Shown here in pieces: positions 1 through 51,061 of a stretch of 51,061 bases of DNA (position 1 is its first letter; every line of letters begins with the position of its first letter). The notes beneath the pieces were generated by a model. That model was not told the DNA's origin. It made no database searches and was given only the letters and a program-made list of their open reading frames with translations. Position numbers and translations under genes: made by a program. The stretch comes from Bacteroidales bacterium (lineage in GTDB: Bacteria; Bacteroidota; Bacteroidia; Bacteroidales; Tenuifilaceae), in the NCBI GenBank assembly GCA_025361485.1, contig JANYLA010000124.1:1-51061 (forward strand), written 5' to 3'.

Positions 1-132
1 ACTAATTTTAATAACTTTGATGAAGAATTAATAAAACAAATACAGCACAAAATTAACAGAAGACCTAGGAAGAACCTTGAATTTAGTAATCCGAAAGTGA
101 ATTTCTTCAATTGTGTTGCATTTGCTTCTTGA
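1..132 (+). CDS. IS30-family transposase, C-terminal fragment (cut by window start)
   Basis: Frame 1 is open from the first base to a TGA at 130-132 and encodes 43 residues. They include the motif KINRRPRKNLEF followed by NP and an aromatic-rich end. The arrangement INxRPRKxLxxxxP is the hallmark of the C-terminal end of the DDE integrase core in IS30/IS4351-type transposases, which are common in Bacteroidota. The rest of the gene lies outside the window, so intactness cannot be judged. The right inverted repeat of the element is expected around 110-160, where TGCATT occurs twice, but I cannot define it without the left end. The element ends only about 50 bases before the rpsA promoter. Family assignment is fairly sure; activity is unknown. 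Confidence 0.72.
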   Translation, partial: TNFNNFDEELIKQIQHKINRRPRKNLEFSNPKVNFFNCVAFAS

Positions 133-185
133 ATCTACGCAGTGCATTATTTTTAACTTTTTTTCCTATAAATGAAAAAGTTATG

Positions 186-193
186 TACTTTTG
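186..193 (+). promoter_or_regulatory. rpsA promoter, -7 element
   Basis: TACTTTTG matches the Bacteroidota sigma-A -7 consensus TAnnTTTG. A T-rich stretch about 20 bases upstream could serve as the -33 element. This implies a 5' leader of about 50 bases before the rpsA start. Confidence 0.6.
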
Positions 194-247
194 CAGTCCA
201 AGTTTTTTCTAATAATAATGTCTAACTAATTAATTTAAAGTAATTTA

Positions 248-2155
248 ATGATTAATCACGAAGAATTAGCTTCTAACGAAGCAGGTAATGAAGTAATAGA
301 GAAAGCAGTTGCTTCTAAAAAACAAGCTACAAAATCAGGTGAGGCTGGTGTAGAAAATTTTGATTGGGAATCGTATGCTGAAGCTAGCATTTACTCACAA
401 TCAGAAAAAACAAATTTTGAGTCGATGTACGATCAAACCCTTTCAGTTATTGGCGAGAGCGAATGCATGGAGGGTACAGTTATTGCAATGAACAAACGCG
501 AAGTTGTAATTAACATTGGCTATAAATCAGAAGGTGTTATAAGTCTTAACGAATTCCGCTACAATCCCGATATGAAGATTGGCGATAAGGTTGAGGTTTA
601 TGTTGAAGTTCAGGAAGACAAAAAAGGTCAACTTATTCTTTCACACAAGATTGCTCGTTCAATGCGCTCATGGGATCGCGTTAACTCAGCGCTTGAGAAA
701 GACGAAATTATCAAAGGTTTCATCAAATGCCGTACAAAAGGTGGTATGATTGTAGATGTTTTCGGTATCGAAGCATTCCTACCCGGTTCACAAATTGATG
801 TTAAGCCAATCCGCGATTACGATATCTACGTTGGAAAAACAATGGAGTTCAAGGTTGTAAAAATCAATCAGGAATACAAAAACGTTGTTGTATCTCACAA
901 AGCGCTTATTGAGGCAGAACTTGAGCAACAGAAGAAAGATATTATCGCTAAACTTGAAAAAGGACAGGTTCTTGAAGGAACCGTTAAAAATATTACCAGC
1001 TATGGTGTGTTCATCGATTTGGGCGGCGTAGATGGTCTAATCCACATTACTGACCTATCATGGGGTCGTGTTACTCATCCAGAGGAAATCGTTACGCTCG
1101 ATCAGAAGCTTAACGTGGTTATCCTCGATTTCGATGATGCTAAAAAACGTATCGCTCTTGGTCTAAAACAGCTTACCTCGCATCCTTGGGATTCGCTTGA
1201 TGCAAACCTAAAGATTGGTGATGTATTAAAAGGTAAAGTTGTTGTACTTGCCGATTATGGTGCTTTTGTTGAGATTGCACTTGGCGTAGAGGGATTAATT
1301 CACGTTTCAGAAATGTCATGGAGCCAGCATTTACGCAGCGCTCAAGAATTCTTGAAAGTTGGTGATGTAGTTGAAGCTCAAATCCTAACTCTTGATCGCG
1401 ATGAGCGCAAGATGTCGTTGGGTATGAAGCAGCTTAAGGCTGATCCTTGGACAAAAATTGATGAGAAATATCCTATTGGTTCAAAACATAACGCAAAGGC
1501 ACGTAACTTCACAACATTTGGTGTATTCGTTGAGATTGAAGAAGGTGTTGATGGTCTAATCCATATCTCTGACCTAAGCTGGACTAAGAAGATTAAACAT
1601 CCTGCAGAATTTACAACTGTTGGTGCCGATATCGAAGTTGTTGTTCTTGAAATCGATAAAGATAATCGTCGTTTAAGCCTTGGTCACAAGCAGCTTGAGG
1701 AAAATCCATGGGATGTTTTCGAAACCTTATTCACTGTTGATTCAGTTCATGAAGGTACAATTATCGATATTTTCGATAAAGGTGCTGTAGTAGCTCTTCC
1801 TTATGGTGTTGAAGGTTTTGTAACTCCAAAACATCTTAGCAAAGAGGACGGTTCAACAGCAAAGGTTGAAGAAAAATTATCGTTTAAGGTAATAGAATTC
1901 AACAAAGCAGCAAAACGTATAATCCTTTCACACAGTAGGATTTTCGAGGATGGTAAGAAGACCGAAGAGAAGGTTGATAAAAAAGCTAAGCCATCGACCA
2001 CACAAAAAGCTGTAAAAAAGTTGAAAGCTAACTTAGAAAAGACTACCTTGGGTGATATTAGCGAACTAGCTGCTCTGAAAACAGAACTTGAGGAAACTCA
2101 AAGGAAAGATGAAGCTAAAACTAAAGCAGATGCTAAAGCGAAAGATAAAGAGTAG
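248..2155 (+). CDS. rpsA: 30S ribosomal protein S1
   Basis: The 635-residue protein carries six tandem S1 (OB-fold) RNA-binding repeats. They start roughly at residues 70, 153, 238, 322, 407 and 495. Repeats 3 to 5 show the typical GxVxxxxxYGxFV(D/E)(L/I) and DGLIHISDLSW motifs. S1 binds mRNA on the small ribosomal subunit and helps initiation, which matters in Bacteroidota because Shine-Dalgarno pairing is weak. The extra N-terminal segment of about 65 residues and the Lys/Glu-rich tail after about residue 560 are usual for this phylum. ATG at 248 follows a good promoter. It is probably co-transcribed with the STAS gene 35 bases downstream. Confidence 0.96.
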   Translation: MINHEELASNEAGNEVIEKAVASKKQATKSGEAGVENFDWESYAEASIYSQSEKTNFESMYDQTLSVIGESECMEGTVIAMNKREVVINIGYKSEGVISLNEFRYNPDMKIGDKVEVYVEVQEDKKGQLILSHKIARSMRSWDRVNSALEKDEIIKGFIKCRTKGGMIVDVFGIEAFLPGSQIDVKPIRDYDIYVGKTMEFKVVKINQEYKNVVVSHKALIEAELEQQKKDIIAKLEKGQVLEGTVKNITSYGVFIDLGGVDGLIHITDLSWGRVTHPEEIVTLDQKLNVVILDFDDAKKRIALGLKQLTSHPWDSLDANLKIGDVLKGKVVVLADYGAFVEIALGVEGLIHVSEMSWSQHLRSAQEFLKVGDVVEAQILTLDRDERKMSLGMKQLKADPWTKIDEKYPIGSKHNAKARNFTTFGVFVEIEEGVDGLIHISDLSWTKKIKHPAEFTTVGADIEVVVLEIDKDNRRLSLGHKQLEENPWDVFETLFTVDSVHEGTIIDIFDKGAVVALPYGVEGFVTPKHLSKEDGSTAKVEEKLSFKVIEFNKAAKRIILSHSRIFEDGKKTEEKVDKKAKPSTTQKAVKKLKANLEKTTLGDISELAALKTELEETQRKDEAKTKADAKAKDKE

Positions 2156-2190
2156 TTCATTAAGTTTGAACCAATTTAATCCCGATAGCG

Positions 2191-2553
2191 ATGGAATTTA
2201 AAATTGACAAGCTGGAAAATTGCACTTTTATTGAAGTGCTCGAAGAAAAGCTCGATACCAATATTGCTCCAAGCCTCAAATCAGAGCTAGTGTTGATTTC
2301 TGGTAACGGCGAACGTAACATCGTGCTGGATTTAAACAGCTGCCGCTACTGCGATTCATCAGGTTTAAGTGCAATTCTTGTTGCAAATCGGTTATGCAAG
2401 AATGCCAATGGAACATTTGTACTTACGGGACTTACAGATGCCGTTGAGAGGCTAATTACAATATCTCAACTCGATACAGTACTCAACATTGCTTATTCAC
2501 GTACCGAAGCAACAGAGATAATTAATAAAGCTGAGAAAGATCGTCAGAAGTGA
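2191..2553 (+). CDS. STAS-domain protein (anti-sigma factor antagonist type)
   Basis: This 120-residue protein is a single STAS domain of the SpoIIAA/RsbV type. The segment CRYCDSSGLSAI (around residues 51-62) is the conserved DSSGL loop, whose serine is the phosphorylation site in the family. Such proteins bind anti-sigma kinases or act as phospho-switches. No partner kinase or PP2C phosphatase is adjacent; the SiaB/SiaC-like pair at 9.9-10.8 kb is the nearest possible signalling partner, but that link is speculative. The 3' end overlaps the ribonuclease Z start by four bases, which indicates translational coupling. Confidence 0.85.
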   Translation: MEFKIDKLENCTFIEVLEEKLDTNIAPSLKSELVLISGNGERNIVLDLNSCRYCDSSGLSAILVANRLCKNANGTFVLTGLTDAVERLITISQLDTVLNIAYSRTEATEIINKAEKDRQK

Positions 2554-3482
2554 TATTCTCAGTAACAATTCTTGGAAGTAGCAGCGCGCTGCCGACTTCT
2601 ACAAGATTTCCTTCCGCTCATGTGCTTAATGCACATGAGCGGTTGTTTTTAATAGACTGCGCTGAGGGCACTCAGATTCAGCTTCGACGAATGCATATCA
2701 AACTGGCAAAGATTAATCATATTTTCATTTCGCACCTTCATGGTGATCATACCCTTGGTCTTATTGGCCTGATTTCGACTTATAACTTAATGGGCAGAAA
2801 ATCTGATTTGCATATATTCGCCCATAAAGAGCTGGAAAATAATTTATTATTCAATGTTAACTTCTTTGTGAACGATCTGAACTTCAAAATTGTATTCCAT
2901 GCTCTTGTTCCCAACAAGCATCAGGTTATTTATGATGATGGAAAAATTATTATTGAATCCCTCCCTCTTAAACACGGTGTGCCTTCAACAGGTTTTATCT
3001 TTCGCGAAAAGCGAGGATTACCAAATATCAGAAAAGAATTTATAGAGAAATATTCATTATCACTTGCCGAGATTAGTGCACTAAAAAATGGTAGCGATTT
3101 AACCACTGCCGATGGTCAGATTATTTCAAATTCAGAATTAACCTATTTCTCCTCCGAACCTCGTTCTTACGCCTATTGTAGCGATACAATGTATAGCGAA
3201 AAGCTAATCGGAATGATCAATAATGTAGATTTGCTTTATCACGAAGCAACCTTTGAACGTGCCGATGAGAAGCTTGCAAAGCAAACCGGTCACTCAACCT
3301 CAGCCCAAGCCGCCACTATTGCCCTTAAATCAGATGCGAGAAGATTGATAATCGGACATTTTTCATCAAGGTATAAAAGCGTATCAAAATTGGAGCAGGA
3401 GGCAAAAGAAATTTTTGAGAATACAATAGCAGTAAAGGATGGAGATGTATATGATATTCAAATAAAGAGAAGTGAGAAGTGA
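2550..3482 (+). CDS. rnz: Ribonuclease Z (tRNA 3' endonuclease)
   Basis: The 310-residue metallo-beta-lactamase-fold protein has the zinc motif HLHGDH (H62, H64, D66, H67). Further zinc ligands are likely in YCSDT (middle), HEATF and the final IGHFSSRY. RNase Z cuts tRNA precursors at the discriminator base to allow CCA addition. Length and motif order match the short bacterial RNase Z form (about 305 residues). The start overlaps the STAS stop codon, so the two are co-translated. Confidence 0.93.
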   Translation: MIFSVTILGSSSALPTSTRFPSAHVLNAHERLFLIDCAEGTQIQLRRMHIKLAKINHIFISHLHGDHTLGLIGLISTYNLMGRKSDLHIFAHKELENNLLFNVNFFVNDLNFKIVFHALVPNKHQVIYDDGKIIIESLPLKHGVPSTGFIFREKRGLPNIRKEFIEKYSLSLAEISALKNGSDLTTADGQIISNSELTYFSSEPRSYAYCSDTMYSEKLIGMINNVDLLYHEATFERADEKLAKQTGHSTSAQAATIALKSDARRLIIGHFSSRYKSVSKLEQEAKEIFENTIAVKDGDVYDIQIKRSEK

Positions 3483-3610
3483 TTGGCGAGAGATGAGAAA
3501 TCAGGAATCAGAAATCAGAAACGAATCAACTAACCTCAACCTTGAATAGTTAACAAAGGTGAAAAATAAACTATCAGCAACCTATAAAAATTTTCAACCA
3601 ATTAATTTAC

Positions 3611-3618
3611 TACCTTTA
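3611..3618 (+). promoter_or_regulatory. Likely guaA promoter, -7 element
   Basis: TACCTTTA agrees with TAnnTTTG at seven of eight positions and lies 21 bases before the guaA ATG. No purine riboswitch fold was recognised in the short leader. The preceding 3485-3535 stretch holds short imperfect AATCAGAA repeats. Confidence 0.4.
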
Positions 3619-3639
3619 CAGCCTCAAATGTTCTATTAA

Positions 3640-5169
3640 ATGCATCAAAAGATATTTATTCTCGATTTCGGTTCTCAGTACACCCAGCTGATAGCACGTA
3701 GAGTACGTGAGTTAAATGTTTACTGCGAAATTTATCCCTTTAACCATTACCCCGAATTAGATTCAACCGTTAAAGGAGTTATCCTATCCGGAAGTCCATT
3801 CTCAGTTCGCGATACCAATTCTCCTAAACCCGATTTAAGCGATATAAAAGGGAAATATCCTCTTTTGGGTGTTTGTTATGGTGCTCAGTTGCTATCGATA
3901 ACCAATGGTGGAGATGTTCAGCCATCAAAAAGCCGTGAGTATGGTAGGGCTATGCTTCAGGTAGTTGACAAATCGTGTAACCTATTCAAGGGCTTGGATG
4001 AAAAATCACAGGTCTGGATGTCGCATGGTGATACCATTACAGCAATACCCTCAAATTTTAAAATAACAGCGAGTACTGAAGATGTTAAAGTAGGAGCATT
4101 CCACGTCGAAGGCGAAACCACCTATGGAATACAGTTTCACCCTGAAGTTTATCATACCACTGAAGGTATGAAAATGCTCAAGAATTTTGTGGTTAATATC
4201 TGTGGATGTGCACAAACATGGACTCCTGCTTCATTCGTTGAGGAATCCGTAAATCAATTAAAACAACAGCTTGTGAACGATAAGGTGGTTCTTGGCTTAT
4301 CGGGAGGAGTTGATTCATCCGTCGCTGCGCTGTTGCTTCATAAAGCTATAGGGAAGAATCTTACCTGCATTTTTGTCGACAACGGACTTTTACGGAAGGA
4401 TGAGTTTGCGCAGGTAATAGAATCTTATAAAACGCTTGGGCTAAATGTAATTGGTGTTGATGCGAGTCAGCGTTTTTACAACGATCTTAAAGGAGTCTCA
4501 GATCCTGAACTGAAGCGCAAAGCCATAGGCAATAACTTCATCGAGGTATTTGATATTGAGGCGCATAAAATTACCGATGTTAAATGGCTTGGACAGGGAA
4601 CCATATACCCCGATGTTATTGAATCTATATCGGTGAATGGCCCATCGCAAACCATTAAATCGCACCATAATGTTGGCGGATTACCTGATAAAATGAAGCT
4701 AAAAATAGTTGAACCATTGCGTTTACTATTTAAGGATGAGGTACGTAGAGTTGGTAATGAGTTGGGATTACCTCAAAATATTCTTGGACGCCATCCATTC
4801 CCTGGACCCGGATTAGGTATTCGTATTTTAGGTGAAGTGAGTCCTGAAAAAGTAAGACTACTTCAGGAAGCAGATCATATTTATATACAGGGTTTAAAAG
4901 AATTTGGATTATACGATAAAATTTGGCAGGCAGGAACTATACTTCTCCCTGTTCAATCTGTTGGCGTAATGGGCGATGAGCGCACCTATGAATTTGTTGT
5001 TGCTCTTCGTGCGGTTACCTCAACAGATGGCATGACAGCGGATTGGTATCCAATGCCCTACGAATTTCTCTCTAAAATTTCGAACGATATAATAAACAAG
5101 GTAAAAGGTATTAATAGGGTAGTATACGATATTAGCTCAAAACCACCCGCTACTATTGAGTGGGAATAG
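3640..5169 (+). CDS. guaA: GMP synthase (glutamine-hydrolysing)
   Basis: The 509-residue enzyme converts XMP to GMP using ATP and glutamine in the last step of GMP synthesis. The N-terminal class I glutamine amidotransferase has the nucleophile C79 in GVCYGAQ and the His/Glu pair in FHPEVYH. The ATP-pyrophosphatase P-loop LSGGVDSS is near residue 219. The C-terminal dimerisation domain contains [11 protein letters not shown] and ends in KPPATIEWE, the invariant GuaA terminus. Full length and intact. It is monocistronic by its own promoter and the 79-base gap to the next gene. Confidence 0.97.
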
Positions 5170-5248
5170 TTTAAATAAACAAATAACCTGATAATTCGTT
5201 TACTATTTACAAATATCTAATTCAATTAAATTATAAAATCATATAAAA

Positions 5249-6844
5249 ATGATTCGTAGATTCTATATTATATTTTCATTTGCTATGATATGCAGTATTA
5301 CTGCATCAGCTCAGCAATCGTCAAGTTTTAGTGCTTATAAGTTTGTGAGATTTTTACAGTATCTATCAAATGACTATGTAGATACCGTTAACCCGAATAG
5401 GATGGTTGATGAGGCTATTAAAAGTATGCTTGAACAGCTCGATCCTCATTCCGTTTACATCTCAAAGGATGAAGTGCAAGCAATGAATGAACCCCTCGAA
5501 GGAAATTTTGATGGAGTTGGTGTTGAGTTTAATATTATGAACGATACATTAATGGTTGTTAATCCAATAGTTGGAGGGCCTTCAGAAAGAGTTGGAATTA
5601 TAGCTGGTGATAGGTTTCTAAACATCGATGGAAAAAATATTGCAGGAATCGGGTTAAAAAATTCTGATGTTTTTAAGTTCCTTAGAGGTCCAAAGGGAAC
5701 CAAAGTGAATGTTCAAGTTAAAAGAAAAGACGAAAAGAAATTGTTAGATTTTACCGTTACCCGTGATAGAATCCCAATATTCAGCATTGATGCATCATAC
5801 ATGATTGATTCAAAAATTGGGTATATCAAGCTAAGCCGTTTTGCAGTTACCACTGAGCAAGAGTTCAACGATGCTGTAAAGGATTTGAAAAAGCAGAAGA
5901 TGAAAGATCTTATCCTCGATCTTCGAGGAAATGGAGGTGGAATGCTTAATACTGCATTTGAATTAGCCGATCAATTTCTTGATAACGGAAAGCTAATTGT
6001 TTACACCGAGGGACGAACAAATCCTCGTCAAGACTTTCTTTCAACTGAAAGGGGTGAGCTTGAAAAGACTCGTCTTGTAATCCTGATTGATGAAGGATCT
6101 GCCTCTGCTAGCGAAATCCTCTCTGGTGCAATTCAGGATTGGGATAGAGGGATTATTGTTGGTCGTAGATCATTTGGAAAGGGCTTGGTTCAGAATCAAA
6201 TGGCTTTGCCAGATGGGTCAATGATACGTCTTACTATCGCTCGTTATCATACACCAACCGGAAGAGCAATTCAACGGCCATATAATAACGAAAGTATTGA
6301 TAAGTACTATTCTGATATAAACGATCGCTATAAAAAAGGAGAACTTTTCTCAATGGATAGCATCAAGTTTCCTAAAAATCTTAAGTATAAGACACTTTTA
6401 AAAGGTAAAACTGTTTATGGCGGTGGAGGTATAATGCCCGATATTTTTGTTCCTCTCGATACCACTGATTATTCAGAATACTATGGAAAACTTGTAAGAG
6501 CAGCAGTCCTAAATCAGTATTACCTATCGTGGCTCGATAAAAATAGAAATCAGCTGATTAAAGACTACCCTAAGTTTGATAAGTTTAATAAAAAATTTGA
6601 AGTAACCGATCAGATGATTGAAGAGCTTGTTGCATTGGGTGAAACCCGAAAAATCAAACGCGATGATGCTGGATTAGTCATCTCAAAAAATGAAATTAAG
6701 AGGCAATTGAAAGGGTTAATATCTCAATCGATATTTACCAACAGCAAGTACTTCGAGATAATAAATCAGAATAATAATGCTTTTCTCAAAGCAGTTGAAA
6801 TACTAAATAGTTGGGATAACTATAAGTACCTAGTAAAAGAATAG
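5249..6844 (+). CDS. S41-family C-terminal processing peptidase
   Basis: The 531-residue exported serine protease starts with a signal peptide (about residues 1-21, ending ASAQ). A PDZ domain follows at about residues 85-165, then an S41 tail-protease core with the catalytic Ser in DEGSASASE (about residues 280-290) and the general-base Lys in RSFGKGLVQ. CtpA/Prc-type enzymes degrade periplasmic proteins from the C-terminus. The long region after about residue 385 is typical of Bacteroidota homologues. It has no obvious operon partner: 79 bases separate it from guaA and 68 from the helicase. Confidence 0.92.
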   Translation: MIRRFYIIFSFAMICSITASAQQSSSFSAYKFVRFLQYLSNDYVDTVNPNRMVDEAIKSMLEQLDPHSVYISKDEVQAMNEPLEGNFDGVGVEFNIMNDTLMVVNPIVGGPSERVGIIAGDRFLNIDGKNIAGIGLKNSDVFKFLRGPKGTKVNVQVKRKDEKKLLDFTVTRDRIPIFSIDASYMIDSKIGYIKLSRFAVTTEQEFNDAVKDLKKQKMKDLILDLRGNGGGMLNTAFELADQFLDNGKLIVYTEGRTNPRQDFLSTERGELEKTRLVILIDEGSASASEILSGAIQDWDRGIIVGRRSFGKGLVQNQMALPDGSMIRLTIARYHTPTGRAIQRPYNNESIDKYYSDINDRYKKGELFSMDSIKFPKNLKYKTLLKGKTVYGGGGIMPDIFVPLDTTDYSEYYGKLVRAAVLNQYYLSWLDKNRNQLIKDYPKFDKFNKKFEVTDQMIEELVALGETRKIKRDDAGLVISKNEIKRQLKGLISQSIFTNSKYFEIINQNNNAFLKAVEILNSWDNYKYLVKE

Positions 6845-6876
6845 CAGCTTATTAGGTTGTTTTTTTAATTAAATTT

Positions 6877-6896
6877 TGACCCAAAGGTTTGGGTCA
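6877..6896 (+). promoter_or_regulatory. Perfect palindrome/hairpin in the helicase leader
   Basis: TGACCCAAA-GG-TTTGGGTCA is a perfect 9-bp inverted repeat ending 16 bases before the helicase ATG. No T-run follows it, so it is not a normal plus-strand terminator; the T-run lies upstream at 6859-6867. It may be an mRNA hairpin that masks initiation, or a protein-binding palindrome. Confidence 0.45.
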
Positions 6897-6912
6897 TATA
6901 TACTTATTGTAA

Positions 6913-8487
6913 ATGGAACATCTTTCAGAGTTTAAGCAGCTTGGTCTATCGGATCAATCTTTGGCTGCTATCGAAAAAAAGGGTTTTGAACTACCCTCTC
7001 CAATCCAACGCATGACAATACCTGTCCTCTTAAATGAAGAGGGCGATATTATTGCTCAAGCGCAAACAGGAACTGGAAAAACCGCGGCATTTGGACTTCC
7101 TATGATCGAAAAGATTAAAGGAGGAAGTGGCTTTGTTCAAGGACTAGTATTAGTTCCTACCCGTGAACTGGCCCTACAGGTTTCCGACGAAATTATTTCG
7201 TTGGCTGGAAATAAAATTTCTGTTTCAGCTGTTTATGGTGGACAATCCATTTCTGAACAGCAGCGAAGGCTGCGTAAGGGGGTTGACCTAGTCGTGGGAA
7301 CACCCGGACGTGTTCAGGATTTGTTAGACAGAGGAGATTTAAAACTTGATAAATTATCATGGTTTGTTCTTGATGAGGCGGATGAAATGCTCAATATGGG
7401 TTTTATCGATGATATTGAGGCGATTCTAGACTTTACACCTAAGGAAAAGCGTACACTTCTTTTCTCAGCTACAATGCCCGACAGGATTGCTAGATTATCC
7501 AAAAAGTATATGGTTAATACCAGAAAACTTGAGGTAGATCGTTCACAACCTACAACCAACCTTACCGATCAGATCTATTTCGAAGTTCGTGATGCCGATA
7601 AATTTGATGCGCTAACCCGCATTATCGATATTGAACCCGAATTCTATGGTTTAGTTTTTTGTAGAACAAGGGTTGCAGTAGATACTACAACATCAAAACT
7701 ATTGGAACGTGGTTATTCAGTTGAAGGCTTACATGGCGATATATCACAGGCTCAACGCGAAAAAACATTGCTAAAATTCCGAAACAAGCATATTAACATT
7801 CTTATTGCTACTGATGTTGCAGCGAGAGGGATCGATATCGTTGATTTAACTCACGTAATTAACATGAGCCTTCCACAGGATGCCGAATCATATATCCACC
7901 GAATTGGGCGTACTGGAAGAGCAGGAAAACAGGGAACAGCAATCACATTTGTTACAAGAGAAGAATCGCGAAAATTGATGTTTGTTGAGAAGATTACAAA
8001 ATCAAAAATACGCAAAGAGATTCTTCCTGCCGCTGCAGATATTATAGCCGTTAAGAGAGAACGAATTAAAATTGAGATTGCCGAGATTATCAAGAAGGGA
8101 TCATATGATGAATACCTCGGTATGGCGGAAGATCTGCTTGAACTAAACAGTCCCGAAGTTGCACTTGCATCGCTCCTGCGTTTATCATTCAAATCACAGC
8201 TTGATATTAAAAACTACTCTGAAGTTCGTACTTTTAAAGTAGACGCATCAGGAACTTCTAGATTATTTGTTGCATTGGGTCGTAAAGATGGAATGACACC
8301 ACGAAAAATATCTGATTTTATTCGAAAAGAGGTGAAAATTCCTGATAATAAAATCGATGATATTAGCGTTCACGATGACTTTTCGTTTATTACAGTTCCT
8401 TTTGAAGATGCAGAAGTAATTTTAAATGCATTTTCAAGCAGAAAAGCTGGAGGTAAGCCAATGGTTACCAAAGCAAAACCAAAGTAA
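6913..8487 (+). CDS. DEAD-box ATP-dependent RNA helicase (DeaD/CsdA-like)
   Basis: The 524-residue protein has all helicase motifs. The Q motif is at about residues 28-33, AQTGTGKT near residue 50, PTRELA, TPGR, DEAD near residue 154, SAT, and HRIGRTGR near residue 328. A C-terminal DbpA-type RNA-binding domain (about residues 445-515, FVALGRKDGMTPRKI) targets structured RNA. The short Lys-rich tail fits the CsdA/DeaD group that remodels rRNA or cold-stabilised mRNA. A perfect palindrome in the leader may regulate it. Confidence 0.94.
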   Translation: MEHLSEFKQLGLSDQSLAAIEKKGFELPSPIQRMTIPVLLNEEGDIIAQAQTGTGKTAAFGLPMIEKIKGGSGFVQGLVLVPTRELALQVSDEIISLAGNKISVSAVYGGQSISEQQRRLRKGVDLVVGTPGRVQDLLDRGDLKLDKLSWFVLDEADEMLNMGFIDDIEAILDFTPKEKRTLLFSATMPDRIARLSKKYMVNTRKLEVDRSQPTTNLTDQIYFEVRDADKFDALTRIIDIEPEFYGLVFCRTRVAVDTTTSKLLERGYSVEGLHGDISQAQREKTLLKFRNKHINILIATDVAARGIDIVDLTHVINMSLPQDAESYIHRIGRTGRAGKQGTAITFVTREESRKLMFVEKITKSKIRKEILPAAADIIAVKRERIKIEIAEIIKKGSYDEYLGMAEDLLELNSPEVALASLLRLSFKSQLDIKNYSEVRTFKVDASGTSRLFVALGRKDGMTPRKISDFIRKEVKIPDNKIDDISVHDDFSFITVPFEDAEVILNAFSSRKAGGKPMVTKAKPK

Positions 8488-8529
8488 TACATAAGCAGTA
8501 ATTAATTTTAATATACAAGATTATACAGA

Positions 8530-9693
8530 ATGGCTGAGAAGTTTGAGATGATTGCCAAAACCCATCAGGGATTAGAGGGTGTTTTAGCTGATGAGTTAAG
8601 GGCAATTGGTGCGGAAGATATTAACTTGACTCCAAAAACTGTTAGTTTTACAGGGGATCAGGAAATGATGTACAAGGCGAATATCCAGCTTCGTACAGCA
8701 TTAAGAATTCTAAAACCAATATACACTTTTAAAGCGAGAACCGAAGATGAATTCTATGGTCAGGCTAAAAAATATGATTGGTTAGGTGTTATGAATGTAA
8801 CGCAGAAATTTGCGGTTGATAGTGTAATAAATTCAGAGGTATTTAACCATTCGCGGTACGTTGCCCTTAAGCTTAAGGATGCAATTGCAGATCAGTTTCG
8901 AGAGAAAACGGGTAAGCGACCTTTCGTTGATCCAAAAAATCCTCAGATTCGAATTCATATCAATATTTGTGAAGATGATTGTACGATATCCCTTGACTCT
9001 TCAGGGGAATCGTTACATCGGAGAGGCTACAGGCTAGCACAGGATTCTTCACCGATTAATGAAGTTTTAGCTGCAGGAATGATTCTTCTTTCTGGATGGG
9101 ATGGCAATAGCGATTTTATAGATCCAATGTGTGGTTCTGGCACCATCCTTATTGAAGCTGGCCTGATTGCTCATGGTATTCCTCCTGGCCTTTTTCGGAA
9201 ACACTTCGGTTTCGAGAATTGGTTTGATTTCGACGAGACATTACTGCAGCAGGCTTATAATGATGAAAGCATGGAACGAGAGTTTAACCATTCAATCATC
9301 GGAAGCGATATATCAAAAAGAGCAGTAGAAATTTCGACTGAGAATATTCGAAACGCAGGTCTTCAAAAGAAAATAGAGGTAAAGATTCGCTCAATATTTG
9401 ATTTTAAGCCGTTAAATGGCAAAGGCATCGTAATCACCAATCCACCTTATGGCGATAATCTAAAGAAGGAACAAATAGAATCATTTTACAATCAGCTTGG
9501 TGATTGTTTTAAGCAGCACTATACCGGATATGATATTTGGCTCATTAGCAATAATTTTGATGCTATTAAGAGTATTGGATTAAGGCCGTCAAAGTCAATA
9601 CAGTTGGCAAATGGTGCGATGGATTGCAAATTATACCGGTATTCAATGTATCAGGGAGCTCAGAAAGAAAAAGTTATAAAACCGAAAGTTTAA
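8530..9693 (+). CDS. THUMP-domain class I rRNA methyltransferase (RlmL N-terminal type)
   Basis: The 387-residue protein combines a THUMP RNA-binding domain (about residues 45-155) with a Rossmann methyltransferase. The SAM motif is DPMCGSGTILIEA (about residues 198-210) and the catalytic N6/N2-amine motif is NPPYGD (about residue 303). The size and order match the YcbY/RlmL N-terminal half, which makes m2G2445 in 23S rRNA; the RlmK half is absent, as is common outside gammaproteobacteria. The stop codon sits in the loop of the terminator hairpin that follows. Confidence 0.9.
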   Translation: MAEKFEMIAKTHQGLEGVLADELRAIGAEDINLTPKTVSFTGDQEMMYKANIQLRTALRILKPIYTFKARTEDEFYGQAKKYDWLGVMNVTQKFAVDSVINSEVFNHSRYVALKLKDAIADQFREKTGKRPFVDPKNPQIRIHINICEDDCTISLDSSGESLHRRGYRLAQDSSPINEVLAAGMILLSGWDGNSDFIDPMCGSGTILIEAGLIAHGIPPGLFRKHFGFENWFDFDETLLQQAYNDESMEREFNHSIIGSDISKRAVEISTENIRNAGLQKKIEVKIRSIFDFKPLNGKGIVITNPPYGDNLKKEQIESFYNQLGDCFKQHYTGYDIWLISNNFDAIKSIGLRPSKSIQLANGAMDCKLYRYSMYQGAQKEKVIKPKV

Positions 9694-9708
9694 CCTTTCG
9701 GTTTTTTT
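9680..9708 (+). terminator. Rho-independent terminator after the THUMP methyltransferase
   Basis: AACCGAAAG-N6-CTTTCGGTT forms a 9-bp stem directly followed by a T-run. The methyltransferase TAA lies inside the loop. Confidence 0.85.
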
Positions 9709-9803
9709 ATATAAAAGCACTTTATTAAAATTGATTTATTATAATTTTAATTTAATTTTATAAAAACCAGATTATTAATACCGGTCTTTAATTTATTTTT
9801 TTT

Positions 9804-9811
9804 TATATTTG
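9804..9811 (+). promoter_or_regulatory. -7 element of the siaB-like/siaC-like operon
   Basis: TATATTTG is a full match to TAnnTTTG. Transcription would start near 9817, so possible upstream TTG starts at 9814 cannot be used. This supports the ATG at 9865. Confidence 0.6.
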
Positions 9812-9864
9812 TTTTGGTATCAAGAAAACCAATCAATTTGTTTCAGAGTAAAACAGGCTCCTCA

Positions 9865-10416
9865 ATGAGTTTTTTCTTGAATGATTGTTACGATCGGATG
9901 AATAAGGGCGAGGTGATTGTTGCTTATAAAGGAGCTATCAGCGCTGATGTTATTTCCAATACTTTGAGTTTGATAGAGTCAAAGCTTGAGGAAGCATCCG
10001 AACAAACTGGTGTAAAGAAAAAACTTTATAACGTTTTAGTGGAAAGTTTACAAAACCTTTTCCACCATGTTGATGCCATTAATGGTGAGGGAGAGTCCGA
10101 AACCAATTATGGAGCCTTTGTATTGGCGAAACAGGATCAAATTTTTAGAATATCAACAGGCAATTTTATTCGTACCGATAAGTCAAAGATTTTACAGGAA
10201 AAAATTGATAAGATAAATTCTCTTTCGAAAGAAGAGTTAAAAGATTTTTATAAATTTGTTCTCAATAATCAGTCATTTTCTGCAAAAGGTGGTGGAGGAC
10301 TTGGACTGATTGATATTGCTAGAAAAACAGGAAATAAGTTAGATTACAAGTTTTATAATTATAATACAGATTTCGACTTTTTTAATCTGAACGTATTTAT
10401 TAACGAGAAAGAATAA
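9865..10416 (+). CDS. SiaB-family protein kinase (DUF6272)
   Basis: From the ATG at 9865 the protein has 183 residues. The N-terminal part contains LYNVLVESLQNLFHH, resembling the N-box of GHKL kinases, and the Gly-rich GGGGLGLIDIARK (about residues 148-160) resembles the G2 ATP-lid box. In the characterised SiaABCD pathway SiaB is a kinase that phosphorylates the small protein SiaC. The gene is 13 bases upstream of a SiaC-like gene. I chose 9865 because the promoter -7 box ends at 9811, which excludes the TTG at 9814. No SiaA phosphatase or SiaD diguanylate cyclase is nearby. Confidence 0.78.
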   Translation: MSFFLNDCYDRMNKGEVIVAYKGAISADVISNTLSLIESKLEEASEQTGVKKKLYNVLVESLQNLFHHVDAINGEGESETNYGAFVLAKQDQIFRISTGNFIRTDKSKILQEKIDKINSLSKEELKDFYKFVLNNQSFSAKGGGGLGLIDIARKTGNKLDYKFYNYNTDFDFFNLNVFINEKE

Positions 10417-10429
10417 AGACAATTAAACT

Positions 10430-10810
10430 ATGGAATTGATAAATATTGAGGGAACTCCTAAAACGCCAACCGTAACCATGAACCCTACATCTGGCGCTAT
10501 CGAAATTAAGGGTCGGTCAATTCCTGAGAACTCAATCGAGTTCTATAAGCCAATTGTTGATTGGCTTGAGGAGTATAATCAAGGACCTGCTGCCAAAACA
10601 GTTGTTAATGTTCAACTTGAATACTTTAATACAAGTTCATCGAAGTGTATCCTTGATGTTTTCAAGAAACTTGAGAATCTTAAAAAGAATCAAAAGGAGG
10701 TAGTTATTAATTGGTACTACGAAGAGGACGATGAGGACATGCTTGAAGCCGGAGAGGATTATGAATCAATTATTAAAGTGCCATTTAAGATGATTCAAAT
10801 TGTTGATTAA
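10430..10810 (+). CDS. SiaC-family regulatory phosphoprotein (DUF1987)
   Basis: This 126-residue acidic protein matches the SiaC/DUF1987 pattern. It starts with a beta-hairpin ending in IEIKGRSIPENS, then YNQGPAAKTVVNVQLEYFNTSSSKCILDVFKKLE. The threonine and serines in FNTSSSK (about residues 64-69) are in the family's phospho-acceptor position. SiaC activates a diguanylate cyclase in Pseudomonas; in Bacteroidota the target is not known. It is co-transcribed with the SiaB-like gene and followed by a strong terminator. Confidence 0.8.
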   Translation: MELINIEGTPKTPTVTMNPTSGAIEIKGRSIPENSIEFYKPIVDWLEEYNQGPAAKTVVNVQLEYFNTSSSKCILDVFKKLENLKKNQKEVVINWYYEEDDEDMLEAGEDYESIIKVPFKMIQIVD

Positions 10811-10837
10811 CTGATTTGATACACTTACAATTATTAT

Positions 10838-10866
10838 ATAAAAAGGGGCTTTAAGCCCCTTTTTTA
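10838..10866 (+). terminator. Bidirectional terminator between siaC-like and the ABC gene
   Basis: AAAAGGGGCTTTAAGCCCCTTTTTT is a near-perfect GC-rich stem flanked by A and T runs. It can terminate both the plus-strand siaC-like mRNA and the converging minus-strand ABC transporter operon. Confidence 0.85.
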
Positions 10867-10887
10867 TTGTCTTATAATCATGAGAAA

Positions 10888-13800
10888 CTAGTCGGATTCA
10901 ACATTTCCAGTAAATTTCTCAAGCATATCCAACGCTCGTTTTAGTATTCTATAATAAAGGATAAGATACAGCATGAAACAGGATAATAGAATTACAAAGA
11001 TATTTACCCAGAACGTACTAACAAAAAAACCAAAAATCTGCTTTGCTGGGGCATAGAAGTGAGAACTTATTATTTTTGAGTCAGAGTAAAGAAATATTGG
11101 ATCAACCTTTTGTATCAGATTTCCTCTGTACTCTATAATTCTATCCACTTCGCCTGAATTTCTCACTAAATCGGATAAGCTTTCGTTAAAGTAACTTCGT
11201 TTTAGATTCAAAAACTTCTCTTTGCTATTGGCTGTTTGCTGTTGGTTCGATATAATTAAATCCTTCTCGTTGCTTGCTTTATTGTAAAGTTTAATATAGT
11301 ATTTCCGAAGCGTTTCTAAATACGCGTTGATATCTTGGAGTAAAACTTCAGTTGGTTTTTTGGTATTTAGCTGATTGTACTTGGCAAATTTTATTGTTGA
11401 ACCTGAAACCGAAAACATCTCTTTTTTAATTTCGTTTTTGATTACCTGATATGCCTTTACTACCTGTTCCGATTTATCAGGTTTTTTCAAATATCTTTCG
11501 CAGAGATCAACTTTATTATTTAATGTTTTTAGCCAATAATTCCGTTTGTAATCAGAAATACTCATGGCTTCGTCGTATTTAAAGAACTGTTTTTGGTAAT
11601 TGTTCTCTTTATACTGATAAACTGCCAAGGCCTCATATGCCCAACGGGCAAGAATAATTTCTCCGTAAATAGGTATACTGCTTGGTGATGAGATAGATGG
11701 ATTTAACTTCTCGTACTTAACAATGATACCACTTAAAATTATTTGTGGAATAACTAAAAACGGAATGAGAATGTATATGGTTACAACGGTTTTGAAGCTA
11801 TCGGAGATTACTAATCCAAGCAAATTTGACGATACCCATGTGCAAAAGAGTACCAACCAATATTCGAAATACATTCCTTTTATTTCTAAAACTGTATTTC
11901 CTATAAGAACAAATAATAGAGCCTGAACTGCTGAGATAATTACTAGAATTGAAACTTTTGACATTAAATAGCTAGACCAGCTGAGGTTAAGAAAAGCTTC
12001 ACGTTTTAGTATCTTTCTATCTTTAATTATCTCCTCGGCGCTAACAGTAAGGCCAATAAAGATTGCCACAATAACCGACATGAAAAGGTATACGGGGAGG
12101 TTATCGTTATCTAAAAGGGTATAACCAACCTCATTGGCAATATCAACATTGTAGAATTTGATAATATAGGACAACAGCAATGCAAGGATTGGTGCCTCGA
12201 GTATATTGATAATCATATACTGAGTATTTGCCAATTTGGAAAGAACATCGCGTTGAACGAAAACCTTAAGCTGCTTTACCCAGTTAGGGATTTTGAATTG
12301 GATTTTTGGCAGTTCCGTAGGGATAAAGGTTGTTTTCTCTTGACTCGAAGTGATTTTTTTATAATGATCAGTCCACTCATCGGGAGTTGTTTTACGCGAG
12401 CGGGTTGGATTCCCATACTCGTCGATTACATTGGCCTCAACGATATTGAAAATTTGCTCAGGGTTGACATTACCGCAAAGTGTACACTCACTTTCGTTCC
12501 AATTGGCCTGTTGAACACGTGATTTGAAGTAGATAATCGATTCAATTGGATCTCCATCATATATAAGGTATCCACCAGTATCGAGAATTAGCAGTTTATC
12601 GAACATTTTAAAGATATCCGACGATGGCTGATGGATTACAACGAATACCAGTTTACCTTTAAGAGTTAACTCCTTTAAGAGGTCAAGGATATTTTCAGAA
12701 TCTCTTGAACTTAAACCTGAGGTTGGTTCATCGAGGAATAGTATTGCCGGCTCGCGGATTAGCTCGAGTGCTATATTTAGACGCTTACGCTGACCACCGC
12801 TTATCTTCTTATTCAAGGGTGATCCAACCTTCATGCCCTTAATCTCATGCAGCCCAAGGCTCAGTAACATTCTATCAACGACATCAACAATCTGAGGTTC
12901 GGTATAGTTGTCGAAGCAAAGTTTTGCGTTGTAGTAAAGGTTTTGGAAAACGGTTAGCTCTTCAATAAGCAGGTCGTCCTGCGAAACAAAACCAATTAAG
13001 CCTTCAACAATATCTTTTTGATGATGAATATCACAATTGTTAATTAATACATTTCCTGACGAAGGTGTTTCAGTGCCATTAAGAACATTTAGCAGAGTTG
13101 ATTTTCCTGCACCCGAAGCACCCATGATGCCTACAAGTTGACCCGATTCTTGGGTAAAGGCTATGTCGTGAAGACCAATTTTGCCTCCTTTGAACTTGAA
13201 CTCAACATTTTTAACCTCAAAAAGGATTTTTTCCTTAATCCTGTCTATTGCAAACCTACTTACAATATTGCTATAGTATATAGGCTTTATTTTATTGTTA
13301 CGGATTGATGAGCCGTTGTTAAGTACGTAAGTTTTATCCTTTTGCAATAAGTGACCATTTAGATACAACTCATGCTCACCTAAATAGCGCAGGAATAGAA
13401 TATTTGCAGAGAGGATATTTACAACTTTCAGCTCGCCTTGAAACGATTCAGCGTAGATGTGCCGAATTCCTTTAATGAAGTATTCGCGCTGATTGTTGAT
13501 TACTAGAATATTATCAGTAAGAATTATTTTGTCGAAAGGGGAGAGGACATAATCACAAATTAAAGAATACTCCTCTTCGGGGATATGAAACGATTCAGAA
13601 ACGGTAGAGATGAAGGCCATTTCCTGTTCGGTAACGTCTCCATCCGATGTTTTAACAAACTCAAGTAACCTGAATAGAACAACAATCTTCTGTTGTTGAG
13701 TTAGCTCCTCGTTGATTTGAGTGCAAATTTTTAAAACGCGAACGGAGCTCGATGATGTACGCTTTTTTGTTTTGCTTTTTTCGCTCTGCTTCTCCTGATG

Positions 13801-13992
13801 TAAGTTGTAGTAATAATCGAAAACTTTAAGATATTCTCGAACAAGTTCCTGATTCAGCTGGTTTTTAAGAAAACTCTCTACAACTGAGCGTCTATCACCT
13901 TTTCCACCTCCTTCAACTTCCACCTCTTCGTCCTCGGGGTGAGCAATAATTGCAAACAATTGCATTAATGCTTTTAGAATCGACTCACTCAT
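10888..13992 (-). CDS. TerB-like / FHA-like / ABC-2 fusion transporter (ABCG-type)
   Basis: This unusually large 1034-residue protein joins several modules. Residues 1 to about 155 look like a TerB-type helical domain (FRLLEFVKTSDGDVTEQE). About residues 165-250 resemble a FHA-like beta domain. An ABC ATPase follows with Walker A GASGAGKST near residue 291, signature SGGQRKRL near 397 and Walker B FLDEPTSG. From about residue 570 to the end is an ABC-2 permease with about six membrane segments and a long extracytoplasmic helical region (about 800-960). ATPase-before-permease order is that of ABCG half-transporters. Substrate unknown. It ends a three-gene unit with two exported proteins. Confidence 0.85.
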   Translation of the reverse strand: MSESILKALMQLFAIIAHPEDEEVEVEGGGKGDRRSVVESFLKNQLNQELVREYLKVFDYYYNLHQEKQSEKSKTKKRTSSSSVRVLKICTQINEELTQQQKIVVLFRLLEFVKTSDGDVTEQEMAFISTVSESFHIPEEEYSLICDYVLSPFDKIILTDNILVINNQREYFIKGIRHIYAESFQGELKVVNILSANILFLRYLGEHELYLNGHLLQKDKTYVLNNGSSIRNNKIKPIYYSNIVSRFAIDRIKEKILFEVKNVEFKFKGGKIGLHDIAFTQESGQLVGIMGASGAGKSTLLNVLNGTETPSSGNVLINNCDIHHQKDIVEGLIGFVSQDDLLIEELTVFQNLYYNAKLCFDNYTEPQIVDVVDRMLLSLGLHEIKGMKVGSPLNKKISGGQRKRLNIALELIREPAILFLDEPTSGLSSRDSENILDLLKELTLKGKLVFVVIHQPSSDIFKMFDKLLILDTGGYLIYDGDPIESIIYFKSRVQQANWNESECTLCGNVNPEQIFNIVEANVIDEYGNPTRSRKTTPDEWTDHYKKITSSQEKTTFIPTELPKIQFKIPNWVKQLKVFVQRDVLSKLANTQYMIINILEAPILALLLSYIIKFYNVDIANEVGYTLLDNDNLPVYLFMSVIVAIFIGLTVSAEEIIKDRKILKREAFLNLSWSSYLMSKVSILVIISAVQALLFVLIGNTVLEIKGMYFEYWLVLFCTWVSSNLLGLVISDSFKTVVTIYILIPFLVIPQIILSGIIVKYEKLNPSISSPSSIPIYGEIILARWAYEALAVYQYKENNYQKQFFKYDEAMSISDYKRNYWLKTLNNKVDLCERYLKKPDKSEQVVKAYQVIKNEIKKEMFSVSGSTIKFAKYNQLNTKKPTEVLLQDINAYLETLRKYYIKLYNKASNEKDLIISNQQQTANSKEKFLNLKRSYFNESLSDLVRNSGEVDRIIEYRGNLIQKVDPIFLYSDSKIISSHFYAPAKQIFGFFVSTFWVNIFVILLSCFMLYLILYYRILKRALDMLEKFTGNVESD

Positions 13993-14032
13993 GCATCAAA
14001 TAGTTAGTAGTTAACAATTCTAAACAAGGGTA

Positions 14033-14458
14033 TTAGGGTTTATAACCTATCAGAAGCATTACAAAACCAGGCGTAAATTTTATGTTTTTAACATCAACTT
14101 GAACAATACACGTTATCGTTGATGAGAATTTTAAATCCCAATACTGTGAGTAATTATAGCTTGCATTGGTGAAAAGCTGATTTTTTTCAGTATCAAAAAC
14201 GGTAAAAACTAAATCGCCTTTTTTTAGGTTTGTACAAGCAACAATCCTATATGTATTCTCTCCGTAAAAAGTCGTACGAAATTCAACCTTTTGATCGGGT
14301 TTTAACGAGGCAAAATATTCTTGTCCATCCGAAATGTACTCAGGTGAGAAATACAACGAGCAAATATTTTGAAGCTGTTCCACCTGCGATAAAGCTGGTT
14401 TTGCAGTGAATGATAGTGCTGAAACAAGGATTATATATAATATCTTTTTAGTTTTCAT
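14033..14458 (-). CDS. Exported protein of unknown function
   Basis: The 141-residue protein has a clear signal peptide (about residues 1-24, ending KPALSQ). The rest looks like a small beta-rich domain (TFYGENTYRIVACTNLKKGDLVFTVFD), resembling a beta-sandwich, and ends in a hydrophobic strand GFVMLLIGYK. I recognise no family. It lies 40 bases before the ABC transporter and 23 after the lipoprotein, so it probably belongs to the same operon and may act with the transporter's long periplasmic segment. Confidence 0.6.
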   Translation of the reverse strand: MKTKKILYIILVSALSFTAKPALSQVEQLQNICSLYFSPEYISDGQEYFASLKPDQKVEFRTTFYGENTYRIVACTNLKKGDLVFTVFDTEKNQLFTNASYNYSQYWDLKFSSTITCIVQVDVKNIKFTPGFVMLLIGYKP

Positions 14459-14481
14459 AGGTATTCGCAGTATTCAGACGA

Positions 14482-15396
14482 TTAACCAATTATTTGATTA
14501 CGTATTGCTTCTATCTTTTTGCTGACCGTTTCGAGATGATACGCTGACATAACCACCCTCGATTCGCTGTTGATATAGATTATCTTTTTGTCGACATCAA
14601 TCTTTGGTTCTTTATAGGAGTAAGTGTAGATAACCCCATCGAATTCATAGGCCAAATCAATTAGCCCATCGATTAATGTTGAGAATTCTTGCGATTTATA
14701 GTAGTATGGTGTTAATATCTCGATCAGATTATCCAATGGATGCTTTTGCTCTCCAATGCGATTAATTATCTCACGATCATTTGTACCTTTTCCAATTCTC
14801 GTGAGGATATACAAACTCTCAACCCAACCGCCTGCAAGAATCAATGAACCAATATTTTTTCGGTCGTTCACCCTAAGGTACGAATCGGTATTTCGGTATG
14901 TTTTGGAAAGTATTACAAGTAATGAATCTTTGTTATTGATATTTTTTTCAATGGATGAGAAAAAAGATTCATCGAAGGATGCCGAGATGCCGAGCTGATC
15001 GCTAAGGTTCTTAATTACGCTTAAGTAGCTAATTGATTCAGGGGTACGATCATAAATATTAAGGTAGCTAAGATCTGTTCCGTAAATTCCAAGATTTAAC
15101 GCTTTCTTGAAGGCTGTGCTAAAATGCTGGTAATTATCGATAGAGCTAGCAATGCTCTCATCGAATGGAATATTTTTTTTCTTGATTAAAGTTGATGCTT
15201 GGTAAGGTGAAGGTAAAGGGAAAAGTGAGTTTTCAAATTTAACGAGCATCGATAGGGTGTCGGGTAAAAGATCCGCCTTTGATTCAGCGGATTGTTCTTT
15301 ATTGCTTCCACTTCCACAGCTATTAAGAATTGGAAGTGCGATAACTAAAACTATTATTACCCTGTAAAATCCTTTAAATACACTGTTTGAAGACAT
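14482..15396 (-). CDS. Putative lipoprotein of unknown function
   Basis: The 304-residue protein starts with a membrane segment and a lipobox-like LNSCGSGS (Cys at about residue 27), so it is probably a lipoprotein. The mature part is mostly helical and Leu/Ser/Asp rich with no motif I recognise. It is the first gene of a unit with the secreted protein and the ABC fusion transporter (23- and 40-base gaps). A shared role in envelope transport is inferred only from position. Confidence 0.6.
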   Translation of the reverse strand: MSSNSVFKGFYRVIIVLVIALPILNSCGSGSNKEQSAESKADLLPDTLSMLVKFENSLFPLPSPYQASTLIKKKNIPFDESIASSIDNYQHFSTAFKKALNLGIYGTDLSYLNIYDRTPESISYLSVIKNLSDQLGISASFDESFFSSIEKNINNKDSLLVILSKTYRNTDSYLRVNDRKNIGSLILAGGWVESLYILTRIGKGTNDREIINRIGEQKHPLDNLIEILTPYYYKSQEFSTLIDGLIDLAYEFDGVIYTYSYKEPKIDVDKKIIYINSESRVVMSAYHLETVSKKIEAIRNQIIG

Positions 15397-15581
15397 CTAC
15401 TATACGTTTACTTTTTAGTTGATGCAAGTAATAAAAAAAACATGAATATTCAAAGAGTTTAATGGTTATCGTTGCTTTAAGCGTATTATTTATAGTAATT
15501 GAAGATTTTTTATGCATCGATTGTTTTATTTAATTCTTAAAAAAACCTTTTAACAAAAGTGAAGTCTAATTCATTTTAAAA

Positions 15582-15589
15582 TATCTTTA
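15582..15589 (+). promoter_or_regulatory. Probable promoter of the DPP IV gene
   Basis: TATCTTTA matches TAnnTTTG at seven of eight positions, 44 bases before the start codon. The remainder of the 236-base divergent gap (15397-15632) is AT-rich and shows nothing else I can name. Confidence 0.4.
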
Positions 15590-15632
15590 TCCGTCGACTT
15601 ACTAAGTTTTTAGGTAAATTAAAATATTTATT

Positions 15633-17777
15633 ATGAGAAGATTACAACTTTTAACACTTGTTTTATTCATCACATTTCTTAGCGCTTACGCACAAAAAAA
15701 GGAGTTAACCCTAAAGCAGGCTGTACTTGGTCAGCGTAGAGAATTTGGAGCAACAACACTTCGGAATCTCACGTGGCGACCCGAATCAACCGCCTATTCA
15801 TACATCAAGGATAACAGTTTGGTTGAAACCGATGTTAAAACAAAGAAAGAGGCTATTATCTTATCTCTCGATGATATAAATAGCCAAATTTCAACCAAGG
15901 GAGTTGCAGCCGCTAAGGATTTTCCTAGCATTATTTGGCTATCGAATAATTTGATTCGATTTAACGCTGAGTCAAGCTATATAATATATGATGTTAAAGC
16001 TAATAGTGTAGCATCAATTATTTCTTTCGACAAGAATGCGCTGAACGATGATATCAGCCCCGATAATCAGAAAGTTGCCTATACAATTGATAACAATTTA
16101 TATGTTGTTTCAACGAACGGAAAATCGATTCAAATTACCAACGATTCAAATAGAGGAATCGTAAATGGTCAATCGGTTCATCGGAATGAATTTGGTATCA
16201 AGGGAGGGGTATTTTGGTCGCCAAAATCGAATTACATCGCATTTTATAGAATGGATGAAACAATGGTTACGGACTATCCACTTGTTGATATTTCTACTCG
16301 AATTGCCACTGTAAAAAATGTGAAATACCCTATGGCAGGGATGAAAAGCCATGAGGTTACTCTTGGGGTTTATAACACGAATTCGGGCGAAACAACTTTT
16401 ATAAAGACAGGTGAGCCTAAGGAGCAGTACTTAACGAATGTTGCTTGGAGTCCCGATGAGAAATCGATATACATCGCTGTGCTCAACAGAGAGCAAAATC
16501 TCCTGAAATTGAATCAGTACAATGCTGTAACCGGCGATTTTGTTAAAACCCTTTTCGAAGAGAAAAGTGATAAGTACGTTGAACCTTTGGAGCCGATGGA
16601 TTTTCTTAGTACAAATCCAAACCAGTTTATCTGGCAGAGCCGACGCGATGGGTGGAATCATGTTTACCTTTATAATATCGATGGAACTTTAGCTAAACAG
16701 ATAACCAAGGGAAATTGGGATATTACAAGGGTTATTGGTTTTGATAAGCAGGATAAAAAGCTCTACTATTTATCAACTCAGCAGAACCCGCTCGAAAGGC
16801 ATATGTACTGCATGGATATTAAGAAAGGAGAAGAGACCAAGCTAACATCAAATCATGGAACACACAATCCAATTATAGCAACAGAACAAGGTCTTTTTCT
16901 CGATATCTTTTCGAGTATTGAAGTACCAAACCAAATAGATTTATACTCAACCAAGGGTAAGCTGATAATTAATATTTTAAAATCAGATAACCCTTACAAG
17001 GATTATAGCATGTCGAAGCTTGAGATGGTTACTCTTAAAACAAGCGATCAGAAATTTGATTTGTATGCTCGTATAATCAAACCTGCCAATTTTGATCCGA
17101 ATAAAAAGTATCCTGTTGTTGTTTATGTTTATGGTGGACCACATTCACAGCTGGTAACCGATGATTGGATGGGAGGAGCGAGGCTATGGGAGTATTACAT
17201 GGCAAATAAAGGGTATATCCTTTTTACGCTCGATAATAGAGGTACTTCAAACCGTGGCTTTGAGTTTGAAAATGTAATACATCGAAACCTAAGCGTTAAC
17301 GAGATTGACGATCAGATGGTAGGGGTGGAGTATTTAAAATCATTGCCATTTGTTGATGCTGGTAGAATTGGAGTTCATGGTTGGAGCTATGGTGGATTTA
17401 TGACTGTTTCGATGATGCTTAAAAAAGCCGATGTGTTTAAAGTTGGTGTTGCTGGTGGTCCTGTTATCGATTGGAAATTTTACGAGGTAATGTATGGCGA
17501 ACGCTACATGGATACCCCCGACGAGAACCCCGAAGGCTATAAAAATGCTGACCTAAAGAACTTTGTTTTCAATCTAAAAGGCAAGTTGCTTATTATTCAT
17601 GATGATATGGACAATACCGTTGTACCACAGCACAGCTTTACCTTCTTGAAAGAGTGCATTAAAAACAATGTTCAGCTGGATTATTTCACTTACCCACAGC
17701 ATGAACATAATGTTAGCGGCAAGGAGCGGGTTCATTTAATTGATAAGATTATCCAATATTTCGATGAGCATTTGTAG
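15633..17777 (+). CDS. S9-family dipeptidyl peptidase IV
   Basis: The 714-residue exported enzyme has a signal peptide (ends SAYAQ), an eight-bladed beta-propeller (about residues 40-450, DPP IV N-terminal domain) and an alpha/beta-hydrolase domain. The catalytic Ser is S585 in GWSYGG, the Asp is likely in HDDMDNTV and the His is in PQHEHNV near residue 692. The propeller YRMDE segment is the substrate N-terminus binding Glu motif. It removes Xaa-Pro (or Xaa-Ala) dipeptides from peptides in the periplasm. Monocistronic; followed by an inverted repeat. Confidence 0.94.
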   Translation: MRRLQLLTLVLFITFLSAYAQKKELTLKQAVLGQRREFGATTLRNLTWRPESTAYSYIKDNSLVETDVKTKKEAIILSLDDINSQISTKGVAAAKDFPSIIWLSNNLIRFNAESSYIIYDVKANSVASIISFDKNALNDDISPDNQKVAYTIDNNLYVVSTNGKSIQITNDSNRGIVNGQSVHRNEFGIKGGVFWSPKSNYIAFYRMDETMVTDYPLVDISTRIATVKNVKYPMAGMKSHEVTLGVYNTNSGETTFIKTGEPKEQYLTNVAWSPDEKSIYIAVLNREQNLLKLNQYNAVTGDFVKTLFEEKSDKYVEPLEPMDFLSTNPNQFIWQSRRDGWNHVYLYNIDGTLAKQITKGNWDITRVIGFDKQDKKLYYLSTQQNPLERHMYCMDIKKGEETKLTSNHGTHNPIIATEQGLFLDIFSSIEVPNQIDLYSTKGKLIINILKSDNPYKDYSMSKLEMVTLKTSDQKFDLYARIIKPANFDPNKKYPVVVYVYGGPHSQLVTDDWMGGARLWEYYMANKGYILFTLDNRGTSNRGFEFENVIHRNLSVNEIDDQMVGVEYLKSLPFVDAGRIGVHGWSYGGFMTVSMMLKKADVFKVGVAGGPVIDWKFYEVMYGERYMDTPDENPEGYKNADLKNFVFNLKGKLLIIHDDMDNTVVPQHSFTFLKECIKNNVQLDYFTYPQHEHNVSGKERVHLIDKIIQYFDEHL

Positions 17778-17794
17778 TATCGATACACTTATTG

Positions 17795-17863
17795 AACACA
17801 GAGACACAAAGGCACAGAGGATATGATTATAAATAAACTCTTCATCTCGGTGTCTCTGTGTTT
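17795..17863. repeat. Intergenic inverted repeat, copy 1 (cacagagacac type)
   Basis: Left arm AACACAGAGACACAAAGG (from 17795) and right arm CGGTGTCTCTGTGTTT (to 17863) are imperfect reverse complements around a roughly 25-base AT-rich centre. It is related to the elements at 30345, 40587 and 48458. The right arm contains the GTG that appears to start the MATE gene. Confidence 0.75.
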
Positions 17864-19207
17864 AAATTTTTCAAATTGAAAACCTCTATTTCATATCGTC
17901 GTGTTTGGGATATTGCATTCCCCATAATGATTGGTAGCGTTGCACAGAATGTGATAAACGTTACTGACACAGCATTTCTTGGTAGTTTGGGTGATGCTGC
18001 TCTAGGTGGTGGTGCGATTGGTGGTCTTTTTTACCTTGCCATTATTATGCTTGGTTGGGGAGTTGGCATGGGTGCGCAGATAATGGTTGCCCGCCGATTT
18101 GGCGAAGGCGAGAATAAACAGATAGGCAGTATTATTGAGCACACTCAATACTTCTTACTCTTTTTAGCTATACTTTTAATTGTATTCTTCGAGTTGTTTG
18201 GGAGAACAATTCTTTATCGTATTGTGGAGTCGGAGAATGTGTTCAATGCGAGTTACGAATTTATTAGGTATCGGATTTGGGGACTATTTTTTGCATTCAC
18301 CTATTTTTCGTATAGAGCATTCTATGTGGGAATTGGTAAGACAAAGGTAATTACCTACACCACGTTGACCATGGTTATTGTTAATGTTTTCTTTGGTTAC
18401 TCATTGGTTTTTGGTCATTTTGGATTCCCGAAGATGGGTGTTAGCGGAGCAGGATTAGCATCGGTTATTGCTGAATTTTCAGGAGCAGGGGCATTTATCG
18501 TTTATACAATACTTAACAAGAATATAAAGGAGTTTCATATTTTCAAGTTTTACAAGTACGACTCCCAAATGATGTCGCGGCTATTTAAAGTATCCATTCC
18601 TTTAATGCTTCAGAACTTCTTTTCGTTCTCAATCTGGTTTATCTTCTTCCTAATTATTGAGAAGATGGGTGAGGTAGAACTGGCCGCTTCAAATATTATT
18701 AGAAGTATCTATGTTGTTCTACTGATTCCAATTATGGGCTTTGCAACCGCAGCAAATTCACTAGTAAGTTTCATTATTGGACAAGGACGATCGAAGGAGG
18801 TTCTATCATTGACATGGCGAATTGCATTGGTTGCAGCAGGGTTTTCGGCTGTTCTTTCGGTAATTTGCAGTTTGTTTCCACGGTTAATTATTCAGGTATA
18901 CACCACCGACCCTTCAACAATTGCAATGGCCTTGCCAATTATGAATATAATTACCATCGCTTCAATATTGCTTGCTATGGCATTTGTTCTGTTCAATAGC
19001 GTTTCGGGAACAGGAAAAACAAATGTATCACTACTTCTTGAGATAGGAATTCTTGCCATTTACATTCTTTTAACGTTTGTTTTTGCTTTGATTTTAAAGC
19101 AATCGCTTACAGTTGTTTGGACAGTCGAAATTATGTATGGCATCTTACTCTCATCAGTTTCTTTTATTTACTTACGCTCAAATAATTGGGTGGGGAAGGT
19201 GATATAG
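17858..19207 (+). CDS. MATE-family multidrug/organic cation exporter
   Basis: The 449-residue membrane protein has about 12 transmembrane segments and typical MATE motifs in the first helices (IMIGSVAQNVINVTDTAFLG, GWGVGMGAQIMVARRFGEG). MATE proteins export drugs or metabolites with Na+ or H+ antiport. No ATG precedes the conserved part. The candidates are GTG at 17858, inside the right arm of the inverted repeat, or TTG at 17876. The repeat seems to have inserted at, or supplied, the 5' end of this gene. Confidence 0.9.
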   Translation: MFKFFKLKTSISYRRVWDIAFPIMIGSVAQNVINVTDTAFLGSLGDAALGGGAIGGLFYLAIIMLGWGVGMGAQIMVARRFGEGENKQIGSIIEHTQYFLLFLAILLIVFFELFGRTILYRIVESENVFNASYEFIRYRIWGLFFAFTYFSYRAFYVGIGKTKVITYTTLTMVIVNVFFGYSLVFGHFGFPKMGVSGAGLASVIAEFSGAGAFIVYTILNKNIKEFHIFKFYKYDSQMMSRLFKVSIPLMLQNFFSFSIWFIFFLIIEKMGEVELAASNIIRSIYVVLLIPIMGFATAANSLVSFIIGQGRSKEVLSLTWRIALVAAGFSAVLSVICSLFPRLIIQVYTTDPSTIAMALPIMNIITIASILLAMAFVLFNSVSGTGKTNVSLLLEIGILAIYILLTFVFALILKQSLTVVWTVEIMYGILLSSVSFIYLRSNNWVGKVI

Positions 19208-19344
19208 TTAGTAACCTGACAAGTCGCTAAGTTAATTCAGTATTAAATCTTCAATAAACAAATCCCCAGATAGAGTTGTTAATATCCTTTAACCAACAAC
19301 AGCTCATATTATGGCACGAGTTAGCTGTAGTTGTTTTTTGTCCG

Positions 19345-19785
19345 TTACAGCTGTCCTTTATATTTTGGGTCAAAGTCCACCATCCATTCGATTCCATATT
19401 TGTCTCTAAACATACCAAAATAAGAACCCCAAGGACTGTCTGCAATCGGCATTTCTACTTTTCCACCTGCTGAAAGTCCGTTAAATAATTGGTCTGCTTC
19501 CTCCTTACTTTCTGCACTAATTGAAATTTTGCTTCTGTTTTCATTCTCGTTATGCTTTCCCATAAATTCTGGGGTATCACTTCCCATTAACAAACTACTC
19601 TTGCCTATTGGTAAAGCAATATGCATAATTTTATTTGCTTCATTTTCAGAAATAGGACTCTCTGGAATTGACATGTCTTTGAAACGACTTATCATTGCGA
19701 ACTCTCCGCCAAATACTGATTTGTAAAATGTAAATGCCTCTTCTGCATTTCCATTGAAGTGGATGTAAGGATTTATTTGTGCCAT
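19345..19785 (-). CDS. VOC-family (PhnB-like glyoxalase fold) protein
   Basis: The 146-residue protein is a full VOC/PhnB-like domain. It opens with NPYIHFNGNAEEAFTFYKSVFGGEF and ends with PWGSYFGMFRDKYGIEWMVDF, the classic YhdN/PhnB signature. These are metal-binding alpha-beta-alpha-beta folds of varied, often unknown, activity. It is alone, flanked on both sides by more than 100 bases with inverted TTGTCCGT / ACGGACAA sequences, so it may be a recently gained cassette (weak evidence). Confidence 0.88.
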   Translation of the reverse strand: MAQINPYIHFNGNAEEAFTFYKSVFGGEFAMISRFKDMSIPESPISENEANKIMHIALPIGKSSLLMGSDTPEFMGKHNENENRSKISISAESKEEADQLFNGLSAGGKVEMPIADSPWGSYFGMFRDKYGIEWMVDFDPKYKGQL

Positions 19786-19900
19786 CTTATTTAAAATTAG
19801 TTGTCAAGTTAATGCAATTTTTATTTTTTCGGTCAGTCAGTGAATGTCGCTGTGCAATTACGGACAACTTCAGTATAAGTACGATAATCCATATTTTACT

Positions 19901-21853
19901 CTACTTACAAAACTTCTGTATTAATGAGTATGCTTGATTTAGACCAAGTTCTCCGGCCTTGCTAATGTCAATGCAGCCATTCTGCTTATCGCCTTTAATT
20001 AGCCTTACAAGACCTCGGTTAAACCATGCTTCGGAGAATCGGGGTTCAATCCGAATCGCTTTGCTGAATTCATTTAACGCTAATTCAAGTTCTTCGGTGA
20101 GTAGATAAGTATTACCAATATTATAAGGAATTACAGCTAAATCAGGAAGATCGATTTCAATATCCTTTAGTTTCTCAATGGCTTCGTTATAGGTGTAATT
20201 AGTCGATTTACCTTGATCGTTGTTTGCTTTCCCAATATTCCCCATTTTAAAAGATGCTGCGTTGGGGTCGTTATTGAATTGCTCAACAAACCTTGCCATT
20301 TCAATCTTTTCGGTTGTTAAGTTGAGGGCAATAATCTGGTTTTTAGGTTCGAGTTTAAGAGCCTTTTCATATTCTTGAACCGCCTGATTATACTTATTCA
20401 ATGTTGAAAGTTGAACCGCTTTAATGAAGCAAACAATACTTTCAGATACTGAATTAGTATCTATAATCGATTTTCGCGAAAGAATTGAGAATTGAGCATA
20501 GCTATACTGATAGCCCTTTTCAACGGTTTTATTTAGTTCGTCAACAAAAGGTTTCTTATAATCTCTGAAAGTTGTTTTAATATTTTCATCAATCAGCTGA
20601 AGCTTAATGAGCGGTAGGAAACCTGTTGGAAGATTAATACCGTTCTTTAGGTTGATTTCCGAAAAACCGTTGCTAAAATCGGTGTCGAATTCAAGTAGGT
20701 TGTTGAACTTTTTGCTAGTATCAGCCATGGCTAAGTAAGCATCTTGTGAGGATGCTTTATATTTTTTTACTTTCTCACTGGCTATTCTATAATCGTCCTC
20801 GGCACCTACGTTGTTTCCAATTCTCGATTTTGCAAAAGAGCGATTGAAGTAAGCATTAGCAAAATCAGGGAATAGCGTAATTGCCGTTGTGTAATCGGTT
20901 ATGGCGTTTTGGAGTTTTCCTAAATCATAATTTACCGACGCCCGATTGTAGAAAACTAGAACATTATTAGGATTAAGCTTTGTAAGTATATCATAGTCCT
21001 CAAGCGCTTCATTAAGGGCTCCAGTTTGAGTTTTGATAAGCGCCCGATTGTAAAGCGATAAAGAATTCTTTGGATCGATGGATAATACCTTGTTAAAATC
21101 GTCGATTGCAGCGGTGTAATTTCTCGTAGCATTATAAATTAACCCTCTGATGAAATAGTTCATTGTAGAGGTTGAGTCCAAATCAATTGCCTGTGTAATG
21201 TCCGATAGAGCAATGTCAAATTCCTTCTTTTCAAGGTAAAGCCGGCTGCGTTTAGAGTAGGATTCGGAATAAAATGGATTGAGTTTAATGGCTTGGCTGT
21301 AATCGTTTAGTGCACCAAGGGTATCACCTAAACTTAATTTTGCAATACCCCTGTTAATCCACGAGTCAACATTATTCGGAGTCGAACGAATAACTCTTGT
21401 GTAATCCAGTATTGCTAAACCATACTGTTTTGTTTGAATATATGTTCCTCCACGGGTAAAAAGTATCTCCTGATCTTCGGGTCGAAGTTCCAATGCAAAC
21501 TCTAAATCTTTAAATGCTTCGTTATATTTTGATAAACGATTATTTACAATTGCTCTGTAGTGATAGGCAATCGTAAAGAGGGGATTTTTAGAAATCGATT
21601 TACTTAAATCATCCTTAGAGCCCTGGAGGTCGTTGAGGTAGTATTTTGCAACTCCTCGGAGGAACCAACCCTCGGCTAAAGTTGAATCTACTTCAATAAG
21701 AGTGTTCAGATAGTGAATGGCTTCGGTATACTTATCTTGGGTAATCAACCTTTGCCCTTGATAGTAGAAGTAGGCTTTGTTCAGCTGCGCCGATGCAGAA
21801 AAGGTTAATACAGCAAATGCAGCTACAATAATGGTTTTAATAAGTTTCTTCAA
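19901..21853 (-). CDS. Exported TPR-repeat protein
   Basis: From a TTG at 21853 the protein has 650 residues and an ideal signal peptide (KKLIKTIIVAAFAVLTFSASAQ). No ATG is available, and the alternative TTG at 21907 would put extra residues ahead of the signal peptide. It contains about eleven tetratricopeptide repeats (A-x3-Y-x-A-I-x-D-Y/F pattern) in two blocks, about residues 15-345 and 480-645, with a low-similarity region between. TPR proteins are protein-protein scaffolds. It begins 5 bases after the transglycosylase stop, so the two are co-transcribed; a role in envelope assembly is inferred. Confidence 0.82.
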   Translation of the reverse strand: MKKLIKTIIVAAFAVLTFSASAQLNKAYFYYQGQRLITQDKYTEAIHYLNTLIEVDSTLAEGWFLRGVAKYYLNDLQGSKDDLSKSISKNPLFTIAYHYRAIVNNRLSKYNEAFKDLEFALELRPEDQEILFTRGGTYIQTKQYGLAILDYTRVIRSTPNNVDSWINRGIAKLSLGDTLGALNDYSQAIKLNPFYSESYSKRSRLYLEKKEFDIALSDITQAIDLDSTSTMNYFIRGLIYNATRNYTAAIDDFNKVLSIDPKNSLSLYNRALIKTQTGALNEALEDYDILTKLNPNNVLVFYNRASVNYDLGKLQNAITDYTTAITLFPDFANAYFNRSFAKSRIGNNVGAEDDYRIASEKVKKYKASSQDAYLAMADTSKKFNNLLEFDTDFSNGFSEINLKNGINLPTGFLPLIKLQLIDENIKTTFRDYKKPFVDELNKTVEKGYQYSYAQFSILSRKSIIDTNSVSESIVCFIKAVQLSTLNKYNQAVQEYEKALKLEPKNQIIALNLTTEKIEMARFVEQFNNDPNAASFKMGNIGKANNDQGKSTNYTYNEAIEKLKDIEIDLPDLAVIPYNIGNTYLLTEELELALNEFSKAIRIEPRFSEAWFNRGLVRLIKGDKQNGCIDISKAGELGLNQAYSLIQKFCK

Positions 21854-21857
21854 AATC

Positions 21858-22628
21858 TTAACGTTTTGATTTATTTCTTTTTTTTGAGATGCTATTATCC
21901 GAATCAAAATCCACCGAAACGATACTGCTCATTCCCCAAAGTACCCTTTCTTGATATCGATACATATAGCTACTTGGGTTTGCCGGGCTTCTTTTTGCTG
22001 GGCTTGGCAGAACCGTTGTTAGCATCGATGCCTCAAGCCGATTAAGTCTTAGGGCAGGTTTTCGATAAAAATTTTGAGCAGCCTCTTCAACACCGTATAC
22101 CCCTTTACCGAACTCAACGATATTGAGGTAGGCCTCCATAATTCGTTTTTTCGACCAGAGCGTTTCCATAATAACCGTAAAGTAAGCCTCAAATCCCTTT
22201 CGAATCCATGACCGACGTGGCCAAAGGAAGATGTTTTTTGCGGTTTGCTGAGATATGGTACTTGCCCCTTTTATTCTTTTACTTCTTTCGTTATGCTTCA
22301 TTGCCTGCTTAATCAGCTCAAAATCGAATCCCCAATGAGTAAGGAACTTGCTATCCTCCGCCGAAACAGCGGCAAGTACCATGTTGGGTGAGATATTATC
22401 AATACTTTCCCAATCCTTTTCAATGCTTGAGGTTTTGCCATCGAACAGAAACTCATAATGCCTAATAACCATAAGCATTGTAAGGTTAGGATTTACCCAA
22501 CGGTATATTAATACACCCAAAAAACTTGTAAGGATAAATGAGAATACAAAAAGCGTAAACCCTCGAAGTAGTAGGGTTTTATTTGTTAAATCGGATATTG
22601 ATTTACGTTTTTTGTTTTTGAAAATCAT
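21858..22628 (-). CDS. mtgA: Monofunctional biosynthetic peptidoglycan transglycosylase
   Basis: The 256-residue protein has one N-terminal membrane anchor (about residues 22-45) and a GT51 domain. The catalytic Glu is in AVSAEDSKFLTHWGFD (about residues 88-103), followed by KGASTISQQTAKNIFLW and the RKGFEAYFTVIMETLWSKKRIMEAYLNIVEFGKGVYGVEEAA block. GT51 enzymes polymerise lipid II into glycan strands. No transpeptidase domain is present, which defines MtgA. It is co-transcribed with the TPR protein. Confidence 0.94.
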   Translation of the reverse strand: MIFKNKKRKSISDLTNKTLLLRGFTLFVFSFILTSFLGVLIYRWVNPNLTMLMVIRHYEFLFDGKTSSIEKDWESIDNISPNMVLAAVSAEDSKFLTHWGFDFELIKQAMKHNERSKRIKGASTISQQTAKNIFLWPRRSWIRKGFEAYFTVIMETLWSKKRIMEAYLNIVEFGKGVYGVEEAAQNFYRKPALRLNRLEASMLTTVLPSPAKRSPANPSSYMYRYQERVLWGMSSIVSVDFDSDNSISKKRNKSKR

Positions 22629-22795
22629 TTCATAACTATAGGATGGCTAAAATAAGAATTTTTGATTTAGGTTTGACGCTTATTGTGTTAACAAAACAAA
22701 AAAATATTAACCTATGAGAAGATTGGTATTACTTTGGTTTTAATACGATAAATTAAAAGAAAAACTACAATTAATGGTTCAACTAAGTATACTCA

Positions 22796-23944
22796 TTACA
22801 TTATAAACGAAACCAAAATACCTCCAAGAACAATCCAAACAACATCCACCTTACGCATAAGTAGTACAAATGCAACAAGCGTGAATATTATTTCAATTAT
22901 ATTCCAATGGACTCCAATGGCAAAACGATAGGTCACAACAGATAGTAAACCTACAAAAGAACACAGAATACCATTTATAATCCTACTAAACTGTGGATAT
23001 GTACTTAGCCTGTCGAAGAATGGGATTATACCCATAAGAACTAGGAATGAGGGCGTAAATACCGCAAAGGTTGCTAATAAACTTCCCAGTATTCCAAAGT
23101 GCATGTAGCCAAAAAATGTCGCAGCAATAATAATTGACCCTGGGGTTACCTGTCCAAGGATTACTCCATCCATGAATACTTTTTCACTGAACCAACCGAA
23201 TAGGTCAACCAGCTCGTGGTACATAATGGGCATCGAAGCCAATCCTCCACCAAACGAAAAAAGGTCGATTCTTAGCATAATGGTTGCCAATGTAAAATAA
23301 TCTTTATTCAAGAAGAATAGGATAACTATACCAACAGCAACAGATACCAAAGCCCAAATAAAGAATCGAAAGGTTTTTACGCTATCAAGTTTTTCAAAAG
23401 GATGAGAATTTCTTTTGGTGAAAATAATACCAAGCAAAGCAGCAGCAACCAAAACAACAGCTGGATGCAATTTAGTAAGAAATAACCCTGCAGCTATAAT
23501 TGCTATTGCCCAGTCGTTCCAGTAGTGAAAATTATTTTTACCAAATGTAAAGGCTGCATTGGCCACAATGGCGATAATAATAACCCTTAATCCACTTAAA
23601 ACATGTTCGACCCCTGTAATGTTTTTGGAATGTTTATATATAACAGAAAGAATAAACATAAAAAGAAATGAAGGGAAACCAAATGCAATGAAACATACAA
23701 TGGCTCCGCTAATTCCCTTAATTTTTAGACCAATATATGAAGCAAGTTGCATCACGATTGCACCTGGAATAATCTGGCAAAGCGCAAGACCTGAATCAAA
23801 TACGTTCGGCTCTAACCAACCCTTTTTATCCACAACGTGCTTTCTGATATGAGCTGTCATGGCTGGACCACCAAAAGCAGTTAGCCCCATCCAAAAGAAA
23901 GTGCGGAACAAATCAAAATAGGTAGGGTTTTCTTGCTTCTGCAT
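22796..23944 (-). CDS. ChrA-type chromate transporter
   Basis: The 382-residue membrane protein has two CHR domains, as in long-chain ChrA. The first has FFWMGLTAFGGPAMTAHIRKHVV and the second FSFGGGLASMPIMYHELV and GQVTPGSIIIAATFFGYMHFG. ChrA proteins export chromate, with sulfate as a structural analogue. The gene follows the DUF6132-DUF2892 gene by 73 bases in the same direction and may be the last gene of the thiol/sulfur operon. If so, an oxyanion-of-sulfur role is as plausible as chromate. Confidence 0.88.
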   Translation of the reverse strand: MQKQENPTYFDLFRTFFWMGLTAFGGPAMTAHIRKHVVDKKGWLEPNVFDSGLALCQIIPGAIVMQLASYIGLKIKGISGAIVCFIAFGFPSFLFMFILSVIYKHSKNITGVEHVLSGLRVIIIAIVANAAFTFGKNNFHYWNDWAIAIIAAGLFLTKLHPAVVLVAAALLGIIFTKRNSHPFEKLDSVKTFRFFIWALVSVAVGIVILFFLNKDYFTLATIMLRIDLFSFGGGLASMPIMYHELVDLFGWFSEKVFMDGVILGQVTPGSIIIAATFFGYMHFGILGSLLATFAVFTPSFLVLMGIIPFFDRLSTYPQFSRIINGILCSFVGLLSVVTYRFAIGVHWNIIEIIFTLVAFVLLMRKVDVVWIVLGGILVSFIM

Positions 23945-24017
23945 ATTTCAGGTATAACTGAAAAAGAGTATAATTTAATAATTACACTCTTTCATTTCAT
24001 TTGAATACTTAAAAAAA

Positions 24018-24473
24018 TTATTCCTTTTTCTTATCTGTATTGATACCAAGAGGCAAATACAAGGGACAGAAACCGATTAAACTGGTAAGTGCAAAAATAA
24101 CTGCCAGAATAAGCAGTATTATTTCCAAGGTTCCTGAAATTACATGTGTAAAGTATAACACAACGATAACAACAGCAATCAGCATCCTGATTAGCTTGTC
24201 AATAGCACCCATGTTCTTTTTCATAGTGTTTTGTTTATTTACGATTGGTGATAAAATATCTATAATTAAATAGCCCATTATTGCACCCCAAAGTGTCATC
24301 AACCATGGATTTGATTTAATTGGACATGTCCCTGAAGCACAACCGACCTTATAGTAATAAATAAATCCAGCAAGACCGCCCAATACAAACCCAATAATTT
24401 GAGGGATTGAATTCTTAAATTTACTCATTATTTTCCGAATCGATGGCTCTTTTGTCTCATTTGTATCGCTCAT
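24018..24473 (-). CDS. DUF6132-DUF2892 fusion membrane protein
   Basis: Starting at ATG 24473 the protein has 151 residues. Upstream in-frame starts would overlap the rhodanese gene, whose stop is at 24482. The first half is a DUF6132 hairpin (GFVLGGLAGFIYYYKVGCASGTCPIKSNP...GAIMGYLI), the same fold as the protein at 31819-32058. The second half is a DUF2892 domain (NMGAIDKLIRMLIAV...FCPLYLPLGINT), the membrane domain found in the rhodanese YgaP. The neighbouring gene encodes a rhodanese, so a split YgaP-like sulfane-sulfur module is plausible. Conserved Cys in CxSGTC and FCP may be functional. Confidence 0.8.
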   Translation of the reverse strand: MSDTNETKEPSIRKIMSKFKNSIPQIIGFVLGGLAGFIYYYKVGCASGTCPIKSNPWLMTLWGAIMGYLIIDILSPIVNKQNTMKKNMGAIDKLIRMLIAVVIVVLYFTHVISGTLEIILLILAVIFALTSLIGFCPLYLPLGINTDKKKE

Positions 24474-24481
24474 TGATTTTA

Positions 24482-25195
24482 CTATTTTACTAAATGTGTA
24501 GTGATTTCGTCCTTGGATAAGAATCCTGCATTTGACCAAATAAGTTTTTTGTTCTTATACAGCAAAAGTGTTGGTAAAGCACTTACTTTGAGATCAGAAA
24601 CTAAAGTTTTATTTTGATCAGCATTAATCCGAACTACGGTTACTTTGCTTACCATTTCATTCTTTATCTCTTCGAGCGATGGAGCCATTTTTTTACACGG
24701 TGCGCACCAGTCGGCATATATATCAACTAAAACTAGTTTATCGGTATTTAACAGATTGTTGAATTGTAATTTACTCATTTCATTGCTAGCAGTTGTTTTA
24801 TCGGAAGTTTCGGGTAAACCAGCAGCGTGCCACTTAATCATTCCTCCCGAAAGATTGTACACTTCCTTAAAGCCATTCTCATTCATAACACGTGTTGCAT
24901 AAGCGCTCCTGCTACCGCTTAAACAGTATACAAAAACTGGTTTATTTTTATCTAACTTAGATATGAGGTTACTAAAGTTTTCATCGTTAATATTTATATT
25001 AACTGCATTCTTTATATGACTTTTATTGAACTCATCAGGAGTGCGAACATCAACAATTGGAGCATTCGGTAATTCACTAATCTTTTTCTGAAAATCAGAT
25101 GGAACTAAATTCTGACCAAGAGAATTCTGTGCTAAGAATAGTGTAATCGATAAAATACTTAGAATACTTAATAGAAAAATTTTTCCTTTATTCAT
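24482..25195 (-). CDS. Exported rhodanese-thioredoxin fusion
   Basis: The 237-residue protein has a signal peptide (about residues 1-27), a rhodanese domain with the active Cys C91 in YCLSGSRS, and a thioredoxin domain with C164 and C167 in ADWCAPCKK. Rhodaneses carry persulfide on the active Cys and thioredoxins release or reduce it, so one chain can pass sulfane sulfur internally. It probably acts in the periplasm. It is followed after 8 bases by the DUF2892-containing gene. It follows a 250-base gap after the membrane thioredoxin. Confidence 0.88.
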   Translation of the reverse strand: MNKGKIFLLSILSILSITLFLAQNSLGQNLVPSDFQKKISELPNAPIVDVRTPDEFNKSHIKNAVNININDENFSNLISKLDKNKPVFVYCLSGSRSAYATRVMNENGFKEVYNLSGGMIKWHAAGLPETSDKTTASNEMSKLQFNNLLNTDKLVLVDIYADWCAPCKKMAPSLEEIKNEMVSKVTVVRINADQNKTLVSDLKVSALPTLLLYKNKKLIWSNAGFLSKDEITTHLVK

Positions 25196-25321
25196 CTTAT
25201 TATTATTTAGGTTTAACCTTAACTGTTTTGTTTAATAACACTTTGTAATTGGCTTTTGTTTGCAACACCCGAATGTCTCCAGACTAAATTCCTACTTTAA
25301 AAGTAATTTGAGTTGGAACAC

Positions 25322-25435
25322 TCAGAAAGTAACTTCCAAAAAGTGATATTTAACAGAGAAACGGCTAGGGAAGTTGCCCAGTACAGCAAGAACAATAATT
25401 CGTTTATTAACTAGAAATTTCAACGTTTTTCGCAT
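25322..25435 (-). CDS. Possible 37-residue peptide after the membrane thioredoxin
   Basis: An ATG at 25435, 11 bases after the thioredoxin stop, opens a 37-residue frame that starts MRKTLKFLVNKRIIVLAVLG. It is basic at the N-terminus with a hydrophobic centre and no Cys. Past its TGA the same frame, interrupted by a TGA and a TAG, encodes ETFGCCKQKPITKCY and a stop, a CC-x7-C pattern resembling the three-Cys peptide at 30531-30629. It may be a real small gene, a decayed peptide gene or chance. No promoter was identified. Confidence 0.25.
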   Translation of the reverse strand: MRKTLKFLVNKRIIVLAVLGNFPSRFSVKYHFLEVTF

Positions 25436-25445
25436 TACTTAAGTT

Positions 25446-25862
25446 TTAGGCTTTTGTTATTTGGTTTAATAGAAACTCTTTGCTTTTCCCTCCCACAAAT
25501 CGATTAATTTCTTTGCCATCCTTAAAAAGTATCAGCGTTGGGATGCTTCGAACCTTATATTGCTGCGCTAATGATTGATACTGTTCAATGTTTACTTTGC
25601 CAACATACGATTTACCTGATAATTCTGCTGCAACATCATTTAATACAGGAGCCATCATACGACAAGGTGCACACCATTCAGCCCAGAAATCAACCAACAC
25701 AATCTTATTTTTTGTTTGTTGCTGAAAATTCTTGTCGGTTAGCGTTAGAATATTTTTATGATCGGCTACCAACGGAATACTCTTCATTTTTGCTTTTGCA
25801 TAAACTACAAGTGCTATAAAAGCGACAATTATGATACCGATAATAATTAGTGTTGTTTGCAT
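25446..25862 (-). CDS. Membrane-anchored thioredoxin
   Basis: The 138-residue protein has one N-terminal transmembrane helix (about residues 3-22) and a thioredoxin domain with the canonical WCAPC (C64, C67) and the cis-Pro motif RSIPTLILF. The charge distribution (KAKMK after the helix) is ambiguous for topology. It is a thiol-disulfide reductase acting next to the membrane. It is 54 bases downstream of the thioredoxin-like gene and is probably in the operon driven from 26331. Confidence 0.9.
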   Translation of the reverse strand: MQTTLIIIGIIIVAFIALVVYAKAKMKSIPLVADHKNILTLTDKNFQQQTKNKIVLVDFWAEWCAPCRMMAPVLNDVAAELSGKSYVGKVNIEQYQSLAQQYKVRSIPTLILFKDGKEINRFVGGKSKEFLLNQITKA

Positions 25863-25916
25863 GTTTAACTTTAGTTAGTTATTATGATTTAATTTTGATT
25901 ATACAATTACTTTAAT

Positions 25917-26273
25917 TTAAGCATTAACAGTTTCTGCAAACTCATTATCAAGTATGAAAATTACCTGTTGCTTGCTTTGAATACTAGATGATGCCTTTAC
26001 AACTTTACCATTCTTATAATAGATGGTAAATGGAATTCCCTGAAAACCTCTTACCTCAGGTAGGTTACGGATTATATTTGATTCGGGATTATCGAATTCC
26101 ATATCATAGAATTTAACGTGCTGGTATTCGTTTTCAATATCTTCAGCAATTCCGTAAACTGGAATGCACATGGGCCCCATACGTCCACAGATTACCATTA
26201 CGTTTTCATTCTCATTGATAATTTTAGTGTGGTCAGCAGCCGTTTCGATATGTTTCAAATTTGTGTACAACAT
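25917..26273 (-). CDS. Atypical thioredoxin-like protein with a CGRMGPMC site
   Basis: The 118-residue protein has a thioredoxin fold outline: MVICGRMGPMCIPVYGIAED at the active-site strand and helix, and GFQGIPFTIYYKNGK with the cis-Pro. The usual WCxxC is replaced by C29-GRMGPM-C36, a CX6C spacing. By alignment the resolving Cys (C36) is kept and the first Cys position is Gly; C29 lies seven residues earlier. It is the first gene downstream of a regulated promoter and shares the regulatory region with the divergent Crp/Fnr gene. It may bind rather than reduce its target. Confidence 0.72.
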   Translation of the reverse strand: MLYTNLKHIETAADHTKIINENENVMVICGRMGPMCIPVYGIAEDIENEYQHVKFYDMEFDNPESNIIRNLPEVRGFQGIPFTIYYKNGKVVKASSSIQSKQQVIFILDNEFAETVNA

Positions 26274-26330
26274 CGCTTTATAGTTTTAATTATTATTTTA
26301 CTCAATATTTTCATGTATCCTTTCGAGCAA

Positions 26331-26338
26331 CAAAGTTA
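26331..26338 (-). promoter_or_regulatory. -7 element of the thioredoxin operon
   Basis: On the minus strand this reads TAACTTTG, a full TAnnTTTG match. No good -33 TTTG is visible, which suits an activator-dependent promoter. The conserved upstream element begins 22 bases further upstream. Confidence 0.6.
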
Positions 26339-26360
26339 CCACCACTATAAACCGTATTAA

Positions 26361-26430
26361 TGTTTTATTGAAAGTGGCATAACAACTCCTTCGTTGAAAT
26401 TGAACAACTTTTTTGTTGAATTAGATTAAC
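26361..26430. promoter_or_regulatory. Shared upstream regulatory element, copy A
   Basis: This 70-bp stretch aligns without gaps to 32114-32183 at 55 of 70 positions. It contains TTGAACAA-N5-TTGTTGAA (26400-26420, one mismatch from a palindrome) and a second GTTGAA 22 bases before the one in the right arm. The centre lies about 75 bp upstream of the minus-strand -7 element in both copies. It also overlaps the promoter of the divergent Crp/Fnr gene. I infer it is the binding site of that regulator. Confidence 0.6.
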
Positions 26431-26434
26431 TTTG
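26427..26434 (+). promoter_or_regulatory. -7 element of the Crp/Fnr-type regulator gene
   Basis: TAACTTTG matches TAnnTTTG. The imperfect palindrome 26400-26420 sits just upstream, in the -33/-7 spacer, a position suited to autorepression. The box excludes the TTG at 26432 as a start codon. Confidence 0.55.
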
Positions 26435-26458
26435 TCATCTATTAACGAACTTATCCTA

Positions 26459-27154
26459 ATGAAACCCATAATTGAAACCGATAGCGAATTTATATGTGAC
26501 ATTCAGGCTCCATGTTTTCAGATGCTTTCACCCGAAGAAGTTGAACTTGTAAGAGCAAGTAAAACACAAGTGCTTTTTCGAAAGGGTGATAATCTTACGA
26601 AACAGGGTGCTTATGCATCTTATGTACTTTTTATTATTAAGGGTTTGGCAAAGCAATATATCGAGGGAGATGGAACGAAAAATTATAACCTAAGAATTAT
26701 TAAACCTGGTGAGTTCGTGGGTCTCTCAGCTGTATTTACCAAAAATACATTTAACTATTCATCCGTTGCTATAACCGATTGCCAAGTACTTTTAATTGAA
26801 AATGCTGTCATTGAAAAAGTGGTAAAAAATAACGGGATGTTTGGTTTTACTATTATTAAGAGGTACTGCGAACAGAATGCTAACCTTTTTGATACGGTTC
26901 GCAATATTGTATATAAGCAGATGAATGGCCGCATGGCCGATACACTTCTTTACGTTGATAGTTTTAAAACCGAAAATGAAGAAGTTTTTCAACTACTTTC
27001 TCGCAAAGACATTGCTGATTTTGCCGGAATATCAACCGAAAGTGCTGTGAAATTACTTAAAAGTTTCGAGAAGGATGATTTGATAAAACTTAATGAAAAG
27101 GACATTCAACTATTGAATAAAGAGGCTCTAATTCAGATTGGAATAAGGGGATAA
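26459..27154 (+). CDS. Crp/Fnr-family transcriptional regulator
   Basis: From ATG 26459 the protein has 231 residues: an N-terminal cyclic-nucleotide-binding-type beta-roll (about residues 15-130, LFRKGDNLTKQGAYASYVLFIIKG), a long dimer helix, and a C-terminal winged helix (SRKDIADFAGISTESAVKLLKSFEKDDLI). Two N-terminal Cys (C13, C19) exist, but the four-Cys cluster pattern of FNR is not evident, so the ligand is unknown. It is divergent from the thioredoxin operon and embedded among thiol-redox genes. The 70-bp element in front of two operons is its likely target. Confidence 0.87.
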   Translation: MKPIIETDSEFICDIQAPCFQMLSPEEVELVRASKTQVLFRKGDNLTKQGAYASYVLFIIKGLAKQYIEGDGTKNYNLRIIKPGEFVGLSAVFTKNTFNYSSVAITDCQVLLIENAVIEKVVKNNGMFGFTIIKRYCEQNANLFDTVRNIVYKQMNGRMADTLLYVDSFKTENEEVFQLLSRKDIADFAGISTESAVKLLKSFEKDDLIKLNEKDIQLLNKEALIQIGIRG

Positions 27155-27159
27155 TTCAA

Positions 27160-27202
27160 AAGACAAACCCATTAGATTAATTATAATTGATGGGTTTGTC
27201 TT
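27160..27202 (+). terminator. Terminator between the regulator and DUF302 genes
   Basis: AAGACAAACCCAT (27160-27172) and ATGGGTTTGTCTT (27190-27202) form a 13-bp perfect stem between two converging genes. The T-content beyond the stem is modest, but position and stem strength support a bidirectional terminator. Confidence 0.7.
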
Positions 27203-27220
27203 CTTGTAAAATAATGCTTA

Positions 27221-27628
27221 TCAGAAAGGACCTATTATCGATTTCACAATTTCAAGCGATTCTTTTGTTGCACCACTAATTGCTTCAACAGCAATTGGAG
27301 ATAACCCTGAGATCATTTCTGACATATTTAATAGTGCAACATAAGTTTTCCCATCCTCCTTTTCGTAAACTGAAATACGACAGGGCATCATAACCGAAAC
27401 AATCCTCTCGTCACTTTTTTCGAGCATTTTACCCGAATATTCAGGTTTGCAAATCTCTATTACCTGAACAGGCCTAACTGTTTTTCCGGCTTTGGCCAGC
27501 GATTGCTGTAGATTATGAGTAGCAGGGTTTTGCCATTCTTTAAGAGCAGCAGCAGCAATAAGCTTTTCAACGGTAGTTGTCACATCGAAAGGACTTACAT
27601 GCTCAATGATAATTTGATTTGTGTTCAT
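27221..27628 (-). CDS. DUF302-family protein
   Basis: The 135-residue protein matches the DUF302 pattern. It has an N-terminal SPFDVTTTVEKLIAAAALKEW, a central VIEICKPEYSGKMLEK and SVMMPCRISVYEKEDGKTYVALLN near the end. It has Cys in EIC and MPC. The biochemical role is unknown; DUF302 domains often occur near sulfur or redox genes. No signal peptide is seen, so it is probably cytoplasmic. It is 20 bases after the thioredoxin reductase fusion and is the last gene of that group. Confidence 0.83.
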   Translation of the reverse strand: MNTNQIIIEHVSPFDVTTTVEKLIAAAALKEWQNPATHNLQQSLAKAGKTVRPVQVIEICKPEYSGKMLEKSDERIVSVMMPCRISVYEKEDGKTYVALLNMSEMISGLSPIAVEAISGATKESLEIVKSIIGPF

Positions 27629-27648
27629 GGTCTAAAAGTTACTTGTGA

Positions 27649-28917
27649 TTAACTTAATTCCTTTGCAATGGCAATAGCTGCAATGGTTCCATCGGCAACT
27701 GCCGTGGTAATCTGTCTGTATTTTTTGCTGATAACATCACCCACAGCATATACTCCAGGCATACTGGTAAGCATATCCTCGTTAGTTTTTATATAACCCC
27801 ATTTATCAAGTTCCAGTTTCTCCCTAAATAGGTCGATGTTAGGTTTCATGCCAATAAAAACAAATATACCATCGCTATTAAGTTTAGTAATTTCCTTGGT
27901 TTTAAGGTTTTCTACTTCAGTAATTATTTTATCCCCTTGTCGCACGAAAGACCTTGGCTCATGCTCAAAAAGAGTGCTAATTTTTGGATTTGCAAGCAGT
28001 TTTTCCTGTGCCTGTTTGTTGGCTGTAAATGCATCAAACTGATGAACCATGGTAATCTTGCTTGCAAACTTGCTGATAAAATCTGCCTCCTCAACAGCTG
28101 AATTACCTCCACCGATAACAACAACCTCTTTATCTCCATAATATTTAGCATCGCAAGTCGCACAGTAGGAAATTCCTTTTCCTTTCATTTCTTTTTCTCC
28201 AGAAACACCCATCAAATTAGGTGATGTGCCAGTTGCTATAATGATTTTCTTGGCTTTTACAGTTTCGAACTCATCAATCACCACCTCTTTCTTTTCCAAG
28301 TCAATTCTAGTAACATCAACGGCTACCTTATAAATAGTACCGCATTGCTTTGTTTGCTCCGACATATTGTGCGATAGCATATAGCCCGGCTGTGGCTCAA
28401 TAAAACCGGGATAGTTGGAAACCGAATGAGTATTTGATACTTGTCCTCCAGGTAATGCGATATCAATAAGTACCGTATTAATTTTCGATTGACAAAGGTA
28501 TAAACCAGCCGTAAGTCCACCGGGACCTGCACCAAGAATTAGCACATCAAACTCGGAAATAGTTGGTATTATTTGTGATTTAATCTCCTTAACCCTTTCA
28601 GCAGGAATCATGCTATCGAGCTGATGAATGATATCGCTTCGTTTGATTCCTCCTGACATTGATTTTTCTAATTGAATACCATTGTCAAAAAACAGAAGTG
28701 TTGGAGATGACTTTACCCCAAGCTTCTCTGCTAGCGGTTTATTCTGCTGACGAAACATTTTGAAAAACTTGATATCGCTACCATATAAATTAGCCAATCC
28801 TTCAAATTTTGGTGCTAACGCATCACAGGGAGGACATTCAGTTGAATAAAAATCAAGTACTACCTTGCCACCTGCAAGAACTTCTGATTCGAATTCTGAA
28901 GAAGTTATTTCTTTCAT
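27649..28917 (-). CDS. Thioredoxin-thioredoxin reductase fusion
   Basis: The 422-residue protein has an N-terminal thioredoxin (residues 1-105) with C28 and C31 in the motif STECPPC, so the usual Trp is Glu. A complete low-Mr thioredoxin reductase follows: FAD motif GAGPGGLTAGLY (about 129-140), redox CATC (C252, C255), NADPH motif GGGNSA (about 269) and the C-terminal GDV. Such fusions pair the reductase with its own substrate; here the thioredoxin is N-terminal, opposite to the mycobacterial TrxB-Trx. It lies 60 bases downstream of the radical SAM gene, suggesting it supplies electrons or reduces the product. Confidence 0.92.
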   Translation of the reverse strand: MKEITSSEFESEVLAGGKVVLDFYSTECPPCDALAPKFEGLANLYGSDIKFFKMFRQQNKPLAEKLGVKSSPTLLFFDNGIQLEKSMSGGIKRSDIIHQLDSMIPAERVKEIKSQIIPTISEFDVLILGAGPGGLTAGLYLCQSKINTVLIDIALPGGQVSNTHSVSNYPGFIEPQPGYMLSHNMSEQTKQCGTIYKVAVDVTRIDLEKKEVVIDEFETVKAKKIIIATGTSPNLMGVSGEKEMKGKGISYCATCDAKYYGDKEVVVIGGGNSAVEEADFISKFASKITMVHQFDAFTANKQAQEKLLANPKISTLFEHEPRSFVRQGDKIITEVENLKTKEITKLNSDGIFVFIGMKPNIDLFREKLELDKWGYIKTNEDMLTSMPGVYAVGDVISKKYRQITTAVADGTIAAIAIAKELS

Positions 28918-28977
28918 TTCAAGTTTTGTTAATGTTTTTCAGGTATTTATATTGTAATGTGGTGAAAACTATTCTTA

Positions 28978-30306
28978 TTAAACATTCTCAAAGTATGATG
29001 CAAATCCAAGTTCAAGCAACTCTTTAACAGGTCGACAATCGGAGGAGCATACATTGCCTGTTCTATTTTTAGCAACCGAACCACAACCACCACCACATGC
29101 CAGCTGCATACTGCAGGTGTTACATTCGCTAATAGAGGTGACATCACGGTTTTCCCATGCATTGATCAAATCCTCTTTACGGGAGATTTCAGGGTAAAAT
29201 GTACCTAACGATTCATCAGATTTACCGACAGTTGCTGTGCATGAATAGATATGCCCAGTATAGTCGAATGCCCATTCTGATTTGCAAGCAGGGCAGGAAT
29301 CGAACAACGGATCAGGTAAACTGCCATTCTCCGAAAGAAACTTTGAGATAGAATATGCAGGCTTGTAGAATTCTACAATATATGGGTGTAACTGAATCAA
29401 TTTATATAGCTCTTCGTAAAGTGAAACCCTACTAAAAAGTCTATTGGGAGTGGACTGACAATGATGAAGCTCATAGTTACGCCCAATTTGTGTTTTAAAG
29501 TATGGACTATTTGTCCAACCTTTATCTATAGCAAAACGAGCCAGTTCAGGTAGATTTTCGATATTTTCCTTATCGACAACCATCCTTAAATTAACTGAAA
29601 TGTTATTAGCAATACATGCATCGACACCCTCAATAATTTTATCGAAAGTCTCTGCACCCCCCTTCAGAAATCGGCGCTGATTATGAACGAAAGCTGTCCC
29701 GTCTAGCGTAATCTGTATTTCGCGAACACGTCCCTCTTTCAGAATATCAATGTACTCAACAAGGGTGTAGCCATTGGTAACAAAGCTAACATCAAGTCGA
29801 GCAGCATTCGCTTTATTGATTAGGTAAGAGATCAGTTCTTTTTGTTTCGGAGAGTTTAAAAGTGGTTCACCGCCAAAAACGGTGATATACTTCTTTCTAC
29901 CAGCAAATTCATTTTGGATATATGTGAAAAATGAATCAATAATCTCGTTGGTTAATAAACCTTTCGATGGAGCATATTCATCCTGATAGCAGTATGAACA
30001 GGCAAAATTACAACTGTAATTCGTTACGAAGAAAAGCTGAATCTCATCATCGTTGCGGCTATCGATAAAATCGAGATATTTACTTTGATAAAGTTTTGTT
30101 TCTTTAGCCTCATCAACCCGATAGCCTTTATCAGATATTTCTGCTAGGAAGTTATCATCAGCGATTGGCTCATTATTCCTAATCCTACCTAGTTTTTCAG
30201 CATCGATGGGGTTAACAATATCGGCGTTACCTGTAAGCAGGTTGACGATAAAGAAGTTTTCAGAATCCTTAATCTTTGAGAATATGTTGTGTTTGGAGAA
30301 TATCAT
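28978..30306 (-). CDS. Radical SAM/SPASM peptide-modifying enzyme
   Basis: The 442-residue enzyme has a 70-residue N-terminal segment that looks like a peptide-recognition domain. The radical SAM cluster CNFACSYC (C99, C103, C106) and the SAM-binding FGGEP (about 144-148) follow. The C-terminal SPASM domain has C338, C341, C356, C395, C398, C404, C408, C420 and C424, enough for two auxiliary 4Fe-4S clusters. This layout is that of RiPP maturases (sactipeptide/ranthipeptide/PqqE-like) and sulfatase maturases. No sulfatase is nearby, while a 32-residue Cys peptide is encoded just upstream. I infer thioether or other cross-link formation on that peptide. Confidence 0.88.
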   Translation of the reverse strand: MIFSKHNIFSKIKDSENFFIVNLLTGNADIVNPIDAEKLGRIRNNEPIADDNFLAEISDKGYRVDEAKETKLYQSKYLDFIDSRNDDEIQLFFVTNYSCNFACSYCYQDEYAPSKGLLTNEIIDSFFTYIQNEFAGRKKYITVFGGEPLLNSPKQKELISYLINKANAARLDVSFVTNGYTLVEYIDILKEGRVREIQITLDGTAFVHNQRRFLKGGAETFDKIIEGVDACIANNISVNLRMVVDKENIENLPELARFAIDKGWTNSPYFKTQIGRNYELHHCQSTPNRLFSRVSLYEELYKLIQLHPYIVEFYKPAYSISKFLSENGSLPDPLFDSCPACKSEWAFDYTGHIYSCTATVGKSDESLGTFYPEISRKEDLINAWENRDVTSISECNTCSMQLACGGGCGSVAKNRTGNVCSSDCRPVKELLELGFASYFENV

Positions 30307-30344
30307 GCTTTTAAAGTCAAATGTTAAATTGAAAGTAACTATTC

Positions 30345-30485
30345 ACCACGGAGACACTGAGAACACGGAGCAATTTTATTGAAAAGACAATTTGCTTGCC
30401 CTAAATTTTAGGGTTGACATAACTCATAACTCTCTTTTATATAGAACATTCTGTTTAACCTCTGTGCCCTCTGTGTCTCCGTGGT
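30345..30485. repeat. Intergenic inverted repeat, copy 2 (ACCACGGAGACAC type)
   Basis: Left arm ACCACGGAGACACTGAG (30345-30370) and right arm 30460-30485 (ending GTGTCTCCGTGGT) are about 26-base imperfect reverse complements around an AT-rich centre of about 90 bases. The element separates the peptide gene from the radical SAM gene. It could act as a stem that lowers downstream expression or protects the upstream peptide message. Confidence 0.8.
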
Positions 30486-30530
30486 TTATTTTTATTGCTG
30501 AATAGTTATTATTGGAACAATCTACCAAAA

Positions 30531-30629
30531 CTAATCGTGGCAACCTGCTATCTTCTTCGATGTTTTTGCACAGCATTGTGCAACTTTAGCCACAACTTCA
30601 ATCTTCTTCTTTTTGATTAAACTTCTCAT
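30531..30629 (-). CDS. Short Cys-rich peptide, candidate RiPP precursor
   Basis: An ATG at 30629 opens a 32-residue frame ending at TAG 30531. The N-terminus is basic and amphipathic (MRSLIKKKKIEVVAKVA), and the C-terminal core is QCCAKTSKKIAGCHD with three Cys (residues 19, 20 and 30). An in-frame TAA stands just upstream, so no longer version exists. It starts 20 bases after the thioredoxin lipoprotein stop and is followed by a SPASM radical SAM gene, the usual precursor-maturase order. I do not recognise its family. The reading frame is certain; function is inferred from context. Confidence 0.68.
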   Translation of the reverse strand: MRSLIKKKKIEVVAKVAQCCAKTSKKIAGCHD

Positions 30630-30648
30630 TTTATGTTTGATTTAGGAA

Positions 30649-31110
30649 TTATTTAACGAGTAAAATTTCATTTATTGCCTTTATCAAGGTTTCTTTTGGT
30701 AATGCTCCCATAGCAGTTTGAGGCTTTCCATTAACAGGGATAAAAATTATTGTCGGCAAACTTTGAATGCCCATGTTCTGAGACAATATTTTTTCAGCAT
30801 CGGTATCCACTTTGTATACTACAAGCTTACCGGCGTATTCTTTGGCAATCTCTTCTATTCGAGGTGATAACTGACGACAAGGACCACACCAAGTAGCATA
30901 AAAATCGATAATTACCGGAAGATTACCTTCGAACTTCCACTCCTTATTAACATCGTAGTTAAAAACCTTAAGTTTAAATGTTTCGTTGGTCAATGCAACA
31001 ACAGTACCAGGAGTACTATCATTGTTTTCTGCCTTTACAGGGCTACTTGTATTACAGCTGCTTATTAAAAATGTGAAACCAAGCATACCTAAAATTACAA
31101 ACTGTCTCAT
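30649..31110 (-). CDS. Thioredoxin-family lipoprotein
   Basis: From ATG 31110 the protein has 153 residues with a lipoprotein signal (MRQFVILGMLGFTFLISSC, lipid Cys C19). The domain is a thioredoxin with WCGPC (C75, C78) and the cis-Pro in QSLPTIIFI. An alternative ATG at 31137 would add nine residues before the signal and is less likely. It faces the periplasm or outer surface. It is directly upstream of the Cys-rich peptide and downstream of the methyltransferase in one operon, so it may manage the peptide's cysteines after export. Confidence 0.88.
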   Translation of the reverse strand: MRQFVILGMLGFTFLISSCNTSSPVKAENNDSTPGTVVALTNETFKLKVFNYDVNKEWKFEGNLPVIIDFYATWCGPCRQLSPRIEEIAKEYAGKLVVYKVDTDAEKILSQNMGIQSLPTIIFIPVNGKPQTAMGALPKETLIKAINEILLVK

Positions 31111-31142
31111 GTTATTTATTTTTATAATTATTTTCATCTGGA

Positions 31143-31793
31143 TTAGCTGTTACAGCTACATTTCCCAGTTCTTTTTTTACCAGTAATTGTCCAGCTAGCA
31201 ACCATTATCTTCCCTTTATCGTATGGTGCTGATTCCTCGATAATATCAATGGATGAAAAACCTGCATTTTCGAGTTGCTTTAAGTACTCATCTCGGGTTA
31301 CAGAACCAGCCCAGCATTCGGCAACGGCAACAGGATCTTTTCTGTACTCATCTGGAACTTGTGTGGCTGAATAGATATCACTAATAACAAATCGTCCACC
31401 TTTTTTAAGTATCCTATAAATTTCATTCCAAACGGCTTGTTTGTCATCAGCATGATTAAGTGTACAGTTTGAAATCACTAGGTCTGCTATTTTATCAGGT
31501 AGTTCGATTTTTTCGAGTTCAGATTTTACAAAGCGAACATTAGGCACATTAAATTTTGCTGCATTTTGACGCGCTTTTTCAAGCATTCCATCTGAAATAT
31601 CGATTCCATAAACAAAGCCAGTTTCACCAACCGATTTTGCCATGCGTAGAACATCTGTTCCACGTCCGCTTCCTAGGTCAACGCAAATTTCTCCAATTAA
31701 TGGTTCAGCATAATTGATAGCGCCACCACAGGAAAGGCAACAATCTGTTTGAGCCAATTCACTATACCTAGTATTTATTTCTTTTATTTTCAT
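31143..31793 (-). CDS. ArsM-like SAM methyltransferase
   Basis: From ATG 31793 the protein has 216 residues. The SAM motif is CVDLGSGRGTDVLRMA (37-52). The segments SNCTLNHADDKQAV (C110) and AECWAGSVTRDEYLKQLENAGF (C160) match the two core arsenic-binding Cys regions of ArsM (SNC and ECxxG). The N-terminal CCLSC (C18, C19, C22) could provide the third ligand, and the tail ends in CSC. It lacks about 50 N-terminal residues of classical ArsM. It could methylate arsenite or a thiol; no arsR or arsenite pump is nearby. It lies in the peptide-radical SAM operon. Confidence 0.78.
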   Translation of the reverse strand: MKIKEINTRYSELAQTDCCLSCGGAINYAEPLIGEICVDLGSGRGTDVLRMAKSVGETGFVYGIDISDGMLEKARQNAAKFNVPNVRFVKSELEKIELPDKIADLVISNCTLNHADDKQAVWNEIYRILKKGGRFVISDIYSATQVPDEYRKDPVAVAECWAGSVTRDEYLKQLENAGFSSIDIIEESAPYDKGKIMVASWTITGKKRTGKCSCNS

Positions 31794-31818
31794 CGTTATG
31801 TCAAATATAATCAAATAA

Positions 31819-32058
31819 TTAGCATGTTCTACATGGGCTATTCGTAATTAATAGTCCGATCACAGCCCCCATAATTATGCTAGATAATGGGCTACTAGTA
31901 ATAGCACATGTACCCGAAGTACAGCCTATAAAGTAGTAGTATAAAAAACCTAGGATTCCACCCACTAAAATACCAGATACAGGTTTCCAAAAATACGAAG
32001 ATTGTATCAATTCTCTGAAGGTCTTAGGTTTACTATCAGTTTTGCATGTTTCGCTCAT
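31819..32058 (-). CDS. DUF6132-family small membrane protein
   Basis: The 79-residue protein has two transmembrane helices (about residues 27-46 and 58-72) linked by GCTSGTCAITSSP, the same motif as in the protein at 24018-24473. It ends with CRTC and has a Cys near the N-terminus. The family is common in Bacteroidota beside thioredoxins and rhodaneses; the function is unknown. It is the first gene after a regulated promoter, with a leader of about 20 bases. Confidence 0.82.
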   Translation of the reverse strand: MSETCKTDSKPKTFRELIQSSYFWKPVSGILVGGILGFLYYYFIGCTSGTCAITSSPLSSIIMGAVIGLLITNSPCRTC

Positions 32059-32084
32059 ATAATCTTATTATTATTTTAACCCTG

Positions 32085-32092
32085 CAAAGGTA
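32085..32092 (-). promoter_or_regulatory. -7 element of the peptide/radical SAM operon
   Basis: Read on the minus strand this is TACCTTTG, a full TAnnTTTG match, about 27 bases before the DUF6132 start. As at 26331, the conserved upstream element begins about 21 bases further upstream and no -33 motif is obvious. Confidence 0.6.
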
Positions 32093-32113
32093 TCGCCCTT
32101 AGTAAGATTAATA

Positions 32114-32183
32114 TGTTTTAATGATAGCGGTACAACAACCCTAGAGTTGAATTTGAACAGCTTTTTTATTGAAGTAGATTAAA
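32114..32183. promoter_or_regulatory. Shared upstream regulatory element, copy B
   Basis: It aligns ungapped to 26361-26430 with 15 mismatches in 70. It contains TTGAACAG-N5-TATTGAA at 32153-32173, corresponding to the palindrome in copy A, and keeps the same distance (about 75 bp) from the -7 element. Copy B has lost the plus-strand TAACTTTG present at the end of copy A, so only the minus-strand promoter is served here. Confidence 0.58.
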
Positions 32184-32220
32184 CCATCGTATTATTGAAG
32201 ATTGAATATATCTATATTCA

Positions 32221-32251
32221 AAAAAAACTCACCAGTTTCCTGATGAGTTTT
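32221..32251 (-). terminator. Terminator of the Hdr-like/lyase operon
   Basis: On the minus strand an AAAACTCA ... TGAGTTTT stem, extended by CAG/CTG with one mismatch, is followed by a T-run. It lies 20 bases past the lyase stop. Confidence 0.75.
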
Positions 32252-32270
32252 ACTTATTTGAAAGAGTGAT

Positions 32271-33458
32271 TTACTTAATTTTAGCTAACGCTTGCTCTAA
32301 ATCAGCAATTATATCCTTTAAATCCTCAATACCTACTGAGAATCGAACTAACCCGTCGGTGATTCCTGCTTTCTCACGATTCTCCTTTGACATCTTGGAA
32401 TGAGTCATTGATGCGGGATGTTGAATTAAAGTCTCAATTCCACCCAACGAAACTGCTAACAATGCAAGTTTCACATTATCCATAACAATTTTACCTGCAT
32501 TAAGACCACCTTTTAATCCAAAGCTAATCATCGCACCTGGTCCATCCATCTGCTTTTTAGCCAATTCGTATTGGGGATGAGATTTCAATCCAGGATATTT
32601 TACCCATTCAACTTTTGGATGGTTTTCTAAGTACTCAGCAACCTTAACTGCATTTTCTTGTCCTCTATCCATTCTGATTGAAAGAGTTTTCACACCTCTT
32701 AGAACCATATATGCTTGATGTGGATCCATATTGCAACCCATACCCACCATGGTTGGCCTAACTATTTTGTAAAGCTCTTCATTCTTAGTAACAATAATAC
32801 CTGCAACGATATCAGCATGACCGTTGATAAACTTGGTCATTGAGTGAAAAACCACATCAGCACCAAACTCAATTGGGCGCTGTAAATATGGGCTACAGAA
32901 AGTATTATCAACAACAACAATCAGATTATGCTGATGTGCTATTTCGCAGCATGCTTTAAGGTCTGAAATCTCCATGGTTGGGTTGGTTGGAGTTTCGATA
33001 AAAAGCATCTTGGTGTTAGGCTTAATTGCCTGACGAATTGCATCAAGGTTACCCGTGTTTACATATGAACTCTCAACCCCAAATTTCTTAAAATAGGTTT
33101 CCATAATACCACGTGATGGTCCATAAACCGCATCGGTGCTTACAATATGGTCGCCCGATTTTAGAAATGCCATATATATTGTTGATACAGCGGCCATTCC
33201 AGATGATACGGCAACAGCACCAAATCCGCCTTCGAGAATCGCAATTTGCCTTTCAAGTGCTGATATCGTAGGATTTCCGATACGTGTATACATGTACCCT
33301 TTACTTTCGCCTGCAAAGCAGCGTGCACCTTCGTCAACATTCTCAAACGCAAAGGTTGATGTTTGGTAAATTGGTACGGTAGCGCTTCCCATCGGATCGG
33401 TGCCCATGCCACCATGTATTAAAAGGCTGTTAAAACCTAAATCTTTGTTATGTTCCAT
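32271..33458 (-). CDS. PLP-dependent gamma-family C-S lyase (cystathionine/methionine gamma-lyase-like)
   Basis: The 395-residue protein is a Cys/Met-metabolism PLP enzyme. The PLP lysine is K209 in HSMTKFINGHADIVAG, the phosphate-binding part is SSGMAA (85-90) and the active-site Tyr is Y112. The position of the methionine gamma-lyase Cys116 is Pro here (YGPS), so specificity cannot be assigned: cystathionine gamma-lyase, methionine gamma-lyase, cystathionine gamma-synthase and O-acetylhomoserine sulfhydrylase are all in this family. It begins 2 bases after the Hdr-like membrane subunit, so it is in that operon. Release of sulfide, persulfide or methanethiol is inferred. Confidence 0.88.
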   Translation of the reverse strand: MEHNKDLGFNSLLIHGGMGTDPMGSATVPIYQTSTFAFENVDEGARCFAGESKGYMYTRIGNPTISALERQIAILEGGFGAVAVSSGMAAVSTIYMAFLKSGDHIVSTDAVYGPSRGIMETYFKKFGVESSYVNTGNLDAIRQAIKPNTKMLFIETPTNPTMEISDLKACCEIAHQHNLIVVVDNTFCSPYLQRPIEFGADVVFHSMTKFINGHADIVAGIIVTKNEELYKIVRPTMVGMGCNMDPHQAYMVLRGVKTLSIRMDRGQENAVKVAEYLENHPKVEWVKYPGLKSHPQYELAKKQMDGPGAMISFGLKGGLNAGKIVMDNVKLALLAVSLGGIETLIQHPASMTHSKMSKENREKAGITDGLVRFSVGIEDLKDIIADLEQALAKIK

Positions 33459-33460
33459 TA

Positions 33461-35308
33461 TTAATTATTTATGATGACTGATTTATTTACTTCTTTACTA
33501 ATTAATTTGTTTGCACTTTTTTGAACAGCGCCAAGCATTATCTCTGAGATATCCGCAATCCTTATATCTTCCGATGCTGATTTGAACGTCTTCTTACACA
33601 AAGGACAAGCTGTAGCAACAACATCTGCTTTACCAACTGCTAGTTCACTTAACGTAATCGATGCAATTGTGTTTCGTTGTTCTTGGGTTAGATTAGTTAT
33701 TCCTAAACTTCCCCCGCAGCACAAAGAATTCTCTCTGCTGTTATTCGATTCTATTAGATTCCCTGCTAGACTGAGCAGTTCTCTTGGTTCTTCATAAATT
33801 CCTAAACCCCGACCAAGCTCACAGGGATCGTGGTAGGTAATTTGAATATCAGATTTTTCGAATTGTAGTTTCGATTCCTTTGCTAGCTTGAGTAGATATT
33901 GACTATGGTGATATATTGGTATTTTCAGTTTATAACTATCTGTAAAAACTTTTGCGCAAATAGGGCAGGAGGTAACCAAAACGGTTGCTCCACAGTTTTC
34001 GATTAACTTGATGTTTTTCTCAATCAGCTGCTTCGCTGCATCTTCCTGACCGGTGAGCTGGAGAGGTCTACCACAGCATATACTTCCATCCCTGTCGATA
34101 AAATTGTAATCCACACCAGCCTTTTCAAATAGGGCTAAGGTCGCTTTATAAACCGATGGTGTTAAATGTCCCATGCATCCTGCAAAGTAGGCAACCTTTG
34201 CTTTTCGATATTCGTATCCGTTTATATACTTATAGCTGTTCTCCTGAAATAATTGAATCATCTTCCGTTCGTTGGCTCGGATGGATGCAATATCGATACC
34301 AACAGGGCAAACCTGATCGCATCTATTACAAGCCATGCACGAGTCTACAAGCATTTCAGAAGGCTTATCGTATCGCATCGATTTGATAAAATAAGTCGAT
34401 TGGGTACTTACAATCCCTAAATCTGAACCAAGTTGACATGCATCAATACAAATTCCGCATCGCGAGCATGAGCTAAGCTCAACCTGAGTATAGGTAGAGT
34501 GAATATTCTTTTCGGCAATTCCGTATTTACGGAGGAATATCAAAAGAATTTCGGTGGGAATATGCATATACCTAGTGAAAGGTACAAATACAAAAAACGC
34601 CCCTAAAGCGAATGAGTAAGCCCACCAACTCGCATAGTAGAAGTTGTGTAAGGGAAGGAAGGTCATCATAAATGCACCAATAGAATTCGTAATAAATCCA
34701 CCAGCATCGTAAAGACCTGCTGTAACGCTTTCTGCTAATAACCGTAAAGGAAAAATTAGCCAAAGGGCTGTAAGCGCTAATCTATCGATGGTTGAGTGCT
34801 TGGTAGTATTTTTCATGCCAAGCGGTTTGCTTCGAAAACGCTTAAAATATGCTAACCCGACTCCCGAAAGAACAAATAGCAGCAGCAAATCCATTGTAAA
34901 TGTGAAGAACCTACCATAATCGAGCGACACCAAATTGTGCTCAAAGAATTCGAAAAAAATGGGGATATATGGTGGGTTGATTCTTCCATGAGTGAAGAAC
35001 CTCGTTTCGAGATTCCCCATTATTATCAATAAAAACCAGCCAAAAGCAAGGCTCATATGCATGTACCCGAGTAGAGTGTTTCTTTGAAATACTTTTCGAT
35101 GGAGTAAACTCTCCATGAATACTTCCCAAATTGCTTGGGGTGTTTTAAGGCTGAATAAACCTACAAAAATCTTCTTTTTGTCTTCCCAACTAAATCGCGA
35201 TACCCAGTAAATCCACTTTCCAATAATATAAAAGGCCACGAATATTAACCCAATGGTAAATGGTAATACAAAAGGATGAAAAGGTATCTGAATTGCGTGT
35301 AGATCCAT
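33461..35308 (-). CDS. Membrane HdrED/DsrMK-like FeS subunit
   Basis: The 615-residue protein has about five to six N-terminal transmembrane helices (residues about 15-265), resembling a cytochrome b/NarI-like domain with several His. Two 4Fe-4S motifs follow (CSRCGICIDACQLG and CMACNRCDQVCPVG), then two intact CCG domains (GCMGHL..ICCGRPL..SCPICAK and PCELGRG..LCCGGSLG..ACPLCKK). This is the layout of HdrE-HdrD or DsrM-DsrK fused. It probably exchanges electrons between the quinone pool and the soluble Hdr-like subunits encoded upstream. Confidence 0.87.
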   Translation of the reverse strand: MDLHAIQIPFHPFVLPFTIGLIFVAFYIIGKWIYWVSRFSWEDKKKIFVGLFSLKTPQAIWEVFMESLLHRKVFQRNTLLGYMHMSLAFGWFLLIIMGNLETRFFTHGRINPPYIPIFFEFFEHNLVSLDYGRFFTFTMDLLLLFVLSGVGLAYFKRFRSKPLGMKNTTKHSTIDRLALTALWLIFPLRLLAESVTAGLYDAGGFITNSIGAFMMTFLPLHNFYYASWWAYSFALGAFFVFVPFTRYMHIPTEILLIFLRKYGIAEKNIHSTYTQVELSSCSRCGICIDACQLGSDLGIVSTQSTYFIKSMRYDKPSEMLVDSCMACNRCDQVCPVGIDIASIRANERKMIQLFQENSYKYINGYEYRKAKVAYFAGCMGHLTPSVYKATLALFEKAGVDYNFIDRDGSICCGRPLQLTGQEDAAKQLIEKNIKLIENCGATVLVTSCPICAKVFTDSYKLKIPIYHHSQYLLKLAKESKLQFEKSDIQITYHDPCELGRGLGIYEEPRELLSLAGNLIESNNSRENSLCCGGSLGITNLTQEQRNTIASITLSELAVGKADVVATACPLCKKTFKSASEDIRIADISEIMLGAVQKSANKLISKEVNKSVIINN

Positions 35309-35313
35309 ATCAA

Positions 35314-35643
35314 TTAAATCGTTTGATTTGCCTTGCGTACAAGGCGAATTATATTGCGTGTATTAACATTTCTTGGACAAGCAAGTGTACACTTTCCACA
35401 TAGCATACACTTTTCTGATTCTGCAATTGCTTGTTTACTCTCACCTCTTTTAATTTGATGGCACATCTGCCTGAAACTGAAATTGGTGAAAGAACCTGCA
35501 GTGCAAGTCGCAGTGCAACTTCCACAAGCTATGCAAAGGTTAAAACTAGCATCTTCGAACGAAATGGAATCGGCTAGAGTTAAGCTTGCTTTATCCATAT
35601 CATGGATGTGCGTGGGAAGTGGTGTATATCCAAAGTTTACCAT
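35314..35643 (-). CDS. HdrC-like ferredoxin subunit
   Basis: The 109-residue protein contains two 4Fe-4S motifs: CIACGSCTATC with a following Thr in place of the usual Pro, and CMLCGKCTLACPRN. It has the size and RxMxxxIKRGE helix of HdrC/QmoC N-terminal domains. It likely links the flavoprotein (stop at 35647) to the membrane subunit (start at 35308). All gaps are under 6 bases, indicating one operon. Confidence 0.87.
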   Translation of the reverse strand: MVNFGYTPLPTHIHDMDKASLTLADSISFEDASFNLCIACGSCTATCTAGSFTNFSFRQMCHQIKRGESKQAIAESEKCMLCGKCTLACPRNVNTRNIIRLVRKANQTI

Positions 35644-35646
35644 AAT

Positions 35647-36663
35647 CTACTTAGATGTTAAGTATTTATGCACTTCAAGTGCAGCGGAGTGGGCTGCATT
35701 CACCGAGTCGGTGATATTGTTTGGTCCGGTACAAGCACCAGCCACAAAAACACCTTCGGCTTTGGTATGAGTGGGTTCAAGATGATAATCCTTAACCTGA
35801 ACGAATCCATCATTATTAGGTGATAATTCAAGGTCTTTTAAAATCTTTTCTGTTGATGGTAATGGCGACATCCCAACCATCAAAACAACCATATCCACTG
35901 TCATTTTAAGCGGTTTCGACGAAAGGGTATCCTCAGCTTTTATCAAAACTCGACTACCTTCCATCTCACTTGTTTCAGACAGACGTCCACGGATAAAGTT
36001 TACACCTTTAACCTGAGCCTCTTTATAAAGATCTTCGTAACCAGGACCAAACATTCTTAAATCCATGTAAAAGCAATAAACTTCAGCAGTTGGAATTGCT
36101 TCTTTGATCTCAATGGCTTGTTTTACAGCGGTTACGCAGCAAACTTTTGAGCAGTATGGGCGATTAACCTTCTCGTCGCGACTACCAACACAATGAATAA
36201 TGGCAATCTTTTCGGGTGTTTTGCCAGTAGTTGATTGAGGTTTACCATGATCGGCAAACATCTTTTCTAGTTCAGCAGAGGTTATAACATTGTCGAAGAT
36301 ACCGTAACCATACTCTTCTTTTTTGCTGGCAGGAAAAAGTTCAAAACCAGTTGTAAGCACAATCGCATCCGCCTTTTGGCTCTTACCATTCGCTTCAACT
36401 AGAAAAGAACCATTTTCGCGTTTTATTTGATTGACAGTAGCGACAAGGTTTATTTGTACTTTATCTTTTATTCTTGATGTTAAGGAATCTATTACCTCTG
36501 TAGCATGTCTGCGATTGGGAAATAGCCTATCCCATTTACCTGCATGGCCACCCAATTCAGAATCCTTCTCGTAAAGATTTACTTTGTAACCAAGTTTTTC
36601 GAGTTGGATAGAAGTTTCAAGACCTGCAACTCCTCCTCCTATAACGGCAACGATTTTGTTCAT
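35647..36663 (-). CDS. HdrA/QmoA-like FAD subunit, short form
   Basis: The 338-residue flavoprotein has the FAD motif GGGVAGLETSIQLEKLG (9-25) and the HdrA-type Cys set HCVGSRDEKVNRPYCSKVCC (C158, C171, C175, C176), which binds a 4Fe-4S cluster. It ends with the second FAD contact GVFVAGACTGPNNI. It is much shorter than full HdrA because it lacks the extra ferredoxin domains, and resembles QmoA and the sHdrA of sulfur oxidisers. Whether it bifurcates electrons cannot be told from the sequence. It lies 82 bases after hdrB; the gap has ACTGTCAAC direct repeats. Confidence 0.88.
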   Translation of the reverse strand: MNKIVAVIGGGVAGLETSIQLEKLGYKVNLYEKDSELGGHAGKWDRLFPNRRHATEVIDSLTSRIKDKVQINLVATVNQIKRENGSFLVEANGKSQKADAIVLTTGFELFPASKKEEYGYGIFDNVITSAELEKMFADHGKPQSTTGKTPEKIAIIHCVGSRDEKVNRPYCSKVCCVTAVKQAIEIKEAIPTAEVYCFYMDLRMFGPGYEDLYKEAQVKGVNFIRGRLSETSEMEGSRVLIKAEDTLSSKPLKMTVDMVVLMVGMSPLPSTEKILKDLELSPNNDGFVQVKDYHLEPTHTKAEGVFVAGACTGPNNITDSVNAAHSAALEVHKYLTSK

Positions 36664-36705
36664 AAATTGATTTTATTCTGAAAAAATATTTCTAATTTAT
36701 TTCTT

Positions 36706-36736
36706 GACTGTCAACTGTAAACCGTTAACTGTCAAC
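36706..36736. repeat. Short direct repeat between the HdrB- and HdrA-like genes
   Basis: ACTGTCAAC occurs at 36707-36715 and 36728-36736, separated by TGTAAACCGTTA, forming a compact direct/inverted repeat. It is of the small intergenic type also seen around 38761. No function is evident. Confidence 0.45.
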
Positions 36737-36745
36737 CAGCTTAAA

Positions 36746-37819
36746 CTATTCACAAAACTTCAAATTGTTCGGCAATTCAGGTTTGCCTAAATCTTCGCCG
36801 TTTTTCCCTTTGAATTTCTTTGACTTATCGTACTCAACGCCAATTTTATCGAGTAGCGGTTCGACCGAAACTTGATGCATCTGCATTCCCATTTCCCACG
36901 GGTCAATACCACAAACAAGTCCAGCGGCTTCCTCATAAGTCAGTACAGGTATTCCGTACCCTTCACCACCATATGTTTTACCATCCATCTCGGCAAGAGC
37001 ATACTGCCACCTATCCAAGAAATAGTTGCAACCGGGGCAGTTTGTAATAATGAAATCAGGTTTAAACGGCTCCATCGATTCAAACTTCTTTTTTGATGCT
37101 GCAATGGAGTAACCTCTATTTGCTTTAACAAGATATTGCCTAAAACCAAAACCGCAGCAATGTCTTCGTTCGGGGTAATCGATAACTTCACCACCCCATG
37201 CTTCAACCAAACCTGCTAGAACATAAGGATATTCAGCTCCACCAATTCCTTTTGCAGGGAACATTTTGGCATAATGGCAACCAATATGGTCAACTACCTT
37301 TAATGGTTTCCCTGTATGTTTATTGATAAACTTGTATTTTGCTTTTGCAGCTATCTCGTTTCTGAATTTATAGATTACATCGCTAGTGTGAGCGAGGTTT
37401 TTAGGAATCTCGAACTCTCTTCCGGTGGCTTCCTTTAAGAACTTGCGGGCTTTCTCCTTTTCTTCAGGAAAATGATGCCAAGTATCAAAAATCTCGGTAT
37501 ATATTCCGAATGATGTAACACACGATGGATTGTAGTTTTCGTATCCCGAATCTTTCATCAACGAGAAATTACGAGCTACAACGGTTTGAAGCGTATCAAG
37601 AGGAACAACCTCGGTATGATATCCAATTCCCGTGCACGTTGTATGGTGTTCGCTTTCATAAACATCTTTTCCAAGCACATCACGCATCACCCTTAAGTAT
37701 GTATTCTCACTACCGGGCCAAATATTTTGGCGAATACAGCTGCGAACATAGTAGAACTTATCGTCGGCAATCTCCTTTTGGTAATCGCTCCAAATTTTGC
37801 GTTTTCCCTCAAACTTCAT
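36746..37819 (-). CDS. HdrB-like subunit with one degenerate CCG domain
   Basis: The 357-residue protein is related to heterodisulfide reductase subunit B, which carries two CCG motifs that hold noncubane 4Fe-4S clusters. The second CCG is intact (GCHYAK C181, HCCGFGF C221-C222, NCPGC C261/C264). The first keeps only single Cys (C28, C62 in TCTGIG, C100 in SCVTSF), where HdrB has CC and CxxC. So probably only one noncubane cluster forms. The start overlaps the HdrC-like stop by four bases. The substrate is unknown; a thiol/disulfide or sulfur carrier is the family-based guess. Confidence 0.84.
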   Translation of the reverse strand: MKFEGKRKIWSDYQKEIADDKFYYVRSCIRQNIWPGSENTYLRVMRDVLGKDVYESEHHTTCTGIGYHTEVVPLDTLQTVVARNFSLMKDSGYENYNPSCVTSFGIYTEIFDTWHHFPEEKEKARKFLKEATGREFEIPKNLAHTSDVIYKFRNEIAAKAKYKFINKHTGKPLKVVDHIGCHYAKMFPAKGIGGAEYPYVLAGLVEAWGGEVIDYPERRHCCGFGFRQYLVKANRGYSIAASKKKFESMEPFKPDFIITNCPGCNYFLDRWQYALAEMDGKTYGGEGYGIPVLTYEEAAGLVCGIDPWEMGMQMHQVSVEPLLDKIGVEYDKSKKFKGKNGEDLGKPELPNNLKFCE

Positions 37820-38532
37820 GATCGTGTATGCTTTTCCTGATTGTTAAGGCTAAATATCTCTTTAAAATAGGGGCTATTATTTCCATCTTCGTAACCAAGC
37901 CCCATTTCACCTGCTTTCTGCGATGAATCTTTTTCAATCTTATCGAACCATTCGTTTCCACCCGTTACTTCAAAAATCTTGTGCAGCTCATCAAGATCCT
38001 CTTTTGGCATCGAGCGCAAAGCTCCAGGTCCTGCACCTTTATAGTTTGCACCAACCTTTGCTAAAACTTCATTGCGATTATCTTGCACCCATTGCCAAAC
38101 TGGTCCTTGCTCAGGAAATACATCTAGGTTCATATGGTCAAAGTGAACGCAGTAACCAGTAGCAAGAATGGTTTCACCGATTATTCTTTTCAGGGCAAGT
38201 TGTTGTCTCCCTTTTTCCGATTCAACGAATAGCCCAGTTTCAATGGATAATTTACGTAATGCTTGTATTACTAAACCAGGTGCATTTTGTCTTGGGCAGC
38301 GGGTTTTACAGCTCATGCACTCGCCGCAATACCAAATGGTATCACCTTTCAGAAGTTCGGTAATAACCTCATCGTCTCGTGTTTGAATTTGATCAATAAG
38401 ATTTCGTGGATGATAATCGTAAACCTCTGCCGCTGGGCAAATAGCCGTGCATGTACCACAATTTATGCAGGCTTTAATTCCTTCTATAAATCGAACATCG
38501 CTGTTTAGCTTATCGAAAAGTTTTCCCATCAA
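37816..38532 (-). CDS. HdrC-like 4Fe-4S subunit
   Basis: The 238-residue protein has two ferredoxin motifs: CINCGTCTAICPA (about residues 22-34) and CGECMSCKTRCPRQ (about 69-82). An extended C-terminal region after about residue 110 (WDxVF-like, with His/Asp) is not found in methanogen HdrC and is like that in sHdrC. It is the first gene of the operon and overlaps the HdrB-like gene. The start ATG at 38532 is followed by KLFDKL. Confidence 0.86.
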   Translation of the reverse strand: MMGKLFDKLNSDVRFIEGIKACINCGTCTAICPAAEVYDYHPRNLIDQIQTRDDEVITELLKGDTIWYCGECMSCKTRCPRQNAPGLVIQALRKLSIETGLFVESEKGRQQLALKRIIGETILATGYCVHFDHMNLDVFPEQGPVWQWVQDNRNEVLAKVGANYKGAGPGALRSMPKEDLDELHKIFEVTGGNEWFDKIEKDSSQKAGEMGLGYEDGNNSPYFKEIFSLNNQEKHTRS

Positions 38533-38628
38533 TTTATATTTTATCTTATAACATGTTAACTTTAAAGTAAATGCTTGTGAAATTAAAGTTTGATTCGATT
38601 TGTAAACATTTTCCCAAAATTAACCAAG

Positions 38629-38636
38629 CAAATATA
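38629..38636 (-). promoter_or_regulatory. Probable -7 element of the Hdr-like operon
   Basis: TATATTTG on the minus strand is a full TAnnTTTG match, giving a leader of about 90 bases before the HdrC-like start. No shared 70-bp element is present here, so this operon does not appear to be in the Crp-element regulon. Confidence 0.5.
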
Positions 38637-38760
38637 GAAAGGAGTTTACTAACAAATACTGAAATAATTCATATTTTATAAAATAATAGAAGAAAGGGAT
38701 TATTTTCTATTATTGGGAATTATTGTATGGGTAAATAATGTTAAAAATTTTTAAGTAAAT

Positions 38761-38863
38761 AGATTTCAGATATTAGATTTCAGATATTAGATTTCAGACA
38801 AGAGAATTAAGATTTTGCATCTTTATCTAATGTCTGATATCTAGCGTCTAGCATCTGATATCA
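38761..38863. repeat. 14-bp tandem repeat plus inverted partner
   Basis: AGATTTCAGATATT is repeated at 38761-38774 and 38775-38788, with a partial third unit to 38800. About 25 bases later, TCTAATGTCTGATATC and TCTAGCATCTGATATC are partly complementary, so the RNA or DNA can fold into a stem. This is the main content of the 389-base gap between the Hdr-like operon and the nucleoid protein gene; the rest is AT-rich with the two promoters. Confidence 0.7.
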
Positions 38864-38895
38864 ACATATCATTTTTATTATTCCCCCATATTTCC

Positions 38896-38903
38896 CATCT
38901 TTG
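38896..38903 (+). promoter_or_regulatory. Likely -7 element of the nucleoid-associated protein gene
   Basis: CATCTTTG matches TAnnTTTG at seven of eight positions. It includes the TTG at 38901, which therefore is not the start codon. Confidence 0.45.
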
Positions 38904-38921
38904 AAACTCAAATTCAAAACT

Positions 38922-39962
38922 ATGCTCGATTTTACTGAGGCAACCATCGATCAAGCGGTTGTTCATTTTATAGGCTCAGCCGATAGCAACGATATGGTTT
39001 TATCCGATAAAACTATCGATTTGTCGAATGAATTACTGAAAAATCTACTTCGCGATTATTTCGTTTCGCACTTTAAGAAATCGCACTTTTACTCGTTTAA
39101 CCATGAGAGTTCGCTTGCGCTGAATGAGATCAACAGCTTTGTTACTGAACTTTTCGAAGATAAAAAAAGTCTACTTGACACTTCATGCGATATCGCTAAG
39201 CATCTTAAGCATGTTACCAACCACCCGAATATCAAGGAGGGTGAGTTGTATATTGTATCAATCCGTGGATGTGTGGTTGAGGGCGAATTGGCCGATGCCA
39301 TTGGGATATTCAAAACCGAAACAAAGGACAAGTTTCTAAAAGCTACCCGGAGCGGTTCCTCCATAAATATTAGCTGTGAGTTCGGAACCAACACCAAGCA
39401 TCTCGATAAGGGTTGTTTGATTTTCAACACTGAGAAAGATTTAGGCTATAAACTATGTGTTATCGATAACACTAACAAGGAGGAGGCCAAGTACTGGATG
39501 GATCATTTTTTACAGGTTAAGATTCGCGATAATGATTTCTATCAAACCAAATCGACTATTGAACTGTGTAAAGGATTTGTTCAGGATGTGATAAATCCTC
39601 AAAATAGTTTTCCTTTGATTCAACAAACCGTGATGCTTACCAAAACCCGCGATTTTTTTAAGAATAACGAGGTTTTTGAACAGGAAGAGTTCGAAACAAA
39701 AGTTATTAAGAACCCCGAGGTTATTGAGGCATTTCAGGAGTACAAGAAGAGCTATGAAACCGAGATGGGTTACAACCTACCCAACGAGTTTAAAATTTCT
39801 GTAGATGCAACAAAGCAGGCAAATAAGCTCTTCAAAAGTGCAATTAAACTCGATAAAAATTTCCATATCTATATTCATGGCGATAGGGAGAAGATTGAGT
39901 CAGGATTCGATAAGGATAAGGGAATGAAATTCTACAAGATGTACTACGAAAAAGAGAGCTAG
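38922..39962 (+). CDS. 37-kDa nucleoid-associated protein (NdpA/YejK family)
   Basis: From ATG 38922 the protein has 346 residues. It follows the YejK/NA37 outline: N-terminal EATIDQAVVHFIG, a central AIGIFKTETKDKFLK with CLIFN and LCVIDN strands, and a C-terminal FKISVDATKQANKLFKSAIKLDKNFHIYIHG. Family members associate with the nucleoid; the exact role is unknown. It is single-gene, with its own promoter and a strong terminator. Confidence 0.85.
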   Translation: MLDFTEATIDQAVVHFIGSADSNDMVLSDKTIDLSNELLKNLLRDYFVSHFKKSHFYSFNHESSLALNEINSFVTELFEDKKSLLDTSCDIAKHLKHVTNHPNIKEGELYIVSIRGCVVEGELADAIGIFKTETKDKFLKATRSGSSINISCEFGTNTKHLDKGCLIFNTEKDLGYKLCVIDNTNKEEAKYWMDHFLQVKIRDNDFYQTKSTIELCKGFVQDVINPQNSFPLIQQTVMLTKTRDFFKNNEVFEQEEFETKVIKNPEVIEAFQEYKKSYETEMGYNLPNEFKISVDATKQANKLFKSAIKLDKNFHIYIHGDREKIESGFDKDKGMKFYKMYYEKES

Positions 39963-39990
39963 ATACTAATCGAATTTGATTTTATGTAAT

Positions 39991-40025
39991 AAAAAACGCG
40001 AAGAGAATTTTCTTCGCGTTTTTTT
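39991..40025 (+). terminator. Bidirectional terminator between ndpA-like and ssb
   Basis: AACGCGAAGA-N6-TCTTCGCGTT, flanked by A and T runs on both sides, is a strong symmetric stem between two converging genes. Confidence 0.88.
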
Positions 40026-40045
40026 GGTTTTAACCACAGGTTGAC

Positions 40046-40390
40046 TTAACCAAGCACTTCCTGTTTCACCAATTCAACTTTTTGGGCAACCACTTCGGTT
40101 ATATACTTATCTTGACCACTCTTGTCAGTAAACTTTCGAGTGTTTAGCTTACCTACAACCGCAATGAGTTCACCTTTTTTCAGAAAATCAAGTGTTTCAT
40201 TTTTCTTAGTTTTCCAATAAGAAACATTATGCCAATTGGTGGTTGTAACCCACTCACCCTTGTTGTTCTTATAACTTTCGCTTGTGGCTAGACTCATGCT
40301 AACGAGTGTGCGTCCGCTTTCAAAGGTTTTTACTTCTGCATCGCGACCAAGAAATCCTTGAATCTCTACTTTGTTGATTGTTGCTTCCAT
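40046..40390 (-). CDS. Short single-stranded DNA-binding protein
   Basis: From ATG 40390 the protein has 114 residues, starting MEATINKVEIQGFLGRDAEVK. It is an OB-fold SSB with the usual WHNVSYW segment and the YITEVVAQ strand. It lacks the flexible acidic tail ending in DDxxF that recruits partner proteins, so it is a second, tail-less SSB paralogue. Upstream in-frame starts would lie in the leader and add nonconserved residues. A TTACTTTG box near 40427 (minus strand) is a likely -7. Confidence 0.88.
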   Translation of the reverse strand: MEATINKVEIQGFLGRDAEVKTFESGRTLVSMSLATSESYKNNKGEWVTTTNWHNVSYWKTKKNETLDFLKKGELIAVVGKLNTRKFTDKSGQDKYITEVVAQKVELVKQEVLG

Positions 40391-40586
40391 TTTTTTAAAG
40401 TTTTTAGTTGAGTAATAAATTTGTTGATGCAAAGTAAAGTCGATAAAAAAGGCTGATTCGGTTATTAAGTGGGTATAGTCGATTAAGATTCGTTTGTTGT
40501 CGTTTGTAATTGGTTGAAAATATTTTTACATTTGATTATCAATTCAATAAACGGTAGCCATTTGGTAGTAATCGAAATAAACAAAA

Positions 40587-40763
40587 ACCACGGAGACACG
40601 GAGAACACAGAGAATAAAAGAGAGCAAAAGTTTAGATTATTCGTTTTCGATAGAGATATTTGCTCAATAAAATGAATTTGTTTTGGTTCATATTAAAGAG
40701 CTAATCAAGGTTATTATCTGTGGTCAATGAAACAAATCTCTGTGAACTCCGTGCCTCCGTGGT
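40587..40763. repeat. Intergenic inverted repeat, copy 3 (ACCACGGAGACAC type)
   Basis: Left arm ACCACGGAGACACGGAG (40587-40612) and right arm 40738-40763 (ending GCCTCCGTGGT) are about 26-base imperfect reverse complements flanking a 125-base AT-rich centre. It has the same design and nearly the same arms as the element at 30345. It fills the gap between ssb and the zinc-finger gene. Confidence 0.82.
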
Positions 40764-40790
40764 GAATTGTTACAATAAACGAGATAAAAA

Positions 40791-41165
40791 ATGGATGCGA
40801 AAGTAAAAACTTGTCCTGAGTGCGGTGAGAAATTAATCGGCCGTGTCGATAAAAAATTCTGCTCTGACCAATGCCGTAATACTTATAACAATCGCCTGAA
40901 TAGCGACGCAAGTAACACAGTACGTAATATCAACAATATCCTTCGCAAAAATAGGCGAGTATTGCAGGAACTCAATAAGCAATCGGGTAAAACAATGGTT
41001 TCCAAAGATTCGCTTCTATCCAAGGGATTTAATTTTACATACTTTACCCATAACTACACAACCCAAAAGGGCTATAACTACCATTTCTGCTACGAGCAGG
41101 GATATCTATTTTTAGAAGATAAGAAATTATACCTTTTGGTTGAGCAAAAGGATAGGGAGGGGTAA
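40791..41165 (+). CDS. Small zinc-finger protein of unknown function
   Basis: The 124-residue protein opens with a C4 zinc ribbon, CPECG (C8, C11) and FCSDQCR (C24, C28), followed by a basic helix (NINNILRKNRRVLQELN) and a conserved-looking C-terminal half with FNFTYFTHNY and YEQGYLFL. The pattern KFCSDxCRxxYNN is typical of a Bacteroidota hypothetical family with a DUF2116-like ribbon. DNA or RNA binding is inferred from the ribbon and basic region. It starts 28 bases after an inverted repeat. Confidence 0.8.
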   Translation: MDAKVKTCPECGEKLIGRVDKKFCSDQCRNTYNNRLNSDASNTVRNINNILRKNRRVLQELNKQSGKTMVSKDSLLSKGFNFTYFTHNYTTQKGYNYHFCYEQGYLFLEDKKLYLLVEQKDREG

Positions 41166-41262
41166 GGGCTATCAAAGTCATTTTGATTAAATTTAAAAAA
41201 TGATGTTCCATTAAATCAATTATTTTTTAGTCAAGTTTGAAATGACTATTTATATATTTAAT

Positions 41263-41270
41263 TAGTTTTG
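41263..41270 (+). promoter_or_regulatory. Possible promoter of the glycosyltransferase gene
   Basis: TAGTTTTG matches TAnnTTTG, 30 bases before the ATG. TTTG at 41236 gives a spacing slightly longer than ideal. Confidence 0.4.
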
Positions 41271-41299
41271 AGGATTGATTTTACCTAAATAGTCTTTTG

Positions 41300-42349
41300 A
41301 TGCTTGGTTTTTATATTTCACTTCCCTTTCTATTGTTTGCCTTGTACCGATTATTCGTAGTACTATATAACTATTTTTCACATCCTTTTTTGTCCTCAGG
41401 AAGCCCTGTTTACAATCCCTTGGTATCAATATTAGTTTATGTTCAGAACTCAGAGAATAGTATTGGAAAGTTGCTTCAAGGAATTAAGGAGCAAACTCAT
41501 CAAAACTTTGAGGTTTTAATTTATAATAACCAATCCACCGATAAAACGGTAGATGTTATTTCTGATATTTCGGCTGGAGATAAGCGCTTTCGGCTCTTCA
41601 ATGGAAGTGAGGTAAATACTGGGTTGCAAAGCAAGAATTTTGCCTACGATAAATTAGCCCAAATAGCTAAAGGACAGTACTATATATTCTGTGATTCAAA
41701 TAATATTGTTGATAGTCAGTTTGTTGCGAATGCTCTTTCGCATATGCAGCGCAGAAGCCTTTCGCTAATGTCAATATATCCCAAATATCAATCGAAGATT
41801 TTTTGGACTAGATTACAAATTTCAGCTGCTCAGGGGATGTTTCTGTCCTTGGTTTCGGCTAAATCATTTTTGATAAAAAGGACTGGAGAGAGTTCAATAT
41901 TTGCGAATCCACTACTAATTGCTGATGCAACAAGTTACCAATCGAATCGTTGGCATGAGAAATTTAAAGATATTCCAAATCCTGAAGGTAAAATTGTTGA
42001 TACTGTACAGAGTTTAAATCTAAATAGTGATTCACTGCTAGGAGATAATAGTTTAACCCAAGAAATATTCGATTTCAATATTGAATTTGCAGATTTTACA
42101 GCAAGTTTACTGAAAAACCGAAATGGATTAATAGCCTACACCATTGCTACAACTTTAGGGCTGTTTTTAGCAATATTCCTTTTGCCGTTCCCATTGGTAT
42201 TTCTATACCTATTTGCTGTTATCTATAGCCGAATGCTTGTTGCAATGTTATGTCAGCAGTCGGTTTTCATTAGCCTGTTGCAAATGCCCGTTCAGTTCAG
42301 CGTATTGACTTTAAAACTAATTAAAGCAATAAAAAAAAGTAGAGGTTAA
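41300..42349 (+). CDS. Glycosyltransferase family 2 membrane protein
   Basis: The 349-residue protein has an N-terminal transmembrane helix, a GT2 nucleotide-diphospho-sugar domain (about residues 43-200; VSILVYVQNSENSIGKLLQGIKEQTHQNFEVLIYNNQSTDKT) and two C-terminal helices (about 275-325). The DxD motif, which binds metal and UDP-sugar, is replaced by CDSNN (about residues 131-135). The catalytic Asp region around DATSYQSNRWHEKF is also weak. It may be a divergent or inactive transferase in glycan or carotenoid metabolism; the substrate is unknown. Start ATG 41300 was chosen over the overlapping TTG at 41297. Confidence 0.78.
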   Translation: MLGFYISLPFLLFALYRLFVVLYNYFSHPFLSSGSPVYNPLVSILVYVQNSENSIGKLLQGIKEQTHQNFEVLIYNNQSTDKTVDVISDISAGDKRFRLFNGSEVNTGLQSKNFAYDKLAQIAKGQYYIFCDSNNIVDSQFVANALSHMQRRSLSLMSIYPKYQSKIFWTRLQISAAQGMFLSLVSAKSFLIKRTGESSIFANPLLIADATSYQSNRWHEKFKDIPNPEGKIVDTVQSLNLNSDSLLGDNSLTQEIFDFNIEFADFTASLLKNRNGLIAYTIATTLGLFLAIFLLPFPLVFLYLFAVIYSRMLVAMLCQQSVFISLLQMPVQFSVLTLKLIKAIKKSRG

Positions 42350-42371
42350 AACGCTCTACTTTCATTTCGTA
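42336..42371 (+). terminator. Terminator after the glycosyltransferase
   Basis: AAAGTAGAG-N9-CTCTACTTT is a 9-bp stem that includes the last codons and stop of the gene. T-rich sequence follows at a short distance. It also faces the converging HMA gene. Confidence 0.65.
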
Positions 42372-42391
42372 TTCTTTTTTTTGGCTTCTCT

Positions 42392-42610
42392 TTATTTGTT
42401 TTCTTTGTTAACAGGATAGCCAAGTGTTCCTAAATGCTTTTCAATTATTTCACGACTTAACTTGTCTGATGAATAATTCACCGTAACCTCCGATTTTGTG
42501 AGGTCAACATATACTTCCGAGATTCCTTCTAATTCAATTAATCCGTTTTTTACAATATTAACACAACCATTGCATTTCATGTTGTAAACGATAAATCTTT
42601 CTGTTTTCAT
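42392..42610 (-). CDS. Small heavy-metal-associated (HMA) protein
   Basis: The 72-residue protein is a single HMA ferredoxin-like domain. The metal site is C13 and C16 in MKCNGCV, and the second half has the expected VYVDLTKSEVTVNY strand. Such proteins are copper-type chaperones; the Cus-like efflux locus upstream fits that role. It is about 27 bases downstream of the HMA fragment's stop. Confidence 0.88.
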   Translation of the reverse strand: MKTERFIVYNMKCNGCVNIVKNGLIELEGISEVYVDLTKSEVTVNYSSDKLSREIIEKHLGTLGYPVNKENK

Positions 42611-42637
42611 TGTTTTTATTTTTAATTGATTATGTAT

Positions 42638-42907
42638 CTAGTTTCGATATTTACAACATTCTGGTAAAGCATTATAAGAATCAATACTTGCTTTATACTT
42701 CTCTGTATCGTGTCCAACCTTAGCAATCGCTTTTTGGATAATATCTATGCTTGTTTCTGAGCCGTTAAATATAATAGCAATTTTTTTAGATTCTATATCC
42801 CACACTGCACTTATAACACCTTTTAACGATTTGGTTGCATTTTCAATTCGTTCCTTACAAAGAACACAGTTTCCTGAAACGATAAATAATGAAGAATGCT
42901 GAAGTGA
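42638..42907 (-). pseudogene. HMA-domain fragment related to the CusB C-terminus
   Basis: An open frame of 89 codons, with no start codon and preceded by TAA TAA, encodes FIVSGNCVLCKERIENATKSLKGV and ends in PECCKYRN and a stop. It matches the last 84 residues of the CusB-like protein at 45348-46961. The 3' 94 bp (42647-42740) are identical to 45357-45450 except for one base, while the 5' part is clearly diverged, which suggests gene conversion or a recent recombination of the 3' part. It is probably the remnant of a second CusB-like gene. Confidence 0.75.
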
Positions 42908-42926
42908 TTATTAATCATTTTTAAAA

Positions 42927-44014
42927 CTAAATGGTGTTGTTAGTGTTCAGATTAAGGGAGTAAAGGTTATTCATATTAAATTCATTTTGAAGATAATTAA
43001 TGACAGCAGCACTTTTTATTCCATTATCGCAATAAAAAACAAGCGGACAGTTAGAGGGTAAAATATCTATTTTTTGAGCAAGCTCTTAATATGGTATTGA
43101 GATAGAGTCAAAACCAATTGGTGTTTTTGAATAATCGCTTCTTAAATCAATAACTTTTATTTCTGGAAATTCTGCTTTTAACTTCAATAGTTCTTCCATA
43201 TCAATCTCATTAAGTTGACCATTGCTTGATAAGCATATCTCTTTATAATCGCCAAGAGATTTAATATCAGCCAATGCTGGATTACGTTCGAAAGAAATTA
43301 TCTGGGCAGAAAAGTTTAATGAGTCAAGAATAAACATCTTGCCAGATAACACGCCATCGAGTTCTAAAATAATTTTTAATACCTCCGTGGCTTGCATAGA
43401 ACCGATTATACCAGCCATTGACCCTAGAACACCAATTTCATCACAAGAAGGAACTTCCAATGGGTGAGGTGGTTGTGGATAAATACACCTTAACGTTGCC
43501 CCTTTCCTGTAATTCAAAACAATTATTTGACCTGAGAACCGTTCTACTGCACCATAAACTACAGGCTTGTTGAGAATAACTGCAACATAGTTAATGAGAT
43601 ACCTTGCAGCAAAATTATCGGTACAATCGATAAGAATATCATAATTCTTTGCAATCTCAAGAGCTGTGGATTTATCAAACTTATTAAAATAAGGGTAAAT
43701 CTGGACGAAAGGATTCAACTTATTAAGTTTGTTCTGGGCTGCCTTTGGCTTAGGGGTTTCTATATCATTTGAATCATATAACACCTGCCTATGAAGATTT
43801 GACTCATCAATCCAATCGTTATCAATTACCCCAATAGTTCCAACACCTGCCGCAGCTAGATATTGAAGGACAGGGCATCCTAAGGCACCTGCTCCAACAA
43901 CTAGAACAGAAGATGCTTTTAATTTTTTTGCCCCTCAATGCCTACCTTGGTTAAACGTAACTGTCTATCGTATCTTGCTTTCTCTCTCTCGCTTATTTCA
44001 ACTTCAAAAGTCAT
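42927..44014 (-). pseudogene. Decayed ThiF/MoeB-type adenylyltransferase with rhodanese domain
   Basis: The reading frame begins at ATG 44014 (MTFEVEISEREKARYDRQLRL) and breaks at a run of seven A near 43922-43928. One extra A would restore KLKASSVLVVGAGALGCPVLQYLAAAG, the ThiF nucleotide-binding motif. The main open part, 43086-43784, covers the adenylyltransferase and the start of the rhodanese domain (KVIDLRSDYSK). A TAA at 43086-43088 interrupts the frame. Past it the same frame continues with the active-site loop FYCDNGIKSAAV up to a stop at 42927. Two lesions suggest a pseudogene; sequencing error cannot be excluded. Confidence 0.75.
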
Positions 44015-44190
44015 AATAAAGGTTTATGGATTTAGGTAAAAAATAGCTGAATTATTTTCAAAAATATAGTTATACCTAGGGTAGTGCCTGATAAATTTAT
44101 CTTTAGCGTTGCATATTCTTTATTGTGCCTAAACTAGGCAAAATCTAACTGGACGAAGTCTCGTTTGTTATGTATTGTGAAATTGTATTT

Positions 44191-44655
44191 TTATTTTTTT
44201 GCCGAAAGGCTGTCTATGGTCTGCTGTGTCCATTTAATTAAAAATAACCTTTCATCTTTACTTAGATTTGCTTGCTTATGCATCAATTTGTATGAGGACA
44301 AGGGCATAATATCGTCTCTAATGCTATTGGCAATGCCATTGAGTTTGCTTAACTGTTTTCTTGGCGAATAGTTGCCGAACTCACTAAAATTTAACTCTTC
44401 CTTGCCTTCTTTTATGTGATTAGCCATCATCCAACTAATTGGTTGAATATTTGAATACCAAGGATAGTTCGTATTGTTGCTATGACAATCGTAACAGGTT
44501 GTTCTCAAGATAGACTTCACGCTATCAGGAACATTTACTATTCTTAAAATATCAACTTCCGAAACTTGAGTGTTTTTGTTATGGCTAGGCTGCACAAATT
44601 GAATGACAATAAATGCAATGCCAATCCCTAACAGTATTTTCCTTGTGTGGCTCAT
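44191..44655 (-). CDS. Haem-binding-domain protein (CxxCH)
   Basis: The 154-residue protein has an N-terminal membrane segment or signal and a single c-type haem site CYDCH (C54, C57, H58), followed by SNNTNYPWYSNIQPISWMMANHIKEGKEELNFSEF. This WYxxIxPxSWxMxxHIxxG pattern is typical of the small haem-binding domain family (PF14376). It is likely periplasmic. It starts 2 bases after the DUF3347 stop and is in the Cus-like cluster, perhaps for redox handling of copper. Confidence 0.85.
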   Translation of the reverse strand: MSHTRKILLGIGIAFIVIQFVQPSHNKNTQVSEVDILRIVNVPDSVKSILRTTCYDCHSNNTNYPWYSNIQPISWMMANHIKEGKEELNFSEFGNYSPRKQLSKLNGIANSIRDDIMPLSSYKLMHKQANLSKDERLFLIKWTQQTIDSLSAKK

Positions 44656-44657
44656 GG

Positions 44658-45245
44658 CTATTTTATTTCTTCTTCTAGTGTACCACTATTAGACATTGCT
44701 TTACCCATATATGGATTTTTAATCTCCTTAGTTTCATTTAACCAAAAAGCACCTTTCCCATTATTATACATAGAATCAGAATATTTATATAAAACCTGCT
44801 TACTCCCAAACGTTTTTACTAAATCGTACATATCCTTGCTTAATATCTCAAAATGTTCTCGTTGGTGTTCAAGTTTATCGGCATTTTTACCAATGTGTTC
44901 AGCCATTTCTTTAGCATCGCTATAAATATCTTCCCATACCTTTCTTTTGTCAGAAGGTAATGAGGTTATGTCTATTTTAGCTATTGATTCAACAAAAGCA
45001 TTACCTCCATTTGCTGCTTCAGTTCCATTATCGCTTGCTAAACCATTTTTAATTTGCAAGTATTGATTTACAATTTCTTCAATTGAAAATGTGGTCATAG
45101 CATCCGATGCTGTAGATGTATTTACACTATTTGTTTCTGAGAGAACTTGCTTCTCACCACTCTTGTTCTGGTTCTCTGATGGTTTGTTTCTATTACAAGC
45201 AAACAAAGCGATGGCGACTATTGCCAAAAAAACTATTTTTTTCAT
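44658..45245 (-). CDS. DUF3347-family lipoprotein lacking the usual Cys
   Basis: The 195-residue protein has a lipobox (AIALFAC, Cys at about residue 17) and a DUF3347 domain (IEEIVNQYLQIKNGLASDNGTEAANGGNAFVESI ... NNGKGAFWLNETKEIKNPYMGKAM). DUF3347 usually has a Cys in the Y-C-P-M segment and another in the final CG. Here these read YSDSMYNN and MSNSG, so both Cys are missing while the Met are kept. It may bind copper through Met or have lost metal binding. It is in the Cus-like operon, before the haem-binding gene. Confidence 0.83.
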   Translation of the reverse strand: MKKIVFLAIVAIALFACNRNKPSENQNKSGEKQVLSETNSVNTSTASDAMTTFSIEEIVNQYLQIKNGLASDNGTEAANGGNAFVESIAKIDITSLPSDKRKVWEDIYSDAKEMAEHIGKNADKLEHQREHFEILSKDMYDLVKTFGSKQVLYKYSDSMYNNGKGAFWLNETKEIKNPYMGKAMSNSGTLEEEIK

Positions 45246-45347
45246 CTTAGTACTCTTTTAGTTTGTGAATGCAAATCATATAGGGTTCATAACCGTATTG
45301 TTAACAGTGTGTCTCAGTATGCATTTCTATTCTTTGTCAAGTAACAC

Positions 45348-46961
45348 TTATTTTCTATATTTACAACATTCTGGTAAAGCATTATAAGAATCAATACTTG
45401 CTTTGTACTTCTCTGTATCGTGTCCAACCTTAGCAATCGCTTTTTGGATATCATCTAGGTTCGTTTCTTTGCTGTCAAACTCAACATGAATCTGCTTTGT
45501 TTTATCATCCCAAACAGCACCTGAAACACCTATTATTGATTTTGCTGCAGTTTCGATTCGTTCTTTGCACATTTCACAATTTCCAGAAACCATAAATGAG
45601 GCGTGTTGAATGGATTCAGATGAAGAGCTATTCGACATATCCATTCCCGACATGCTCTCATCCGCTTTAGATTTTGATTCATTCGTCATATCCATTCCAG
45701 GCATTGTATTGGTTTCGCCTCCCTTTGGATTCATCATGCTTGGTTTCCCCTCAAGTTGGGCTGCAGCGTCAATACTGAAAGTTCCTTGAGTAACTATCTC
45801 TTCACCCACGTTTAGCCCGTTTAATACAACATAACTATTACCTAGGTACGGCCCAAGTTCAATTTCACGAATTTTGAAAACAGGTTCGTCAGAATTTTTT
45901 TGCTTTACATAAACGATGGAGCGTTTTCCAGTCCAAAGTACTGCGGAGCGAGGAATTATTAAGCTATTCTGATATTCTCTAAGATTTGCATTTAGAATTC
46001 CTGTTACAAACATTTCGGGTTTTAGTTTTCCTGATTGATTGCTAATTTCAACCCTAATCTTTGAAATTCGAGTACTTGGGTTTATTACTGGATCTACAAA
46101 AATAATGTTGCCCGAAAAGTTTTCACCAGGTATAGCCTGAACTGTAAAGTTGATTTTATCACCAATACTAACAAAAGGTAAGTCGCTTTCGTAGGCATCA
46201 AACATTATCCAAACATTCGAAAGGTCAGCAATATCGTATAAAACAGAGCCTTGCGAGATATAATCGCCGTTATTGATACGCCTTGAGGTTACAATTCCGG
46301 TAGAATTCGATATGACATCAAAATTATTTTGAATTTTCTCTGAATTTTCAATATTAGCAATCTGATAATCAGTTAATTTCCACTGATGTAATTTTTCTTT
46401 TGCAGCATCGTATATCTCAGGTTGAGTTTGTTTGGTTTTTAGTGCTTCAAGGAGTTCCTGTTGTGCAGTAATTAGTTCAGGCGAATATATGACAGCAAGC
46501 GTTTGACCTTTATGTACAAGTTCGCCAGTAAAGTTTACCATTAACTTTTCTATTCGACCAGGAATATGAGCAACCTGACTTTGAAGTAAACGTTCATCGG
46601 CTTGTATTTTACCGTAAAGCCGCAATTCTTTAATTGGTTTTTGGTGTGCCACAACCGATGTCGACACATTTGCAAGTGCTATTGCCTCTTGGGTTAAATG
46701 AATTGCATCGGGGTCAACCGGTGAACTACTTTGGCTGAGTGGAATTAAATCCATCCCGCAAATAGGGCATTTACCAGGTTCCGGCATGCGAATTTGAGGA
46801 TGCATAGCACATGTCCATATTGTTGTCTTGCTCTCCTGAATGACTAATCGCGGTTTAACCTCAACTTTATTTGAGGAATGAAATATCAACCAGCCCAAGA
46901 AGAGTCCCGCTAAAGCGAAAAGGCTATATCTGAAGTAATTGTTTGAAAATATGTTTTTCAT
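45348..46961 (-). CDS. CusB-like RND efflux adaptor with N- and C-terminal metal domains
   Basis: The 537-residue membrane-fusion protein has an N-terminal anchor and a heavy-metal-binding domain (TCAMHPQIRMPEPGKCPICGMDL; C51, C65, C68). The lipoyl/barrel adaptor core spans about residues 110-405. A Met-rich linker (GMDM repeats, 415-450) is followed by a C-terminal HMA domain with C462 and C465 in GNCEMC and a terminal PECC (C532, C533). Having both a CxxC N-terminal and an HMA C-terminal is common in Bacteroidota CusB. It connects CusA and CusC. Its 3' end is duplicated at 42638-42907. Confidence 0.92.
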   Translation of the reverse strand: MKNIFSNNYFRYSLFALAGLFLGWLIFHSSNKVEVKPRLVIQESKTTIWTCAMHPQIRMPEPGKCPICGMDLIPLSQSSSPVDPDAIHLTQEAIALANVSTSVVAHQKPIKELRLYGKIQADERLLQSQVAHIPGRIEKLMVNFTGELVHKGQTLAVIYSPELITAQQELLEALKTKQTQPEIYDAAKEKLHQWKLTDYQIANIENSEKIQNNFDVISNSTGIVTSRRINNGDYISQGSVLYDIADLSNVWIMFDAYESDLPFVSIGDKINFTVQAIPGENFSGNIIFVDPVINPSTRISKIRVEISNQSGKLKPEMFVTGILNANLREYQNSLIIPRSAVLWTGKRSIVYVKQKNSDEPVFKIREIELGPYLGNSYVVLNGLNVGEEIVTQGTFSIDAAAQLEGKPSMMNPKGGETNTMPGMDMTNESKSKADESMSGMDMSNSSSSESIQHASFMVSGNCEMCKERIETAAKSIIGVSGAVWDDKTKQIHVEFDSKETNLDDIQKAIAKVGHDTEKYKASIDSYNALPECCKYRK

Positions 46962-46980
46962 AGTATGAATTTTATCGTGG

Positions 46981-48402
46981 TTACTGAATTTGATAATGCG
47001 CCATCAATCGTTTTAACCATGCAACTGCTGTGTTATAATCGGTTAATGCTTCAATATGTTTAAACTCATAGCTGAGCGTTTGTTGACGAATCTGTAAAAT
47101 ATCTGTTAAGCTTGAGCCTGACGCTGAATAGCTTTTAATGGTAATATCTAGAGACTTTTTTGCCAATTGACTTTGATTGCTATAAAGTTTAATACGACGT
47201 TGGGCATCTTGGTATAATTGCAAGGCTTGATAATACTCCGTTTGTAACAAATTCGCTGTGGCTTTGTATCCATTCTCAGTGGCAACTTTCATGAGTTCGG
47301 TTTCGGTTTGCATTGCATTATATTTCTTCCTATAAATTGGTAAGGTAACCGTTATCATGGGCATAATCATATCCTTACCATTCATCGATGAGGTTGACAT
47401 TGGGTTTTTATTGATAAGAGAATAGTTCAATCCCAAACCAATCATTGGATATCCCATACGTTTAACCATTTTCTTACGTGCTTCAATTGATTGCTTTTCG
47501 TATTCTAACATTCCAAGCATTGGATTATTGGCAAGCATGCTATCGGATACAGCCAAAAGAGGAATTGATAAAGTGTCAGATGCTAAAACTTCAGGTAACG
47601 AGACTGTTGAATTTACAGGTCTATTTAGGTAACTGTTAAACCTAGCAGTAATGGTATTTTGTTGATTTTTCAATAATTCAATATTGTTTTCAAGATCTCC
47701 AATTTCAATTTGAATCCGATATAAATCAACCAACCCAGAACCTCCAGAAGATGAACCCATAGTACTACTTTGCATTGAAGAAGATGGAGCGGATGCTGCA
47801 CCTGAAACATCACCTGAATTGTTACTCATGCTTTGCATTCCTGATGTGCTAGTAGAAATACCTTGAGAATTATCTTTAGTTAAATTAATACTTGATAAAG
47901 AACTATTACCACCTGCTGGTGCTGCTTTAAATCTTACCAATGATATTCTTTCTATGGTATGCAGAATCTCAATGTTTCTTTCAGATATTTGAATATCCTG
48001 TTGAACTTTGTACAACTCATACCAAGTGCGCTGCACATCATAAAAAACTTGCAGTTTGACATCACGAAACAATTCGTATTTGGCTTTTGCCATCAAACTC
48101 ATTTCATCTTTAGCATTCTTAAGCACACCAAACCAAGGGAACATCTGCATCAATCGAATATCGGCAACCTGATTACCGCCTATCAACTCCATTGGGCTAA
48201 GGAAAACTCCTAGACTTAGTTCAGGGTCAGGTAAGCTGCCTACCTGCGGCACTTTTTGTAATGCAGCCTGATACTCATTAAATTTCTGCAAAACGGTTGG
48301 GTTATTCTTGGCGGCTATTTCAAGATAATTGAGCAATGAATCCTGCGCAAACGCAGAAAAACTGATCAGAAATAATGTAATGTATAAATAAAGTGTTTTC
48401 AT
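46981..48402 (-). CDS. TolC/CusC-like outer-membrane efflux protein
   Basis: The 473-residue protein has a signal peptide (ends SAFAQ) and two outer-membrane efflux protein repeats with long helices (about residues 35-130 and 240-470). A Ser/Gly/Met-rich insertion (about residues 165-225, SSSMQSSTMGSSSGGS) is typical of Bacteroidota metal-efflux TolC homologues. It forms the outer-membrane channel for the Cus-like pump. It lies 19 bases before the CusB start. Confidence 0.9.
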   Translation of the reverse strand: MKTLYLYITLFLISFSAFAQDSLLNYLEIAAKNNPTVLQKFNEYQAALQKVPQVGSLPDPELSLGVFLSPMELIGGNQVADIRLMQMFPWFGVLKNAKDEMSLMAKAKYELFRDVKLQVFYDVQRTWYELYKVQQDIQISERNIEILHTIERISLVRFKAAPAGGNSSLSSINLTKDNSQGISTSTSGMQSMSNNSGDVSGAASAPSSSMQSSTMGSSSGGSGLVDLYRIQIEIGDLENNIELLKNQQNTITARFNSYLNRPVNSTVSLPEVLASDTLSIPLLAVSDSMLANNPMLGMLEYEKQSIEARKKMVKRMGYPMIGLGLNYSLINKNPMSTSSMNGKDMIMPMITVTLPIYRKKYNAMQTETELMKVATENGYKATANLLQTEYYQALQLYQDAQRRIKLYSNQSQLAKKSLDITIKSYSASGSSLTDILQIRQQTLSYEFKHIEALTDYNTAVAWLKRLMAHYQIQ

Positions 48403-48452
48403 ATTTTCTCTTTTTGAAAGCGAAGCCTCTAAGACGCAATGAATTATTAGAA

Positions 48453-51061
48453 TTAGCTTAGCGCCTTTGTGTCTTTGCGTTTAATAATATTTTCTCTCCA
48501 CATTGCTTGAAACATTGGAACTACAAAAACGGTCATTACTTGAATAACCATACCCCCGAATGTAGGTATTGCCATTGGAACCATTATATCTGCCCCTTTA
48601 CCTGTTGATGTCAGAATTGGTAATAGTGCAATAACGGCTACAGCAGTTGTCATCATTGCCGGACGGACACGTTTACTCCCGGCTATAACCACTGCTTCTC
48701 GAACTTCTTGAACTGTTTTAGGATGCTTTTGCTCGAATACCTGATGGATGTAAGTACCCATAATTACCCCATCGTTGGTAGCAATACCAAACAGGGCAAT
48801 GAATCCTACCCAGACCGCCACACTCAAGTTTATAGGATGCATTTGGAACAGATCACGTAGATTTATTCCTGCAACAGCAAAGTTCATAAACCAATCCTGT
48901 CCGTATAGCCAAATCATTATAAAACCTCCAGCGAAAGCAACAAATACTCCCGAGAAATGAATGAACGATGCTGTAACCGTTTTGAATTGGAAATACAATA
49001 AAAGAAATATCAGTATAAGGCTTATTGGGATAACAATAGCCAACCTTTTAGTTGCTCGTAATTGCTGTTCATAGTTTCCTGCAAATTTGTAGGATATACC
49101 AGCCTGAAGTTTTACTTCACCAGAATCTATCTTTTTCTTTAAAATTTTAGCCGCTTCTTCAACAACGTCAACCTCGGCTTTGCCCTCCACTTTATCGAAA
49201 ATAACATAACCAACAAGGAATGTATTTTCACTTCGAATCATCTGAGCACCCCTTGTATAATCAATATCAGCAATTTCACTTAATGGTATTTGAACGCCAT
49301 TCATTGCTGGAATAAGGATGCGCTTCATATCCTCTGGATTATCCCTTAGCTCACGAGCATACCGCACACGCATTGGGAATCGCTCACGTCCTTCAACAGA
49401 GCTGCTAAGTGACATTCCACCAACGGCTACTTGAAGAATTTCCTGAACCGTGCTTACGGTCATACCGTATCGAGCCATTGCTTCGCGGTTGAGTTTTATC
49501 TCGATGTACGGCGCACCAACGGCACGGTCGTAAAACACTGAAGAGGGCTTAACCGATGGGACATCCTTCAATGCTTGCTCAAAAATCATCCCTGCTTTTT
49601 CTATTGATTCCAAATCGGGACCATACACTTTCAAACCCATTGGAGCACGCATTCCTGTTGAAAGCATCACTAATCGAGTTTCAATAGGTTGTAGTTTAGG
49701 TGCAGAGGTTAAACCTGGAATATTGGTAACTTTCACAATCTCGTTCCAAATGTCCAATGGCTTCTTAATTTGTGGCCTCCATTGTCGGAAATATTCTCCG
49801 TTTGGTTCTTGGATAAGGCTATCGGCGGGAACTATTTTAAAAGTCTCTTTTTCAGGATTGTACTTTGTTCCATTTTTTAAAATATAATTACCATTTTTAT
49901 CAACCTTAAACTGCATTCGGTGACCATTTTCATCCAAGATATATTCCGACCTATAGTTAATGGTATTTTCGAACATCTGAACAGGTGCTGGGTCAAGGGC
50001 AGAATTTACACGTCCCCATTTACCAACAGCAACTTCCACTTCAGGAATAGCCGATAAGCGTTTATCTAATATTTCGATGTACTCTAAATTCTTTTCAATG
50101 CTCGAATGGGGCATACTTGTTGGCATTAGCAGGAACGAACCCTCATTGAGCGATGGCATAAACTCTTTACCAGTACCAGGGAATATTTTAATCGCTCCTT
50201 CCCAAACCGATGTTTGTCTGATACTATGCCAGCCAATTTTTTCAAATCCACTTGCTACACTTCCAAATATCTTATCGAAGCCTTGCCATACTAAAAGACC
50301 AAAGAATAGAGTGAAAGCAGGGAGTAATAGGAATTTCCATTTATTGCGTAAACCCCAGTTGAGAATTGGAACGTAGAAATGCACCATCAACATTAAGAGT
50401 ATAAGAATTACTGATATAATTCCAGTAACAAATAGGTAATTTATCAATATGCTATTGTGTGCACCCAATGGCAGCCACTCTATTGTGAGGTAATAAGTAG
50501 CAACAAGAACTGTTATAGCAATGTTGATATAATTTGTGAACTCCTTACGTTTTTCATGCCAACGATATTCCATTAGATTGTTTATTCCAAGAGCAATTAG
50601 CGCTAATGCAGGCCAAGTTTGCCAAAGAATAACAAATACAATTCCCGCTGCAATTATGCAGCCATTTAAAACTTTACGAATTTTCTTTGTATCAATTCGT
50701 ATATTAAAGAAGATATGCACCAATGTAGGCAGCACAACAATTCCTAGAATAAATGCTGATATTAAAGCAAATGTTTTTGTAAAAGCCAATGGATGAAATA
50801 GTTTTCCTTCGGCTGCTTGCATTGCAAATACAGGAAGAAAACTCACAATGGTTGTTGCAATCGAAGTTACTACTGCATCTCTTACCTCAGTTGTTGCCTG
50901 ATATATAACCGACATTAGCTGTTTGCCTCGTATTCCATGATTTTCGGGCATCTCCAAGTGCCTCAGAATATTTTCCACATCAACAATTCCAATGTCGACC
51001 ATTACACCAATGGCAATAGCAATACCGGATAAGGCCACAATATTGGCTTCGACCCCGAAAG
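48453..51061 (-). CDS. CusA-like heavy-metal RND permease (5' end cut by window)
   Basis: The frame is open to the window edge (51061), so the N-terminus lies outside. The visible 869 residues include FGVEANIVALSGIAIAIGVMVDIGIVDVENI (positions 51061-50940), the TM4 signature of the HME-RND family, and a second half with GTYIHQVFEQKHPKTV and RVRPAMMTTAVAVIALLP. An added segment with extra helices (about 50400-50700) is usual for Bacteroidota CusA. It exports Cu(I)/Ag(I) or related metals by proton antiport. The last nine residues are encoded by an intergenic repeat of the cgcaaagacacaaagg type. Confidence 0.93.
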   Translation of the reverse strand, partial: FGVEANIVALSGIAIAIGVMVDIGIVDVENILRHLEMPENHGIRGKQLMSVIYQATTEVRDAVVTSIATTIVSFLPVFAMQAAEGKLFHPLAFTKTFALISAFILGIVVLPTLVHIFFNIRIDTKKIRKVLNGCIIAAGIVFVILWQTWPALALIALGINNLMEYRWHEKRKEFTNYINIAITVLVATYYLTIEWLPLGAHNSILINYLFVTGIISVILILLMLMVHFYVPILNWGLRNKWKFLLLPAFTLFFGLLVWQGFDKIFGSVASGFEKIGWHSIRQTSVWEGAIKIFPGTGKEFMPSLNEGSFLLMPTSMPHSSIEKNLEYIEILDKRLSAIPEVEVAVGKWGRVNSALDPAPVQMFENTINYRSEYILDENGHRMQFKVDKNGNYILKNGTKYNPEKETFKIVPADSLIQEPNGEYFRQWRPQIKKPLDIWNEIVKVTNIPGLTSAPKLQPIETRLVMLSTGMRAPMGLKVYGPDLESIEKAGMIFEQALKDVPSVKPSSVFYDRAVGAPYIEIKLNREAMARYGMTVSTVQEILQVAVGGMSLSSSVEGRERFPMRVRYARELRDNPEDMKRILIPAMNGVQIPLSEIADIDYTRGAQMIRSENTFLVGYVIFDKVEGKAEVDVVEEAAKILKKKIDSGEVKLQAGISYKFAGNYEQQLRATKRLAIVIPISLILIFLLLYFQFKTVTASFIHFSGVFVAFAGGFIMIWLYGQDWFMNFAVAGINLRDLFQMHPINLSVAVWVGFIALFGIATNDGVIMGTYIHQVFEQKHPKTVQEVREAVVIAGSKRVRPAMMTTAVAVIALLPILTSTGKGADIMVPMAIPTFGGMVIQVMTVFVVPMFQAMWRENIIKRKDTKALS
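48458..48483. repeat. Repeat of the cgcaaagacacaaaggcgc type at the CusA 3' end
   Basis: The sequence TTAGCGCCTTTGTGTCTTTG, with GCGTTT after it, is the reverse complement of the repeat core; a degenerate partner occurs at 48418-48440 (GCGAAGCCTCTAAGACGCAA). It encodes the final residues KRKDTKALS of CusA. It is related to the elements at 17795, 30345 and 40587. Confidence 0.6.

Follow-up and report, generated by a model that had tools for sequence, protein, structure and literature searches.

Results

The window analysed here, 51,061 nucleotides of DNA from a Bacteroidales bacterium, carries on its reverse strand a gene for a short peptide (30531..30629; 32 codons plus stop) that is conserved across relatives, together with a gene for a radical SAM/SPASM maturase with an N-terminal recognition-like region (28978..30306; PF04055 match, 5wgg fold). 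On the same strand lie a gene for a thioredoxin domain fused to thioredoxin reductase (Trx-TrxR; 27649..28917), identified by family matches and present in 77/80 loci, and a gene for a short ArsM-type SAM methyltransferase (31143..31796) that matched the arsenic methyltransferase 4kw7 with E 1.4e-25. The methyltransferase ORF spans 31143-31814, and homologues favour the ATG at 31796. Accessory genes on this strand encode a thioredoxin lipoprotein (30649..31137; family matches), a small DUF6132 protein (31819..32058; 27/80 loci) and a DUF302 protein (27221..27628; 34/80 loci). A Crp/FNR-type protein encoded on the forward strand beside the cassette (26432..27154) is a possible regulator, and its cluster occurs in 13 loci, the window included. 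The thioredoxin lipoprotein, ArsM-like, DUF6132 and Trx-TrxR frames were all present as an earlier note on this DNA had described them.

The earlier note also placed the peptide just upstream of the radical SAM gene. It does lie upstream, but 224 bases away, with an inverted-repeat element (30336..30508) in between; a second copy of 24 bases of this element, differing at 2 positions, lies at 40589-40612. A terminator-like hairpin upstream of the cassette (32224..32251, reverse strand) is a consensus match only and marks a possible operon boundary. Promoter- and terminator-like sites were uninformative because their counts in the scanned stretch were close to expectation (26 against 22.6 and 5 against 4.0, respectively), and no Rfam family exceeded its gathering score in 24000-38000.

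Counts across relatives rest on 80 loci (L032-L111), because L003-L031 largely repeat these genomes, and tblastn counts were used because ORF picking took antisense frames in GC-rich Myxococcota loci; neighbour-cluster counts include the window twice (as L001 and W). By pattern match on the peptide C-terminus, the motif CCAK-x6-GCHD-stop was exact in 74 of these 80 loci, so the CC-x9-C peptide that the earlier note proposed to look for upstream of enzyme homologues was found there. Four of the six loci without the exact motif have a full-length peptide copy elsewhere in the same genome, and the remaining two begin at contig ends. We aligned 63 peptides picked by this motif, excluding loci without it, cut peptides and near-copies; the CCAK-x6-GCHD columns are invariant by construction because of this choice, in which A17, Q18 and S24 played no part. 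The C-terminal core, AQCCAKTSKKIAGCHD (residues 17-32; 30534..30581, reverse strand), is conserved in 63 aligned relatives. The putative leader, MRSLIKKKKIEVVAKV (residues 1-16; 30582..30629, reverse strand), follows the family start consensus MKSLIKKK, with M1 invariant, L4 and K7 conserved in at least 90% of rows, and a middle part of variable length. Three cysteines are conserved across the alignment, and the leaders of a few relatives contain additional ones.

The codons beneath these residues vary synonymously, the second kind of conservation that the earlier note had looked to. Among 86 distinct core DNA sequences, each invariant residue uses several codons, as in Ala17 (GCA 35, GCT 21, GCC 18, GCG 12), and residue 24 is Ala in only 1/86. 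Shine-Dalgarno-like sites precede the peptide start in 17/17 non-Bacteroidota loci (14/17 with a stricter pattern), compared to 9.1% (stricter, 3.7%) of random 20-mers from the same loci, and in 0/56 of the other loci. The frame is short and, in both Pfam and NCBIfam, no model exceeded its cut-off, as might be expected if the ORF were accidental or served as an upstream regulatory leader instead of encoding a product. The retention of amino acids under synonymous change, the Shine-Dalgarno-like sites in other phyla and the copies that three genomes carry at a distance from the enzyme gene make this reading barely credible, and it was set aside. The 30531-30629 frame is a conserved gene, which confirms what the earlier note observed and extends it.

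Two candidate families for the peptide were rejected as weak: the Pfam BTK motif, which scored below cut-off on the window peptide (E 0.023, 15.0 of 24 bits), and lachnocin, which matched 1/63 members (E 0.1). A search of viral_contigs, which may omit records close to the genome of the window, gave no exact match to the motif.

The peptide, the SPASM radical SAM enzyme and the short ArsM-type methyltransferase occurred together in 48/393 genomes of the host's order, with per-gene totals of 49 (peptide, at E <= 1e-9), 49 and 48. These counts exclude partial peptide matches in three genomes (G216, G239 and G248; E 0.003-0.008) and one radical SAM match (G259; 29% identity, E 4.1e-41). The exceptions were one genome with the peptide alone and one with an enzyme fragment alone; Fisher values on this co-occurrence ignore kinship. 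In genome G037 the peptide adjoins another methyltransferase, and neither this radical SAM enzyme nor the short ArsM-type gene was seen. The order methyltransferase, peptide, radical SAM, Trx-TrxR fusion was found by tblastn in 68/80 loci; among the gaps between genes taken from this search, the value for L085 is false, its start having been placed too far upstream. In 75/80 loci the alignment to the fusion exceeded 380 aa, and in two (L104 and L109) no fusion was found within 4 kb downstream. Members of the cassette come from four phyla, Bacteroidota, Ignavibacteriota, Spirochaetota and Myxococcota, and the peptide was present in 6/395 genomes of a phylum sample. This patchy distribution (49/393 in the order, 6/395 in the phylum sample) indicates that the cassette is not essential to the group. 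Taken from gene neighbourhoods and genome counts, the peptide gene is linked to and co-inherited with the enzyme, methyltransferase and reductase genes. Such linkage of a conserved short precursor gene to that of a modifying enzyme is one of the two marks of a radical SAM RiPP in the broad sense, the other being post-translational modification of the precursor. Near-constant membership of the cassette, which the earlier note had not recognised, sets the ArsM-type methyltransferase and the Trx-TrxR fusion apart from stress genes that merely lie nearby.

The nearest upstream ORF of the peptide was the methyltransferase in 53/74 loci, compared to the thioredoxin lipoprotein in 10/74. Since the peptide also adjoins the methyltransferase in three genomes where it lies apart from the enzyme gene, the methyltransferase may be its closer partner. 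The same adjacency could mean that the methyltransferase is a tailoring enzyme, decorating a methylated, cross-linked small RiPP that is released as a signal or antimicrobial, and S-methylation of RiPP cysteines is known, though rare, as in PtyS (PMC11285071). This reading is quite doubtful: the core hardly varies across four phyla, and none of the clusters found in at least five loci (flanks up to 4 kb) resembles an exporter or protease. An OPT transporter gene follows the cassette in L108, with a like gene in L109, and is not general. The bacteriocin reading of the peptide was set aside on this evidence.

The radical SAM enzyme has the CxxxCxxC motif and SPASM cluster cysteines that the earlier note reported. 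In 55 aligned relatives, out of 77 usable enzymes, ten of eleven of these cysteines (C99, C103, C106, C338, C356, C395, C398, C404, C408 and C424) are invariant and C341 is conserved in at least 90%. The structure model (pLDDT 92.0) found 5wgg as its nearest solved fold among the matches listed (Z 27.3, 402 residues, 20% identity), and because this whole-model match spans model residues 4-442, the N-terminal region aligns too. The 5wgg structure, that of CteB, belongs to work on how thioethers form in peptides; the enzyme model resembles a thioether-forming peptide maturase. Among the NCBIfam matches listed, the enzyme fell below every cut-off, and the three best were all far under: CefB (NF038107, 153 of 600 bits), TIGR04463 (142.8 of 525) and PapB (NF047865, 123.2 of 340). 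The SCIFF maturase model TIGR03974 scored 78 bits of 425. PapB precursors are described as carrying a C-x3-D/E motif (PMC9413430), and the core of the cassette peptide instead reads C-A-K-x-S.

The methyltransferase has the ArsM fold: its match to 4fr0 reached Z 24.4, with 31% identity and an rmsd of 2.2 over 195 residues. Its C23, C111 and C161 are invariant in a 42-row alignment and align with residues 72, 174 and 224 of algal ArsM 4kw7, which bind As(III) (PMC12608789), so by alignment all three As(III)-binding cysteines are present. The cassette form differs from known ArsM in being only ~215 aa long, in falling under the NF008823 cut-off (193.2 of 263), and in forming a score group of its own (at least 262.9 bits, versus at most 180.0 for others, among 100 genomes matched), a subfamily present in 48/393 order genomes. 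Nor was it found in an arsenic operon context: 0/49 short genes were within 5 kb of a listed Acr3 place, whereas 34/69 longer ArsM relatives were. Of the 38 cassette genomes that have Acr3, 30 had their Acr3 places listed. No arsenic family appeared among the matches listed (25/168 Pfam; 25/297 NCBIfam) for 150 neighbour proteins picked from 213.

These features bear on the possibility that the peptide, modified or not, carries As(III) on its three thiols to a dedicated methyltransferase, with electrons from the Trx-TrxR fusion. Glutathione serves other ArsM enzymes in the role that the peptide would then take. The kinship of the methyltransferase to ArsM and its invariant As-binding cysteines argue for this proposal, as does the higher frequency of the arsenite pump Acr3 in cassette genomes (38/48, versus 158/345 of the others; raw counts, not corrected for kinship or habitat). 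Against it, Acr3 has no match in the window's own genome at E <= 1e-60 and is missing from 10/48 cassette genomes, the short methyltransferase keeps away from listed Acr3 places, and the radical SAM enzyme is left unexplained. We consider the arsenic proposal unlikely.

Some neighbours are of a sulfur type. A rhodanese-Trx fusion, YgaP-TM and DsrE occur near the cassette, TauE was found in 2/150 neighbour proteins, and other neighbours are, as we read their sequences, presumably SQR-like, OsmC-like, YedE-like, cystathionine gamma-lyase-like and Hdr-like. In a reactive-sulfur reading, the peptide would carry or sense persulfides or polysulfides in anoxic habitats rich in sulfide; rhodanese-like proteins would load it, the Trx-TrxR fusion would unload it, and the methyltransferase would methylate sulfide or thiols. 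No sulfur-type neighbour is constant across loci, however, the SQR-like protein scored just below the Pfam PF07992 cut-off (25.1 of 26.1), and the As-binding cysteines would be unneeded, leaving this proposal just as improbable as the arsenic one.

Discussion

Considered as a whole, the locus has a slightly better than even chance of being best explained as a RiPP-type cassette. The peptide is very probably the substrate of the radical SAM enzyme, as the earlier note had suggested, given that the motif is kept upstream of enzyme homologues and that its amino acids are conserved while its codons change synonymously. In the mechanism we propose, the peptide start MKSLIKKK would be bound by the enzyme's N-terminal recognition-like region, and the enzyme would modify the near-invariant core AQCCAK-x-S-x4-GCHD. 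A thioether on the peptide is probable, most likely a non-alpha thioether between a nearby residue and either member of the cysteine pair; a Cys20-Ser24 bond, based on the C-x3-S spacing, would be a guess. The remaining thiols would form the working site of the product. The methyltransferase would either methylate the peptide or act on a soft element bound to it, such as arsenite, another metalloid, sulfide or sulfane sulfur, and the Trx-TrxR fusion would hold the thiols reduced using NADPH. Human AS3MT is reported to become more active with a Trx/TrxR/NADPH system (PMC12608789).

The closest known system is CteB/SCIFF, which shares the SPASM domain, the N-terminal recognition domain and a short cysteine-containing precursor, as described in a review (PMC8326336). 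The two differ in that the cassette peptide has three conserved cysteines, where SCIFF has six in ~45 residues, and a fixed C-terminal GCHD, and in that the cassette includes an ArsM-type methyltransferase and a Trx-TrxR fusion. That SCIFF peptides are widespread in Clostridia is taken in the same review to argue against an antimicrobial role (PMC8326336), and this argument applies equally to the three-cysteine peptide. The constancy of the core across four phyla suggests one product with one chemistry, as in peptide-derived cofactors. PQQ and mycofactocin are cofactors of this kind, with hardly varying cores and a SPASM radical SAM enzyme in their synthesis, and they resemble the cassette in both respects; the residues and partner genes differ. 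The product may remain intracellular, serving as a cofactor or carrier, and be no bacteriocin, and we give a role as an intracellular thiol, metalloid or sulfur cofactor a little less than an even chance. The most specific form of this proposal, which we advance tentatively and regard as rather unlikely, is a new ribosomal thiol cofactor: a near-invariant modified tri-cysteine peptide, shared by four phyla, that would be a dedicated carrier for ArsM-type methylation of arsenite, another soft metalloid or sulfur and would have its own Trx-TrxR recycling.

A literature search, with most subscription journals outside its coverage, listed no paper on the peptide. What the cassette suggests is an as yet undescribed molecule derived from a peptide, possibly one that deals with reactive thiols, sulfur or metalloids in cells. 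This reading is open to direct test with four genes and, if true, would join SPASM radical SAM peptide chemistry, ArsM-type methylation and thioredoxin recycling, fields that are seldom linked.

Gene organization around the three-cysteine peptide

On sequence grounds, the 32-codon frame at 30531-30629 (-) is a gene. It lies in a run of like-oriented genes that reads, in order, DUF6132 (31819-32058, -), a short ArsM-type methyltransferase (31143-31796, -), a thioredoxin lipoprotein (30649-31137, -), the peptide, a radical SAM/SPASM enzyme (28978-30306, -), a thioredoxin/thioredoxin-reductase (Trx-TrxR) fusion (27649-28917, -) and DUF302 (27221-27628, -). A terminator-like hairpin whose consensus match is near the chance rate (32224-32251, -) lies above the cassette genes. 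The 224-base gap between peptide and enzyme contains an inverted-repeat element (30336-30508), a 24-base part of which recurs with 2 mismatches ~10 kb away at 40589-40612. The genome holds one peptide gene and a single copy of the enzyme, the second enzyme match being weak (E 2.9e-5, 27% identity). Directly upstream of the cassette (32271-37819) are a cystathionine gamma-lyase-like gene and Cys-rich iron-sulfur/FAD genes that we take, by their look, to be heterodisulfide-reductase-like. A second redox cluster at 24018-26273, adjoining a Crp-type regulator, encodes a rhodanese-thioredoxin fusion, a DUF6132/YgaP-TM protein and two further thioredoxin-like proteins.

Conservation of the peptide

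Named bacterial and archaeal genomes were scanned for enzyme relatives (52-87% identity), and the best 80 of 104 loci were compared. An exact CCAK-x6-GCHD-stop was present in 74 of the 80. Four of the six motif-less loci have a full-length peptide gene elsewhere in the genome (L039, E 1.2e-16; L041, E 1.3e-16; L042 and L091, which are from the same genome, E 6.6e-16). In the other two, L081 and L109, the contig ends 48 and 113 bases ahead of the match, respectively, and their genomes contained no good peptide match (none for L081, best E 0.054 for L109). No row of a 63-peptide alignment departs from M1 or A17, and L4, K7, Q18 and S24 are at least 90% conserved; C19, C20, A21, K22, G29, C30, H31 and D32 are also invariant, but the rows were picked by the CCAK-x6-GCHD motif, so that the choice itself fixes those columns. 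Across 86 different DNA versions of the core, each invariant residue is encoded by several codons. The peptide start has a Shine-Dalgarno-like sequence ahead of it in 17/17 non-Bacteroidota loci (14/17 with a stricter pattern), compared to 9.1% (stricter, 3.7%) of 8500 random 20-mers from the same loci. None was found in 56 other loci, as expected for Bacteroidota, which rarely rely on such sites.

The enzyme resembles peptide maturases

The AlphaFold model of the enzyme (pLDDT 92.0, pTM 0.89) best matched 5wgg (Foldseek E 5.0e-18; VIA-align Z 27.3, rmsd 3.6 over 402 residues, spanning 4 to 442), which is CteB. Its leading NCBIfam scores, all to peptide maturases, were CefB (153 bits), TIGR04463 (142.8) and PapB (123.2), and it fell under every cut-off among the best 25 of 72 families. 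PMC8326336 describes CteB as a thioether maker in SCIFF peptides that carries an N-terminal recognition domain.

A patchy gene set that travels together

Among 393 genomes of the same order, the peptide was found in 49 (E <= 1e-9, three weak rows left out), the enzyme in 49 (E <= 1e-40, one distant row left out) and both together in 48. The exceptions are G037, which has the peptide and no enzyme match at E <= 1e-10, and G263, a 79% complete genome with only a fragment of the enzyme where a contig stops. The methyltransferase profile (E <= 1e-45) matched 100 genomes with bimodal scores, 48 at >= 262.9 bits and the others <= 180.0, and the 48 high-scoring genomes are identical to the 48 with peptide and enzyme. 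In a phylum sample, 6/395 genomes including the window's own had the peptide (E <= 1e-4), and in 5/5 of the others the methyltransferase and enzyme adjoin it. The set is thus patchy in distribution and moves as a unit. In a tree of 55 enzyme sequences the Myxococcota rows form one branch (100/97), and counting by starred branches gives at least two changes each for Bacteroidota, Spirochaetota and Ignavibacteriota. The pattern is compatible with an ancient family and some transfer; bins or paralogues could also produce it.

By tblastn, the Trx-TrxR fusion is present in 77/80 loci and the methyltransferase in 71/80, with the order methyltransferase-peptide-enzyme-Trx-TrxR in 68/80. Of the three fusion-less loci, L059 stops 40 bases past the enzyme, and L104 and L109 lack a tblastn match despite 4 kb of sequence there. 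In five of the nine methyltransferase-less loci the contig breaks off < 810 bases ahead of the enzyme; the other four make up the relocated-peptide group. Accessory genes were DUF302 (34/80), DUF6132 (27/80) and DUF1847 (19 loci). A ~145-aa protein that carries an IS1595 transposase zinc-ribbon domain is encoded divergently on the upstream side of the cassette in 18 loci (e.g. L080:2285-2719) and may be a domesticated regulator.

In three genomes (L124-L126) the peptide is away from the enzyme, still after the methyltransferase. At L127 in G037 (motif at 6296) it sits directly behind a different SAM methyltransferase, with a DsrE-like gene close by; the sole ArsM relative of this genome is a longer one. 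Because the peptide stays behind a methyltransferase in all of these loci, its link to methylation is about as close as its link to the radical enzyme. The methyltransferase search matched all ten chosen genomes: nine that carry Myxococcota, deltaproteobacterial or spirochaete loci (best match >= 297 bits in each) and G037 (163 bits). Separately, L128 (G311, motif at 6681) is a second peptide copy flanked by YgaP-TM-like and DUF302 genes; the 13 kb covered at this locus contain no radical SAM enzyme.

The methyltransferase and arsenic

The short methyltransferase is classed as an ArsM relative because its sequence matched 4kw7 (E 1.4e-25) and its predicted structure (pLDDT 90.0) matched 4fr0 (Z 24.4, rmsd 2.2 over 195 residues). 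C23, C111 and C161 do not vary across 42 rows and line up with algal ArsM residues 72, 174 and 224, which bind As(III) according to PMC12608789. Longer ArsM relatives, labeled canonical here, lie <= 5 kb from a listed Acr3 (arsenite pump) place in 34/69 cases and the short methyltransferase in 0/49; of the 38 cassette genomes that have Acr3, 30 had its places listed. The short form thus appears to stand outside the usual arsenic operon. Both Acr3 (38/48 vs 158/345) and canonical ArsM (15/48 vs 52/345) are commoner in cassette genomes, and a search of the window's whole genome found no Acr3 match at E <= 1e-60.

Proposed working

Our literature searches found no paper on the three-Cys peptide, and prior notice is possible, for example in a radical SAM RiPP atlas. 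AQCCAK, QCCAK and CCAKTS did not occur among the matches listed, where GCHD had other meanings. The word 'thioredoxin' is absent from the main text of the Bacteroidales RiPP survey PMC10352776; further related literature includes PMC9413430, PMC11285071 and PMC7248198.

We infer all chemical steps of the following scheme. The conserved basic start of the peptide would serve as a handle for the enzyme, which would alter the core; the probable change is a thioether formed by Cys19 or Cys20. Leftover thiols, possibly joined by His31 and by Asp32 at the C-terminus, could then provide a site that binds a soft element or carries out a redox reaction. The methyltransferase would work on the peptide itself or on its cargo, and the Trx-TrxR fusion would recycle the peptide. 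The sequences fit a role in arsenic chemistry, one in reactive-sulfur chemistry and one of the methyltransferase in tailoring alike, and comparison across genomes shows that methyltransferase, peptide, enzyme and Trx-TrxR fusion belong together.
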